DNA of 64,000 bases from Agapetus fuscipes (lineage: Eukaryota > Arthropoda > Insecta > Trichoptera > Glossosomatidae): NCBI GenBank assembly GCA_951799405.1, contig OX637353.1:1426001-1490000 (forward strand), in the 5' to 3' direction. The notes beneath the pieces are model-generated. The model saw nothing but the letters and a program-made list of their open reading frames with translations, did not search any database and was not told the origin of the DNA. Position numbers and translations under genes: made by a program. Positions 1 through 64,000 of this stretch are shown here, one piece after another. Positions within the stretch are counted from its first letter, which is position 1. Each line of letters opens with the position of its first letter.

Positions 1-1545
1 CCGTTGCACAGTTTCGGTTGGTTTATGTTTCGAAGTATGATTACTACGAAGCTAACCTTTAATCGTAAATTGTGCGGTGGTAAGCCCGGCACATCCAAGG
101 AGTTTGAAAATTTAATTGGATAGTTGGTGGCTTCATCTTAATTCAAAGCACAGTCAATTGATTTAAATGAATGCAGTGTACTAATGATCTCATTCTGAAT
201 TATGAAGTTTTCTACATCTTTATTCTTAGACGCCAAAATTGCTCGCTCCCTCAACCATTTATTATTTTTGTGGTTAGTAATGATGTTTGGGAATACTTTG
301 TTGATGAGTTCTTTTTTTGATGAGACAAAGTTACAGAAATTCTGAGGAAATGAAATCAATCCGCTCGATTCGTCGACAGGTACTCGACCATTACCGATAG
401 TCAGTAATTGCTCAGAGAAATCTTCAGCAGATGTATCGTTCAGCAATGCAACTCTCATGTTTGTTGTCAACTAAAGTTTGCTTGGAATTACTGGCAGTGT
501 TTGGCAAAAATCTCCAGACAGTAAAATCATTGCGCCCCCAAAACATCACGAGTTATTGCGTAGATCTTTCAATCTTCGGTGAAGTGCTTCCAATGCACGT
601 TTATGCGCCATTGTGCATTCGTCCCAGATGGATGATTTTCGATACTGATAAAACTTTGGCCATTGCGGAGTGTTTTGCAATATTACATGTTGGTTCTTCA
701 ATAGTTTGAAGATTTAACGGCAAATTTAATGCTGAATGAGCCGTACTGCATCCTTCTAACAATGTGGCTGCTATTCCAGAGGAAGCAACTGCAACCGCAA
801 TGCTGGATCTCGCACGAACAGTGGCTAAAATTACTGACATGAGGAATGTCTTACCAGTTCCACCAGGGGCGTCCAGGAAATATAAACCACCATTTTCATC
901 ATCAATTGCCTTCATAAACGTATCATAAACTTCCTTTTGTTGCTGATTTGACAGGGGTACATTTGTTTGAACTATTAAATATAATTCCTGGTGATCATAT
1001 TCTCTTTCCCGTTCAAATTCTCGATTAAATGTGTCATTTATTTCACGATTTAGCGCTTTCATTCCTAATCTGACTAATAAATTACCGCACATGGGGTAAC
1101 ACATGTCTTTGGTCAAGATCAAAGCCTGATTATGTCTCTCCTCATTCATTTGAAGGTCGGGATTTCTTGAACTGACACGAATTTGATGTAAAATGTCTTC
1201 CGACATTTTATCCTTGTCTTTGTAACACAGGTTAGATGGGTTCGATGGAAACCATGTAGAAATGATAATAGCAAATAATGTGCGTATCTGACTTGGATAT
1301 GCAGAGATTGCTTCAACGATTGTCGTCTCCCAATGGGTATGCACATGCAGCACGATATGTTGGGAATACTGTAGCATTAACAGTCCGAAGTGAATCAAAT
1401 GACGTTGGCCCACGCACATTTACCAGCAACAACCGCAAATAAAAACATTCATCATTATTTGGATGAACTGTATATATACGACCAAGAGCATCAGTAGAAC
1501 ACACGATGGCGGTTGATCTATAATGTTGGCGGCTAGGGTTTATTA
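1..1545 (-). pseudogene. Helitron Rep/helicase relic (Pif1-type helicase part)
   Basis: This is the C-terminal helicase part of a Helitron transposase, which in intact elements drives rolling-circle transposition. Read on the minus strand, a frame at about 1520-1320 carries a conserved pre-helicase segment (NNDECFYLRLLL, VRGPTSFDSLRTV). It shifts into the 272-aa frame 1419-601, which has the Walker A motif GGTGKT (near 850-870) and the segment VASSGIAATLLEGC. A one-base shift near 645 precedes the Walker B-like IWDECTMAHK segment. A second shift near 560 precedes LLSGDFCQTLPVIP, and a stop lies near 472. The frame 470-138 carries the next helicase block, ends at a TAA (138-140), and homology (PPHNLRLKV, LCNG) continues to base 1. 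No Rep domain is visible, and the gene runs off the left edge. At least five lesions make it a pseudogene. The family call is from motifs recalled, not from a search. Confidence 0.85.
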
Positions 1546-1590
1546 AAGTGAAATTTGTTTTATGTTTTAGTTTTTGATGTCCATATATAT

Positions 1591-1863
1591 TGTAACAATT
1601 ATATAAAAGAAGGACACGCCTGAGCACAAGGCCAGGCTGGAGGGGGTAACGATAGGCTGGCGCGAGCAGTCTTGCAAAGCACGCACACAGAGCAAGATCT
1701 AGTTACTAGGGCGACCAATATGGTTTAAAATAACTGTAATCTGTACGAAATAAATAAGTGTGTTAAAATAAATCTATTGTAACAAAGTCTGTGTAAATAA
1801 ACTGTATGGCTAACTTGTGTTGAACTTGTGTTTTAATTAAGGACCCTCGGAAGAAACGTAACA
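1591..1863 (+). repeat. MG1 5' LTR
   Basis: The 273-bp LTR starts TGTAAC and ends GTAACA. It carries AATAAA-type signals in its right half and a GTTAAAATAAATCT unit that is tandemly amplified in MG2. It is preceded by the ATAT target copy. Confidence 0.95.
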
Positions 1864-1865
1864 AA

Positions 1866-1881
1866 TGGTGTCGGTGTGAAG
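1866..1881 (+). promoter_or_regulatory. MG1 primer binding site (TGGTGTCGGTGTGAAG)
   Basis: Two bases after the 5' LTR is a TGG-starting stretch, as expected for the complement of a tRNA 3' CCA end. The same 16 bases occur at the same place in MG2 (23463). I could not assign the tRNA; the first seven bases resemble leucine-tRNA primer sites. The leader 1882-2287 holds no ORF and is AT-rich. Confidence 0.65.
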
Positions 1882-2287
1882 TTTAAAACCAAGTACTTAA
1901 CCAAGTACCAAGTAAAAACTGTGCTTGAGATTATTAAAAAAAAATCTGAATTGACAATGTTTTAAATATTAAAATATTTCGGGGACATTATAAAACTTGT
2001 AATTATTGTGCGTAACTAACTACCTAGGTACCTACAACATTCGCGATTTCAAAATTATTATTGACTATTATTATGTACCTACGCTGTTGTTACTGACAGC
2101 CGAAGTGATATTGTGTTTGAAGCAGGTAGGTACCTACTTGTGCAAAACACTTTTGAAATAAAAATAAATTATTATTGTAAACAGTGAAAGAATTACAAAA
2201 ACCCATATAGTTCGGCATTCCATTTAAATTTTGTTGTTTTCGTAAATAAATAAAAAAAAAAGAAATACAAATAAATTGAAGTGAAAC

Positions 2288-2983
2288 ATGGCCCAGTATA
2301 TTGCCGTGTTGGACTTAAAAGTTTGTGAGCTAAAGGATGAGCTCATTGAACGCGACCTTGAAAGCACTGGCAACAAAAATGCCTTGCAGGCGAGGCTTAT
2401 GGAAGCCCTGGAGAAAAACGGAGAAGACCCGAACGCCTTTGTTTTATTATCGGGAAAGAATCGGGGCTTTGACGAGCTTAATCTCAGCATCATCGAGAGC
2501 TCCAAAAGTTTGAAGGAAGAGATGGCCGAGAGCTCCAAAAGTTTGAAGGAAGAGATGGCCGAGAGCTCCAAAAGTTTAAAGGAAGAGATGGCCGACAATT
2601 CCAGAACCCTGGAAGAGAAGCTGGGGACCCTTAAAAATGAGATGGCTGACAACTCTAAAGCCCTTGAGGCTCTGGCAGAGAATATGGCGGAGAGCAACAA
2701 AAATCTCAAGGAGGAACTGAGTGGTTTGATGGCGCAGAACTTGACCAGTCTCGAAGAAAAGCTCAATGAGAAGATTTCTGAAGGTTCCCGAGCGGTGATG
2801 GAAATTGAGGCACGTGTTGCAAGCCTTGAAAACCGTCTTCGTGCCGCCGTGAGTAGTGAAAAGCCTTTGCCGGATGATAAAACACGGCATGAACTTAACG
2901 AAGACACCGTGACTGGTAAAACCATTCCTACAAAACATGATTTACCAACTTTCGAGGGAAGTCATCCTGGGAAGGGTACATGA
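2288..2983 (+). CDS. gag: MG1 Gag N-terminal part: SAP-like motif and coiled coil
   Basis: This 231-aa frame is the first part of Gag. Residues about 8-42 (LKVCELKDELIERDL, then ALQARLMEAL) fit a SAP motif, a short helix-extended-helix DNA-binding module. This predicts that Gag can contact nucleic acid or chromatin in addition to its zinc knuckle. Residues about 70-180 are heptad-rich and predicted coiled coil, including three tandem copies of ESSKSLKEEMA encoded by 33-bp direct repeats (2495-2593). The frame ends artificially. At about 2960 one base is missing relative to MG2, so the capsid part continues in another frame from 2980. The start ATG matches the aligned start of MG2 at 23912 (MAKVNIKDLKVTELK). 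Confidence 0.85.
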   Translation: MAQYIAVLDLKVCELKDELIERDLESTGNKNALQARLMEALEKNGEDPNAFVLLSGKNRGFDELNLSIIESSKSLKEEMAESSKSLKEEMAESSKSLKEEMADNSRTLEEKLGTLKNEMADNSKALEALAENMAESNKNLKEELSGLMAQNLTSLEEKLNEKISEGSRAVMEIEARVASLENRLRAAVSSEKPLPDDKTRHELNEDTVTGKTIPTKHDLPTFEGSHPGKGT

Positions 2984-3624
2984 CCCTATTCGAAACGGCA
3001 GCTATGTTGGGAAATTGGTCTCCACAGAGCAAGGCGTCCATGCTCAGCCTGTCACTTAGAGGAGATGCTCTGCGTGTGCTGCAGTCCATTCCTTTGGAAA
3101 ACCGAGGGAATTATTTGGAGCTGAAGCAGCGCCTAGACATGCGCTTTGGGCACAAGTACCTGGAGCAACTTTACAAATCCCAGCTAAATACCAGAGTACA
3201 GACAGCAAAGGAAAGTCTTCAAGAATTCGAGATGGACATTGCCCGACTAGTGAGAGATGCATACCCCTCAGCCCCTGACGACATTTATGAGAGTCTGGCC
3301 GTGGACAAATTCCTCAATGGACTGCATGAATGGGAGACACAACAAGCGGTGAAACTGGCCCACCCAAAGACACTTAATGAGGCTTTAACCCAAGCATTGG
3401 AGTTTGAGGCCATCAAACAATCGATCAGAGGACATGTCAAAGTACGCGGTGTTGATGCAGAAGAAGCCAAGCCACCTTCGATTGAAGAACTAATCGAAAA
3501 GGTGTTGGAACGGCTAAGGCCCAGGAGGCGAGGAGTACGCTGCTGGAACTGCGGCCAACTGGGTCATCTGAGCATCAAATGTCCAAAACCCCAGAAACCC
3601 AAACCACAAGTCTCGGAAAACTAG
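2980..3624 (+). CDS. gag: MG1 Gag capsid and CCHC zinc knuckle
   Basis: This 214-aa frame continues Gag after the break near 2960. It has the retrotransposon Gag capsid signature (LSLRGDALRVL, LKQRLDMRFGH, LQEFEMDIARLVRDAY, VDKFLNGL) and ends with one CCHC knuckle, CWNCGQLGHLSIKC, that binds element RNA. In MG2 the corresponding reading runs on into protease without a break. Here a 14-base difference just after the knuckle (about 3602-3625) throws the frame out, and the frame stops at 3624. The upstream ATG at 2980 is internal, not a true start. Confidence 0.85.
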   Translation: MTLFETAAMLGNWSPQSKASMLSLSLRGDALRVLQSIPLENRGNYLELKQRLDMRFGHKYLEQLYKSQLNTRVQTAKESLQEFEMDIARLVRDAYPSAPDDIYESLAVDKFLNGLHEWETQQAVKLAHPKTLNEALTQALEFEAIKQSIRGHVKVRGVDAEEAKPPSIEELIEKVLERLRPRRRGVRCWNCGQLGHLSIKCPKPQKPKPQVSEN

Positions 3625-4145
3625 AAAGGGTTGATGGGAAGGGGCAACTGTTGACCCGCGTTGGAGAGGCCCGGAAATCTGCTGCTATTGTCGCAACCTT
3701 GAAAGGTCGAGCTAGCAGCATCTTCATTAATGGCATGATAGATGGAAGGAATTGTGAACTACTGGTGGACACAGGAGCAACCAGGACGATTGTAAGACCA
3801 GACATAGCGACAAAGCAGAAGCAAATTTTACCAACAAGATGGTCTTTGCGTACAGCAACGGGAGAGTCAGCTCGAGTACACGGGGAGACGCTGGCAACCT
3901 TCCAGATTGGCAGCATGACTATCGAACATCGAACCTTGGTGGCCAATATTGAAGAAGAAGTTATTATTGGGATGGATATGCTCACTAGACTTGGATGTAA
4001 TCTGGACCTGAAGAAAGGGACCATAATTATTGGGAACGAAGAGATCATTATCCAAAAACGCAATGACATGGCCACTCGAGTAGTCGTAGCAGAGACTACA
4101 GAATTGAAAAAAAAACTCCGAGATGATAGTACCAGCACGTTTTGA
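3579..4145 (+). CDS. MG1 aspartic protease region
   Basis: This 188-aa frame overlaps the Gag frame by 46 bases in a different phase. The retropepsin active site is LLVDTGATRTIV, followed by the second conserved block IIGMDMLTRLGC. It would cut the Gag-Pol polyprotein. The initial residues are not native: the homologous part of MG2 is in one frame with Gag. The frame ends after an A9 tract (about 4107-4115). Sliding one base there restores similarity to the MG2 segment before RT, so this stop is probably a homopolymer slip, either real or an assembly error. Another one-base break lies near 4245. Confidence 0.8.
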   Translation: MSKTPETQTTSLGKLERVDGKGQLLTRVGEARKSAAIVATLKGRASSIFINGMIDGRNCELLVDTGATRTIVRPDIATKQKQILPTRWSLRTATGESARVHGETLATFQIGSMTIEHRTLVANIEEEVIIGMDMLTRLGCNLDLKKGTIIIGNEEIIIQKRNDMATRVVVAETTELKKKLRDDSTSTF

Positions 4146-4151
4146 CTCCAA

Positions 4152-7100
4152 GTGTGCAGAAGGACAGATTATTATGATGGAACCCGAGAAGATTGGCAAG
4201 ATTGCAAAAGGAGTTCTAGTTGCCAGCGCAGTATCCGCACACAAAAGATAGTCCCAATACGGGTGATGAACATAAATGATTATCCTATTACAATACACGA
4301 AGGCAGCACCCTGGGTAATTGCGTGATAATGATGTCCATTGTACGGAACGTGAAGAGTTCGAGCTACCAGGAAGGAAAGTTGCCTGGCCGATTAGATGAA
4401 CTCACTCAGAGAGCTTGCCGAGAGCTTCCCGAAGAGGATGAATGGAAAGTAAAAAATCTTCTTTGCCGATATCAAGACATCTTTGAGGATTCCAACGGAC
4501 CGTTGGGAAGAACCAAAATTGTACGACACTGCATTGACACTGGAGACTCAAGGCCAATTCGACAGGCACCGCGAAGGCTACCCTTTGCCAAGCGCGAGGA
4601 AGCAGACACAATTATCCAAGACATGCAACGGGACGGCATCATCGAACCATCAAACAGCCCGTGGACATCACCAGTTGTGTTAGTAAAAAAAAAAGATGGA
4701 ACGACAAGGTTTTGCGTTGACTATCGTCAGCTCAATGATGTCACAAAGAAAGACAGCTACCCTTTGCCCAGAATAGACGACACTTTGGACACTTTGACAG
4801 GATGTGAGATCTTCTCAACTCTCGATTTGAAGAGTGGATATTGGCAGGTGGAATTGAATCCAAAGGATAAAGCGAAAACTGCCTTTTCGACAGGTTCTGG
4901 ACTCTGGAAATTTACCGTTATGCCATTTGGGCTGTGCAATGCACCTGCTTCGTTTGAACGCCTGATGGAAAGCGTGCTACGTGGATTATCCTGGGAAAAA
5001 TGTCTAGTATATTTGGATGACATCATTATTCTTGGAAAAACTTTTGATGACCAGCTGAAGAATCTGGAACAGGTATTTCTAAAATTGCAACAAGCCGGGC
5101 TAAAGCTCAATCCAAAGAAATGTAACCTTTTTCAAAAACAAGTGAGCTATCTGGGGCACATAGTATCCGGAAAAGGGGTAGCAGTTGACCCAGAAAAGAC
5201 TAGAGCTGTCAAAGACTGGCCGGTCTCGAGGGACAAGCATGAGGTCAGAAGCTTCCTGGGATTGTGTACCTACTACCGTCGATTTGTGCCAAGGTTTGCA
5301 GACATTTCTAAGCCATTGACTCGTCTCACCGAGGAGAAAAACAGCTTTGTATGGACAAATGACTGCCAACAGGCATTTGAAGAACTAAAAAAACGTCTTA
5401 CTAGTGCGCCAATCTTGAGTTACCTCAGATATGAAGGGCAATTCATCCTAGACACAGATGCCAGTAATGTCGGTATTGGGGGAGTTCTTTCCCAAATTCA
5501 GGATGGCCAAGAGACAGTGCTTGGATACTTCAGCAAAGTACTATCAAATCCAGAGCGGAACTATTGCGTCACTAGAAGAGAACTCCTGGCTGTGGTTAAA
5601 TCAGTGGAACATTTCCGGAAGTACCTTTATGGAAGGAAATTCTTGTTGCGGACAGACCATGCCGCTCTGATGTGGTTGTTGAAATTCAAAAACCCTGAGG
5701 GTCAAGTAGCCAGGTGGATGGAGAGACTCCAAGAATATGATTTTGATGCTGTACATCGAGCAGGAATTATCCATCGTAATGCCGACGCTTTGTCAAGAAG
5801 GCCTTGTCACGAAGACTGCAGACATTGCAGCAGAGTGGACACAAAGGCTGCTATAGTAAGCCGGACGACAGTCACGAGCGAGGATTGGAGAGAAATAGAA
5901 ATGAGGCAGGACCAAGAGAACGACCCAGAGCTGAAGTATCTAATACAATGGGTGCGAGAAAAACAAAGGCCAACCTGGGAACAAGTCGCCCCGTTTTCAC
6001 CAACCGTCAAATCGTATTGGGCTCAGTGGAACTCCATACAACTGGAAAATGGGATACTTAAACGAGCAATTGAAAACGAAGACGGTACAGAGAAGAAACT
6101 TCAGTTACTGGTACCAAAAGTGCGAGTCGCTGAAATCTTGAAGCTTCTGCATGATGGGACGTCCGGTGGACACTTAGGAGTGAAAAAGACTCTGGAGAAA
6201 CTGAGAGATCGGTTCTACTGGGTGAACTGCAAGGAAAATGTAAAAGATTGGTGCCGGAAATGCGTGACATGTGCCACAGCTAATGGACCCTTAAGAAAGA
6301 AGAGAGCCCCCATGCGCCAGTACAATGTTGGGAGCCCATTTGAAAGGATCGCTATTGACATCGCTTGTCCATACCCGACTACCGAAGATGGCAACAAGTA
6401 CATTCTGGTGGCCATGGACTATTTCAGTAAATGGGTAGAAGCATACGCTTTACCCAACCAAGAAGCAGTTACGGTAGCAGAAGCGCTGGTGACCCAACTG
6501 ATAAGCCGATTTGGAGTACCACTGGAACTGCACTCTGATCAAGGGCGGATCTTTGAAGCCACAGTATTCCAGCAAATGTGCGACTTGCTGGGGATCAAGA
6601 AGACGAGAACCACAGCCCTGCATCCACAGTCTGATGGGATGGTAGAAAGGATGAACCGGACGGTTGGGAGATATTTGGCAAAGCATGTGTCAGGTCATCA
6701 GAGGGACTGGGACCGACATCTTCCCCTATTTCTTTTGGCTTATAGGTCTGCAGTTCACGAAACTACTGGCCAAACACCTGGGAGCATTATTTTTGGGCGA
6801 GAACTGCGACTGCCATGTGACCTGAAGTTTGGGTGCCGACCGACTGAGGATCTTGCAGGAGAGGACTACGTCTCGGATCTCCGCAGGCGACTAGATGGTG
6901 CCCACGAGCAAGTGCGAGCAAACATCCGTGAGGCAAGTGGTCGGATGAAAGAGCGATACGACATCCGGGCTGAGGACGGTGGATACCAAGCTGGGGATTT
7001 AGTACGGCTGTTTGACCCAAAAAGGCGCCGAGGATACTCTCCAAAACTACAACGCTCATGGGATGGGCCGTATGAGGTCGTAAAACGCATCAATGACATC

Positions 7101-7847
7101 ATCTACAAGATAAGGAAAGAGCCAAGCGGAAAACCACGGATTGTCCATTTTAACCGCCTCACACCATATCTGGGAAACAACCACGATGACAGCCCGGAGC
7201 AAAGAGCACGAAGGTGTGCCGGATTTAAGGGAACAGCCACTTTTGATGATTTTTGGGTTGAAGCACAAGATGGGCGAAAAATTCGGCATGACATTACCAA
7301 AGAAGTCCAACAGGATCTCTTTGCTGTACCATCTAACTACGCCATGGCTTGTTGCACGGCTGAAGACCTGGACATGTCTCGCGGGGTTGCTGGAGCATTC
7401 CGTAATAAGTTCGGCAAGGTAACAACACCGGTGGAGTCGGGGCCTATTGCAGGGAGAGCATTACGACTACCTGGTGAAGAGCGTCACGCATACTGCCTGG
7501 TGACAAGGATGACAGTTTCGGAGAAGACTGGTTATCAAGACCTGTGGGACAGCCTCGTGCATCTACGGGACCAACTGATGCAAGCCGGCATTTCCAAGCT
7601 GGCCGTACCAAAGATGGGTGGTGGACCAGCAGGACGAGACTGGAGGATCATCAGGAACATAATGGAAACAGTCTTCGAAAATACTGGCATCGAAATCCTG
7701 GTGTGCTGCGAGCAGCTGCAGAGAAGACACCCAGACGACCGGACGGTGGATTGTTACTTCTTCTCTAGAGCCGGATGCAGTCGAGGGACATCTTGCAGAT
7801 ACCGGCATGCTCCAGGTTCAAGACTGTTCCGGGACGGAACAGCCTAA
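4152..7847 (+). CDS. pol: MG1 Pol: RT, RNase H, integrase, TARG1-type macrodomain, CCCH finger
   Basis: Open for 1231 codons; the first ~32 residues are out of phase with MG2. RT: KKKDGTTRFCVDYR about 175-190 and the catalytic YLDD about 287. RNase H starts at DTDASNVGIGG about 433. Integrase: HHCC finger about 665-705 (HDGTSGGHLG, CRKCVTC), then catalytic D (IDIA, ~735), D (HSDQG, ~795) and E (VERMNR, ~830). A GPY motif (SWDGPYEVV) lies near 970. After integrase come about 200 more residues: a macrodomain about 1045-1185 (VQQDLFAVP, AEDLDMSRGVAGAFRNKFG, VPKMGGG, VFENTGIEILV) and a C-x7-C-x5-C-x3-H finger about 1199-1218. The macrodomain resembles OARD1/TARG1, which binds or removes ADP-ribose. 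The role in the element is unknown. Confidence 0.92.
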   Translation: MCRRTDYYDGTREDWQDCKRSSSCQRSIRTQKIVPIRVMNINDYPITIHEGSTLGNCVIMMSIVRNVKSSSYQEGKLPGRLDELTQRACRELPEEDEWKVKNLLCRYQDIFEDSNGPLGRTKIVRHCIDTGDSRPIRQAPRRLPFAKREEADTIIQDMQRDGIIEPSNSPWTSPVVLVKKKDGTTRFCVDYRQLNDVTKKDSYPLPRIDDTLDTLTGCEIFSTLDLKSGYWQVELNPKDKAKTAFSTGSGLWKFTVMPFGLCNAPASFERLMESVLRGLSWEKCLVYLDDIIILGKTFDDQLKNLEQVFLKLQQAGLKLNPKKCNLFQKQVSYLGHIVSGKGVAVDPEKTRAVKDWPVSRDKHEVRSFLGLCTYYRRFVPRFADISKPLTRLTEEKNSFVWTNDCQQAFEELKKRLTSAPILSYLRYEGQFILDTDASNVGIGGVLSQIQDGQETVLGYFSKVLSNPERNYCVTRRELLAVVKSVEHFRKYLYGRKFLLRTDHAALMWLLKFKNPEGQVARWMERLQEYDFDAVHRAGIIHRNADALSRRPCHEDCRHCSRVDTKAAIVSRTTVTSEDWREIEMRQDQENDPELKYLIQWVREKQRPTWEQVAPFSPTVKSYWAQWNSIQLENGILKRAIENEDGTEKKLQLLVPKVRVAEILKLLHDGTSGGHLGVKKTLEKLRDRFYWVNCKENVKDWCRKCVTCATANGPLRKKRAPMRQYNVGSPFERIAIDIACPYPTTEDGNKYILVAMDYFSKWVEAYALPNQEAVTVAEALVTQLISRFGVPLELHSDQGRIFEATVFQQMCDLLGIKKTRTTALHPQSDGMVERMNRTVGRYLAKHVSGHQRDWDRHLPLFLLAYRSAVHETTGQTPGSIIFGRELRLPCDLKFGCRPTEDLAGEDYVSDLRRRLDGAHEQVRANIREASGRMKERYDIRAEDGGYQAGDLVRLFDPKRRRGYSPKLQRSWDGPYEVVKRINDIIYKIRKEPSGKPRIVHFNRLTPYLGNNHDDSPEQRARRCAGFKGTATFDDFWVEAQDGRKIRHDITKEVQQDLFAVPSNYAMACCTAEDLDMSRGVAGAFRNKFGKVTTPVESGPIAGRALRLPGEERHAYCLVTRMTVSEKTGYQDLWDSLVHLRDQLMQAGISKLAVPKMGGGPAGRDWRIIRNIMETVFENTGIEILVCCEQLQRRHPDDRTVDCYFFSRAGCSRGTSCRYRHAPGSRLFRDGTA

Positions 7848-7858
7848 GGAGGGGGCAA
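7846..7858 (+). promoter_or_regulatory. MG1 polypurine tract
   Basis: The purine-rich run AAGGAGGGGGCAA directly abuts the 3' LTR at 7859 and overlaps the Pol stop codon. This is the expected primer for plus-strand DNA synthesis. Confidence 0.8.
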
Positions 7859-8131
7859 TGTAACAATTATATAAAAGAAGGACACGCCTGAGCACAAGGC
7901 CAGGCTGGAGGGGGGAACGATAGGCTGGCGCGAGCAGTCTTGCAAAGCACGCACACAGAGCAAGATCTAGTTACTAGGGCGACCAATATGGTTTAAAATA
8001 ACTGTAATCTGTACGAAATAAATAAGTGTGTTAAAATAAATCTATTGTAACAAAGTCTGTGTAAATAAACTGTATGGCTAACTTGTGTTGAACTTGTGTT
8101 TTAATTAAGGACCCTCGGAAGAAACGTAACA
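7859..8131 (+). repeat. MG1 3' LTR
   Basis: 273 bp, identical by eye to the 5' LTR except for one base in a G-run (ggaggggggaacg against ggagggggtaacg). It is followed by ATAT (8132-8135), the second copy of the target site. Confidence 0.95.
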
Positions 8132-8160
8132 ATATTATTAATTATTGATTTAAAAAAGGT

Positions 8161-8436
8161 AATTTGTCGTGTACATATGTTCCTTGACTTATAGGTTGGT
8201 ATGCGGCTGACCACCCATGCTGTAAAAATGGTTCGCTTTGCCAATGTCACCCCTGTTACAGGGAAGGACGGCAAGAGTTGCATGGTGTATGTCCATTTGA
8301 GATTTGGTTTTTGTGTTGTAGGCTCACATGAGGCATGTGCACGCGCAAACTTGTACATGTCTGGTTGTGAGAATGCATGTAATGTGAATCTTGAATGTAA
8401 CATATCTTTGCAACTTAGATTAGATTAGATTAGATT
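8161..8436 (+). repeat. Rep-A copy (full-length, GATTA-tailed)
   Basis: Rep-A is the commonest dispersed repeat here. It is about 240-277 bp, starts near TTCCTTGACTTATAGGTTGG (some copies extend about 30 bp further left), and ends TTTGCAACTTAGATTA followed by repeats of GATTA. A fixed left end and simple-sequence right tail suggest a retroposed SINE-like unit. A weak box-B-like GGTTCACTTTGCC is the only promoter hint. This copy has a 75-codon open frame (8201-8428) that also occurs in other copies, but differences between copies look neutral. Confidence 0.8.
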
Positions 8437-9540
8437 TGGCATGCGTTGCAAAGCACTCTTAAAAAGCCTGACCAACGCATGATGTTCATGAAGTAGTTGC
8501 TGTAGATCTTGAAGAATTGCTCTTTTCATTGCTGCATTCATCTCTTGACATCGATCAAGTTGTTTCCCAAATCATTTCATTGCAGTTCACACACCGACGC
8601 GGCATTTATTGTTCTTTTTCACTCCTTTCACTCGCAATGTTTCGAATCCTAAATGCATTACAGCTTCGTCGGGAAAGGTTTGATCGCCTTGGTGGTGGCA
8701 TGACTTTCTTAATATTTTTTGGGTACATTAGATTCATAGACACACTCATCATACAAAAATCCGAATTCAGTCTATCGGTAACCTTCCAACTATCAACAGG
8801 TGTGTTTCCTAACTGGAAAGAAAAATCGTAAAAATACCAAGCCAAACATTCTCCAAATGCACAAACAATACGAGAAATTGTAATAAAAAATATGGAGTGA
8901 CTTTTCACTCGTAATTACCAGTGAATATTAATATTTAAGTAAGTTCAATTGATATTTTATCTGCCGATACCTTTAGCCACAAAACAATAGCCCCGCTGTC
9001 AAACCGTCGGCCATTTTTAGTGATAGAGATGTGATGATGATAAAATATAGTATCTGATACCGTCACGTGAGAACAATTTTTTTTTGTGAAATGTATGTAT
9101 TTGAAGTGGTCTGTATTTCAAAATTCAAAATTTCAATTTCCACCCTACACTTTTTGTTTCATTTATCCTGTTATATTTCAATGAAATTTGATTTAAAAGA
9201 ATGTTTTTTTTTCTTTGTCTTTTATAGATATTTCTCCTAACGTCATTGAAAAAACTTAAAATTAAAATAATGTAATTTAAATAATTTTCACAAGTAATTA
9301 CGTAACATTAAGTAAATATTTACGTTTATGGAACAGAAGCATTAAAAAGTATCAGATATTTTCAAAACCTTTGACAACACTAAATTATGTTGTCAAGGCA
9401 AATAACATCAGCAATTCGTTGCCAAGCAACATTACCTGCTTACATAAATTAACGACGGAGTAGAGACACATAACGTGATAAAAAAGGACAACAACAAAAA
9501 ACGTATGTTGTGCGAGCGAGACAAAACAAGGGCAGTCTAA
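8437..9540. other. Unassigned AT-rich DNA with short repeat relics
   Basis: No gene seen. 8735-8830 (TCTATCGGTAACCTTCCAAC) recurs at 22806-22890. 8985-9530 is loosely similar to 29940-30370; both contain a GACGGAGTAGAGACAC motif and a TATCAGATAT motif near it. These look like old copies of an undefined repeat. Confidence 0.4.
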
Positions 9541-9790
9541 ATCTAAACCTAAATCTAAGCTGCAAAGATATGTATCATTTGAGATTCATATTAAATGCAT
9601 TCCCACAAGCAGACATGCATAATTTCGCGCTTACACATGCTGCATGTGGACCTACAATATAAAAACCCCAATCTCAAATGAACATAAGCCCGGCAACTCT
9701 TGCCGACCTTCCCTGAAGCAGGGGTGACATTGGCAAAGTGAACCATTTTTTACAGTATGGGTGGTCAGCCGCATACCAACCTATCAGTCA
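9541..9790 (-). repeat. Rep-A copy
   Basis: A minus-strand copy of the GGTTGGTATGCGGCTGACC repeat with its GATTA-type tail at the left. It lies just 3' of the LINE-2 fragment at 9885-10425, in the same orientation and with the same AT-rich spacer as at 42530-43800. Confidence 0.8.
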
Positions 9791-9884
9791 AGGAGTACAA
9801 GCAATTAATACAATCAAATATATAAAACAAATAAATTCTAAGCAATTAAACAGTAAAAAATTAAAAAAAAAAAAAAAAACTACA

Positions 9885-10425
9885 ACACATATGCCAGCAT
9901 TACAGATCAACCGCCATTTCTTTCGATCCTTGCATACTTCTTTCATTTCATCCAGAGCCATAACCTTTTCCATACAAGCTCTCCTTTTATTATGACTCTG
10001 GATATCCCATTCATTCGCTATTTCGAAAATTTGGTCCATCCATACCTTTCTCGGTCTTCCTCTTCCACGACATCCATCAATTCTCGCAGCATATACTTTC
10101 TTCGTCAGTCTTTCCTCATTCATTCTCTCCAAATGTCCAAACCATCTAAGCATACTTCTTTTAATCTTTACTTTCACACTTTCTCTTACACCACATTCCT
10201 CTCTAACAAAATCATTCCTTACCCTATCACTCCGTCTTTTCCCAATCATACTTCTTAAGTAGTCCATTTCTACTGTATGGACTTTACTAATCTCACTTTC
10301 ACTCACCGTCCAGGCTTCACTTCCATATATCAGAGTGGGCACTAGTATACCACCGTGCACCGCCAGTCGAACATTTTTTGAAAGATTCTGGTTCTTGGCG
10401 ATGCTAGCGGTAGCACCCAGTACGA
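9885..10425 (-). pseudogene. LINE-2 reverse transcriptase C-terminal fragment
   Basis: The minus-strand frame 10360-9788 encodes a non-LTR retrotransposon RT C-terminus: HGGILVPTLIYGSEAWT, RWFGHLERMNEERLTKK and GRGRPRKVWMDQ. The RT catalytic part is missing; the copy is 5'-truncated at about 10425, after ATASIAKNQNLSKN-type sequence. A longer copy with the YADD box is at 42888-43800. The last ~25 residues of the open frame are read through a poly-T stretch and are not real. Confidence 0.8.
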
Positions 10426-11386
10426 AAAAGCAGCAATAATTTCTAATTTAAAATAATTATTTATTAAATTAAAATATTTTATATATAATATAAAATAATA
10501 AAATAATTTCTAATGTAGATTTCAGTGACTGTATGGATCACAGTGTTAAGAACTAAATCAAATAAATAGCCTCTCCATTTAATAGAACTCCATGGTCGAA
10601 AAATATTTTTTTGTCAACCTTTCCGCTTCTGCGAAAATCACAATTGTTGTTTTTTTTCATATTGCAACTCATAGACGCAGATTAGCAATAGTGCTGCCAT
10701 AATTAATTTTGGTAACCGTATATCAAGCAACTACAATAATGAAAATTAAAATAAAATCGTCCGAGCCGTTTTTGAAAAAATCGCATTCGAAATTTTCAGC
10801 TGTTTGGAAGCCATCTTGAATTTACGAAATAGTGAAAAATGTTCCATAATGCGTTAAAGTATATAACTTGATCTTTCTTTTCAACCTAAAAAAAGTTCAA
10901 ATATTTTGCGTGTGTATATATTTTTTTGATCATTTCGATAAAATTTTTGAAATCGTGTAAACGGTACTTTATGTATTTTTTTTTGAAAAATATTTTTAAT
11001 GTTTTTATATAAATTTAGTATTGCGCGTAATACTGTAGAACATTATATTTTTGTTAACCGTTCTATTTACGAGAAAATCGCAACCGTTTTTTTCTTTCAT
11101 ATCGCAACGCACAGACGCAGATTAGCAAGAGTGTTACCTTATACATTTTAAAAGCAAAAAGTTAGGCATCGACCACACTGAAAATTTCAAGAAAATCATC
11201 AGAGCTGTTTTTGAGAAAAGTGCAATTTTATGTTTTTTTTGTATCGCAGCCATCTTGAATTTTCAGGTTGGCGCCATGTCGGTCGGCTCATCAAAATCTG
11301 TGGTTGTCAATTCTCTATACCCGAAAATTGGTGTCTCTGCGATCAGTAGTTTCAGCTGGGACATACATACATACATACCTACATAC

Positions 11387-11614
11387 CAGTGGCGAAGGGT
11401 GCTATACAAGCCGATTCCCATCGGTTTTCCGTTTAAAATGAGGCAAAAATGATAATAAAGTAGACTGCATGGTTTCAATGGGGAAAAAGTACGTATTGTT
11501 TCTTTGGTTTTAAATGTATTTTTTTACTTTGTGCTTATATTTTTAACTACTTTGTTACATCATTTTAAAAGGGAAGCCGATGGGAACCGGCTTGTATGGC
11601 ACCCTTCGCCACTG
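11387..11614. mobile_element. hAT MITE 1 (228 bp)
   Basis: Long imperfect terminal inverted repeats start CAGTGGCGAAGGGTGC and end GCACCCTTCGCCACTG, flanked by the 8-bp duplication CTACATAC (11379-11386, 11615-11622). An 8-bp TSD with CAG...CTG ends is typical of hAT. It sits inside an (ACAT)n tract of Rep-B. Confidence 0.9.
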
Positions 11615-11615
11615 C

Positions 11616-11664
11616 TACATACATACATACATACATACATACATACGGACGGACGGACGGACAG
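11616..11664. repeat. (ACAT)n/(GGAC)n microsatellite
   Basis: About eight ACAT units run directly into about four GGAC units. Part of Rep-B; the left part of the same tract is at 11361-11386, interrupted by MITE 1. Confidence 0.9.
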
Positions 11665-11800
11665 GTTCGACAAATTAGTTTTTTTTGCATGCCCTGGTGC
11701 AGGACAACTCATCTCCGTTTGAACCTCATTTTTTTTTCCGGACGAATACAATACTCTATAGTTCCTTCGGACTGCTATAAAGTAAAAACAGCGCTATTGT

Positions 11801-12029
11801 GTATACACACAGGTATGCAATTTAGGTTGTCCAACAGCGGAGTCAGTTTCCAGTTTCCTCTTCTTTCATATCGTATTTTAAAAGACGTCAAATCTAGGGC
11901 CTGTTGCATCAACCTCCAACCAATATTTGATTGACACATCAAATTTGATTGATTTTATTCTGGTAAGGACATCGGTTAAATATTTCTCGGAAGTGGGTAA
12001 TAACATGATGGAATTTGAACAGGAAATAT
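11801..12029. other. Unassigned short spacer
   Basis: AT-rich DNA between Rep-B and the SINE. No gene or repeat motif recognised. Confidence 0.4.
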
Positions 12030-12460
12030 GATAATAATAATATTTGGATGATTTATTTGGTGAGCGCTGTTTTTGTGTGTATCACACCTAAAGAGCCCTC
12101 TGCGAGCTTGGTCGTCGCTGTAGAAAGCGCCAATTCTCAAGCAAGATCCAGTTGTTGTAAGGTTGGATGGACCTTTCAGTGACCGGTCTTTGGTAAAGGT
12201 TTATGATTTTTTTAACTCAGCGAAGAGCACATTCGAAATATAAATGGTATATTTTTTGTGCTCCACCGGTATCCGAATCCACAACCTTCCATTTATGAGT
12301 CCGAAGTGCTGCCACTGGACTACGGACCGGTCCAAGATGCCAACGACACGCGGTGTACCTGAGCGGTAACCCATTCAAGCGCGATCCGCGCCCAATGTTG
12401 CTTAACTTCAGTGATCTATGGGAACCGGTGCTTTCAACATGGTAACGTCGCGTCGTTGAC
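12030..12460 (-). mobile_element. SINE-1 copy with 5S rRNA head, tRNA head and (ATT)n tail
   Basis: Read on the minus strand. 12460-12339 (about 122 nt, the size of 5S rRNA) is 5S-like, including AGTTAAGCAAC and TTGAATGGGTTACCG of the internal promoter. 12330-12258 is tRNA-like, with box A TAGTCCAGTGG and box B GGATTCGGATACC. A body then runs to an ATAATAATAAT tail at the left end. SINEs are pol III-transcribed and moved by a partner LINE. The tail differs from the SINE-1 copies at 40.2 and 59.2 kb, which end with a LINE-derived tail and poly(A). Confidence 0.85.
12339..12460 (-). pseudogene. 5S rRNA-like segment (SINE head)
   Basis: Nearly full-length 5S rRNA homology on the minus strand (ACCATGTTGAAAGCACCGG, GAAGTTAAGCAACATTGGGC, ends GTCGTTGGC). 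It is joined to a tRNA-like unit, so it is a SINE head rather than a 5S gene. Confidence 0.85.
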
Positions 12461-13310
12461 AAATAGACGTTGACAAAATACGTAGGTACATGCAATCATT
12501 TTATTTACCTATTTGAAAGGGAGAAATCACACTTAATTTTGATTTTTGTCTGATTGGAGCTCGGTGCCATAGTGATTTTATGCCAAAAAACGGTGCAAAA
12601 TCACAATAAAATATTTTTTCTATGGTTCTGTTTGTACCGCAACTGCGGCTCGAAGATACTTGTTTTGCAACGCAACAACATGCTCGGTTGATCAATATAA
12701 TATATATTGTGCCCAATGTCACTAAAGTGAAATTTATTTTTAGTATAAAAGAAAAGTAGCTTATAATCATAATTAAAATTAGGAAATAGGAGAAAAACTA
12801 ACAATTAATCCATGTTTTTCATTCTCTATTATGTTTTTTCTACTAAAATAACTATTTATAGTTATTTCATATTGATGTTGATCACAATAGTAACTTTTGT
12901 AAACGAATCTATCCTATATCCAAACGAAACCGCAAAATTTACTTTTGAGCATAGGCTCATAAATAAATGCTTTGCTAAATTTTCCTCATTTCAGTTTTAT
13001 TTCCGACACCTTCAATAAGTGAATGGCGCGTCGCGTTGTCTGTAATACAGGTATGAACGATTCTGATATATTGTAGATATTATCTGACAAATTATTCACA
13101 GCCGACATAAAGAATGTAATCCAGCACATCGTATGTGATCTTATCGCCATTGGCTCCTCACCACAAATATCCCTTACGGTGCGATCGTGACAGAAATATC
13201 TATTCCCTGCGCACGGCTCCAGTGTTATGAGCTTGACGTACTCAATTCGAGTTCGGAATGTTCTTCTGAGAGTCCATATTTCGTTTTTAGATTTACCTTA
13301 AAGAAAGATA
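12461..13310. other. Unassigned DNA
   Basis: AT-rich with a few GC-richer patches (13120-13260). Only short open frames; no gene or known repeat recognised. From about 13312 it becomes one arm of the paralogous segment repeated at 38062. Confidence 0.4.
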
Positions 13311-13515
13311 AATAAATTGCACAGAATCTGCACTCGACTTTCTTGCAAAAATTAACCCACTGTATGACGTATGTAAAGCTATAATCATCTACCAGCTTAT
13401 GCAGTTTCAATGAAAATATAATATATCAATAATAGATCAATTTTATTCCACCGCGGTGTGTACCTGCATACTCGTACAATATGGAAATATCCATATAAAT
13501 TCTTAAGTCAATAAA

Positions 13516-13622
13516 AAATATTTGGATGATTTATTTGGTGAGCGCCGTTTTGTGTGAATCACACCTCAAGAGTCCTCTGCGAGGTTGGTCTTCTCTGGAA
13601 AAAGCGCCAATTACACAAGAAA
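13516..13622 (-). repeat. SINE-1 3' fragment
   Basis: The minus-strand body and tail of the (ATT)n-type SINE-1 (GATGATTTATTTGGTGAGCG on plus). It lacks both heads. Confidence 0.75.
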
Positions 13623-13623
13623 G

Positions 13624-13664
13624 ATCCTTGACTTATAGGTTGGTATGAAGCTGACCTCTATACT
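13624..13664 (+). repeat. Rep-A copy, left part (interrupted)
   Basis: CCTTGACTTATAGGTTGGTATG starts a Rep-A copy that is cut by the LINE-2 fragment and resumes at 14344. Confidence 0.7.
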
Positions 13665-14343
13665 GTAGGTACTATACTGTATCCTGCCGCCGTTCCAATA
13701 AGGGTGGCCAATACCTCCGCAGATGCGCCTCCACTTTTTTCTGTCATCACCTTTTTTATACATACTCGTCTCTTATTCTCACTCTGCAGATTCCATTCTT
13801 TTACAATCTCACCTATTTGGTCTAACCATTCTTTCCTCAGCCTTCCCCTTCCGCGTTTTCCTCTGACATTTCCTTTGTACACTTTCTTCGTTAGTTGTTC
13901 ATCATCCATTCTTTCAAGATGTCCGAACCATCTCATCGTACTTTTTTGTACTTTCATTCTCATATTCTCTTTTATACCACACTCGTTCATCACCCAATCA
14001 TTACGTACTCTATCACTCAGTGTCTTTCCAGCCATTGCTCTCAGGTAAGCCATTTCAACCGTACGTACTTTACTTAGCTCACATTAATTAAGCCTCACTT
14101 CCACCAACCAATATGCCATTGTAGACCGCCGATCTCATATTATTTGTAAGTTTTCTATTTCTTGCAATTCTTCAAATCGTTCCCATTGCACTTCTTCCTC
14201 TAATAGCGCGCTTTTCCAATTCTTTCGTCAATTTCGCATTCGACTCAAACTTGCTTCCCAGATAATCAAATTCTTTCACGACCTCCACTCTTGTTTCATT
14301 CAGTCTTATCTCAATTTCCTGACATTTCTCAGTCCTCCCAAAG
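13665..14343 (-). pseudogene. LINE-2 RT fragment inserted in Rep-A, (TACAG)n tail
   Basis: The minus-strand frame 14053-13658 encodes RWFGHLERMDDEQLTKK and GRGRLRKEWLDQ of an RT C-terminus. Upstream sequence to 14343 still matches RT but is broken. The 3' end carries TACAG-type repeats, as in the copies at 38409 and 53686. It splits a Rep-A copy, so it inserted later than that copy. Confidence 0.8.
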
Positions 14344-14545
14344 TGTAAAAAATAATTCGCTTTGTCAATGTCACCCCTGTTTCAAGGAAGGTTTTATGTT
14401 CATTTGAGATTTGGTTTTAATTTGTAGGTACACATTCAGCATTCGTAAGCGCAAACTTACACGTACCTGTTTGTGGGCATGCATTTGATATGAGTTTTGA
14501 ATGTTTATATTTCATTGCAACTTATATTCAAGATTATTGTAGATG
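14344..14545 (+). repeat. Rep-A copy, right part
   Basis: Continuation of the copy starting at 13624, from AATTCGCTTTGTCAATGTCACC to TTGCAACTTATATTC. Confidence 0.7.
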
Positions 14546-14789
14546 GTCATTGAACCCTTCTGTATGCAAACTAGGACTTTGTAATGCGGGTAAACTTTTT
14601 AGTTACATTTTGAAAAAGTAACGACTGATTAATATTGGTATTTATAAAATTTTAAGAATCACAGCCTTTTTTCTAATTTTAACCCTTTGACTACCAAGAA
14701 AATTACGAACACATTTTGTTTGGAAATTTTTTCACTTTGTATGGTGGCTATACTTTTGATTCAATTTTTGGAAAAAATAATGATGGCAA

Positions 14790-15545
14790 TATATAATTCA
14801 TAAGGTCTTTATTGTTTTTATCAATATGTACAAAGTATTACAATAAAAATAAATTTAAAAAATCTAATTACAATAAATACTCCCCAAAGTAAGCATAGCT
14901 TGTGTTTTGGGGAGGATTCCAACTTATCTTAACTTAAAATTAATCACTTAATAGATAAAAATCATAAAAAAACAATATATACACCATTTAGTCATTTACT
15001 TAGCAAAAACAGGAAGACAAAAAAATAAAATAAAATAACATAAAGAGGTAACATGTTTAAATAGAAAATACAGAAATAGGAATTATACATATATACACAT
15101 ATGTAGATATATGAAAAAAATAACAAAAATAATAATGATAAGAATAATATCCGAAAAACCAAATAAATATAAACACTCAACTATTTACACCTCTTTCAAA
15201 TATTTGCTGATCATGTACTTAATGGCCTTAGGATCTGCGTGCTTATCATGCTTATACCTGGAAAAAAGTGCATTGTACCACCTTACACCCAAATAATCGT
15301 AGTGATGTTGGCCGGTTGCTGTATTCTTTCTAGGAACTTTGATTACAAGCGACTCTCTACGCGATCTACCACTCGGGATTACAATATCCCCCGGATTATA
15401 TCCGTGGATAAAGTAATCCTTATGAACTTGGTAGAGAGCCGCTCTCTTATACAATTGGTCAATTGTTAGCACCGGAAAGTCATGATATAATTGCAATGTG
15501 GAATAGTCGAAAGGCTTCTTTAACATTATTTTGATAACCATAAGT
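14790..15545 (-). pseudogene. LINE-5 RT C-terminal fragment and 3' UTR
   Basis: The minus-strand 118-aa frame 15541-15185 (LTIDQLYKRAALYQVH, YLGVRWYNAL) resembles the extreme C-terminus of jockey/CR1-like RTs. The AT-rich sequence to 14790 would be its 3' UTR. The insertion is absent from the paralogous segment (39560-39565), which defines its edges approximately. It is 5'-truncated and dead. Confidence 0.6.
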
Positions 15546-15589
15546 TACCATTATTGTTTTACATTTGTGCTACATTATTTTTTTATTAA

Positions 15590-16495
15590 CCCTCTAACTG
15601 CCGATAATGTTTTCATTATTTTTTTCTTTTCTATGGCAGCTCCCTAAACCGAGATTATGATGAAAAAATAATTATAATCATTAGAGAAAGCAATATTTTA
15701 TAAACGGATTCACAGAAAATTTAAGAAAAATCGTCGGAGCCATTTTTGATAAAATCGAATGTTAAATTTTCAGCTCTTCGGAAGCCATCTTGAATTTTCA
15801 AAAATGTACAAAATCTTTGATTACGAACTAAAGTGATAAACTTGTTCTTACTATCAAATTTAAAATAAATTTAAATATCTTGCATTTTAATAGGTTTTTG
15901 TAATATTTTCGATTTGGAATTTCAGGTCGTTTAAACGATGCTTTATATTTATGTTTTCAAAAAAAATTTTTTTTATTTTGTAGAAATTTATGTTGTTTTT
16001 AATATTGTGGAACATTATATTTTTGTTGACCCCTGTACTTTCGAGAAAATCACAATCGTTTGTTTTTTTCATATGGCAACCCATAGACACAGATTAGTAA
16101 GAGTGTTGCCATAATTAATTTATTAAGGTAAAAAGTAATTAGTGGCAATTCTGAAAATTTAAGAAAAATTCTTGGAGCCGTTTTTGAGAAAAGTGTAATT
16201 TTATGTTTTTTGTTGTATGGCAGCCATCTTGAATTTTCAAGTTGGTGTAATGTCATGTTATTCATACTGAATACATGTTCAAAAAAGTTGATGTAGCCAA
16301 AATTTGGTATCTCTAGGTCTTATGCTTTGGAAAGTGACACACACACACACATAAAGACGGACGTTTTTGAAAGATAGTGTTTTTTGGCATGTCCTGCACC
16401 AGGACAACTCATTTCCGTGAAAACCTCGAATTTTTTTTTTCACACCAAATCAAAACCTTCTTTTAGCCTTCAGCTATAGCAAGAAAGTAAAAATA
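15590..16495 (+). repeat. Rep-B copy
   Basis: Contains two GCCATCTTGAATTTTCA motifs (near 15783 and 16221), an ACAC microsatellite (16337-16352) and the CCAGGACAACTCATTTCCG block. Ends at CTATAGCAAGAAAGTAAAA. Confidence 0.7.
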
Positions 16496-16792
16496 AGTTA
16501 GCTTGCGGTGACTAAAAAAGGTTTTGAAAACCACATTTAAGTGGTTTTATTATTTCACACAAATGAAAAATGGAATCGGATCCACACTTTTCAAATATTT
16601 TCATACTTCACTACTTCGTTGAATTCACTAAATATTTTTCAACAATAATTACTCAGCAAGGAGTTACATGGCACAATTATCGTCCAGACAGAGAAGCAAC
16701 GCCTTAGCGTTCACTGATCACATCGCACAACTATCAACCCGATTGCTGTTTTTTTTTACTGACGTTTGTCGTAGTTTTCCTAAGCTAAATAC
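16496..16792. other. Unassigned DNA beside MG3
   Basis: About 300 bp, no gene seen; flank of the MG3 LTR. No ATAT is found next to the LTR here. Confidence 0.4.
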
Positions 16793-17187
16793 TGTTACGA
16801 ATTTAGGGTTCAAAAGTCTTTCAATTAAAAATACTGGTCTTCTTATACAGTTGTTTATTTTACACTTTTAATAATTTATTTTTTACAAAGGTAGTCTGGA
16901 CTATTCCATTACACTTGGTTTCTGTTCACTGGTTTTGGTACAATGTATGTAGTTGTAACGCTCGTAGAACACTGGCTCTGCAAGCAACTCACACCTTTCT
17001 TATACTCTTCAAAACAGTACAATCTAGATCCATATTCGCGAGACAGTTCCAGAAAGGCGTAGTAATCATTATTTCTCGATGCTTCTATTATTCAATGATT
17101 CCTACCCACACAATACAATACAGAATTCTTATAACTATAACAAATACCTACTTATTTGAAATATTTATATTTCATATTTACATAACA
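16793..17187 (-). repeat. MG3 3' LTR
   Basis: 395 bp, TGTTATG to CGTAACA on the minus strand. It starts immediately after the TAG stop codon of the MG3 ORF; the polypurine run GGTGGGGGG is coding. Matches 34153-34554 along its length. Confidence 0.85.
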
Positions 17188-18837
17188 CTACCCCCCACCT
17201 AGACTGTTTCGTCCCGGAACAGTCTTGACTCTGTGTTGGTATGGGCATGCTGATCGTGGATCAGCATGCCAACACCCTGTGGTCAGGAAGAAGTGGCAGT
17301 CCACGGATTTCTCCCCACTGGCTCTCGGCTGCGCTTGCTCGCAGCACACCACGACACTGATGCCGGCCCCCGAGAACACTGCCTCAATCATACTTCGGAT
17401 GATCCTCCAGTCTCGATTAGCACGGCCGCCACCCATCTTTGGTATCGCCTGACGCGCCTGCTGATCCTCCAGCATGTAGTCCCGCAGCTCAACAAGACCG
17501 TCCCACAAAGCCTTGTAGTCATCTTCCAGGTTGCTGGAATCCGGGACAACCAGGCAGTATGCTTGTTGACGCCCCTTTGGTAGTCTCAGAGCTCTTCCTT
17601 GCTGGCTGCTCGAGGGTTGCGGTTCTCCGAACTTGTACCGGAAGACCCGTGCAATTCCTCTAGACATATCCAGATCTTCCGGTACACTGCATGCCAGCGT
17701 GTGGTCCCGAGTGACCTCAAATAAGTCCTGCTGGACTTCTGTGGTCACTCCATGGCGAAACTTCTGTCCCGCTTTCGCGTTCTCCCAAAACGTCAGACTC
17801 ATCACAGCCTCGTGCAACTCGTCCCTCTCGGCCTCCGCTGTTCGCCGGGCCCTTTCACTGCTGGCCAAGTTCTTTGTCAGCTGCCTGTTCTCCGTCTTCA
17901 TGACTTTGACCTTTCTCTCGGCATCCTGGAACTGAACTTGCAGTTTCCTCAGCCGTCTGTTCATCTTCATGGTGGTCTCTTCATCCTTGCGGTCGTCCTC
18001 CAATTTCTCCGGTCCTTGAGACTTTGGGCACCTAAGGCTCAGGTGTCCTTGCTGGCCACACGTCCAGCAATGCGACCCCTGTCTCCTTGGCTCAAGCCGC
18101 TGCAGCACTTTTTCTATTAGCATCTCAGTCGTCAGTGGCTTGGTTTCTTCCACTTTCATCGCGCATACCCTGACGTGACTTCTTATCGATTGTTTGACAG
18201 CCTCAAACTCCATCGCTTTGGTCAGTGCCTCGTTCAATGTCTTCGGAAGAGCCAGTTTCACTGCTTGCTGTGTCTCCCATTCTCGCAACCCGTTCAGAAA
18301 CTTGTCCACTGCCAAGCTCTCGCAGATGTCATCAGGGAATGTCGGGTAAGCGTCTCGTACTAGGTGGACAATGTCCATTTCGAACTCCTGGAGGCTCTCG
18401 TTGGGCTTCTGCACCCTTGTGTTCAGCTGTGACTTGTACAGCTGCTCCAGGCACTTGTGGCCATAGCGCATATCCAAGCGCTGCTTCAGCTGCCCAAAGT
18501 CGCCACGGTTGTCCAGGGGTATGGCCTGCAGAACCCTGAGGGCGTCTCCTCGGAGTGACAGGCTGAGAACTGAAGCCTTCTTCTGCTGGCTCCAGTCTCC
18601 CATCATGGCAGCCGTCTCGAAGAGGGTCAAATACTCCTCCCACGATGTCTTCCTGTCGAAGGTCGGGAAGTTGTGCTTGGCCAGCGAAGGGTCATCATCC
18701 CCTCTAGTGACCCTGGTTGGAGTTGAGCATCCCTGGTCGGTCTCGTCGTGAAGGCCGCCTTTGGGGGATATTCTGGTGGACTCCATCTGGCACTTGTCAG
18801 CCAGCTCGGCACGCAGACGGTCTATGACAGCCGAAGT
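16793..18837 (-). mobile_element. MG3: truncated gypsy derivative, Gag-coiled coil-macrodomain-CCCH plus 3' LTR
   Basis: On the minus strand, a 3' LTR (17187-16793) directly follows one long ORF related to MG1 and MG2 at both its ends but without protease, RT, RNase H or integrase. The left part of Gag (SAP motif, first coiled coil), the leader and the 5' LTR are missing; homology stops at a Rep-A copy at 18838. The LTR (TGTTATG...CGTAACA) is a different subfamily from MG1 and MG2 but matches a solo LTR at 34153-34554. Confidence 0.85.
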
Positions 18838-18855
18838 TGGTATGAGGCTGACCAC
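17188..18855 (-). CDS. MG3 Gag/coiled-coil/macrodomain/CCCH fusion protein
   Basis: A single uninterrupted frame (555 codons from the first ATG; the first ~8 come from flanking Rep-A). Residues ~10-250 are MG-family Gag, with its CCHC knuckle CWTCGQQGHLSLRC at ~262-275. Residues ~285-355 are a charged coiled coil absent from MG1 and MG2, ending LASSERARRTAEAERDEL, which resembles non-muscle myosin II tail. Residues ~370-515 are the TARG1-type macrodomain (VQQDLFEV, PEDLDMSRGIARVF, IPKMGGGRANRDW). Near the C-terminus is a CCCH finger with an enlarged middle spacing (C-x7-C-x8-C-x3-H). No enzyme domains of Pol remain. It could be a non-autonomous element product or an incipient host gene; long open length favours recent activity or selection. 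Confidence 0.8.
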   Translation of the reverse strand: MVSLIPTSAVIDRLRAELADKCQMESTRISPKGGLHDETDQGCSTPTRVTRGDDDPSLAKHNFPTFDRKTSWEEYLTLFETAAMMGDWSQQKKASVLSLSLRGDALRVLQAIPLDNRGDFGQLKQRLDMRYGHKCLEQLYKSQLNTRVQKPNESLQEFEMDIVHLVRDAYPTFPDDICESLAVDKFLNGLREWETQQAVKLALPKTLNEALTKAMEFEAVKQSIRSHVRVCAMKVEETKPLTTEMLIEKVLQRLEPRRQGSHCWTCGQQGHLSLRCPKSQGPEKLEDDRKDEETTMKMNRRLRKLQVQFQDAERKVKVMKTENRQLTKNLASSERARRTAEAERDELHEAVMSLTFWENAKAGQKFRHGVTTEVQQDLFEVTRDHTLACSVPEDLDMSRGIARVFRYKFGEPQPSSSQQGRALRLPKGRQQAYCLVVPDSSNLEDDYKALWDGLVELRDYMLEDQQARQAIPKMGGGRANRDWRIIRSMIEAVFSGAGISVVVCCEQAQPRASGEKSVDCHFFLTTGCWHADPRSACPYQHRVKTVPGRNSLGGG

Positions 18856-19075
18856 CCAAACTGTAAAAATGGTTCACTTTGCCAACGTCACCCCTGTTTG
18901 AGGGAAGATGGGCAAGAGTTGCAGAGCTTATGTTCATTAGATATTGTGTTTTTATGTTGTAAGGACACATGCAGCATGTGTAAGCGCGAACTTATACGTG
19001 TGTGCTTGAGGAAATGCATTTAACATGAATAGGTATCAAATGTACTATATTTTGCAACTTAGATTATAGATTTCG
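18838..19075 (+). repeat. Rep-A copy (left-truncated) at the MG3 break
   Basis: Starts directly at TTGGTATGAGGCTGACC, joined to MG3 Gag sequence, and ends in TTGCAACTTAGATTATAG. It marks where MG3 is cut off. Confidence 0.75.
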
Positions 19076-19520
19076 ATTTTAGATAGGTTGGTATGCATTT
19101 AATATAAAACTAAAATGCTATATATCTTTGCAACTTAGATTATATAGGAACATCCCTTAATCTTTCAAGTTGCTTGTACGTAGGTATTTGAAAATTTTGG
19201 ATACAAAAAAGCAATTTTGTTGAAAATTTAAATTATTTCTTATGTAAAATCGTTTTTTGCCATCTATATTTCTTAAAACCTTTCAACGATTTTTTTTATT
19301 TCCCCGTTATATTTAAAAATGCTGTATATCTTTGCAACTTAGATTATATAGGTACATCCCTAAATCTCTCAAATTGCTTATACGTAGATATTTCAAAATA
19401 TTGGGTAAAAAAAAGCAATTTTGTTGAAAATCTCCATTATTTATTATGTAAAATCGTTTTTTGCCATCTATATTTGTAAAAACCTTTTAACGAAATTTTG
19501 TTTCCCCGTTATATTTTAAA
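19076..19520 (+). repeat. Deleted Rep-A end plus two tandem ~200-bp units
   Basis: 19076-19145 joins a Rep-A start directly to its end. Then about 19113-19316 and 19319-19520 are two diverged tandem units, each opening ATATCTTTGCAACTTAGATT and ending CCCCGTTATATTT. Confidence 0.7.
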
Positions 19521-19529
19521 TTATTAATT

Positions 19530-19645
19530 GCTGGTCTAAATAAATACCTGTTTCTGGCCAAGAAATACAGTTTGGTGCAATTCATTCCTCTTCAAAAAAT
19601 TTACTTAAAAAAAAAAAGGAAAAAAAAAAAAAAAATCACCCCAAG
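19530..19645 (+). repeat. SINE-2 tail-like fragment with A-rich tail
   Basis: TTTCTGGCCAAGAAATACAG then GGTGCAATTCATTCCTCTTC resembles the tail at 49350-49430 and, inverted, 44850-44900. Ends in a long A-run. Confidence 0.45.
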
Positions 19646-19802
19646 TCGAATTCGAAAGCAGGACTTGTTTAAGTATGTTCTATTTCGAGCTTTGTCCCAT
19701 CGGCACGGTAGCGTAGTGGTAGAATGCGCTGATCCGTGGGAGGGCCGACGACGACGGCGTAGGGTATTATATATATAGATAAGATAATTTAGGGTAGATC
19801 AT

Positions 19803-20110
19803 TGTTTTGGATGTCCATATATATTATTGTTTATTGATTTTAAAAACATAATTTATTGTGTATGTTCCTTGACTTTTAGGTTGGTTTGCGGCTGACCACC
19901 CATGCTGCAGAAAATGATTCACTTTGCCAATGGCACACCTGTTTCAGGGAAGGTCGGCAAGAGTTGTGGGGCTTATGTTCATTTCGGATTAGGTTTTTAT
20001 AATGTAGGTCCACATGCGGCATGTGTTAGTGTGAAATTATGCATGTCTGCTTGTGGGAATGCATTCAATGTGAATCTCAAATGATACATATCTTTGCAAC
20101 TTAGATTAAG
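19803..20110 (+). repeat. Rep-A copy with extended left flank (MG1 empty-site relative)
   Basis: 19810-19840 (GATGTCCATATATATTATTG) matches the MG1 insertion site without the element; Rep-A follows from about 19865 to 20110. Confidence 0.8.
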
Positions 20111-20114
20111 ATTA

Positions 20115-20360
20115 TTGTGTTTATGCTCCTTAACTCATAGGTCGGTATGCGGCTGACCACTCATGCTGTAGAAAATGGCTCACTTTGCCAATATCACTCC
20201 TGTTTCAGGAAAGGTCGGCCAGAGTTGCAGGGTGTTTGTTCCTTTGAGATTTGGGTTTTAATATTGTAGGTTCACATGTGGCATGTGCAAGCGCGAACTT
20301 ATACATGTGTGCTTGTGAGAATGCATATTTTGTGAATCCCCAATACCTTTGCAACTTAGA
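20115..20360 (+). repeat. Rep-A copy, tandem to the previous one
   Basis: Directly follows the copy ending at 20110, same orientation (CTCCTTAACTCATAGGTCGG). Confidence 0.75.
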
Positions 20361-20394
20361 TTCGGAAAAAATGTAATCCTTTTTTCACAATCTA

Positions 20395-21470
20395 TTTTTT
20401 TTTATTTTTTTTTTTTTTTATTTCATAAACAATTTTTACAAGAAATATAAATCTTAAAAATTAAACATTTTTGTCCCGATAAACCAAAAAATTTCAGTTT
20501 GTCATCGGGTGCAACAATCAAATTAAAAAATATAAGTCTTAGTATTTAGTGCTAGAATGAAATAAAAAGTAAATTAAAGTTAAAATTAGGAGACAAGAGT
20601 AGAGTAAAAACACAAATATAGTTAAGGTAATTAATATAAAAAAGTTCTTTCTCCCAGCCAAATCTTCAAAGATATTATAATTTTATTAATGTTTGTAGAT
20701 TCCTTTTTAAAGTCCTTTGGCAACAAATTAAATATTTTTGGCACAAGGTAATCCAACGTTCTTTGTCCATATTTGTTATTAATTCTTGGCACAACTAGTC
20801 CTTCATTAGATGTAAATCTTGTTTGGTACACATGCTCTAGTTTATTTTTATATTTATCATTAAACAATTGTTGACATATAATTATGTTCCATAGTATACC
20901 CTTAATAGGCAAGACATTTAATGATTGGAATAAAAATGGTATATTCTGCCTTTGGTTATACACATTTATGGGAGCAAATAATTTTAAGAGAGCATTTTGA
21001 ACATTTTGTACATTTTTAATATTGGTGGCGCAAGAATGTCCCCATGCAGTGAGGCCGTATCTTATAATGGACTCGGCAAGCGATAAATATACCAATCTTA
21101 ATGTAGGGAGCGGCAATATAAACTTTAACTTATATAATTGTCCAACAACAGATCTCAGTCGTTTGCACGTTTTTGAAGTATGTGTGTCCCACTTGAAGAA
21201 ACAGTCAATTGTTACTCCTAGATAAGTATAATCGCTTACAATGTCAATATTTTCACATAAACAAGTTCTACAATTATTGGTGACATGAAGGCATTCATAA
21301 TTATGGGCTTTTATGGTTGGCACAGTACTAATTCTAGCATGAGGGGATCTAATATGCATAATTTTAGTTTTTTTTGAATTAATTAAAAGACCTGCATCAT
21401 GACACCAATTCTGCAGTTTAATAATTATTGATGATACAAACTTCATATTATCATAATTTTGTTCATTTTA
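20395..21470 (-). pseudogene. LINE-3 RT C-terminal half with poly(A) end
   Basis: The minus-strand 271-aa open frame 21446-20631 covers the thumb and C-terminal part of a non-LTR RT of jockey/CR1 type: INSKKTKIMHIR, YTYLGVTIDCFFKWDTHTSK, LRLVYLSLAESIIRYGLTAWG, and an LVPKIFNLLP end. The catalytic YxDD box lies further upstream and is lost by 5' truncation. A T-rich run at 20395-20420 marks the poly(A) end. The remaining frame is intact, suggesting a fairly recent truncated insertion. Confidence 0.75.
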
Positions 21471-21544
21471 GCTTTGATTTGTTACCTCGTATGAACGATT
21501 CGAGCTCAAGTTTGCACATAGAAAGTTGAATATTAAGTAAGAAG

Positions 21545-22290
21545 ATCGAGTATGTGGTAAAACTTGGTTCACTTTTGCCAATGCCCCCCTGGTTTCAGCG
21601 AAAGTGGCAGGAGTTGCAAAATTTATGTACACATGCAGCATGTGTAAGCATGTACTTACAATGTGCTTACTTTTGGGCATGTATTTAATATGAGTCTAAA
21701 ATGACAAAATATCTTTGCAACTTAGATTATATGTTTTGAAATGTAATTTTTCGTGTACCTATGTTCCTTGACTTATAGGTTGGTATCCGGCTGACCACCC
21801 ATGCTGTAAAAATGGTTCACTTTGCCAATGTTACCCCTGTTTCAGGGAAGGATGGCAAGAGTTGCAGGGTGTATGCCCATTTGAAATTTGGTTTTTATGT
21901 TGTAGGTTCACATGAGGCATGTGCAAGCGCGAACTTTACGTGTCTGGTTGTGAGAACGCATGTAATGTGAATTTCCAATGTAACATATCTTTGCAACTTA
22001 GATTAGATTAGATTAGACGGATCTAAGAAATGTTGAAAGTGCCACCATATGTTTTTATGCAACTTAGATTATTAGTCCTCGACTTGTAAGTTGGTGTACA
22101 AATTGTTTCACTTCTGCCTGTTTAAAGTAAAGTCAGCATAAATTGCACCGTTTTTATTTGGGATTTGCATTTGGGTCTTATTTTGAAAATATACATGCAT
22201 TATGTGTATGCACAAACTAACATGTGTTTCCTTTTGGGCATCCATTCAATATGAACCTTAAATGTGTGCATATAATTGTAACTGAGATTA
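21545..22290 (+). repeat. Three head-to-tail Rep-A units
   Basis: Units at about 21545-21735 (diverged), 21740-22015 (typical, (GATTA)n tail) and 22065-22290 (highly diverged). They are arranged head to tail with 240-280 bp spacing. An inverted partner array lies at 35790-37640. Confidence 0.7.
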
Positions 22291-22735
22291 AAGACTTATT
22301 TATTTAACCTTGAACGCTTTTCATGACTTTGACAGTTGAAAAGCTAGTAGAGTTCTGTTTGGTAAAGGCTGTTGATGAATAAAATCTTTTATTCCATTTT
22401 AAAATTTTGTACCTACCAGTTTATTTTATTAATTTGATTTTGTTTAACCTCTTACAATATTTCAAACCGAACACATTTAATGAAATTTGAATATGGAACA
22501 AAAATCTGTCAATTAGATGAAGTTGGAAATGATCAATTCCCATATAAAAACGACGTTCAGTATTTTACAAATTTAAACATGTTCTGCGTTATTTTATCAA
22601 CTTTTTTGTACGCTATAACCCTTCCCAGATTACGTCCTTTATTCTGAAACGAAAGACAGCCAAAACCGTTTAGTCCTTCACCATTTTATCGAATTACCAA
22701 CGAACGATTTTTTGGTTTTATAAGTATAGATTATT
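22291..22735 (+). repeat. Unique part of inverted composite (partner 35345-35790)
   Basis: Reverse complement similarity to 35345-35790 (shared GACAGATTTTTGTTCCATATTC-type text and ACGAAAGACAGCC). No coding frame. With 21545-22290 it forms a ~1.2-kb composite present twice in inverted orientation. Confidence 0.7.
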
Positions 22736-22988
22736 AAAACCATGGATATATAGAACTGGATAGGCTAAAAAATCAATCCTTTGAGAATTAGAAATGAGCT
22801 ACCCCACTCATCATACAGAAATCCAAATTCATTCTATCGGTAACCTTCCAACTGTGAACAGGTGTGTTACCTAATTGGAAAAAAAATACAAATAAATAAA
22901 ACTGGGTATTTTCTAAACGTGCCAACAAATGAGAGTAAATGTGTTATAGAACATGGAATAATATTTCACTTTAATCCTTATTCTATAT

Positions 22989-23461
22989 TGTAACGCAATA
23001 CACTGGTAGATGCTTATTGGTGTACGTGTGTTTTGAGAGAATGTTCTGGCCCAGACGATTGTAATTGTAAGGTGTGTATGTAGGTAGGAAATGGACTCTT
23101 CATGAAATAAATATGTCCAGAATCGTCTATACAACTGTGGTAGTGGAACTTTCTAGGGCAGGCTGGAATGGCCCCTAGGTTCCGCTATAAGAAGGGCGAC
23201 AATCGGCTGAAGCGAGTCAGTCTTTCGAAGCACTCACACAGAGGAATATCTAGTTACTAGGGCGACCAATATGGTGTAAAATAAATGTAATCTGCACGAA
23301 ATAAATAAGTGTGTTAAAATAAATCTGTTAAAATAAGTCTGTTAAAATAAGTCTGTTAAAATAAGTCTGTTAAAATAAATCTATTGTAAGAAAGTCTGTG
23401 TAAATAAACTGTATGGCTAACTTGTGTTTTAATTAAAAGAACCCGCAGGAAAAACGTAACA
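22989..23461 (+). repeat. MG2 5' LTR with 14-bp tandem repeats
   Basis: 473 bp. Five tandem 14-bp units (GTTAAAATAARTCT) at 23313-23382; the 3' LTR has four. It lacks an 11-bp direct-repeat copy (GTTGAACTTGT) present in the 3' LTR. One visible base difference near the start. Confidence 0.95.
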
Positions 23462-23462
23462 A

Positions 23463-23478
23463 TGGTGTCGGTGTGAAG
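23463..23478 (+). promoter_or_regulatory. MG2 primer binding site
   Basis: TGGTGTCGGTGTGAAG one base after the LTR, identical to MG1. The leader 23479-23911 has no ORF. Confidence 0.65.
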
Positions 23479-23911
23479 TTTAAAACCAAGTACCAAGTAA
23501 AAACTGTGCTTGAGAGTATTGAAAAATATATCTGGACAACATAATAAAAACTAATGAATAAAAAAAAGTTTTAAATAAAACTGATTAAACTTGAAAAAAA
23601 ACGATCGTGTGGTTACCCGCTAAAAATTTGATTGAAGTGTGGATAGATAACGTGTTAATAATATTGTGTTAGTGTTAGTAAATACTCATTAGCCGATCTG
23701 ACGAAGCAAAGTAAATAATCATTATCTAATATCATTATTTGAAATTTAAAAATAAATATTAAAAGGCGGTACCTACCTACCGTTCAGTATAATTAGATAA
23801 ATTATTATTTTGCTAAAGTACGTATTTAAAATAACTTTATATATAAAACTCATAACCCGTATTAAATAAATTTGCAAATATTTTTGTTTTGAAGTTTGTT
23901 AAAATAAAAAA

Positions 23912-26900
23912 ATGGCTAAGGTGAACATCAAGGACCTCAAAGTCACTGAGCTTAAGAATGAGCTTCTGGAGAGGGACCTGGAGACCTCAGGAGGGAAGGC
24001 GGCCTTACAGGCACGCCTCATGGAGGCCTTAGAACAGTCAGGCGAAGACCCGGCATACTTTGTCATGGCGTCTGGAGGAGACCGTGCTCTTGAGGAGCTG
24101 AACCTCAGCATCACAAAGTCTATGAAGGAGGAGCTAGCCGACAATTCAAAGACCCTGAGGGAAGACCTGAACACTGAGATGGCTGACAACGCCAAGACCC
24201 TGCAAGAGAACCTGACGGACCTGAAAGTGGAGATGGCTGAAAACGCCAAGGCTCTGCAGGAAGACCTCTCCACCATGAAGGAAGACCTCGCCAACATGAA
24301 AGATAAGATGAGCGAGAATCTCACAACCCTGAAGGGAGAAATGGAGGAGAAGATGACAGCCCTGAAGGGGGAAATGGAGACTCGGATGTCAAATCTGGAG
24401 GTACATCTGCGTGCCGAGCTGACCGACAAGGGCCAGATGGAGTCCACCAGAATATCCCCCAAAGGCCTTCACGACGAGACCGACCAGGGATGCTCAACTC
24501 CAACCAGGGTCACTAGAGGGAATGATGACCCTTCCCTGGCCAAGCACAACCTCCCGACCTTCGACGGGAAGACGTCGTGGGAGGAGTATCTGACCCTCTT
24601 CGAGACGGCTGCCATGATGGGAGACTGGAGCCAGCAGAAGAAGGCTTCAGTTCTCAGCCTGTCGCTCCGTGGAGACGCTCTCAGGGTTCTGCAAGCCATA
24701 CCCCTGGACAACCGTGGCGACTTTGGGCAGCTGAAGCAGCGCTTGGATATGCGCTATGGCCACAAGTGCCTGGAGCAGCTGTACAAGTCACAGCTGAACA
24801 CAAGGGTGCAGAAGCCCAACGAGAGCCTCCAGGAGTTTGAGATGGACATCGCCCGCCTTGTACGAGACGCTTACCCGACAGCCTCCGACGACATCTGTGA
24901 GAGCTTGGCAGTGGACAAGTTCCTGAACGGGTTGCGGGAATGGGAGACGCAGCAAGCCGTAAAACTGGCCCATCCCAAGGCTTTGAACGAGGCGCTCAGC
25001 CAAGCTCTCGAGTTTGAGGCTGTCAAACAGTCCATCAGGGGCCACGCCAGGGTTCGTGCAGTCGAGGCAGAGGAGGTCAAACTACCTACAACCGAGGAGT
25101 TAATTGAAAAGGTGTTAGAACGTCTGAGACCTCGAAGACGAGACCCACGCTGCTGGAACTGCGGACAGCTGGGCCACCTTAGCACCAAGTGTCCAAAGCC
25201 TCAGAAACCCAGAAAACTAGAAAGGGTTAATGGGAAGGGGCAACCGTTGACCCGCGCTGGAGAGGCCCTGAAATCTGCTGCTACTGTCGCAACCGTGAGA
25301 GGAAAAGCCAGCAGTATTTTTATCAATGGCATAATAGATGGAGTAACTCGTGAACTACTGGTGGACACGGGAGCAACCAGGACAATTCTGAGACGCGACA
25401 TAGTGGCACGAGGTAAACAGATTGCACCAACAAAGTGGTCTCTGCACACCGCCACAGGAGAGTCAGCACAGGTGTATGGGGAGACGATTGCCACCTTCCA
25501 AATTGGCAGCACCACTTTTGATCATCGGACATTAGTGGCCAACATTGAAGAAGATGTTATATTGGGAATGGACATACTGGACAGATTTGGGTGCAGCTTG
25601 AATTTAAAAAAAGGTGCCATTAAAATTGAAAATGAAGAAGTCATCCTGCAAAGACGGACAGAACTGGCTGCACGTGTTATCCTAGCAAAGAATACCGAAG
25701 TGAAGGGGCGATCTGAAATGATAGTGAGTGCCCGCCTGGATTCCAGTAGTATAAATGACCAAATCTGTATGATAGAACCAGAGAACATGGACAATGTTAA
25801 CAAAGGAGTCATGGTGGCAAGAACAGTGATTCGCGCACAGGAGACCATTCCTGTCAAGATCATGAATGTGAACAGCTACCCAGTTAAAATGAATGAAGGT
25901 TTTGTTTTGGGTAGATGTGAGAGGATAACTTCCATTGTGCAACAGATGACAAACATGTCATGCGAAGGAAGAAAATTGTCAACACAATTGGAAACCCTGG
26001 TCCACGACGCTTCCCAAGGTCTAACCGAGGAAAACAAACGGAGAGTGAGGAGTTTGATCTGCCGCTACCAGAACATTTTCGAGGACTCTAATGGCCGTCT
26101 GGGAAGAACCAAGGTAGTGCGACATAGCATAGACACTGGAGAAGCAAGACCAATAAAACAGGCTCCAAGAAGACTACCCTTTGCAAAGCGGGAAGAAGCT
26201 GACAAGATCATCAAAGACATGAGCAAGGATGGCATCATAGAACCATCAAGTAGCCCTTGGACATCCCCGGTGGTACTGGTGAAAAAGAAGGATGGTACCA
26301 CGAGATTTTGTGTGGACTACAGACTGCTCAACGATGTTACGAAAAAGGATAGTTACCCTCTGCCAAGGATTGACGACACCTTGGATACATTGGCAGGATG
26401 CACCATTTTTTCCACATTGGACCTGAAAAGTGGCTACTGGCAAGTTGAATTGGATGCCAAAGATAAGGAGAAAACTGCATTCTCGACTGGATCTGGACTT
26501 TGGCAGTTCACCGTGATGCCATTTGGCTTATGCAATGCCCCCGCCACGTTCGAAAGGCTGATGGAGAATGTGCTGCGAGGACTGTCATGGGAAACCTGCC
26601 TTGTATACTTGGATGACATAATCATCTTGGGAAAGGACTTCAACCATCAGTTGAGAAATCTGGAGCAAGTTTTCAGGCGACTGCAAGACGCTGGACTGAA
26701 GCTCAACCCGAAGAAGTGTAACCTGTTCAAGAAACAAGTAAATTACCTGGGACACATAGTTTCTCAACGTGGAGTTGAGGTTGACCCTGCCAAAATCAAG
26801 GCAGTAAGAGACTGGCCCGTGCTGAAGGACAAACATGAAACTAGGAGTTTCCTGGGGCTGTGCACTTATTACAGGAGGTTTGTGCCAAGATTTGCGGATA

Positions 26901-27091
26901 TTGCAAAACCGCTCACCAAGCTTACGGAAGAAAATACTCGCTTCCACTGGAGTGATTCCTGTGCACAAGCATTTGAAGAGCTTAAGGGAAGATTAACAAG
27001 TGCCTCAATCTTAAGCTACCCACAAAAAGATGGAAAGTTCATCCTGGATACCGACGCTAGTAATGTGGGGATAGGAGGTGTCCTTTCCTAA
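23912..27091 (+). CDS. MG2 Gag-Pol first part: SAP-like motif, Gag, CCHC, protease, RT, start of RNase H
   Basis: 1059 codons, ended by a TAA. SAP-like motif at ~8-42 (DLKVTELKNELLERDL, ALQARLMEAL). Coiled coil of degenerate 11-14-residue repeats at ~75-190 (ADNAKTLQENL). Capsid at ~225-400, CCHC knuckle CWNCGQLGHLSTKC at ~413. Protease LLVDTGATRTIL at ~480 and ILGMDILDRFGC. RT KKKDGTTRFCVDYR at ~790 and YLDD at ~898. RNase H begins DTDASNVGIGGVLS at ~1045, where the frame stops. Gag and Pol are in one frame, so this lineage seems to make a single polyprotein without frameshifting. The terminating TAA replaces a codon that is CAA in MG1. Confidence 0.92.
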   Translation: MAKVNIKDLKVTELKNELLERDLETSGGKAALQARLMEALEQSGEDPAYFVMASGGDRALEELNLSITKSMKEELADNSKTLREDLNTEMADNAKTLQENLTDLKVEMAENAKALQEDLSTMKEDLANMKDKMSENLTTLKGEMEEKMTALKGEMETRMSNLEVHLRAELTDKGQMESTRISPKGLHDETDQGCSTPTRVTRGNDDPSLAKHNLPTFDGKTSWEEYLTLFETAAMMGDWSQQKKASVLSLSLRGDALRVLQAIPLDNRGDFGQLKQRLDMRYGHKCLEQLYKSQLNTRVQKPNESLQEFEMDIARLVRDAYPTASDDICESLAVDKFLNGLREWETQQAVKLAHPKALNEALSQALEFEAVKQSIRGHARVRAVEAEEVKLPTTEELIEKVLERLRPRRRDPRCWNCGQLGHLSTKCPKPQKPRKLERVNGKGQPLTRAGEALKSAATVATVRGKASSIFINGIIDGVTRELLVDTGATRTILRRDIVARGKQIAPTKWSLHTATGESAQVYGETIATFQIGSTTFDHRTLVANIEEDVILGMDILDRFGCSLNLKKGAIKIENEEVILQRRTELAARVILAKNTEVKGRSEMIVSARLDSSSINDQICMIEPENMDNVNKGVMVARTVIRAQETIPVKIMNVNSYPVKMNEGFVLGRCERITSIVQQMTNMSCEGRKLSTQLETLVHDASQGLTEENKRRVRSLICRYQNIFEDSNGRLGRTKVVRHSIDTGEARPIKQAPRRLPFAKREEADKIIKDMSKDGIIEPSSSPWTSPVVLVKKKDGTTRFCVDYRLLNDVTKKDSYPLPRIDDTLDTLAGCTIFSTLDLKSGYWQVELDAKDKEKTAFSTGSGLWQFTVMPFGLCNAPATFERLMENVLRGLSWETCLVYLDDIIILGKDFNHQLRNLEQVFRRLQDAGLKLNPKKCNLFKKQVNYLGHIVSQRGVEVDPAKIKAVRDWPVLKDKHETRSFLGLCTYYRRFVPRFADIAKPLTKLTEENTRFHWSDSCAQAFEELKGRLTSASILSYPQKDGKFILDTDASNVGIGGVLS

Positions 27092-29233
27092 ATACAGGAT
27101 GGGCATGAGACTGTTCTGGGTTACTTCAGTAAAGTGCTTTCCAAGCCAGAACGAAATTATTGCGTGACCAGACGAGAGCTTCTTGCCGTGATAAAATCAG
27201 TGGAACACTTCCGCAAATACTTGTACGGGAGAAAATTCACACTACGGACTGATCATGCTGCACTGGTTTGGCTTCTGAAATTCAAAAATCCAGAAGGGCA
27301 AGTGGCTAGATGGATTGAAAGGCTCCAGGAGTATGATTATGACTCCGAACATAGACCTGGCACGCTTCATCGAAATGCGGATTTATTATCCAGACGACCA
27401 TGCACCAGTGACTGCAAACACTGCAGCAGGATGGAGGACAAGGTAGCAATTGTCCAAAGGACGACCACTGAAGATGAGGACTGGCAAGATGAGAAATTGG
27501 CGCAAGACCAACTGAATGATCCAGACTTGAAGTATGTGATGGAATGGGTGCGAGAAGGAGACAGGCCAACCTGGGAAAAACTCGCCCCCTTATCACCAAC
27601 TGTCAAGGCTTATTGGGCTCAATGGGGATCCATAGTGATAGAAGGAGGGCTTCTGAAACGAAAGATCGAGAAGGAAGATGGCACACTTAGAAGGAAGCAA
27701 ACCCTCGTTCCGAGGAGCCGAGTACCGGAAATCCTTGGACTGCTTCATGGAGGAACTTCTGGAGGACATCTAGGCGTTAAGAAGACGCTGGAGAAAGTGA
27801 AAGAGCGATTTTACTGGATCAACTGCAGCGAGGACGTCAAAGATTGGTGCCGAAAATGTGTAACCTGTGCATCGGCCAATGGACCGCAAAGGAAAAAGCG
27901 AGCACCAATGCGTCAGTACAATGTTGGCAGCCCCTTTGAAAGAATTGCCATCGACATAGCTGGCCCATTCCCTACAACTGAGAAGGGTAACAAGTACATC
28001 ATGGTGGTGATGGATTACTTCAGCAAGTGGGTGGAAGCTTACTCAATCCCTAACCAAGAGGCCGTAACCGTGACTGAAGTTCTAGTTACCGAATTTATCA
28101 GCAGGTTTGGCGTACCCCTGGAATTACATTCTGATCAGGGAAGGAACTTTGAAGCTGCTATCTTCCAGCAAATGTGTGAGCAGCTAGGGATCTACAAGAC
28201 CAGGACCACTGCGCTTCATCCGCAGTCTGATGGAATGGTGGAAAGGATGAACCGTACCGTGGGGAGGTACTTAGCTAAAGTAGTGTCTAGCCATCAGCGG
28301 GACTGGGACCGACACCTTCCTTTGTTCTTATTGGCTTACCGGTCGGCAGTTCAGGAAACGACGAAGAAAACTCCCAGCAGCATACTGTTTGGGCGAGAAA
28401 TGCGACTTCCTTGTGATCTCAAATTTGGCTGCAAACCAGGCGAAGACCTAGCCGGGGAAGACTATGTGACAGACCTTCGCAGGAGGCTGGATGACATCCA
28501 TGATCAGGTCCGCATGAACATCGGGGAAGCCAGCGATCAAATGAAGGAGCGCTATGACACCAGAGCTGACAACATGGGGTACAAAGCTGGTGACTGGGTG
28601 TGGCTTTTTGACCCCAAGAGGCGCCAAGGATACTGTTCTAAACTTCAGCGTTCCTGGGACGGGCCGTACGAGATCTTGGAGCGCATCAACGATGTGGTCT
28701 ACCGCATAAAGAAGAGACCAAACGGAAAACCAAGGATCGTGCACTACAATCGCCTCTCACCATACCTAGGCGATAATGATGACCAACCAGCCCAAAAAGT
28801 ACGACAGTGCGTCGCATCCGAAAGATCACCAGCCTTTGAGACGTTTTGGGAGAACGCGAAGGCGGGACAGAAGTTTCGCCACGGAGTGACCACAGAAGTC
28901 CAGCAGGACTTATTTGAGGTCACTCAGGACCACACGCTGGCATGCAGTGTACCGGAAGATCTGGATATGTCTAGAGGAATTGCACGGGTCTTCCGGTACA
29001 AGTTCGGAGAACCGCAACCCTCGAGCAGCCAGCAAGGAAGAGCTCTGAGACTACCGAAGGGGCGTCAACAAGCATACTGCCTGGTTGTCCCGGATTCCAG
29101 CAACCTGGAAGATGACTACAAGGCTTTGTGGGACGGCTTGTTGAGCTGCGTGACTACATGCTGGAGGATCAGCAGGCGCGTCTGGCAATACCGAAGATGG
29201 GTGGCGGCCGCGCTAATCGAGACTGGCGGATAA
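27092..29233 (+). CDS. pol: MG2 Pol second part: RNase H, integrase, most of macrodomain
   Basis: Same reading frame as the upstream part, after the TAA at 27089-27091; first in-frame ATG at 27134. RNase H continues (YCVTRRELLAV, LRTDHAALVWLL). Integrase: HHCC finger (HGGTSGGHLG, CRKCVTC), then D in IDIAGPF, D in HSDQGRNF and E in VERMNRTVGRYL. A GPY motif follows (SWDGPYEIL). The macrodomain begins near 28840 (TFWENAKAGQKFRHGVTTE, VQQDLFEV, PEDLDMSRGIARVF). A base missing near 29135 relative to MG3 diverts the last ~30 codons, so the end is not native. A protein from 27134 is unlikely to be made normally. Confidence 0.88.
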   Translation: MQDGHETVLGYFSKVLSKPERNYCVTRRELLAVIKSVEHFRKYLYGRKFTLRTDHAALVWLLKFKNPEGQVARWIERLQEYDYDSEHRPGTLHRNADLLSRRPCTSDCKHCSRMEDKVAIVQRTTTEDEDWQDEKLAQDQLNDPDLKYVMEWVREGDRPTWEKLAPLSPTVKAYWAQWGSIVIEGGLLKRKIEKEDGTLRRKQTLVPRSRVPEILGLLHGGTSGGHLGVKKTLEKVKERFYWINCSEDVKDWCRKCVTCASANGPQRKKRAPMRQYNVGSPFERIAIDIAGPFPTTEKGNKYIMVVMDYFSKWVEAYSIPNQEAVTVTEVLVTEFISRFGVPLELHSDQGRNFEAAIFQQMCEQLGIYKTRTTALHPQSDGMVERMNRTVGRYLAKVVSSHQRDWDRHLPLFLLAYRSAVQETTKKTPSSILFGREMRLPCDLKFGCKPGEDLAGEDYVTDLRRRLDDIHDQVRMNIGEASDQMKERYDTRADNMGYKAGDWVWLFDPKRRQGYCSKLQRSWDGPYEILERINDVVYRIKKRPNGKPRIVHYNRLSPYLGDNDDQPAQKVRQCVASERSPAFETFWENAKAGQKFRHGVTTEVQQDLFEVTQDHTLACSVPEDLDMSRGIARVFRYKFGEPQPSSSQQGRALRLPKGRQQAYCLVVPDSSNLEDDYKALWDGLLSCVTTCWRISRRVWQYRRWVAAALIETGG

Positions 29234-29436
29234 TCCGGAGTATGATTGAAGCAGTGTTCTCGGGAGTCGGCATCAGTGTCATGGTGTGCTGCGAGCAAGC
29301 GCAGCCGAGAGCCAGTGGGGAGAAATCCGTGGACTGCCACTTCTTCCTGACCACAGGGTGTCGACGTGGATCAGCATGCCCATACCAACACAGAGTCAAG
29401 ACTGTTCCGGGGCGGAACAGCCTAAGGGGGGGATAA
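29128..29436 (+). CDS. MG2 macrodomain end and CCCH finger
   Basis: A 102-codon frame in the phase that continues the macrodomain after the ~29135 deletion: AIPKMGGGRANRDWRIIR, EAVFSGVGISVMVC, then a C-x7-C-x5-C-x3-H finger (CHFFLTTGCRRGSACPYQH). The stop TAA (29434-29436) touches the LTR, and the codons before it form the polypurine tract AAGGGGGGGA. Not independently translated; a fragment of the polyprotein. Confidence 0.85.
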   Translation: MGRLVELRDYMLEDQQARLAIPKMGGGRANRDWRIIRSMIEAVFSGVGISVMVCCEQAQPRASGEKSVDCHFFLTTGCRRGSACPYQHRVKTVPGRNSLRGG

Positions 29437-29906
29437 TGTAACGAAATACACTGGTAGATGCTTATTGGTGTACGTGTGTTTTGAGAGAATGTTCTGGCCC
29501 AGACGATTGTAATTGTAAGGTGTGTATGTAGGTAGGAAATGGACTCTTCATGAAATAAATATGTCCAGAATCGTCTATACAACTGTGGTAGTGGAACTTT
29601 CTAGGGCAGGCTGGAATGGCCCCTAGGTTCCGCTATAAGAAGGGCGACAATCGGCTGAAGCGAGTCAGTCTTTCGAAGCACTCACACAGAGGAATATCTA
29701 GTTACTAGGGCGACCAATATGGTGTAAAATAAATGTAATCTGCACGAAATAAATAAGTGTGTTAAAATAAATCTGTTAAAATAAGTCTGTTAAAATAAGT
29801 CTGTTAAAATAAATCTATTGTAAGAAAGTCTGTGTAAATAAACTGTATGGCTAACTTGTGTTGAACTTGTGTTTTAATTAAAAGAACCCGCAGGAAAAAC
29901 GTAACA
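29437..29906 (+). repeat. MG2 3' LTR
   Basis: 470 bp, TGTAACG to CGTAACA, four 14-bp units at 29761-29816, followed by ATAT. Confidence 0.95.
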
Positions 29907-29910
29907 ATAT

Positions 29911-30519
29911 GATTACGTTGATAAAATTTATTTTTTGTTTGTCAAAATATTTTGTTCGCGAAAGTGACAGCCATTTCTAGAACTAGTGATGTTCAAATAT
30001 ATAGGTACTTGCTTCTTCTAGTATGTAACTTCTATGTTCACGGTAATAGATACTTGTGGAAATCATCCCGTACACAATGAGGTGGGAACATTTTTGAATT
30101 CGGAATTTATCAGATATCTTCATACTTGCAACAACACTACTAACAAATCCGTTACCATAGTGATTTCATGTGTTTCCTTGGTAATTTGTAAATAGATTGA
30201 AGACGGAGTAGAGACACGTTGCTTACATAGAAAATGAGAAAAGCATTTCATATGTCGTTAGCGAGATAGCAATATAAACAGTGTATGGTGTCAAAGACGG
30301 TGAATCATGTTGATTGGTACTAAATCACATATACGACCCCTCCATTTAATACTTCCTCCATGATTAAAACTTCAAAAAACTATCAAGAGGACACTTGATA
30401 ATGACGTGAACAAATCGAAAGTATTTGAGGTGAAATAAAGACTCAATTTTTGAAAATAAAACCCTGTGTTTTTTTAAGTTTTTATAATTTCTTATTAAAT
30501 TGATTGATCCTAATATTAT
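29911..30519. other. Unassigned AT-rich DNA
   Basis: Loose similarity to 8985-9530 (GACGGAGTAGAGACAC and TATCAGATAT motifs). No gene seen. Confidence 0.4.
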
Positions 30520-30775
30520 TATTCCTTGACTTATAGGTTGGTATGAGGCTGACCACCCATACTGTAAAAAATGGTTCACTTTGCCAATGTCACCCCTGTT
30601 TCAGGGAAGGTCGGCAAAAGTTGTGGGGCTTATGTTCATTTGAGGTTTGGATTTTATTTGTAAGTACACATTCAGCATTTGTAAGCGCGAACTACATTTG
30701 TTGGTTTGTGGGCATACATCTGAGAGCTTTAAATGAATATATCCTTGCAACTTAGATTATAGATTATATCCTAAT
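30520..30775 (+). repeat. Rep-A copy
   Basis: ATTCCTTGACTTATAGGTTG to TTGCAACTTAGATTATAGAT. Confidence 0.8.
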
Positions 30776-31300
30776 GAAATTTATATGAATACGTTTTAGA
30801 CTCATGGAGAGATATTTAACTTCTTGAGACTTGCTATGGCACACAGTTTGGCGGGCACTGTTTTGATGGAAAGCAAACCAGCCATGTCTTTTGAACTTGG
30901 CAAATAATACGTAAGTAGATTTTTGTAGGCATTTGTCAACCCAGTGGAGCTTCACCATTTAATTAGATATTGGTTCTGTAAATTATTAAAATAAACATCA
31001 TGGTTTATTGAGCAGAAGGCAGAGACGACTTGTGTTTACTTTTGCTATAATATAACGTCACAGGAATAATGTGAGAGCACCTTGATGAAATGTAGGGGGG
31101 AATAGGGAAAAGTAAGGGAAAGTGAGGAAAGCGAAGCCCCTTAACGTTTTCCAATGATTGCAACAAAACGTGATCGTTCTTCAGTAAAAAGTACTATTTG
31201 GATTTAGTTTTACGCCATTGATTTCAAGTTTGCATATTTTTTTAGTCGCAAATAAGTGCTAAGAGTGTTGTAAGAGATTTATAACGAAGTCAACTGGAAA
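30776..31300. other. Unassigned DNA
   Basis: No gene or known repeat recognised; short purine-rich patch at 31095-31130. Confidence 0.4.
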
Positions 31301-31343
31301 GCAGTCTTTAAGATTTTATCAACTTGCAAATAATAAGAAATCG

Positions 31344-31815
31344 GTGCTAAATGCCGGCTCAAGATTGATCTACGGGCAAAGCAGGTTCTGTCACATTACG
31401 CCTCTCATGCAAGAACTCCACTGGCTTAGAATTCCTCAGAGGATAAATTTTAAACTAAGCCTCACAATCTACAATGCTCTTCATGGAATGGCGCCTGAGT
31501 ACCTGCAGGAGCTGGTGCATCCAAGAGATCTACATGAGAGAGCACTCACACTGCGTTCGGCGGATAAGGGCGCAAAAACGTTAGTGAGCGAGCCGACTAG
31601 GAGAGTATCCACAGTCTTCGGAAATCGAGCGTTCGCTGTGGCGGGCCCATCCTCCTGGAACCTGCTGCCACCTGAAGTCCGAGGCTCAAACACAGAAAAC
31701 TTCAAATCAAAACTGAAGATACACTACTTCGCTGCGCTAATGCAGCGAGCGCCCTTGGAGTGACAGGGTTTACGAAACGGCGCGATAAAAAAATCATCAC
31801 CATCATCATCACAAC
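31344..31815 (+). pseudogene. LINE-4 (CR1/L2-like) RT C-terminal fragment
   Basis: The 139-aa frame 31344-31763 matches the end of CR1/L2-type RTs: HITPLMQELHWLRIPQRINF, KLSLTIYNALHGMAPEYLQEL, FGNRAFAVAGPSSWNLLP and FKSKLKIHYF. The stop at 31763 is followed by a (CATCAT)n tail (31792-31812), typical of L2/CR1 3' ends with short simple repeats. Heavily 5'-truncated; the terminal frame is still open. Confidence 0.8.
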
Positions 31816-32610
31816 TTGTTAGAAACTTTGAAATGTAGTATTTTTTTTGTAAATGAAGCTAGTTTTCCGTTAAGTATACATTAATAATAAAAATCATATA
31901 GAACTTACAAGCGTAGTTATATAATATGTGATGACGTATCACTTGTTTGTTGTTCGTATTGCAGAATATAGTTCTGTCAGTGTCCCCGTCACATTATCCG
32001 CTCTGCAGGCTTTATGTGTCAGTGCAGGGAAGTCCTGCGAACGACAGAATAGAATCAATTCTCACCGTGCATTCTTCCCATTGCAGTCGACAGATATTTA
32101 AATATTTTTAACTAGTGTACAAAGGCTGATATTATGCAGCCATATTATTCATTAGAATACCGTTCAAGTTTTCTTAATTATCATTTATGAGAAGAAAGAT
32201 TTACAATAATGAAATTAAAACATGCTTGAATGAGGATTTGAGCTCATGCTGTTAGAATTGAAATTGCGGGTCTTTTCTGCCTTGTCACCGATTTTACTTT
32301 CTGATATGTGAAAACATAAGTATTCAAATGTAAGTTAGAGAACCTTCCGTAAAGTGGCTTATTGGAGTGATTCATTGATTAAATAAAAACCTTTGTCGTT
32401 GGATAGTGAAAAAAAACCGCGCGACTGAAGCATTGCAAAAAGATTTTTTTATAACTCGCACACCATCACTGCTTGAATCTACCAAGTGTATGTGTATGTG
32501 CATCAAAATATTAACAAAAGTCTGAAATTGTTATTAAAAATTACACATACAAAATAATCACCTAATTGAAGTCAAAAAACTCTTACTCAGACCTGTGGAA
32601 AGGTGGAAGG
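31816..32610. other. Unassigned AT-rich DNA
   Basis: No gene or repeat recognised. Confidence 0.4.
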
Positions 32611-32617
32611 TTGAAAA

Positions 32618-32890
32618 GAAATGGAAGGTTGTGGATTCGGAACCCGGCGGAGCACAAAAATATACCATTTATATTTCGAATGTGCTCTTCGCTGAGTTGA
32701 AAAATTCATAAGCCTTTACCAAAGACCGGTCACTGAAAGGTCCATCCAACCTTACAACAACTGGGTCTTGCTTGAGAATTGGCGCTTTCTACAGCGACGA
32801 CCAAGCTCGCAGAGGGCTCTTGAGGTGTGATACACACAAAAACAGCGGTCACCAAATAAATCATCCTAATATTATTATTATTATTATTTG
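32618..32890 (+). mobile_element. SINE-1 copy, tRNA head only, (ATT)n tail
   Basis: Plus-strand copy from AAATGGAAGGTTGTGGATTC (box B region) to CACCAAATAAATCATCC followed by ATTATTATT. The 5S head and box A are absent. Confidence 0.75.
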
Positions 32891-34152
32891 GTATGATAGC
32901 AAAAAAGCAACATTTTTTAAAATATTTATAATTAATTACCTTTAGTTTGATGAGCTTGCTTCTAATTTAATAGCAATTACGTCAGTGCACACAGGTTAAC
33001 TCATCCGACAGAGTCTGCGCACCTGTTGAGATTTTTAAATCTACTCACAGGGAATTTAGATTGTCTCTCGGATAAGAGACGCCGCTAGTTTGGTGGGTGT
33101 TCGCGCTCACAAAGCTCTACTTGCTGCGTTTAATTAAATATCTCCTTTACCGCCGCAGCGACACCAGCCCGCTAGCAGAACTGCTGCCACTACCTATACT
33201 AGCGCCCACATCAGGGGAAGCAGGGACGCCAGAGAGTCCTTTCTATGTCAGTCAGTTTGAGCCCACCTTTGGGCACAGACCTTCTCTTGTTACAACTGCA
33301 AAACAGCCAAGCAGTTGCTTGTTTCCTAGGAACTGTATTGAGAGCGAAAGTAAAAGTAAATTAATAAGGAGCTATGTCGGTGTTATGGCCGAGGGGGCCA
33401 AGTGGGCTGTTCTTTCTAGCGTATTTGGAATAGAATTACGTTCACCGTTCTGTACGTTCTGCACCGGCTGTAATTATTAATTAATAATTCATTAACCATT
33501 AATTCATTACCATTCGATGAGCTGTCAGAGCCAATCAAATAGATGCCAGACGACGTGCTCTTTGCTCTTTAACCAGGGGATAGGAGGACACGTGGCCGAT
33601 CTCTACAATATTACCTATAAGCTGTAATTTCTCTTCTAGTTAGCGCAATCCCGAAGGTCTGAGCTCGGACTGCAATTAATCCCCTCTGTAATGGTCTGCG
33701 CGGGAACATAAATCCTCATAACACAATTTTTCGAGGCCTTTTGAGGCCGCCTTTAATTTGAGAGCGGAAATTTAAGGGTTCCGTTATTAATTAAAAAGGC
33801 AGCTCCCGTAATGATGGTGCGCGTAATGGCGAAGATGAAAAAGTCTGTCAGGAGTCCGGGAGGCCACGCCAGTACTCGCGGGGAGGTATTCGACATAACT
33901 TAATTTAATGTTTTTGGAAATATTAATATCATCAGTCTGTGGCTTGCGTCATGATATTACAAAGCCTATTCGTTATATACAAATATTTTGAGCTTAATCT
34001 TAGTCATGAAATTAAAAAAAGACATGCAAAAAAGTTCGATAAATTGAAACTGGAATAGGTACCTACACTATATAAGTGTGTTTTCGTAATCAAAACACCA
34101 ATAATTGTTATCTTGTACCTTTTAGCAGCATTGAGTAAAGATATGTATATAT
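32891..34152. other. Apparently unique DNA, GC-richer at 33000-33900
   Basis: Contains a 127-codon open frame (33097-33480) with no recognisable domain. No repeat copies seen in the window, so it may be host DNA, possibly non-coding. No splice-supported exon can be argued. Confidence 0.35.
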
Positions 34153-34554
34153 TGTTACGATTTTTTAGGGTTCGAAAGTTTTTCAATTAACAACACTGGT
34201 CTTCTTTTACAGTTATTTATTTTATACTTTTATATTTATTTTTACAAAGACACTCTCGACTATTCCATTACACTGGTTTTAGTTCACTGGTCAAATTTGT
34301 TCGATGTATTGGTGAAGCTCACAGATGACTGACTCGTGCAAGCGACTTGCACCCTTCTTATACTAAGAAGATGGAACTGTGGAGAACACATTGTTGCTAG
34401 ACTGTTCTCGAAGCACATACATAATTAAAGTAATCTAGTGACTTCTCTATTTACACAAAATTATTAATCCTACCCACCAATACAATAAAGGATTCCTATT
34501 ACATAGCTATAACTAATACCTATACTTATTTTAATATTACCTATTTACATAACA
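34153..34554 (-). repeat. Solo LTR of the MG3 subfamily
   Basis: 402 bp, on plus TGTTACGA to CATAACA, matching the MG3 3' LTR (16793-17187) throughout. No internal element sequence on either side. Left flank is ATAT, right flank AAAT, so the target duplication is imperfect. Confidence 0.85.
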
Positions 34555-35344
34555 AAATGTACTAATTTCGATCCATCGTCATTATTACAAATATCAACTT
34601 AAAATCATTAATGGAAAAATTACTTTAAGATTTGAATATTTCTTGTATTGAAGTAGTCTTTTCAAGCGTTAAAAAATACAAGAGTAGAAAAAAACCTACA
34701 AGTGCATTTTTTTATGTTTAAGATCTTGTTGAATTCTGACACTGTCTTTTAAGTAATATTGTTATTATTTCAGCGGTGGGTATTTGATAAACGCCATTTA
34801 TATTTTTTTATATCGTTGTGTTTATTTTCTAATCGTATTCCCACGTGTGCCTTTTGCTTTATTTACAAAATATAAAATACATTCCCACTGAAAAGTTGCC
34901 GAATATTTAGAAGCCTACCAAAATAATGTTTATTGTGTTAGGATGTTACTTTGAGCAATAAACTCAGAAATTAATACATCCCGATACCATTAGGTTCGCT
35001 TATGTCTTCATAAATAAATAAGTACCCGTATTTGGTTTCCCAATTTCCATGCTACATTAATTTAATTACAAGGTACAATATTCCGAAAACCATTTAAATT
35101 GAAATTGACCTTTGAATCTACATACGAGAGAAGAACATAAATAAAGGAAAATGATTTCGAGACTTAAACTCTTTTACTGTAAAATGACATATATTCAATA
35201 ACAATGTGGTATAGGTGCCCAGGGATTTGTTTGGTGTCTTTCAAAGTGTGTACGAACATGTAAAAGAAGTCGCGATCATCAATAATGGGATACATGAAAG
35301 TCGAGAAAAATACTTCATTATGAACATCACATCTTCTCTCTATA
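34555..35344. other. Unassigned AT-rich DNA
   Basis: No gene or repeat recognised. Confidence 0.4.
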
Positions 35345-36581
35345 CTATAAAACCAAAAAAGCGTTCGTTGGTAATGCGATAAAATGGTGAAGGACTATAC
35401 AATTTTGGCTGTCTTTCGTTTCAGAATAAAGTATATAATATGGGAAAGGTTTTAACGAACAAAAAAGTTGATAAAATATCGCAGAACATGTTAAAATTTG
35501 TGAAATGCTGAACGCCCTTTTTATATGGGGATTGATCAATTCCAACTTCATCTAATTGACAGATTTTTGTTCCATATTCAAATTTCTTTAAAATGTGTTC
35601 GGTTTGAAATATTGTAAGAGGTTAAAAAAAATCAAATTAATAAAATAAACTGGTAGGTACAAAATTTGAAAATGGAATAAAAGATTTTATTCATCAACAG
35701 CCTTTACCAAACAGAACTCTTTTTTAAAAATTGGAATTTAGCTTTTCAACTGTCAAAGTCATGAAAAGCGTTCAAGGTTAAATAAATAAGTCTTTAATCT
35801 CAGTTACAATTATATGCACACATTTAAGGTTCATATTGAATGGATGCCCAAAAGGAAACACATGTTAGTTTGTGCATACACATAATGCATCTATATTTTC
35901 AAAATAAGACCCAAATGCAAATCCCAAATAAAAACGGTGCAATTTATGCTGACTTTACTTTAAACAGGCAGAAGTGAAACAATTTGTACACCAACTTACA
36001 CGTCAAGGACTTATAATCTAAGTTGCATAAAAACATATGGTGACACCTGAATGCATCTAAATAGAATATTGTTGGTAAACGTATCACTCGAGAATGACTT
36101 AACCGATTTGTTTTTTTTATGATGTTTGTAATCTGGAACATGTGTATTGATAAAAAAAAGATTGAAAAAGTATCACGGAAGATTTTAAAATTTGTGAAAA
36201 GTTCAATATTGTTCATTTACTGGAATTTGGTTTGGCATTTATACTGCGTCTAAATAAAAATTAATTACTCATCACACATTGGCCTAATTCTTATAAAACA
36301 TGTGAATTACCTTCGAGATGGATCATGTTAAATGCGATGTGAATCAGATTACTCATAATTTTTTAAAGTATGGTGGATGTTGTTCTTTTTGCCAGGCTAA
36401 AAGGAAAGGTCGTAACATTTTTCTTAGTTAAAGTTACATCAAAGATTTTCATAGACCGGATAACTGAATGCAAATTTTCATATTGGAATTTTGAATACGT
36501 CAGCAAGTCACTTTCAACATTTCTTAGATTCATCTAATCTAATCTAATCTAAGTTGCAAAGATATGTTACATTGGAGATTC

Positions 36582-36797
36582 CAGGAGTGTGCATTACATA
36601 CAGGCACATGCGCCTAATAGGTAGGTAATATATGATAAAAAACACATTTATGTTGGATTTTAAGATTTAAATCTCAAAATTGAAGTTCAATTATTGTAGT
36701 CATGGTTAGCACTTCAATTTCAAATGAGGTATTTTAAAAGAATTGGAGAAAACATTTATTGGGAAATGTATTTGCCCATGCCCTATGCACGCGCCTG
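36582..36797. mobile_element. hAT MITE 2 copy a (216 bp)
   Basis: Ends CAGGAGTGTGCAT and ATGCACGCGCCTG, TSD GGAGATTC (36574-36581, 36798-36805). Inserted in a Rep-A copy. Same family as 48310-48521. Confidence 0.9.
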
Positions 36798-37138
36798 GGA
36801 GATTCACATTACATGCATTTTCACAACCAGGCACGTAAAGTTCGCGCTTGAACATGCCTCACGTGAACCTACAACATAAAAACCAAATTTCAAATGGACA
36901 TACACCCTGCAACTCTTGCCATCCTTCCCTGAAACAGGAGTGACATTGGCAAAGTGAACCATTTGTACAGCATGGGTGGTCAGCCGCATACCAACCAACC
37001 TATAAGTCAAGGAACATACACAACAAATTACATTTCAAAACATATATAATTTAAGTTGCAAAGATATTTTGTCATTTTAGACTCATGTTAAATACATGCC
37101 CAAAAGCAAGCACATGTAAGTACATGCTTACACATGCT

Positions 37139-37615
37139 CAGGCCCGGATTAAGACCACTGGGGGCCCTGGTGCGGGGAAAGCCAGGAGGCCTTTTCACAC
37201 CCTTACCTCCCACCCCAACAACCCCCTTCGCCAACCTATCAAAAATATATTCTTGTTGCGAACCAAAATGATTACTGACGGAGTTTTATGTTTATTTTTG
37301 GGAAACCTGTTCGGGAGGCCTATGACACTTGTTGGAAGGAAATTCCTCTTGCCTTTGCTGTAAAAAAGACATGTTGAATTATTTTTCTATAAAATTTACA
37401 CATGGGTATCTTTAGTCCCGGAAGCCCTTTTTGATTTGGACCTCAATCAAAAGTAAATATATTCTTGGTGGTGAATGCCTTAAAATCCTGGGCCCCCGAA
37501 CAAATTCATGTCAAAAATTTCTTTGTAGTTTATTTTTCTAAAACACCTCGGGGCCCTCTTGCCGCGGGGGCCCTGGTTCGGTCGCACCGCTCGAACCGCC
37601 CTTAATCCGGGCCTG
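37139..37615. mobile_element. hAT non-autonomous element 3 (477 bp)
   Basis: Inverted ends CAGGCCCGGATTAAG and CTTAATCCGGGCCTG, TSD CACATGCT (37131-37138, 37616-37623). GC-rich ends; short open frames only, no transposase. Inserted in a diverged Rep-A copy. Confidence 0.92.
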
Positions 37616-37749
37616 CACATGCTGCATGTGTACACAAGCTTTAAAACACCTGCCACTCCAGGCAGGATAAAATCTGCCGGGTTTAGCTAGTACCTAGATA
37701 AAAATAATGTTGAGTACAAGTTTAAGGCTTTGACGGCCGGGGCGCGGTT

Positions 37750-38010
37750 GACTATAATCTATAACCTAAGTTGCAAGGATATATTCATTTAAAGCTCTCA
37801 GATGTATGCCCACAAACAAACACGTGTAGTTCGCGCTTACAAATGCTGAATGTGTACTTACAAATAAATCCAAACCTCAAATGAACATAAGCCCTACAAC
37901 TTTTGCCGACCTTCCCTGAGACAGGGATGACATTGGCAAAGTGAACCATTTTTTCCAGTATGGGTGGTCAGCCTCATACCAACCTACAAGTCAAGGAATA
38001 CGAATAATAA
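37750..38010 (-). repeat. Rep-A copy
   Basis: Minus-strand copy, GATTATAG-type tail at left, GGTTGGTATGAGGCTGACC near 37985. Confidence 0.8.
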
Positions 38011-38414
38011 ATAACATTTAAGTATAAACAATAACAAAACCTCAAAAAGAAATCTATACAAAATAAATTGCACAGAATCTGCACTCGACTTTCTTGCAAA
38101 AATTAACCCACTGTATGACGTATGTAAAGCTAAAATCATCTACCAGCTTATGCAGTTTCAATGAAAATATAATATATCGATAATAAATCAATTTTATTCC
38201 ACCGCGGTGTGTACCTGCATACCCGTGCGAGTATGGAAATAGCCATATAAATTCTTAAGTGAATAAAAAATATTTGGATGATTTATTTGGTGAGCGCCGT
38301 TTTGTGTGAATCACACCTCAAGAGCCCTCTGCGAGGTTGGTCTTCTCTGGAAAAAGCGCCAATTACACAAGAAAGATCCTCCACTCATAGGTTGGTATGA
38401 AGCTGATTTCTGTA

Positions 38415-39098
38415 CTGTACTGTACTGTATCCTGCCACCGTTTCATTAGGGGTGGCCGGTACCTCAGCAGATGCGCCTCCACTTTTTGCTGTCATCACCT
38501 TTTTCATACATACTCTTCTCTTATTCTCACTCTGCAGGATCCATTCTTTCGCAATCTCACCTATTTGGTCTAACTATTCTTTCCTCAGCCTTCCCCTTCC
38601 GCGCTTTCCTCTGACATTTCCTTTGTACACTTTCTTCGTTAGTTGTTCATCATCCATTCTTTCAAGATGTCTGAACCATCTCATCGTACTTTTTGTACTT
38701 TCATTCTCATATTCTCTTTTATACCACACTCGTTCATCACTCAAGCATTACGTACTCCATCACTGTGTCTTTCCAGCCATTGCTCTCAGGTAAGCCATTT
38801 CAACCGTACTTACATACTTTACTCAGCTCACATTTATTAAGCCTCACTTCCACCAACCAATATGCCATTGTGGACCGCCGATCTCATATTCTTCGTAAGT
38901 TTCCTATTCCTTGCAATTCTTCCAATCGTTTCCATTACACTTCTTCCTCTACTAGCGCGCTTTTCCAATTATTTCGTCAATTTCGCATTCGACTCAAACT
39001 TGCTTCCCAGAAAATCAAATTCTTTCACGAGCTTCACTCTTTTTTCATTCAGTCTTATCTCAATTTTCTCGAATTTCTCAGTCCTCCCAAAGTGTAAA
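38415..39098 (-). pseudogene. LINE-2 RT fragment, (TACAG)n tail
   Basis: Minus-strand RT C-terminal homology as at 13665-14343, more broken. The plus strand begins CTGTACTGTACTGTATCCTGCC, which is the 3' tail. Confidence 0.75.
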
Positions 39099-39599
39099 AA
39101 ATAATTCACTTTGTTAATGTCACCCCTGTTTCAAGGAAGGTCGGCAAGAGTTGAAGGTTTTATGTTCATTTGAGATATGGTTTTAATTTGTAAGTACAAA
39201 TTCAGCATTCATAAGCGCGACCTTACACGTACCTGTTTGTGGGCATGCATTTCATATTAGTTTTGAATGTTTATATTTCATTGCAACTTATATTCTAGAT
39301 TATTATAGATGGTCATTGAACCCTTCTGTATGCAAACTAGGACTTTGTATGGTGGGTAAACTTTTTAGTTATATTTTGAAAAAGTAACGACTGATTATTA
39401 TTGGTATTTATAAAATTTTAAGAATCGCAGCCTTTTATCTATTTTTAACCCTTTGACTACCAAGAAAATTGCTAATACATTTTGTATGGAAAATTTTCAC
39501 TTTGTATGGCGGCTATACTTTTGATTCACTTTTTGGAAAAAATAATGATGGCAATATATAGGTTATTATTATTCTTTTACATTTGTCGTTTTTTATTTT

Positions 39600-40825
39600 T
39601 TTATTAACCCTCTAACTGCCGAGAATTTTTCCATTATTTTTTTCTTTTAAATGGCAACTCCATAAACTGAGATTAGGATGAAGAAATGATTATAATTATT
39701 AGATAGCACTATTATATAAAATAATTCACAAAAAATTTAAGAAAAATCGTCGGAGCCGTTTTTGAGAAAATCGCATTTTAAATTTTCAGCTCTTTCGAAG
39801 CCATCTTGAATTTTCAAAAAAGTTAAAAAAAAATGATTACGAATTAAAGTGATAAGCTTGTTCTTTCTATCAAATCTAAAACAAATTTAAATATCTTGCA
39901 ATTTAATAGGTTTTTGTAATATTTTCGATTTAAAATTTCAGGTCGTGTAAACGGTGCTTTATATTTATTTTTTCAAAATTTTTTTTTTGTAAATTTATGT
40001 TGTCCATAATATTGTAGAACATTATATTTTTGTTGACCCCTTAACTTTCGAAAAAATCACAATCGTTTGTTTTTTTCATATGGCAGCCCATAGACACAGA
40101 TTAGTAAGAGTGTTGCCATAACTAATTTATTTAGTTAAAAACTAATAAGTGGCAACTCTGAAAATTTAAGAAAAACTTTTTTTTTTTTTTTTTTAAGAAA
40201 TCCTGTGCGGGAGACTCTCTAGATTCTAGAGACTCTAGGGGTCTATGACACTTGTTGTAGTGCCGCAGAGGTGTACGAGCTTGGTCGTCGCTACAAAGCG
40301 CTAATACTCAAGCAAGACCCTGTTGCTGTAAGCCTGGATGGACCTTTGGTGACCGGTCATTGGTAAAGGTTTATGATTTTTTCAACCCAGCGAAGAGCAA
40401 ATTTGAAAATATAAATGGTATATTTTTTGTGCTCCGCCGGGATTCAAACCCACAACCTTCCCATTCAGAGTCCGCAGTGTTACCACTGAGCTACGGACCG
40501 GTCAGGAGCCGTTTTTGAGAAAAGTGCAATTTTATGTTTTTTTTGTACGGCAGCCATCTTGAATTTTCAAGTTGGTGTAATGCCATGTTATTCATACTTA
40601 ATACATGTCCAAAAAAGTTGAAGGTCTTATACTTTGGAAAGTAACACACACATAAATACATACATACATACACACACACATACAGACGGACGTTTTTGAA
40701 AGATAGTGTTTTTTGGCATGTCCTGCACCAGGACAACTCATTTCCGTGAAAACCTCGAAATTTTTTTTTCACACCAAATCATAACTTTCTTTATAGCCTT
40801 CGGCTATAGCAAGAAAGTAAAAAGT
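39600..40825 (+). repeat. Rep-B copy interrupted by SINE
   Basis: GCCATCTTGAATTTTCA motifs near 39800 and 40553; CCAGGACAACTCATTTCCG near 40728. A SINE-1 copy interrupts it. Confidence 0.7.
40177..40502 (-). mobile_element. SINE-1 copy, tRNA head, LINE-type tail and poly(A)
   Basis: On the minus strand: box A TAGCTCAGTGG, box B GGTTTGAATCCC, body, then a ~80-nt tail matching the LINE-1 3' end (AATCCTGTGCGGGAG on plus) and poly(A) (T-run 40177-40194). No 5S head. It interrupts Rep-B. No clear TSD; a few target bases may be lost. Confidence 0.85.
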
Positions 40826-40854
40826 AAAAAAATTCCTATGCAAAAAATGTAGCA

Positions 40855-42030
40855 AATTAATAAACCAACATTACAAATCAACATTGCCGATTAGCCGCAA
40901 CTTCTTCCTGTCCTTGCATACTTCTTTCATTTCACCCAGAGTCATAATCTTTTTCACACAAGTCCTCCTTTTATTATGACTCTGGATATCCCATTCATTC
41001 GCTATTTCTGAAATTTGATCCAATTTGAATTTTGACGCTGTGTAGAATTTTGTTTTCTGTTGGCGTGGTGTATCGCAGCTGGAGGTTCCAGACGTTTTGT
41101 CTTTTGCGAGAATAATGTTAACTGAAAATCGACAATTTGGTCTTAAAAACTAGCATATTATATTTATTTACCAAGAGTTGATTAACAAGTTTCGGTACAA
41201 AAAGCACTCATATGTGGTCTCTAACATGGAACAGTAGTCGTGCATGGCACAGATTTACATAAGGCATTGTCCTGCTTCGTCCCTACATGTAGAGCGACAT
41301 ACTCTCTATAAAACATGGATGAAAAAAACCTAACAACGTCAATGGCTTATCGGATTCAGAATTTGTACACGAGTCAACTATTATAATCTATAATATAGAA
41401 TCGTGTCGAAGAAGAAGTAAGTTCTGATAAAGAAATAATTTTTACTAAAAAGTACCTACTATTATGAAGCTTTACATCAGGTTTGTCCAACATACGGCCG
41501 GCGATGACATTTAGTTATTGCGCAATATGTTTTTCATCTATTAAGGCAGCGGGCTTTTTTAATTGGGGGGCGCGATATTTTCTGCGAAGATTGAAATTGC
41601 GTGCCTACCCCCTCCTCTCCCGTCAACAGAATTTTCATGGAAAAAAGTACAACAACAAAAATTCTATCCCGCCACGATTACAAAAGTACTAAATCCGGCC
41701 CGCCACGATTTTGAGTTGGACACCCCTGCTTTACATATAGGTACACATTATTTGTAAGATTCTGGTTCTTGACAATACAAGCCTTAGCACCCATACACTC
41801 TTCTTTCAAATTCAAAAAGTTATTTTTCCATCTTTTTCAAACTTACTTCCCAAGTACACAAACTCATCTACCACATCAACATTTATTCCATTTATTTTAA
41901 ATTCATGGTACATATTTTCATCATAAATTTAAAAAATCAGAATTTCGTCTTACTTGCATTCAATTTAAATGATTACCTTTCAAAGCTACGTTCAAGTACA
42001 ACTACTTTTCTACCACTCGTTGGAAACCTG
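40855..42030 (-). pseudogene. Scattered LINE-2 fragments
   Basis: 40855-41030 and 41750-42030 match the C-terminal and middle RT parts of LINE-2 (compare 42900-43640). They are separated by unrelated DNA including a hAT MITE. A decayed copy. Confidence 0.65.
41478..41728. mobile_element. hAT MITE 4 (251 bp)
   Basis: Ends CAGGTTTGTCCAAC and GTTGGACACCCCTG, with GGCCGG or CCGGCC just inside. TSD CTTTACAT (41470-41477, 41729-41736). No ORF of note. Confidence 0.92.
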
Positions 42031-42529
42031 CGACTTGCAATAAAAAACACTGAATAAAAATAAACCCCTTTCTTTGTACTACTATCATTAAAACCGCCTG
42101 AAATTTTCCCTTGAGAACAAGATAACAATTATCAGAGTTAACTTGGTTATATCAGTGGCGTATTCATCACAGGAAGCCCCAAGGGTGGGAAGTTAGGGGG
42201 GAAGGGGAGGGCTGATGAATGATAAGGCAGCGCTTACACCAGGAATAACTCAGGAAAGTTACCTGCTTGTCCCTATTCATATATCAAGACGGCGCGGCGT
42301 TTGCTTAGTCAAAATTCAAAACAATTGTTTTACGCAGAGTTTTTTTTTTTTCATTTTAATCAATAAGCAAGCACTTGAATTAAGCTTTGAGCCCATAAAC
42401 TATGCTTAAGTATAACAACTTTAAAATTTCATAGAGATTCTAGAATATAGATTTATTTAACATAATGTAATGCATCTGCAAGATATTAGTAATTATGTTT
42501 GGTCTGTCGGCGTCAGCTTAATAATCTAT
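42031..42529. other. Unassigned DNA
   Basis: A hAT-like end CAGTGGCGTATTC occurs at about 42155 but no partner end was found. No gene. Confidence 0.35.
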
Positions 42530-42775
42530 AAATCTATAATCTAAGTTGCAAGAATATATTCATTCAAAGCTCTCAGATGTATGCCCACAAACAAACACGT
42601 GTAGTTCGCGCTTACAAATGCTGATTGTGTACTTACAAATAAACTCCAAACCTCAAATGAACATAAGCCCTGCAACTCTAGCCGACCTTCCCTGAAGCAG
42701 GGGTGACATTGGCAAAGTGAACCATTTTTTACAGTATGGGTGGTGAGCCGCATACCAACCATCAGTCAAGGAGTA
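42530..42775 (-). repeat. Rep-A copy downstream of LINE-2
   Basis: Minus strand, followed on its 5' side by the same AT-rich spacer and LINE-2 RT as at 9541-10425. Confidence 0.8.
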
Positions 42776-42887
42776 CAAGCAATTAATACAATCAAATATA
42801 TAAAAACAAATAAACTCTAAACAATTAAACAGTAAAAAATTAAAAAACTACAAAATATATATTTTTTTTAATTTAATAGCCTCAGCT

Positions 42888-43800
42888 TTAACCGCCAGCA
42901 TTACAGATCAACCGCCATTTCTTTCGATCCTTGCATACTTCTTTCATTTCATCCAGAGCCATAACCTTTTTCATACAAGCTCTCCTTTTATTATGACTCT
43001 GGATATCCCATTCATTCGCTATTTCGAAAATTTGGTCCATCCATACCTTTCTCGGTCTTCCTCTTCCACGACATCCATCAATTCTCGCAGCATATACTTT
43101 CTTCGCCAGTCTTTCCTCATTCATTCTCTCCAAATGTCCAAACCATCTAAGTATACTTTTTTTAATCTTTACTTTCACACTTTCTCTTACACCACATTTC
43201 TCTCTAACAAAATCATTCCTCACCCTATCACTCCGTCTTTTCCCAATCATACTTCTTAAGTAGTCCATTTCTACTGTATGGACTTTACTAATCTCACTTT
43301 CACTCACCGTCCAGGCTTCACTTCCATACATCAGAGTGGGCACTAGTATACCACCGTGCACCGCCAGTCGAACATTTTTTGAAAGATTCTGGTTCTTGGC
43401 GATGCTAGCGGTAGCACCCAGTACGCACCTGCCTTTCATTATTCTTCTTTCAAATTCACCGATCATTCTTCCATCTTTTTCAAACTTACTTCCCAGGTAT
43501 ACAAACTCATTTACGACATCAACATTCATTCCATTAATTTTAAATTCATAATTCATATTTTCATCATCTCTTTCAAAAATCAATACTTTCGTCTTACTTG
43601 CATTCAACTTCAAATGGTTACCTAACAAAGCTTCATTCAATCTAGAGAGCATTGTTTGCAATTCTACAGCAGAATCAGATACAAGAACTGCATCATCTGC
43701 ATACAGTAGAACACTCATTTTGCTCTCTCCTATCATCAATCCACAATCATTAAGTCTAGCATCTCTGACACACTTGTCCATAATAAGTCTAATCAATAAT
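42888..43800 (-). pseudogene. LINE-2 RT, longest fragment with YADD box
   Basis: The 302-codon frame covers the second half of a non-LTR RT. It has the catalytic box LLYADDAVLVSD, then LKLNASKTKVLIF, NEFVYLGSKFEKDG, VHGGILVPTLMYGSEAWT, RWFGHLERMNEERLAKK and GRGRPRKVWMDQIFEIANEW, ending at a stop near 42888. The palm N-terminal half and endonuclease are lost by 5' truncation at about 43800. The frame is intact, so it is a relatively young truncated copy. The clade is uncertain. Confidence 0.85.
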
Positions 43801-44830
43801 AAGTCTATGAAATCTCTAGAAACAAGTAGAAGCTTAGGAAGGTATTTATAATAATTTGTAATTGTTCGAGATTAATCAAGTGTTGCATCGAATAATCGGG
43901 TGAAATCCAGCAAGGTGGTATGTGACGATTTTGCATGTTTCGAGAATTAGCTTGATAATCTGTTTAAATTAGGACCAAAATCCCTTGGAGGACAAATATA
44001 AATCAACCATCGCGTCGTGTTGTACCGTTCAAATGTATAACTCTGTCGGAACCAAAAGTAAGGAAATAAATTGTGTAAAATAAATGGATGAATTGATTAA
44101 ACAGAACTTGCTAAAAAGAACAATAATTTACGTAAAACAATTGCTATCGTTATTTTTATACAATGAATGAAAAATTCACCAAGTTAACAAAACGAGCCTT
44201 TTCATTCACAAAGCATTCTGCCGCTTTGTCGATGGGTTTCTTATCCGGCGCCGAAGCAAAAGTGTGATGGAGATGTATAAAAGCTTTCACACGGTTTGTC
44301 CGGCAATCTCATCTGAAACCATTGACAAACCGGTCAGAATTACCGCTGTGTAAAAAGGGCGTTAAAGTTTTTCTTTCTGGTAAGATTGACTTCCGTTTTC
44401 AATGATGTATTGGTGGAATGTCATAGCTTGAGTCATGCCATCGCGCGTCCTGCACCTGGTACCGTTTAAAAATCACCTCGTTTCTCCTCTCTCCTAGAGC
44501 GAGAGAGAGAGAAAGTGTTTGAGGGAGAAGTGTTGGCTCAGGCAGTGGAGTGCATATTAGGTGCCTGATACAAACATTTGCTGAGATTACACACAGCTTC
44601 CTTTGATACAGAGACCCGGCGTGTACCTGGGGTGACCAGGTGCCGGCCTTAATTATACCTAACACTTTCAACTTACAGGAATACCCGTTTTAATTACACC
44701 ACATTTTTAGTGGCTTTAGTGACCAAAAGTATAAATTGACAATCGAGAAAATTTGTTAATTTTTATGGATTCATTTGATGATGATGTTGGTTGGCCGAGC
44801 AACGGCAACGGTAATTTGATTAACGTATTT
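43801..44830. other. Apparently unique DNA
   Basis: No repeat copies seen. A purine (GAGA) tract lies at 44498-44515. Possibly host non-coding sequence. Confidence 0.35.
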
Positions 44831-44844
44831 AAAAAAAAAAGATT

Positions 44845-45055
44845 TGTAAAGAGGAATGCGATTCACCAACTTATTTTGCCCGGCCAGTTGTCTTCATGCA
44901 AAAGCAGAAGCTTGTGTGCATGCAATGGCATCTATTGAACCAAGGTTGAAGTAATCGTCAAGTGGGCCAGACGTGATTCGAACCAACGTTATTCTTTTCC
45001 AAATACGCTAGTCGAACATGCGCCTTGACCCTCGGCCATACGAGTAACACCGTAG
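44845..45055 (-). repeat. SINE-2 candidate with tRNA-like head
   Basis: Minus strand: TGGCCGAGGGTCAAGGC (box A region) and GGTTCGAATCACG (box B), then a tail CTGGCCGGGCAAAATAAG and an A/T-rich end. The acceptor arms do not pair, so not a tRNA gene. Tail similar to 49350-49430. Confidence 0.5.
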
Positions 45056-46820
45056 TATTTGAAATAAAACTGTCGCTTTGAATCCCGTCAGGTCAGCTCG
45101 ATGATTCAATGAAATAGAGTTGACATTGGGTAATTAAATAAAGATTAATCATTTCCCGCTTTGGTGCTTACTTTAAATCTAAAATCAAAGTACCGGAAAG
45201 GCTTATATGTAAGAACCTGCTCCCTGGAGAGTAGGGAAACTCCCACTTCAAGTTAAGCGGTTTGCGTAAGCCTATCCCCCTTACATTGGAGACTAAATAA
45301 ATTCATCTCGTCACATGCGATTTCTCGGGGATGGGCCGCATGAAGTTGCTCTACTCGTACGAAACTAAGCTACACATATAGTGTAACTTCTTATCGCATC
45401 ATCCCCGAAGAGTTTTGCTTATGGCGAGTGGAACCTATTTATTTTAACAGGTAAAGGGGCCGGCCTTACGCCGAAGCTTAAAGTATTATTTATACCTATT
45501 TCCATGGTAGATTTAAATTTTTATTCAATGAATTTAGATTTTTTTTTGTTATGGTGCTAATTTTACCTTAATAAATCTCAATGCATTATAAGTCGACCTG
45601 TAGGCAATAAATAAAGTTAATTGAAAGCCAACTTTAATTCGGTAATTGTTTACTGAGGATAGTCCCGAGGGCGTGCTAGAATACTACGAGCTAATGTAAT
45701 ACATGCTGGCGATTACTACGCACTAACACCTCCCTCTTTCCGTTTTCCCAGAGAAGGGCGACCTAGGTGGTACAATGTACAATGTACAATGTACATACAT
45801 GCACTATACATAGATGTACGTCCTCGTAGTAAAGGACGTGTGAGAGACAGGCTTAGTAATGACGTGATTTAAAAAAAAAAAATCACTTAATCAAACATCA
45901 ATGCCTCTGTTATCTATTTGAGATTAAGAGCGCTCTCGAATATTTTTAATTTTAAAATCTGCGTTCGCTTAATACCTATCTATGCCACAGCCGCGCGCTC
46001 GGAGCTCTTCCTTTGTAGTTTTTGAAAGGTACGTATATTAACTTATAATATCTGTGGACTAGAAATTATTTTAACCAAAAAAGACATATATATATATGTC
46101 TCAACTTACTTACGAAAATGGTCATTAGTAATAAAAATAACAAAGAACTTCACAGTTGCATTTCATTAGTAATAAAAATAACAAAGAACTTCACAGTTGC
46201 ATTTCCATGTGTACAAAAAACTCGGCACAACGAAAAAAAAATCTTGAATGTTGATGCCATTTCAAATAACGGCTGCCGACTAGACCGGAAATAACTAGAG
46301 TTGACAGATAACACACGTTATAAATATTGTGATCGCCAAAGTCGTGGCAATATTTCATATTTCATATTTTAACTTTATCACTCATTTCATTATAACCACT
46401 GCAACGTGTGACAGGAGAGAAACGCAAGTGGTAGCATGTCGCTGCCTTTGTTCTTGTTTGCCGTAGAGACCATTAAGCTAATTTTACATGAGCAATTTTT
46501 GCATGTATACTGGACCAATGTGTCTTATGAAAACAGGAAATTGATTTCAAAAATATTTAAAACAACTCTCACATTACGAATTTTACGCTTATTCTTAGCT
46601 CAGATTGTGAAGAATTTTATTCTTATGACAACTGCAGTATGTATCAAATCAGCACGTTAGTTTCCGCTCCTCTATGTTATTACTCATAGTAGCTTGCAGT
46701 ACACTTTTTGGCAGCCATTTTTTTATGCCGGTCAGATAGACTCAACCTTTTCCATCCTTCAACATCAAAACTAAAAATGTTCAACAATAAATCAATAGTT
46801 TCGCAAATTATATTTTTAGT
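45056..46820. other. Apparently unique DNA with small repeats
   Basis: Includes ACAATGT repeats (45773-45795), the palindrome GACATATATATATATGTC (about 46083-46100), and a 41-bp perfect tandem duplication (46123-46163 and 46164-46204). No gene recognised. Confidence 0.4.
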
Positions 46821-46990
46821 AATAATAATATCAGAATGATTTTTGCGAGCGCTGTTTTTGTGTAAATCACACCCCAAGAGCCCCCAGCGAGCTTGGTCGT
46901 CGCTAAAGAAAGCGTCGATTCTCAATCAAGACCAAGTTGCTGTAGGGCTGGATGAACTTTGGTGACGGGTCTTGGTAATGGTTTGTGTAT
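46821..46990 (-). repeat. SINE-1 3' fragment, (ATT)n type
   Basis: Plus strand AATAATAATATCAGAATGAT then GCGAGCGCTGTTTTTGTG; degraded body. Confidence 0.7.
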
Positions 46991-47319
46991 TTCCACTTTA
47001 TTAATTCATTAGAACTTTGAAAAACATTAAATAAAAAAAAACAAGTTTTTAGTTACTCGTAAGCGTAACTACAGATGTTATGGATATGTGAAGGTTCCAA
47101 GGAATTTTATGAAAAAAGTGGTCAATATAGTGCATACACGCAGAATTTCTTAGTAAATATTTAGTTTTTACATACTGTAAAATTGCGTTTCCTTTCTCGC
47201 AATTTCGCTTTCTTGTTTACTAAAATTATTTTTTAGCGTAAAATCCGTAGGAAGTAGAATGTCGACCGATTATTTCTAAAATAGTAATAATAAATTTCTA
47301 AGTTAAGTATCAAAGTCTT
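46991..47319. other. Unassigned AT-rich DNA
   Basis: No gene or repeat recognised. Confidence 0.4.
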
Positions 47320-47520
47320 AATCTAAATTAAAGTTGCAAAGATATATATCATTTCAGATTCATATTAAATACATTCCCACAAGCACACACATAGAAGTTG
47401 AACATAAGCCCTGCAACTTTTGCCGACCTTCCCAGAAACAGGGGTGACATTAGCAAAGTGAACCATCTTTGTACAGTATGGGTGGTCAGCTTCATACCAA
47501 CCTATAAGTCAAGGAATGTA
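47320..47520 (-). repeat. Rep-A copy (internally deleted)
   Basis: Minus strand; lacks about 40 bp in the middle (ACACATAGAAGTTGAACATAAG junction). Confidence 0.75.
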
Positions 47521-48309
47521 TTATTAAGAAATTGTTGATTGCAAAAAATAATATTTTTGTAAAAATGTAACATGGAAAATCGTAAAATGTTCTCGCTTCG
47601 AAAATGTTGCATATCACTTGCCGACGAAACAAAGGTTTTTTATGAGAGAGTTTTAGCGAAAAAAAAAAAGTGCCGCAGGTCCGCCTTCTGTGAGCGTTGG
47701 CGCTCGACTAAGGTTTACCCCGCGAATCTCGCATTTAAAAGCCATTTGTAAAATAATAATAAAAAATACATCTTGTGAAATAAAAAATTTGAAAAAAAAT
47801 ACAACTAAGCTCAAGATTATATTGTTCAATATTTGAAAATAATTGGGCACAAATAACCATTTTTTGAGATTTTATTCGAAGATACAATGTACACTTTTTT
47901 GTCCGTTTTTGCTTCTAGATTTTTTTTTTAATTCAGTTTTCTTCATCTGAATCACATTTTAAATCACACCACGAACTAAAACAGGATATAAAGTATATTT
48001 GTAATTTTTTTTTTATTTCAAAACACCACCAATTTACAGAAAAACTGGTTCAAAAATTGTATGTTTTCCACTTACCGCAAGAAGGTGTTCGTAATTTTTA
48101 TTTTTTCAAGTAATAAAAGCGTTTATAGACATATATTATTTGATGTATATTTCAAATGAAATGTTTAACTAACACTTGAAGTTATCAAAAATTTATATTT
48201 GTCCATATTTATTGAAAAAAAACCACGTCAAAAACTGTGTTTTCGAGAAATTTCCTAGCACCCTCTTAAAGAAAGCCAAATTTAAAAGTATTTTGATAAT
48301 GTCCTAAGG
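47521..48309. other. Unassigned AT-rich DNA
   Basis: No gene recognised; ends at hAT MITE 2 copy b. Confidence 0.4.
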
Positions 48310-48521
48310 CAGGCAAGTGCATAGGGTATAGGTAATATATTTAAGAATAAATAGTTACTCCCATTCCTTAAAAATAGCTCATTTGAAATTGACTGAAGTG
48401 CTAACGATCCAATCGAACTTAAATTTTGAATTGTAAATCTCAATATCAAGCTTAAACGCGTTTTTTACCATATGTTGCCTACCTATTAGGCGCATTTGCC
48501 TGTATAGGATGCACGCCTCTG
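48310..48521. mobile_element. hAT MITE 2 copy b (212 bp)
   Basis: Ends CAGGCAAGTGCAT and ATGCACGCCTCTG, TSD TCCTAAGG (48302-48309, 48522-48529). Same family as 36582-36797. Confidence 0.9.
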
Positions 48522-48755
48522 TCCTAAGGTTCTGTAGACGTTTTGTAGGCAGGTATGTTGAAGACTTTTCGAAAAAAAGTGTTTATGAAAACTTAAGTTT
48601 CATACTGAATTACAAACAAGATCGCACCTAAAGTAAAAGAAATAAAGAATAGTTATCTTAAAACGTACATAAAGTTATGAAAACAGAATCTTCTACATTA
48701 TTTTTTCTCTGTGTAAAAGATCTACAATGTTAAAAAAAATTATGTTCTCACTAAA

Positions 48756-49032
48756 ATGTAATTTGTCGTGTGTGTGTGTTCCTTGACTTATAGGTTGGTA
48801 TGCGGCTGACCACCCATGCTGTAAAAATGGTTCACTTTGCCAATGTCACCCCTGTCTCAGGGAAGGACGGCAAGAGTTGCAGGGTGTATGTCCATTTGAG
48901 ATTTGGTTTTTATGTTGTAGGTTCACATGAGGCATGTGCAAGCGCGAACTTGTACGTGTCTAGTTGTGAGAATGCATGTAATGTGAATCTCCAATGTAAC
49001 ATATCTTTGCAACTTAGATTAGATTAGATTAG
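48756..49032 (+). mobile_element. Rep-A copy with defined ends (277 bp, TSD ACTAAA)
   Basis: Flanked by ACTAAA (48750-48755 and 49033-49038). Copy B has a single ATTAAA at this site (about 49938-49945), so this is a filled/empty pair that gives exact Rep-A ends: ATGTAATTTGTCGTG at the left, (GATTA)n at the right. Confidence 0.85.
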
Positions 49033-49179
49033 ACTAAAGAATATAAAATTATAGTGGACTCATAACGTTTTCGGCACCGATGTTCCAAATTTGATTTTTG
49101 TCATTTTTTTTTTAATCTTTGGTTTAATAAAAAAAATACAATTCTCTTACATACAACATTAAAAAAATTAGTCGCTGAT

Positions 49180-49435
49180 AGGGTCAAGGGCGTAAGAATG
49201 TGCGTTATGGAGACAATCGTAAGTTCGAGCTCCACCTGTGTGTCCTATTAATAATAACTTTGACATTAGCTCAAAAGATGTCATTGGGTATTGTTAAATA
49301 ATAATTCATTAAAATATTCAAATAATGAATTATTAATTGATGGTGGTAATAGGTGTTTCTGGCCAGGCTAAAACGGGTGGTGCATTTCTTTTCACAAATC
49401 TATTAAAATAAAAAATAAAAAAGGTGACTACACCA
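49180..49435 (+). repeat. SINE-2 candidate
   Basis: tRNA-like text (GGGTCAAGGGCG, AGTTCGAGCTCC) then a body, and the tail TTTCTGGCCAGGCTAAAACG with an A-rich end. Also present in copy B (53570-54295), where a LINE-2 fragment interrupts it. Confidence 0.5.
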
Positions 49436-49459
49436 TTTAGTATTAATTTATCCACCTGA

Positions 49460-49659
49460 NNNNNNNNNNNNNNNNNNNNNNNNNNNNNNNNNNNNNNNNN
49501 NNNNNNNNNNNNNNNNNNNNNNNNNNNNNNNNNNNNNNNNNNNNNNNNNNNNNNNNNNNNNNNNNNNNNNNNNNNNNNNNNNNNNNNNNNNNNNNNNNNN
49601 NNNNNNNNNNNNNNNNNNNNNNNNNNNNNNNNNNNNNNNNNNNNNNNNNNNNNNNNNNN
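49460..49659. other. Assembly gap, exactly 200 N
   Basis: A round-number gap placed by scaffolding; true size unknown. Confidence 0.99.
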
Positions 49660-49964
49660 GTATAAAAAACGAGTTTTTTTAAATATTTTTTTGTGGTGGC
49701 AATTTTTAAGTTATATATTTTGCTCAAGCTTTATAATTAAGATAAAAAAATAATAAACATTCTTGATTTTTTCATTACTGTAACTATTTTGCTAAGACCA
49801 CAAAGTGTAAGAAACAAAAACGGCAGATTTAGCTTTATAACAGGCCTTAAAACGTACATAAAGTTATGAAACCAGAATCTTCTACATTTATTTTTCTCTG
49901 TGTAAAAGATCTACAATGTTAAAAAAAATTATGTGCTCATTAAAGAATATAAAATTATAGTGGA

Positions 49965-50598
49965 TGTTATGTTATTTTAAATAACATATAAAAAAACAAT
50001 CCCGAAGTGTGCAGTGTGTGTTTGTGGGCCGAACGGAGCCGAACGGTCACGGAAGCGGCCGAACTGCACCGTGTGAACTTATCAGGTCGTCGTTCATCAG
50101 TTCCCGGCAAGATGCCAACCGATTAAGACGTCAGCGACCAAGCACCAAGCGGTGCAAGAGGGGGCACTACAATGGAGCTTTCTCCTCCCCATCTACTTGG
50201 ATTTCCTGCCAACAAGGCACCCGCCTTGTGGACCAGAGACATAGTGCATAGGAGCGCACACTCAGGGGCTCCCACGCTCGGAGGCGTCCGCCTCGTGAAC
50301 CGCCGCTAGCCTGGGGCGCTGCCCCAGGCCTTCCGTTTAGAACTCCAGCCAACGGAATAGGGAGTGTTCTGGTGACAACCTGTAGGTCTGGCCAATCCCT
50401 TATTTCCCCTTTTCCCCCCCATATTAGTGCAGTAATAAACCCTTATTTGTTCATGTTAACTTTATCTTTTAATCATAAAACCCTTCCCAAAGTACAAGTG
50501 AGCAACCGAAAGAAAGAACCCCACGCCCTGAGAGTGATGCTGATGAGAGCTAGCCGGATGTAAGTATCCTGAAGATACCTTTCAATCTAAACATAACA
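49965..50598 (+). repeat. LTR-N 5' LTR
   Basis: 634 bp, opens with the palindrome ATGTTATTTTAAATAACAT, GC-rich middle (about 50010-50340). Confidence 0.93.
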
Positions 50599-52816
50599 CT
50601 GGCGCATCCAACTGGGGCTCTTTCGATTTTGCGAACTTTTATTTTGGGAATTGTTTTGTGAAGCTCTGTTTTTTTTTGTGTAATTTTTTTTTGCTTTCAT
50701 TATGACGTCATATGTTTTCTTGCCTTGATTTTAGACTGAAGTGTTTTTGTTTTGATTGCTTTTGCATTTTGCTGTAATGTCCTTTTGACGATTAAAAATT
50801 ATGATAGAATTTTTATATCAATATAAATTGACATGCAATCTTTGAGAAGCCTGAAAAAGAGATCATTAAATCTTTTATCATTTGCTAAGAGACTTCGTCA
50901 TATTTAAATTTTTTATGCCAAATTTCATATTTTCTTCAACATTTAGTATTTCTGTTTATTTTGATCTAACAATATTTTGGCTGCTTCTTTTTTTGTTTTT
51001 TGCATTTGCGTAAATGTGCTTTGACGATTTAAAATTCTGTGAAATATTAATATCAATAAAATGTACATGCATTTTTGAGAATTCAGCGAAGGATAGCATC
51101 ATTATTTTGTTGTATTTTTTTTCTACAGAAATCTAGTTTTGTTTATTTTACATAAGTGCCTACCTTGAAATTGATGCATTATTTGTTGCTAGGCAAATAA
51201 ACTTTCACTTTATGTTTTTTTTATAAAAGCTTTTAACAAACTTTTTTTCCACATTAAAAGAATTCTCAGAAGTATTTTATTTAATGTGAGGATTAAGCGT
51301 TTGGTAATTCATGATGTTTTTTTCCCATTTGGTTTTTTTAATGTGCTATTCTCAAAAACATTATAAAATAATATTTTTTTTTCGGGGTAAACTGGTGATT
51401 GGCTTCTTTCGAAAATTTACTAGGAACTATGGCTATTCTGTTGGCTGCCATTTGTAAATAATTTTATAGATTAGCTTTAGGTACTTTTGTGTGTTGTCAG
51501 GGAACATTGAAATCGTTCCAAGAACCCTCAAAAAAACGATAGAGGATTGTAATTTTTGTAAAAAGGTAGCTTAGGATTCATTTTAGTTTAATATTTACGA
51601 TGGTTTTATTTCTTGCAAGCCAATAGCATATCACTTTTGTGCGATGTTTGACTGATATACGGGTCACTTGGAGATTTAAACTTGAACGGTTCTCAAAAAA
51701 CATCGGAGAAATTTTGTTTTATAGTGTACAAATAGGTAATTTAGTAAGAATTAGGATTTCTTGACTACACTTGTTTTTATGTATGTAAATATCTTCTACA
51801 GTTTTTTTGTGTAAAATTTCATTGGTTTTCCGAATTAACTCTTCGGAAAAAGATTGAATAATGAAGTTTCTTTATTCTTCTAAAAAATGAAGTGGCGCCA
51901 CCGAAAAAGAGTGGGAAAATGTGGTCCTTTGGGAAAGGGAAGCCGTTTTCCGGGATTCTACTTTCGTAGGTCCGTGTGTGGATTTTCCACGGTATGTTGA
52001 TGTAGGGATGAAATTATCACTACTTTGAGTGGAAATTGATGTAAGAGGAAGAAATGCTGGCCTTTTTCTTGGAAAAGGGAGCGCATTTTCTTGAGATGTT
52101 ACGTTTCGTAAATCTGGGATCTGATATGCACTTTTGTGTATAAGATGACACTTAAAGCCTTGTTCATTTTGTCGAAGGGGGAAAATGTCTGTGAGAACAG
52201 ACGTGTTTGAGGCTCGAAAGAGCTGGTGTATTTGTAATATTTTGTTTGTGCATTCCATATTCACTTCAAGATGTTTTATATGGAATGTTCCACTCTTTTT
52301 CGAGTGAGTTCGTAGTGGATTTTACGCACTAACATATTAAATATTTTGAGCGAGCTTGGATGTTGTCTCTGTATGTATTTTTTTTGTATTCAGCTCAGAA
52401 CTTATTGTTATATAATAGTCGACTCTTGTAACGAGTTATGACTTGGTTAATATAAGTACCAGTGTAAAATATGTTTTGATTGCTGTGATTATTATTTATT
52501 GTTTAGAGTTTTCGACATGTTTTGGTGAAGAAAAAAAAGGCCTTGTTACAAGATCGCTTTTAATCCGCGTCTTGTCGGTTATTGGAACCACCTTGAAATT
52601 TCCCAAACCAAATCGATAATTCTCACAGCCACCAGTTTTCTTCTTCCTTCTTTCTGGTGTGTTGATAGGATAGAAGGATGTTCCTGTAAATCCCCTTTTC
52701 CTTTTTGTGTTCCCATAAAATTTTCAATTTTCTTAATGGCCAAAGACCTGGTGTTGTGTGTGAAGACTGTTGTGTTGCTCCTGGTTTTCTTTCTTTATTT
52801 TTGTGAGAAAGGGGAA
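50599..52816. other. LTR-N interior, non-coding
   Basis: AT-rich, T-rich on plus. The only longer frame (minus, 52264-51872, 130 codons) has no recognisable domain. Starts with the PBS and ends with the polypurine tract. Confidence 0.75.
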
Positions 52817-53450
52817 TGTTATGTTATTTTAAATAACATATAAAAAAACAATCCCGAAGTGTGCAGTGTGTGTTTGTGGGCCGAACGGAGCCGAACGGTC
52901 ACGGAAGCGGCCGAACTGCACCGTGTGAACTTATCAGGCCGTCGTTCATCAGTTCCCGGCAAGATGCCAACCGATTAAGACGTCAGCGACCAAGCACCAA
53001 GCGGTGCAAGAGGGGGCACTACAATGGAGCTTTCTCCTCCCCATCTACTTGGATTTCCTGCCAACAAGGCACCCGCCTTGTGGACCAGAGACATAGTGCA
53101 TAGGAGCGCACACTCAGGGGCTCCCCCGCTCGGAGGCGTCCGCCTCGTGAACCGCCGCTAGCCTGGGGCGCTGCCCCAGGCCTTCCGTTTAGAACTCCAG
53201 CCAACGGAATAGGGAGTGTTCTGGTGACAACCTGTAGGTCTGGCCAATCCCTTATTTCCCCTTTTCCCCCCCATATTAGTACAGTAATAAACCCTTATTT
53301 GTTCATGTTAACTTTATCTTTTAATTATAAAACCCTTCCCAAAGTACAAGTGAGCAACCGAAAGAAAGAACCCCACGCCCTGAGAGTGATGCTGATGAGA
53401 GCTAGCCGGATGTAAGTATCCTGCAGATACCTTTCAATCTAAACATAACA
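52817..53450 (+). repeat. LTR-N 3' LTR
   Basis: 634 bp, same length as the 5' LTR, with about five substitutions. Confidence 0.93.
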
Positions 53451-53685
53451 TGGACTCATAACGTTTTCGGCACCGATGTTCCAAATTTGATTTTTGTAAT
53501 TTTTATTTTAATCTTTCGTTTAATAAAAAAAATACAATTCTCTTACATACAACATTAAAAAAATTAGTCGCTGATAGGGTCAAGGGCGTAAGAATTTGCG
53601 TTATGGAGACAATCGTAAGTTCGAGCTCCACCTGTGTGTCCTATTAATAATAACTTTGACATTGGCTCAAAAGATGTCATTGGGT

Positions 53686-54112
53686 ACTGTACTGTACTGT
53701 ATCCTGCCGCCGTTCCACTAGGGGTGGCCGGTACCTCCGCAGATGCGTCTCCACTTTTTTCTGTCCTTACAAACCACTTTCATTTCCTCAATATTCATCA
53801 CCTTTTTCATACATACTCTTCTCTTATTCTCACTCTGCAGGTTCCATTCTTTCGCAATCTCACCTGTCTAACCATTCTTTTCTCGGCCTTCCCCTTCCGC
53901 GCTTTCCTCTGACATTTCCTTTGTACACTTTCTTCGTAAGTCGTTCATCATCCATTCTTTCAATATGTCCAAACCATCTCATCGTACTTTTTTGTACTTT
54001 CATTCTCATATTCTCTTTTATACCACACTCGTTCATCACCCAATCATTACGTACTCTATCATTCAGTGTCTTTCCAGCCATTGCTCTCAGGTAAGCCATT
54101 TCAACCGTACAT
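53686..54112 (-). pseudogene. LINE-2 RT fragment, (TACAG)n tail
   Basis: Minus strand frame 54099-53860: MAYLRAMAGKTLNDRVRN, RWFGHIERMDDERLTKK, GRGRPRKEWLD. The plus strand starts with three CTGTA units. Absent from copy A (49290), so a recent insertion into the SINE-2 body. Confidence 0.85.
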
Positions 54113-54300
54113 ATTGTTAAATAACATTGTTAAATGGTAATTGGTATTGTTAATTAATTCATTAAAATATTCCAATAATGAATTATTAATTGATGGTGTT
54201 AGTAGGTGTTTCTGGCCAGGTTAAAACGGGTGGTGCATTTCTTTTCACAAATCTATTAAAATAAAAAATAAAAAAGGTTTCTACACCATTTAGTATTAAT

Positions 54301-57300
54301 TTTTTTTTTTTTTTTTTTTTTAAGGAATCCTGTGCGGGAGGCTCCCCAATTCTTGTGAGTCTTGGGGGTCTATGTCACCCTGGAAGGGTGCCGCAGAGGT
54401 GTTGCTTGAGTTCTTGGTTCTGTCGTGAGGCGCTGCAAGGAAGTGGTGATTGATGTTGGTTTTGAATAAAACCGGATTAAATTGGGAAGGGAACACAGAT
54501 ACTGGTAGACCATTCCATAAACGGGCAGTTTGGCAAAGGAATGAGTCATGAAAACGCCAAGTTCTCATAGTTTTGAGATCGACTGCAAAGGGATGAATGA
54601 GAGTCGTACTACGAGTTTCCCTTTCTGAAATGCGAGGGGGAGGGATTAATGAATGGAGCTCATTAGAACAAGCTCCGTGGTAATATCGATAAAAAAGACT
54701 GAGCATTCCAACTTTTCTTCTGTGCTGGAGCGGCTGCAGATCGGATGTCAGAGAAGGATCATTGATCAACCTCACTGCCCTCCTTTGCACAGAATCAAGT
54801 TGGTCAATCAACTTCTTGGACATACCACACCAGAGATGGCTGCCATACTCGATAATGGGGTGGATTTGGGATTTATACAGAGTCAATAACTGGGCTGAAG
54901 TAAAAAACCTACGGGCTCTGTATAATATGCCGAGTCGCCGGAAAGCGGAAGTTGTGCGAGACTCAATAGCATCATGGTATTTTAACTCTGATGACAGAGA
55001 AACACCAAGAAGATTTAAGTGTTCATGGTTAGAGAGGGAGACATTGTCGAAAGTTGGGAGATAGTTGTTTCGAATCCTCTTTAAGGATATCAGACATGCT
55101 TGAGTCTTTTTGACGTTGAACTCTACAAGGTTGTCAGTGCCCCAACGGCTGACAGCCCTGAGATCTGTATTGATCTTTGAAGCTAATGATTCACGAGCAA
55201 TAGATATCGCTGAACTATTTGGGGGCTTTGTAAAAGAGAAACCGTCATGTATTGTACTGTCATCGGCATAGCAGTGGATAGGAGCACAGGATAGTAAATC
55301 ATTGATGTGCATAAGAAAAAGTGTCGGAGACAAGACGGATCCTTGGGGGACACCGGAATTGATTGGTAGCAGGGCTGATTTACTACCATCGATGACTGTT
55401 TGGATAGATCTGTCTTTTAGAAAGCTGGAAATCCATTCTATGAGGAGAAGGGGAAGTCCAAATGATGACAATTTGTTAAGGAGGCTGGAGTGCCAAACTC
55501 TATCAAAAGCTTTGGAAATATCAAGAGCAACAGCTTGTGTTTCGCCCATAAGATCGAGGCGTCGACCCCAGACGTGTGTGACATAAGTGAGAAGGTCACC
55601 ACTGGAGCGGTTACGGCGAAAACCGTATTGGTGGTCGCTAAGCAGTTTATGGGTTTCCAGATATTCCATAAGCTTATCGTTTATGATCCTTTCCATGACT
55701 TTTGAAAGTAAGGAAGTGATTGCGATTGGACGATAATTGGCAGGGTCAGAGCGAATTCCCTTCTTGGGGATGGGATGAACGGTTGCAACCTTCCAGTTAG
55801 AAGGCACGGTACCGCATCCAAGGGACAATTTGTACAGTTTATAAAGGGGTGGAGCTAGTTCATTTGCGCAGTTTCTTAATACTAAGGCTGGAATACCATC
55901 AGGGCCGCTGGATTTGCGTGTATCTAACCCTTTTAGAGCAGTGAGCACATCTGTGTGTGTTATTTTGGGCATCTCCATAAAGGAGCCGCTATGGGGAATT
56001 GATATAGGTGATTTGCCATTATCGTGAAGTGTGGAATTATTGGCAAACAAAGTACACAGAAGATTAGCTTTGTCCGGACCGGAGTGGGCTAATGTGCCAT
56101 CAGGCTTAGTTAGAGGAGGAAAGGACGAAGCGCAAAAGTTACGACTAATCAGAGCAGACAATGACCAGAAAGATCGATTTCCGCTGGGACAGGCGGAAAG
56201 TTTTTGGCTTATTCTGAAGTCGTGATCAAGTTTAGCTCTATTAATGGTGGCTTTACACTCTTTGGACACTTTGTTGAAGGCTTTTTTATTTGCAGTGGTG
56301 TTTGATTTGGTCAAAGTTTGATACGCAGAATTTTTGCGTTTGACCGCAACCGAGCATTCTTGATTAAACCAAGGATTGGTTTTTGACCGCAAGGGTTTGT
56401 TTGTGGATGGAATGAAGTTTTCCATTCCACATTGGACTAACTTAACGAGTTCGTTAGAACATGAAGAGGGGTCATTATGCTCATTGCAAATTTTGTTCCA
56501 AGGAAGATCTTTAAAGTATTTCTTTAAGCCGTCCCAGTTGGCCGACTTATAATGCCACATTTTCCTACTGGTCTTCTCGAGCAGTGGGCGGGGTGAAGTG
56601 ACAGAAGTGGACGTTGTCACCAGGCAATGATCAGATGATCCGAGAGCAGCCGTGACCCTTACCTTATACCCATGTGGTTTATTTGTAAGAAATAAGTCAA
56701 GGAGGTTGGAACGATGCCCTTGAACATCGGGGATTCTTGTTGGATCAGTAACAAGCTGGGAGAAGCTGTGGAAGCTTGCAAAGTGTTCAGCCAAAGTTCC
56801 GGCGGAGTCCGTGGATCCAGAAAATTTCAACCATGAAACATTGTGGACATTGAAGTCCCCGAGGATCACGATCTCCGCGGATGGGTGACGAAGCCAAAGA
56901 GTAGCCACAGATTGTTCTAAGTACTCAAACAGCGAAGATGTGTCTGATGTACTCGAGTTAGGGGAGCGGTATACGCATGCATAAAATCTGATAACAGAAG
57001 AGATATACACACGCACCCACAATGTATTAAAACGGGAATCCTCAATGTTATGCAGTCGTGTGCAGTCTAAGCTGGAACGTGCATATACACAGACACCACT
57101 TTTGGGTTTGAAATTGCTCTCGAGGATGTAACCTGGGCAGCGAAGGTGGTTATCATCGGAGGGAGGAGAAATCTGTGTCTCAGTGAGGAATAATAGATCG
57201 GGGTGAAGGGACTGAAGGTGATGAAAGACAGGGTTCAAATTGCAGTTGAGACCACGTATATTGCAGAAGTCAACACTTAGAGTGGTCCTCTTCTTCTCTG

Positions 57301-57827
57301 CTGGTCTTGAGGTGGGAACTGTGTGTGTTGGCAGGACCGGATGATTCGGTGGACGTGGCACAGGAAGACAGATATGTTGCTTTCGCTGCAGACATAGATA
57401 AACTTTACGACCGGCACGTTTCCCACGATAGTGTTTCTTGTTATCAATCAGTGATGACTTGGGTGAATGACATCTGACAGTTGTATGTAAACAGAGATCT
57501 GTCAGAGTCTGTTTTAGTCTATCATTGATGACACTTGCACAGTGCTGCCAACCCACTAATTGTTCAAATGTATACATGGGTATACAGCAGAAAAGAATAA
57601 GTAAATGTTGCTTGCAACAATAACACAGAAACTTGTATTTTTATAAATTTAAAAAGAATAAGGCACTCTGCTGGCACTCAAAACAACAAAAAATGTTCAC
57701 TGTCACTTCACACAAAGGTTCAGGGGAAAATCACCCACTTTGCAGCACTTTTTCACAAAAAAAAGACATAAAAACAAGCAGAGCTCTGACAGGTGTACTG
57801 GCAGCTACAGAGCGCCATCTGTCGAAT
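54301..57827 (-). mobile_element. LINE-1: apparently full-length APE-type LINE with poly(A)
   Basis: Poly(A) (T-run 54301-54322 on plus), intact 1085-aa ORF and about 250 bp of 5' sequence. The edges follow from copy A, where the flanks TTTAGTATTAAT and ATCCACCTGA are almost adjacent. No clear long TSD. No ORF1 seen; the 5' part may be short by truncation. Confidence 0.8.
54320..57577 (-). CDS. LINE-1 ORF2: apurinic endonuclease and reverse transcriptase
   Basis: 1085 codons without interruption. Residues ~1-95 are basic and unassigned. APE-type endonuclease ~98-320: SVDFCNIRGLNCNL, LTETQI, ILGDFNVHNVSW and SSDHCLV near 312. RT ~590-860: KSSGPDGIPALVL, YRPIAITSLLSKVMERI, ALDISKAFDRVWH (~690), SGVPQGSVLSPTLF (~740), catalytic CYADDST (~768). 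The C-terminal part has WGTDNLVEFNVKKTQ, YGSHLWCG and ARLWNGLPVSVFP. Jockey/CR1-related by motif style, clade uncertain. It nicks target DNA and primes reverse transcription there. The last ~27 codons (PFQGDIDPQDSQELGSLPHR) run to the poly(A), and this stretch of DNA is shared with the SINE-1 tail. Confidence 0.93.
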   Translation of the reverse strand: MYTFEQLVGWQHCASVINDRLKQTLTDLCLHTTVRCHSPKSSLIDNKKHYRGKRAGRKVYLCLQRKQHICLPVPRPPNHPVLPTHTVPTSRPAEKKRTTLSVDFCNIRGLNCNLNPVFHHLQSLHPDLLFLTETQISPPSDDNHLRCPGYILESNFKPKSGVCVYARSSLDCTRLHNIEDSRFNTLWVRVYISSVIRFYACVYRSPNSSTSDTSSLFEYLEQSVATLWLRHPSAEIVILGDFNVHNVSWLKFSGSTDSAGTLAEHFASFHSFSQLVTDPTRIPDVQGHRSNLLDLFLTNKPHGYKVRVTAALGSSDHCLVTTSTSVTSPRPLLEKTSRKMWHYKSANWDGLKKYFKDLPWNKICNEHNDPSSCSNELVKLVQCGMENFIPSTNKPLRSKTNPWFNQECSVAVKRKNSAYQTLTKSNTTANKKAFNKVSKECKATINRAKLDHDFRISQKLSACPSGNRSFWSLSALISRNFCASSFPPLTKPDGTLAHSGPDKANLLCTLFANNSTLHDNGKSPISIPHSGSFMEMPKITHTDVLTALKGLDTRKSSGPDGIPALVLRNCANELAPPLYKLYKLSLGCGTVPSNWKVATVHPIPKKGIRSDPANYRPIAITSLLSKVMERIINDKLMEYLETHKLLSDHQYGFRRNRSSGDLLTYVTHVWGRRLDLMGETQAVALDISKAFDRVWHSSLLNKLSSFGLPLLLIEWISSFLKDRSIQTVIDGSKSALLPINSGVPQGSVLSPTLFLMHINDLLSCAPIHCYADDSTIHDGFSFTKPPNSSAISIARESLASKINTDLRAVSRWGTDNLVEFNVKKTQACLISLKRIRNNYLPTFDNVSLSNHEHLNLLGVSLSSELKYHDAIESRTTSAFRRLGILYRARRFFTSAQLLTLYKSQIHPIIEYGSHLWCGMSKKLIDQLDSVQRRAVRLINDPSLTSDLQPLQHRRKVGMLSLFYRYYHGACSNELHSLIPPPRISERETRSTTLIHPFAVDLKTMRTWRFHDSFLCQTARLWNGLPVSVFPSQFNPVLFKTNINHHFLAAPHDRTKNSSNTSAAPFQGDIDPQDSQELGSLPHRIP

Positions 57828-57840
57828 CAATATCCACCTG

Positions 57841-59224
57841 ATGATGCGAACGGATGTTTGCGAAACCGATTGTGGTATTAAATTAAATAAAATACTTATA
57901 GTAATCGAAAACAAAGTGGTTTTTCTTTTTATCTCTTAAGATGAACGATTACAATGTTAATGCCTCTACAATCAATAAAATAAAAAAGGTGTTTACAAAA
58001 AAAATACAATTGAATAAATACATACGTGAGCATCTTTGTATGGAAAAATTGACTTGTAGGTATTATTTTTGTTGTCAATGAAGGACATTTTTTTTTTTAA
58101 ATATAAAAAAAAAATAACATCAATAGTTACCTGATTTTTTAGAGAAAATATGAATTTTTCATTTTTCTGAATATTTTTTAAACAATTAAAAATACATTTC
58201 GTAAACAAAGTAATATTTCCTTTTCTTCATTAATAATGCTTAAGAGACGTTTTTTTATTAATACCATTATTTATAAAACCACATTACAATGTTTACTCGT
58301 TTCAGGGAAATGTTTGTCTTTGATATTGTTATAAATTAAGGGGGACTCCCATATTTACACACAATGTATAACATCGTGTATTGGTAATTGAATTATTTTT
58401 ATGCTAGGCCTCTTCATTTTCGCAAATATGTTTGCTTCTAGAATGATAACACAAAAATATGAAAGAGTAATATCCTGACCTATTTTTGCGAAGTTAGTTA
58501 GGAAGTAAGGTTGTGCCGAACACAAGTAAAACCAAACATTCGTGTGCTGATATTGTTATTGGTGGAAAAAAATATATTATGAATACGCAAAATTAAGTAC
58601 TTTTATTTTTACTAAAGTACGAGTATTAATAAAAATCCAAAGGTAGTAACTTAAAAGATTATTATTTAAAACACGTCCTTCACCTTTGTTTCCGTTCTAA
58701 CAAATATGCGGGGTTGTCATAGTTTTTTTTTTATCTAAGGCTCTTTAAACCAATTTATTTTGGTCATCCCTTACTTCAAATTTGCTCTACTTCAGCTATA
58801 ATGAAACAAAAAAAACTTTCTAAGTAGTTAAGTACTATAATAAATCAATCCCATATTATGTTCCCGTAATATTGAGACGACAATATTTTTGTCGTTTTGT
58901 CTTATTTCTAAAAAAAGTGCCCAATATGTATGTTGGGTACGGGAATAAGCGAGTAGTGGGCGCATCTCTATGAGGAAGATATATTAGGTATCGCGCTTTT
59001 ATCCAGCGATCGCGCGCGGAATACTAAGCCGTGAATGATTACTCTCCTACCTAGAGCAGTCAGTTCACTTGTTTCCCTTGTAATCATTGAGCGGCCTTTG
59101 GGAAAAGGTAAAAAAAAACGCTCGAGTAACGATAGCGATAGGCTCGGCTCGATCGTAAGACACGTTTCAGCTGTCTGCAACGAAACCAAAGATGTAAGAG
59201 AACATGAAATACGCGTTAAGTTCA
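57841..59224. other. Unassigned AT-rich DNA
   Basis: No gene recognised. 58960-59170 is GC-richer and may be host sequence. Confidence 0.35.
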
Positions 59225-59665
59225 TTTTTTTTTTTTTTTAAGAAATCCTGTGCGGGAGACTCCCTAGATTCTAAAGACTCTAGGGGTCTATGCCAATTGT
59301 TGTAGTGCCGCAGAGGTGTACGGGCTTGGTCGTCGCTACAAAGCGCCAATACTCAAGCAAGACCCAGTTGCTGTAAGGCTGGATGGACCTTTGGTGACCG
59401 GTCATTGGTAAAGGTTTATGAATTTTCAACCCAGCGAAGAGCACATTCGAAATATAAATGGTATATTTTTGTGCTCCGCCGGGATCCGAATCCACAACCT
59501 TCCATTTACGAGTCCGAAGTGTTGCCACTACGGACTACGGACCGGTCCAAGATGCCAACGACACGCGGTGTACCTGAGCGGTTACCCATCCAAGCACTGA
59601 CCACGCCCAATGTTGCTTAACTTCGGTGCTTAACCGGTGCTTTCAACATGGCTAACGTCGTTGAC
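59225..59665 (-). mobile_element. SINE-1, full-length: 5S head, tRNA head, body, LINE tail, poly(A)
   Basis: 441 bp on the minus strand. 5S-like 59665-59553 (CATGTTGAAAGCACCGG, GAAGTTAAGCAACATTGGGC, GGATGGGTAACCG). tRNA-like about 59548-59470 (box B GGATTCGGATCCC). Body, then 59320-59240 matching the LINE-1 3' end (CCTCTGCGGCAC, CTCCCGCACAGGATT), then poly(A) (T-run 59225-59239). The box A side has a small change (GTAGTCCGTAGTGGCAAC). The most complete copy in the window. Confidence 0.88.
59553..59665 (-). pseudogene. 5S rRNA-like segment (SINE head)
   Basis: About 112 nt of 5S homology with a short deletion in the middle; linked to the tRNA-like unit as at 12339-12460. Confidence 0.85.
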
Positions 59666-61985
59666 AATTTACACTATGAAACTCAATATTCCACACATTG
59701 AAGTTAAAATGATATTCTTTCTCAGCTTCTACAACGTTGTAACAGCTCAATGGACTTGACACAAAATTCAAAATTCGAATTTTTCGGCAACCTTTACCAA
59801 CAGTGTGACAAGTTCCCCAGCAACCAATTGATAATATTAGTTTGTTTTTAACCTAGAAACCTGTCTGTGTGATGTCATAATTTTTATTCATGAAATTTGT
59901 GACAAGTCTATCGGTGTTTAACCGAGCAATTAGGATTCGGGTCGGATGAAGGTTTTATGTTCCGTTATTTTCGTCCTGTATATGCCTTAGTGAAACAATG
60001 TTTACTAAACTATTACAAGGATTTGTAAGCTTGCTCCTTCAGAAATGAGGAGAGTACATTTTTTTAAACAACAATTGAAACAATTAAGCTAATATTTTTT
60101 TTAACTTTGCCAGGTATCTTAACCAGATCCGTCTTGACATCAAGTCTAAGATAAATAAAAACGTAAGATGAAAAATTATTTTCTGTGAGATTTTTTTATT
60201 CAGAGCTTTTTAAGCATGCCGAAGAATGATCGAAGCCTTAAATTATGCAGTTGGTGGCGGCATGGCAGTGCGACAGGCCACGTGGGCAATAGGAAAGCTT
60301 TGAGAATACTAATGGTGGCGCGGCGATTGCTAAACTCGGGATGCGATGTCCGATTCAAAGTGAGATCGGCGTGTCCTAAAGGGGATTTGTCCGAAAGACG
60401 ATCTGGAATGTTCAATGATAGAATCTACGTGCACGTACATCTAATATATCAGCCTTAGAAGAATGCGCTGCAGTTGAAGGAGACTGCAATAAAGTTGGTT
60501 TACTCAACTCAACGACTTTTATCTACTGAGATTGTGTTCTTCTCGTGCAATGGCGACGAATATACTTTCTTTTCTTTTTTCTTTAGAGTATTTTTTCCCG
60601 TAATATAAAAACAGCTTTATTTACCAGTTTTAGCTTAAGACAGCGTGGGTACCAATCAGTTTTGTATTAATCTTTATTCCACGTATGCCCATCATATTTT
60701 CTATTGTTTTACAGTTTCGAATTTATATGCAGTTTCATTCCATTAACCATGGCGTAAAGTATAAGAAGTGAACATTTTTCACATGAAGTTGAAAACGGTC
60801 TTTGAAGATTTCTGTAGAGAAAATTCTGAAGAGTAAAAGCTATAAATGTCGTAATATTTACATATTATATTTACTTGCAGACTATATCGCTTTTTCGAGA
60901 TATTGTCAAACGGATTACTTTGTAAGTTAAATAAGTTTTTTGTTTACTCTTATCAACATAGCACATTGTATCTACAGTGTGATGTAATATTAATCAGAGC
61001 AGTAATTAATTTTGATTAACCGTGTAACTCGCAGCAGGAATTTTCGCCCCCGTATATGAGGGTGGCGGCAGTTAGAAGAGTTAGATAAGATAAAGGGTGA
61101 GTCTCTCTTTACAGTGTATAGACACCGCCTACCTACACATACCTACTCCCTACTGCACACACACACATAATGGGAAGCGGAGGACTATATTTACAACACC
61201 GGTAGACTGTATTATTTTCTACTTTTATATTTACTTGCTTTAATTTCTAAAATCGGACGTTATGCAAGTAACAATAGTTTATTAACCTCTATATAATCAT
61301 AACATTACAACATAATCTACAAATAATTTGATTTTTACTCCTCAGGTACCTAGTTATAGAGTTTATATTCATTTGTAGTTATTTTTTAATGCGCCCGAGT
61401 CTGAATATGTAGTGAGCAGAGCTCAAATACATAATTTATCTAGATTATAAACTGAACAAAGTGATGTGAGTTCATTTTTTCTTCATTCACAAAAAAGACC
61501 AACAAATTTTGCGTTGTTATCTTGTTGGTCTCTAGAATGAAGATTGGAGGATCTTACGATAGCGAAATTGGTTATAAAGCGCATCGCTCACAAATCCACC
61601 AAAGAAGTGTATTAGTTCTTCTGCATAGCAGACTGAATTAGCTTCTCACTCCTAAATGCATTACTCTAAAGTCTAAAGCTTACATGGCTAACTAAGGGAC
61701 TGGCCATAGATTATCTTGGAAAGTTATTATTTTGAGACATATTCAGTAAATAATTTGCCTACGTTCCAATAAGAAAATGCTTACGAAAATATCATACGAC
61801 TACATATCAAGAATGATCTCAAAATATATCGTCTTGGTAATGTGAAAAATTGAGTCATGGTCTTAATTATTAAGTATCCATTTTAATACATTTTTAACTG
61901 GAAGGTGAGACGATTTTCGGGATATTATTTGTCTTTGTAGAGTGCACATTCTTCATCAGGGGCTGCGATTTGTAAAATTTGACTT
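59666..61985. other. Unassigned DNA, probably host or old repeats
   Basis: No gene recognised. An 80-codon open frame (60216-60458) with complementary-strand openness has no domain. (CA)n at about 61160. Confidence 0.35.
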
Positions 61986-62232
61986 ATACTAGGTTGGTAT
62001 GCGGTTGACCACCTATACTGTAAAAATGGTTCACTTTATCAGCGTCTCCCCTGTTTCAGGGAAGGTCGGAAAAAGTAGCAGGGCTTATGTTGACTTTGTG
62101 GTTTTGATTTTATTATTTATGTACCTACACATGCAGCATTTGAAAGCGCGAACACGAGTTTTTCTGTGGGCGTGCATTTAATATGACTTTAAATTTTTTA
62201 TGTGTGTTTGCAAATTAGATAATAGATTATAT
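61986..62232 (+). repeat. Rep-A copy
   Basis: CTAGGTTGGTATGCGGTTGACC to TTGCAAATTAGATAATAGATT; diverged. Confidence 0.75.
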
Positions 62233-63581
62233 AGGCAAACGAACGGGGAAGAAAAGTAATAATTGAGACAATTATTGGAGATTTTTATTACTCGACATTA
62301 TGAGCCTTTCTTAACTTGAGCATAAACTTTGCTTGGCATTACTTAAATAATACTAGAATCATTCATACTTTGAATTTTATTTCTCCATTAAAACTGTGAC
62401 AAGAAAAGAACAATAATATTATTATGTTCCGGGGACAATAAAAGTAGCGAAGTTTCCTGTCTCCGGGTTGCAAGTTGCATTTACGTTATGCAAAACAACT
62501 GCATATCCCACAGTATTAAAACTCAACACTGCGATGGCTTGTTGGGACGAAGACTGTCCACAAGTTGCTTACGATAACTAAGTCCTCGTATTTGTAATTT
62601 GCTCCAATGTGAATTCGGAAGTTCTTTGTAGGAAGCGGTAAGAAGTAGGTGGAAAGAAGTATGCTATGCGTTCTGTGAAGTAAATTATAAGGTTAAGATT
62701 ACGTGAGTTTATATTTACTTCTCTTTTTTTTTAAATGTCGGGCTAAAGTCCGATACAAGTATTTTTTTTACATATAAACAGTAGAAAAAAGAAAAAGCAT
62801 CGCTGATTGAACTAAATAAGATAAAAATGAGAGTAACATGTAAACGAAAACAAAACGGAAATCGTAAAATTGAAATAGCGTTTAAATGAAAAAAAAAAAT
62901 CATACACGATTCATTTCATCAAAAAGTACGAAATGATGTTCTATAAAAGTAAATTTATATCATTCTGTCATTTTAAAACTACTGTATTTTATAGACTGTT
63001 CTCGTTTGAACGCTCTCTAAGTAATAGTTGATCTGTATCTGCCTTATAATGCCTTCATAATGTGAGTATTATTGCCCCGAGCGACGGTTTTTTATGGAGA
63101 CATTTGGACAACCGCCAACTTTGGCCCACAAAATGTTTTTTTTCTTTTTGGGATATTAATTTGCCAAGTGACATTTGACCGATCATTGGACTAGTTTTTG
63201 GGAATATTATAAATTAGCGGAAACATTCATACTTTCCTTTAGAGAATGTTTTCTTCGTTGAATTTTTCAATAGGAAAGTGATGTTGTTACTTACATGCAA
63301 ATACAGATTACCGTGAGATGATTGCTGAAATTTCTATTGCATGAAATGAAAGATGTAGCAATAATTTTGAACACTATTCCAATATTCGCCAAATTTAAGT
63401 AAGTACGAAATGTTAAAAGTATAATATCGATTTATAGCCCATCTTCAACGACAGAACAGGGTATTTTTAGTTTATTTTTCTTAATTCATCCTACATTTAT
63501 TTATTTATTAAGTCAAAAAATGGAATTGATAATTTTTGGAAATTTACTGTTTTTTCATGCCAAAATAAACCGTAAAAACCA
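62233..63581. other. Unassigned AT-rich DNA
   Basis: No gene or known repeat recognised. Confidence 0.4.
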
Positions 63582-64000
63582 TGTTATGTTTATAATGGAA
63601 AGGTTCCTTCAGGATGTACCTACAGGATACTCACTCCGGCTAGCTATCATCGGCATCACTCTCAGGGCGTGGGGTTCTTTCTTTGTGTTGCTCACCTTGT
63701 ATTTTGGGAAGGGTTGTATATTGATAAGACAAGAGCTAATGTTAACAAAAGAGATTTAATCAGTTAAAGTCAAATATAAAAGTTAAATCCATAAAAAAGG
63801 AAAGGGTGGAGAAGGAAATAGCCAGACCTGTATCAACACTCAAACACAATCACAGTTCTCGCGGCTCACTTTCACGAAGCACTGATCTGTAGGCTGGAGT
63901 CCTAGGCGAGCTTACATTAAGCCCGGGAGGTGATTTTCACGGCTCGGGGCTTCGCCCCCCGAGAGCCGCGGTCCATGAGGCGGATGCCTCAACACTTGGA
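63582..64000 (-). repeat. LTR of the LTR-N family, running off the right edge
   Basis: Plus strand TGTTATGTTTATAATGGAAA is the inverse of the LTR-N end. Shared blocks include CACTCTCAGGGCGTGGGGTT and GAGGCGGATGCCTC-type hairpin text. More diverged than the two LTRs at 50-53 kb. Confidence 0.8.

What the first reader, a model, noticed from the sequence alone, without database searches (positions are those of the whole stretch)
7243..7847. Ty3/gypsy polyprotein ending in a TARG1-type macrodomain plus CCCH finger
Seen: after the integrase GPY motif, MG1 and MG2 (28830-29436) continue for ~200 residues. Motifs VQQDLF, EDLDMSRG-A-F--KFG, a central K/PMGGG loop and a final EVF--TGI-I-V-C strand are in the order expected of an OARD1/TARG1-like macrodomain, followed by a C-x7-C-x5-C-x3-H finger. 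Known: such macrodomains bind or cleave ADP-ribose; CCCH fingers with this spacing bind RNA. Inference: the element carries its own ADP-ribose reader, perhaps to counter host PARP signalling or to steer integration. It occurs in three elements here, so it is a family feature. I cannot say whether it has been described.
Basis: partly seen in the sequence, partly recalled or inferred. Interest (0 to 1): 0.92.

Follow-up and report, generated by a model that had tools for sequence, protein, structure and literature searches.

The report
Jumping gene carrying an ADP-ribose domain
A family of virus-like jumping genes, in what looks like an animal genome, carries at the end of its integrase protein a domain that in human cells strips the ADP-ribose mark from proteins and DNA; its active site is kept in many relatives but changed here, which hints that jumping genes may have to deal with this host mark.

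The parts
1591..8131 (+). MG1, Ty3/gypsy LTR element: LTRs of ~274 bp (1591-1864 and 7859-8131), TG...CA ends, 4-bp target duplication ATAT
   Evidence: LTR pair 99.6% identical; ends and duplication
2315..2413 (+). SAP domain at the Gag N-terminus of MG1
   Evidence: PF02037 E 5.3e-10, residues 10-42 of frame 2288-2983
2980..3624 (+). Gag capsid part with CCHC knuckle (separate frame: gag of MG1 is interrupted)
   Evidence: PF00098 above cut-off, Ty3_capsid below cut-off
3579..4145 (+). aspartic protease frame
   Evidence: PF13975 E 7.4e-13
4683..5165 (+). reverse transcriptase
   Evidence: PF00078 residues 178-338
5352..5738 (+). RNase H
   Evidence: PF17919/PF17917 residues 401-529
6111..6620 (+). 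integrase zinc-binding domain and core
   Evidence: PF17921 654-711, PF00665 729-823
6993..7169 (+). integrase C-terminal SH3/GPY-type module
   Evidence: PF22938 residues 972-1005 above cut-off, PF24626 948-1006 below cut-off
7284..7712 (+). TARG1-type macrodomain of MG1; TARG1 Lys84 -> Arg, Asp125 -> Ala
7752..7808 (+). CCCH finger C-x7-C-x5-C-x3-H
   Evidence: Pfam CCCH models below cut-off
22989..29906 (+). MG2, second Ty3/gypsy element, 4-bp duplication ATAT
   Evidence: LTR pair 94.5%, ends
28844..29433 (+). macrodomain-CCCH region of MG2, reading frame interrupted inside the macrodomain
   Evidence: tblastn in two frames, 28844-29143 and 29137-29433
17188..18855 (-). MG3, 5'-truncated Gag + coiled coil + macrodomain + CCCH-like fusion in one 555-aa frame, no pol
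   Evidence: translation; aligns to the Gag and 3' parts of a full element with pol missing
17347..17742 (-). macrodomain of MG3; Lys84 -> Pro, Asp125 -> Ala
   Evidence: tblastn TARG1 9.5e-15
17233..17298 (-). CCCH-like finger of MG3, with three extra residues between the second and third Cys
16793..17154 (-). 3' LTR remnant of MG3
   Evidence: 72% identical to the LTR of L037/L031

Best explanation
An ancestor of one Ty3/gypsy clade gained a TARG1-type macrodomain, usually with a CCCH finger, behind the integrase. The module is made as part of Gag-Pol, so it would be carried in the particle and meet the element's RNA, cDNA and integrase. The ancestral job was probably to remove mono-ADP-ribose from particle proteins (Glu/Asp) or from the ends of the linear cDNA or RNA, where host PARP-type enzymes add it, thereby protecting replication or integration. 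In the window's subfamilies the catalytic Lys/Asp pair was lost while the fold stayed under purifying selection, so there it most likely works as a binder (ADP-ribose or nucleic acid) or by non-canonical chemistry. Gag-macro mini elements, which must live on RT and integrase supplied in trans, kept the module and place it on Gag. Shown: domain identity, predicted fold, clade distribution among the listed relatives, dyad pattern, selection, mini elements, the second lineage. Inferred: presence in the particle, substrate, and every step of function.
For: TARG1 homology and fold. Distribution: 27 of 30 rows of a clade with SH-aLRT 99 carry the domain, 0 of the other 74 rows do. Dyad kept in 35 of 40 copies, 21 of 26 clusters at 85% identity, cluster representatives being 49% identical on average. 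dN/dS in dyad-less subfamilies: 0.12-0.27 in the 9 of 14 pairs with dS above 0.1, e.g. 0.18 for L037-L064 at dS 0.93. Mini elements: 6 of 10 fetched loci of the 48-50% group are Gag+macro without pol, all 6 with a 4-bp duplication; on contigs C1 and C2, 34 of 93 macro motifs have no RT site 1-6 kb upstream. A second gypsy lineage has a TARG1-type macrodomain between RNase H and integrase with Lys84 and Asp125 present. Chemistry from PMC9411070 (passages): PARP1-3 ADP-ribosylate DNA ends in vitro; TARG1 reverses phosphate-linked DNA/RNA and Glu/Asp ADP-ribosylation.
Against: No binding or catalysis was measured. The window's own copies lack both catalytic residues; P0136, P0141 and P0145 have also changed one or both, so the dyad is dispensable more than once. 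Lys84 and Asp125 rank only 35th and 38th of 133 columns in conservation. The macrodomain changes faster than integrase (dN 0.43 against 0.12 for MG1-L037; synonymous sites of that pair are saturated). Close pairs give higher ratios on few changes (L064-L067 0.37; mini coil 0.60-0.78). Three rows inside the clade lack the domain (P0148, P0150, P0151). One subclade has no CCCH finger. The second lineage lacks the Asp20 equivalent.
Confidence: 0.45

Rival explanations
1. Integration-site reader: the macrodomain at the integrase C-terminus works like the chromodomain of chromoviruses and tethers the integration complex to ADP-ribosylated chromatin.
For: It sits directly behind the integrase C-terminal module, where, from general knowledge, chromoviruses carry the chromodomain. 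The dyad loss in the window's lineage fits a reader.
Against: Kept in mini elements without integrase; placed before integrase in the second lineage; dyad conserved in most copies of the clade. Insertion sites were looked at only through target duplications (ATAT in 5 of 9 elements), which neither supports nor excludes it.
Confidence: 0.2
2. RNA or Gag module: macrodomain plus CCCH finger serve as a nucleic-acid-binding or assembly part of the particle; ADP-ribose is no longer relevant in this lineage.
For: Gag fusion in the mini elements; CCCH finger in 29 of 40 copies and in 0 of 79 domain-less listed relatives; loss of both catalytic residues here.
Against: Asp20 and Gly43 are kept in 40 of 40 and Gly123 in 37 of 40; a subclade without CCCH keeps the macrodomain with the dyad.
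Confidence: 0.25
3. Passenger: a domain picked up by chance and carried along without function.
For: Three of 30 rows in the clade lack it; it changes faster than integrase.
Against: dN/dS 0.12-0.27 in the 9 pairs with dS above 0.1; dyad kept across clusters about 49% identical; kept in elements without pol; a second occurrence in an unrelated lineage.
Confidence: 0.05
4. Recent capture of the present host's OARD1 gene.
For: The host has OARD1-like genes.
Against: Host OARD1 groups with animal OARD1 (97/98) and apart from the retroelement rows (long branches, see full report); the domain also occurs in relatives from records named as beetles.
Confidence: 0.03

Closest known systems
Human TARG1/OARD1 (C6orf130), ALC1-like macrodomain class
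   Different: Fused to a retroelement Pol or Gag; dyad lost in the window's copies; Ser35 is Ala in 33 of 40, and Gly41/Ala42 are Ser/Arg in 32 of 40 each
DarG and SCO6735 macrodomains
   Different: Bacterial enzymes; 16 and 13% identity to the model; not part of an element's polyprotein
[quoted passage not shown] 2009, known to me only through one passage of PMC4977317)
   Same: Retroelement that carries a macro domain
   Different: As that passage has it, additional open reading frames in fish retroviruses; here the domain is fused inside Ty3/gypsy Pol (two positions) or Gag. I did not see which macro class the fish domains belong to
Chromodomain of chromoviruses (position and role from general knowledge; PMC2577118 passages, name the group)
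   Same: Extra module at the integrase C-terminus
   Different: Other fold; the macrodomain is kept without integrase
dUTPase of some retroviruses (recalled, no call)
   Same: A nucleotide-related enzyme captured into Pol, in one group between RNase H and integrase
   Different: Other enzyme and fold

Membership tests
TARG1/OARD1-type macrodomain | Macro fold with TARG1 as nearest solved structure | tested here: met
TARG1/OARD1-type macrodomain | Sequence homology | tested here: met
   E 2.7e-18, 4.9e-21 with profile
TARG1/OARD1-type macrodomain | Catalytic Lys84 and Asp125, in the window's copies | tested here: not met
   MG1 Arg/Ala, MG3 Pro/Ala. So: a TARG1-type fold, not a TARG1 enzyme by this mechanism
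TARG1/OARD1-type macrodomain | Catalytic Lys84 and Asp125, in the wider clade | tested here: met
   35 of 40 copies, 21 of 26 clusters
TARG1/OARD1-type macrodomain | Pfam Macro curated cut-off | tested here: not met
   window copy 13.1 against 22; of 4 relatives scanned one reaches it, P0127 with 22.1
TARG1/OARD1-type macrodomain | ADP-ribose hydrolysis or binding | not testable with these tools
   needs purified protein
CCCH zinc finger | C-x7/8-C-x5-C-x3-H | tested here: met
   29 of 40 copies including MG1; MG3 has a longer spacer
CCCH zinc finger | Pfam curated cut-off in the window copy | tested here: not met
   zf-CCCH 17.0 against 20.5; relative P0133 24.9
Ty3/gypsy LTR retrotransposon | LTRs, TG...CA ends, target duplication, order PR-RT-RH-IN | tested here: met
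Teleost retrovirus macro-domain ORF group | Retroviral backbone with a separate macro ORF | tested here: not met
   domain is inside Pol or Gag of Ty3/gypsy elements; fish sequences were not compared

The most novel reading that the evidence does not exclude
Insect hosts use ADP-ribosylation of retroelement cDNA ends, RNA or Gag as an anti-transposon defence, and Ty3/gypsy elements answered at least twice independently by building a TARG1-type eraser into Pol; where the host or element changed, the eraser decayed into a binder (a decoy or shield), and non-autonomous elements then fused it to Gag to make it in large amounts.
Probability: 0.25. Interest if true: 0.92.

Novelty: new variant of a known kind. 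Interest (0 to 1): 0.78.

Why it matters
Macrodomains in RNA viruses are known counter-measures to host ADP-ribosylation (general knowledge). Finding a TARG1-type domain built into two separate Ty3/gypsy lineages, with the catalytic pair conserved in most of one clade and lost in a sub-branch that stays under selection, makes it testable whether ADP-ribosylation acts on retrotransposons, and what a macrodomain does after losing its chemistry. The mini elements separate the domain from integrase and so help to tell the targeting idea from the particle idea. None of the 41 domain-bearing relatives has a Macro entry in its precomputed Pfam list, so such fusions are likely under-annotated.

Tried and rejected
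First protein search (region 1030-1231) gave 0 hits among 534 candidates; the later search shows this was a false negative, so it is not evidence of rarity. First AlphaFold2 run with two rows gave pLDDT 41.5 and was not used. IMG/VR scans with the MG and second-lineage domains found no relative. The chorion search meant to test for a moth host rang nowhere, controls included, so the host stays unidentified. Of the 41 macro-bearing records 18 are named as beetles (14 Aromia, 3 Callosobruchus, 1 Molorchus; lineages of the first two looked up, Molorchus recalled); three are named Klebsiella or Erysiphe, which I take for contamination without a test; 20 name no organism. A Macro family search of the whole genome did not complete, so other macrodomain-bearing elements may exist. 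The direct count of the mini-specific coil did not complete either; I used macro sites without an RT site instead, which also counts fragments.

Papers: nine searches on macro domain/macrodomain/TARG1/Appr-1-p together with retrotransposon, gypsy, Ty3, LTR, transposable-element or retrovirus terms listed no paper that by its title or listing describes a macrodomain in Ty3/gypsy; the tenth was on TARG1 residues. The library holds open-licence papers only, so this does not show that none exists. Basta et al. 2009 is not held. The integration-reader idea was weakened by the mini elements and the second lineage. Recent capture from the host was rejected by the tree.

Rows dropped: of 41 macro-bearing records 38 went into the alignment; P0144, P0147 and P0152 do not reach the end of the domain. 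Of 120 relatives 102 had the integrase part long enough for the tree; with MG1 and MG2 it has 104 rows. Of 10 elements tested for a target duplication, 9 have one; L061 (second lineage, LTR only partly delimited) gave none. L034, L035 and L040 were not tested, their fetched stretches ending inside an LTR or lacking a pair.

Full report
WHAT IS THERE. The window lies in a 618-Mb genome of 148 contigs, host not identified; its OARD1-like gene groups with animal ones. The finding sits in MG1, a Ty3/gypsy element at 1591-8131 (+) with LTRs of about 274 bp, TG...CA ends and an ATAT target duplication. Its Gag begins with a SAP domain and holds a CCHC knuckle, followed by protease and by one long frame, 4152-7847, with RT, RNase H, integrase and the integrase C-terminal module. 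Compared with full elements elsewhere in the genome, which have one gag and one pol frame, both frames of MG1 are interrupted, so this copy is not intact. The last ~200 residues are the finding.

COPIES IN THE WINDOW. The extension occurs three times: in MG1; in MG2 (22989-29906), where its frame is interrupted; and in MG3 (17188-18855, -), a fusion of Gag, a coiled coil, the macrodomain and a CCCH-like finger, with no pol. MG3 is truncated at its 5' end and keeps a 3' LTR remnant.

MINI ELEMENTS. A whole-genome search with the MG1 tail gave 150 scored matches of 1097 candidates: 57 MG1-like (87-100% identity) and 93 at 48-50% identity. Of those 93, 76 lie in open frames of 740-830 residues, 6 in frames of 1380 or more and 11 in others (typed). 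Of ten such loci fetched, six are Gag + coiled coil + macrodomain + CCCH in one frame without pol (761-819 residues) and four are full elements with a 1422-1425-residue Pol frame. LTRs of the minis are 99.2-100% identical and about 478 bp, the elements about 3.9-4.0 kb. All six minis have 4-bp target duplications, as have MG1, MG2 and L037; L061 of the second lineage gave none (9 of 10). The ten loci were picked from high-ranking matches, so young copies are favoured. Against a full element the mini lacks the protease-RT-RNase H-integrase part and has about 400 bp of other sequence there; its coiled coil matches Pfam's myosin tail (44.4 bits, cut-off 38.1). Genome-wide the commonest macro motif has 880 exact matches (control 0) and an RT site of the full type 641 (up to 3 mismatches, control 0). 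On contigs C1 and C2, 59 of 93 macro motifs have an RT site 1-6 kb upstream and 34 do not, so roughly a third are mini elements or fragments. In a mini the domain is in frame with Gag, so (inference) it would be made at Gag level.

RELATIVES ELSEWHERE. A search with residues 650-1231 of the Pol frame gave 1446 hits (7987 candidates scored, a capped set); the best 120 are listed. Of these, 41 carry the extension (blastp 1e-3); 18 of the 41 are named as beetles. In an integrase tree of 104 rows (quick method, midpoint root), 27 macro-bearing rows fall in one clade of 30 (SH-aLRT 99), none of the 74 others carries the domain, and parsimony needs 4 changes (shuffled mean 24). Of the three rows without it inside the clade, P0150 still ends like the CCCH tail and looks like a loss; P0148 and P0151 may be losses or differently ended records. 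This fits one gain and a few losses.

THE ACTIVE SITE. In an alignment of 40 copies (38 records, MG1, MG3) Asp20 is kept in 40, Gly43 in 40, Gly123 in 37, Lys84 in 36 and Asp125 in 36. Both catalytic residues are kept in 35 of 40, and in 21 of 26 clusters at 85% identity, whose representatives are 49% identical on average. The exceptions are MG1 (Arg, Ala), MG3 (Pro, Ala), P0136 (Arg, Asp), P0141 (Lys, Asn) and P0145 (Arg, Asn). Lys84 and Asp125 rank 35th and 38th of 133 columns, above the median but not at the top. The macro tree joins MG1, MG3 and L064 (98/93) with P0123 as neighbour (92/97); P0123 keeps both residues, so the loss happened on the branch to MG1, MG3 and L064. The subfamily of L064 and L067, about 70% identical to the MG2 type, has the same changes (L064).

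SELECTION. By Nei-Gojobori counts on 14 pairs of macrodomains, the 9 with dS above 0.1 give dN/dS 0.12-0.27: for example 0.18 for L037-L064 (dS 0.93), 0.13 for MG3-L031 (dS 0.23), 0.18 for MG1-L037 (dS 2.4, near saturation). Two close pairs give 0.20 and 0.37, and three have dS 0. Integrase MG2-L037 is 0.11. So the dyad-less domain is constrained, though it changes faster than integrase. The mini-specific coil between MG3 and three minis gives 0.60-0.78 on 10-12 changes, the capsid part 0.14. Parts of mini L031 differ in age against full L037 (89.6% in the 5' part, 96.2% at the 3' end), which points to template switching; mini macrodomains are therefore not a clean separate lineage.

A SECOND LINEAGE. 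A search with human TARG1 (150 scored of 994 candidates) found, besides host OARD1-like exons (44-45% identity, Lys84 and Asp125 present), eight places (L044-L051) with frames of 520-1266 residues and a shorter one (L052). In L044 and L061 the TARG1-like stretch lies between RNase H and the integrase zinc domain (RNase H 334-437, H2C2 639-691). It matches TARG1 with E 9.1e-23 and has Lys84 and Asp125, but not Asp20. Its RT-RNase H is nearer to a domain-less element (48.6% to P0180) than to MG1 (44.5%), and its macrodomain is 32-37% identical to the four best matches of the first lineage and 24% to MG1's. The macro tree sets the second lineage apart (100/100), but has long branches, leaves P0127 outside the other first-lineage rows, and recovers the first lineage as one group in only 15% of bootstrap trees, so it cannot say whether the two share an origin. 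Different backbone and different position favour two recruitments.

HOW IT MAY WORK. According to PMC9411070 (passages), TARG1 removes ADP-ribose from Glu/Asp and from phosphorylated nucleic-acid ends, PARP1-3 modify DNA ends in vitro, and SCO6735 cleaves thymidine-ADP-ribose without either dyad residue. A retroelement's linear cDNA exposes such ends, and Pol products travel with it (general knowledge). I therefore think the ancestral module is a particle-borne eraser, and the window's version a binder or a non-canonical enzyme. Nothing about substrate or place was shown here.

WHAT IS KNOWN. [quoted passage not shown] 2009, not held). So a macro domain in a retroelement is not new as such. 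Nine searches of an open-licence library listed no report of one in Ty3/gypsy. Verdict: new variant of a known kind, of high interest because of the conserved and then lost dyad, the mini elements, and the second lineage.

Noticed in passing
L044-L051, L061 (G000:C21:11270500-11278500): Unrelated gypsy lineage with a TARG1-type macrodomain between RNase H and integrase; L061 also has a third frame (5889-6500) with a hydrophobic stretch that looks by eye like an env remnant.
   Followed up: partly
22989-29906: MG2's body is ~95% identical to L037, but its LTRs align to MG1's (about 71-87% in pieces) and gave no separate LTR match to L037: a chimera, probably by template switching.
   Followed up: partly
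23289-23428 and 29737-29876: Repeat copies inside the MG2 LTRs shifted by 14 bp, i.e. a short tandem array.
   Followed up: no
49964-50263 and 52816-53115: A 300-base stretch repeated at 100% identity 2852 bases apart, possibly the ends of another young element.
   Followed up: no
54320-57577 (-), 42888-43796 (-), 601-1419 (-): Frames that look by eye like a non-LTR retrotransposon protein (endonuclease and RT), an RT fragment, and a Pif1/Helitron-type helicase fragment; not searched.
   Followed up: no
L041-L043 (G000:C31:352915, C52:32994, C31:266638): Three places with near-identical OARD1-like exons in the host; in L043 a second exon for the N-terminal part lies about 1 kb away, so an intron splits the macrodomain.
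   Followed up: partly
P0128, P0137-P0140, P0146: Subclade of relatives with the macrodomain and the dyad but no CCCH finger.
   Followed up: partly
P0129, P0135, P0137: Protein records named Klebsiella pneumoniae and Erysiphe pulchra that encode this gypsy Pol; probably contamination.
   Followed up: no
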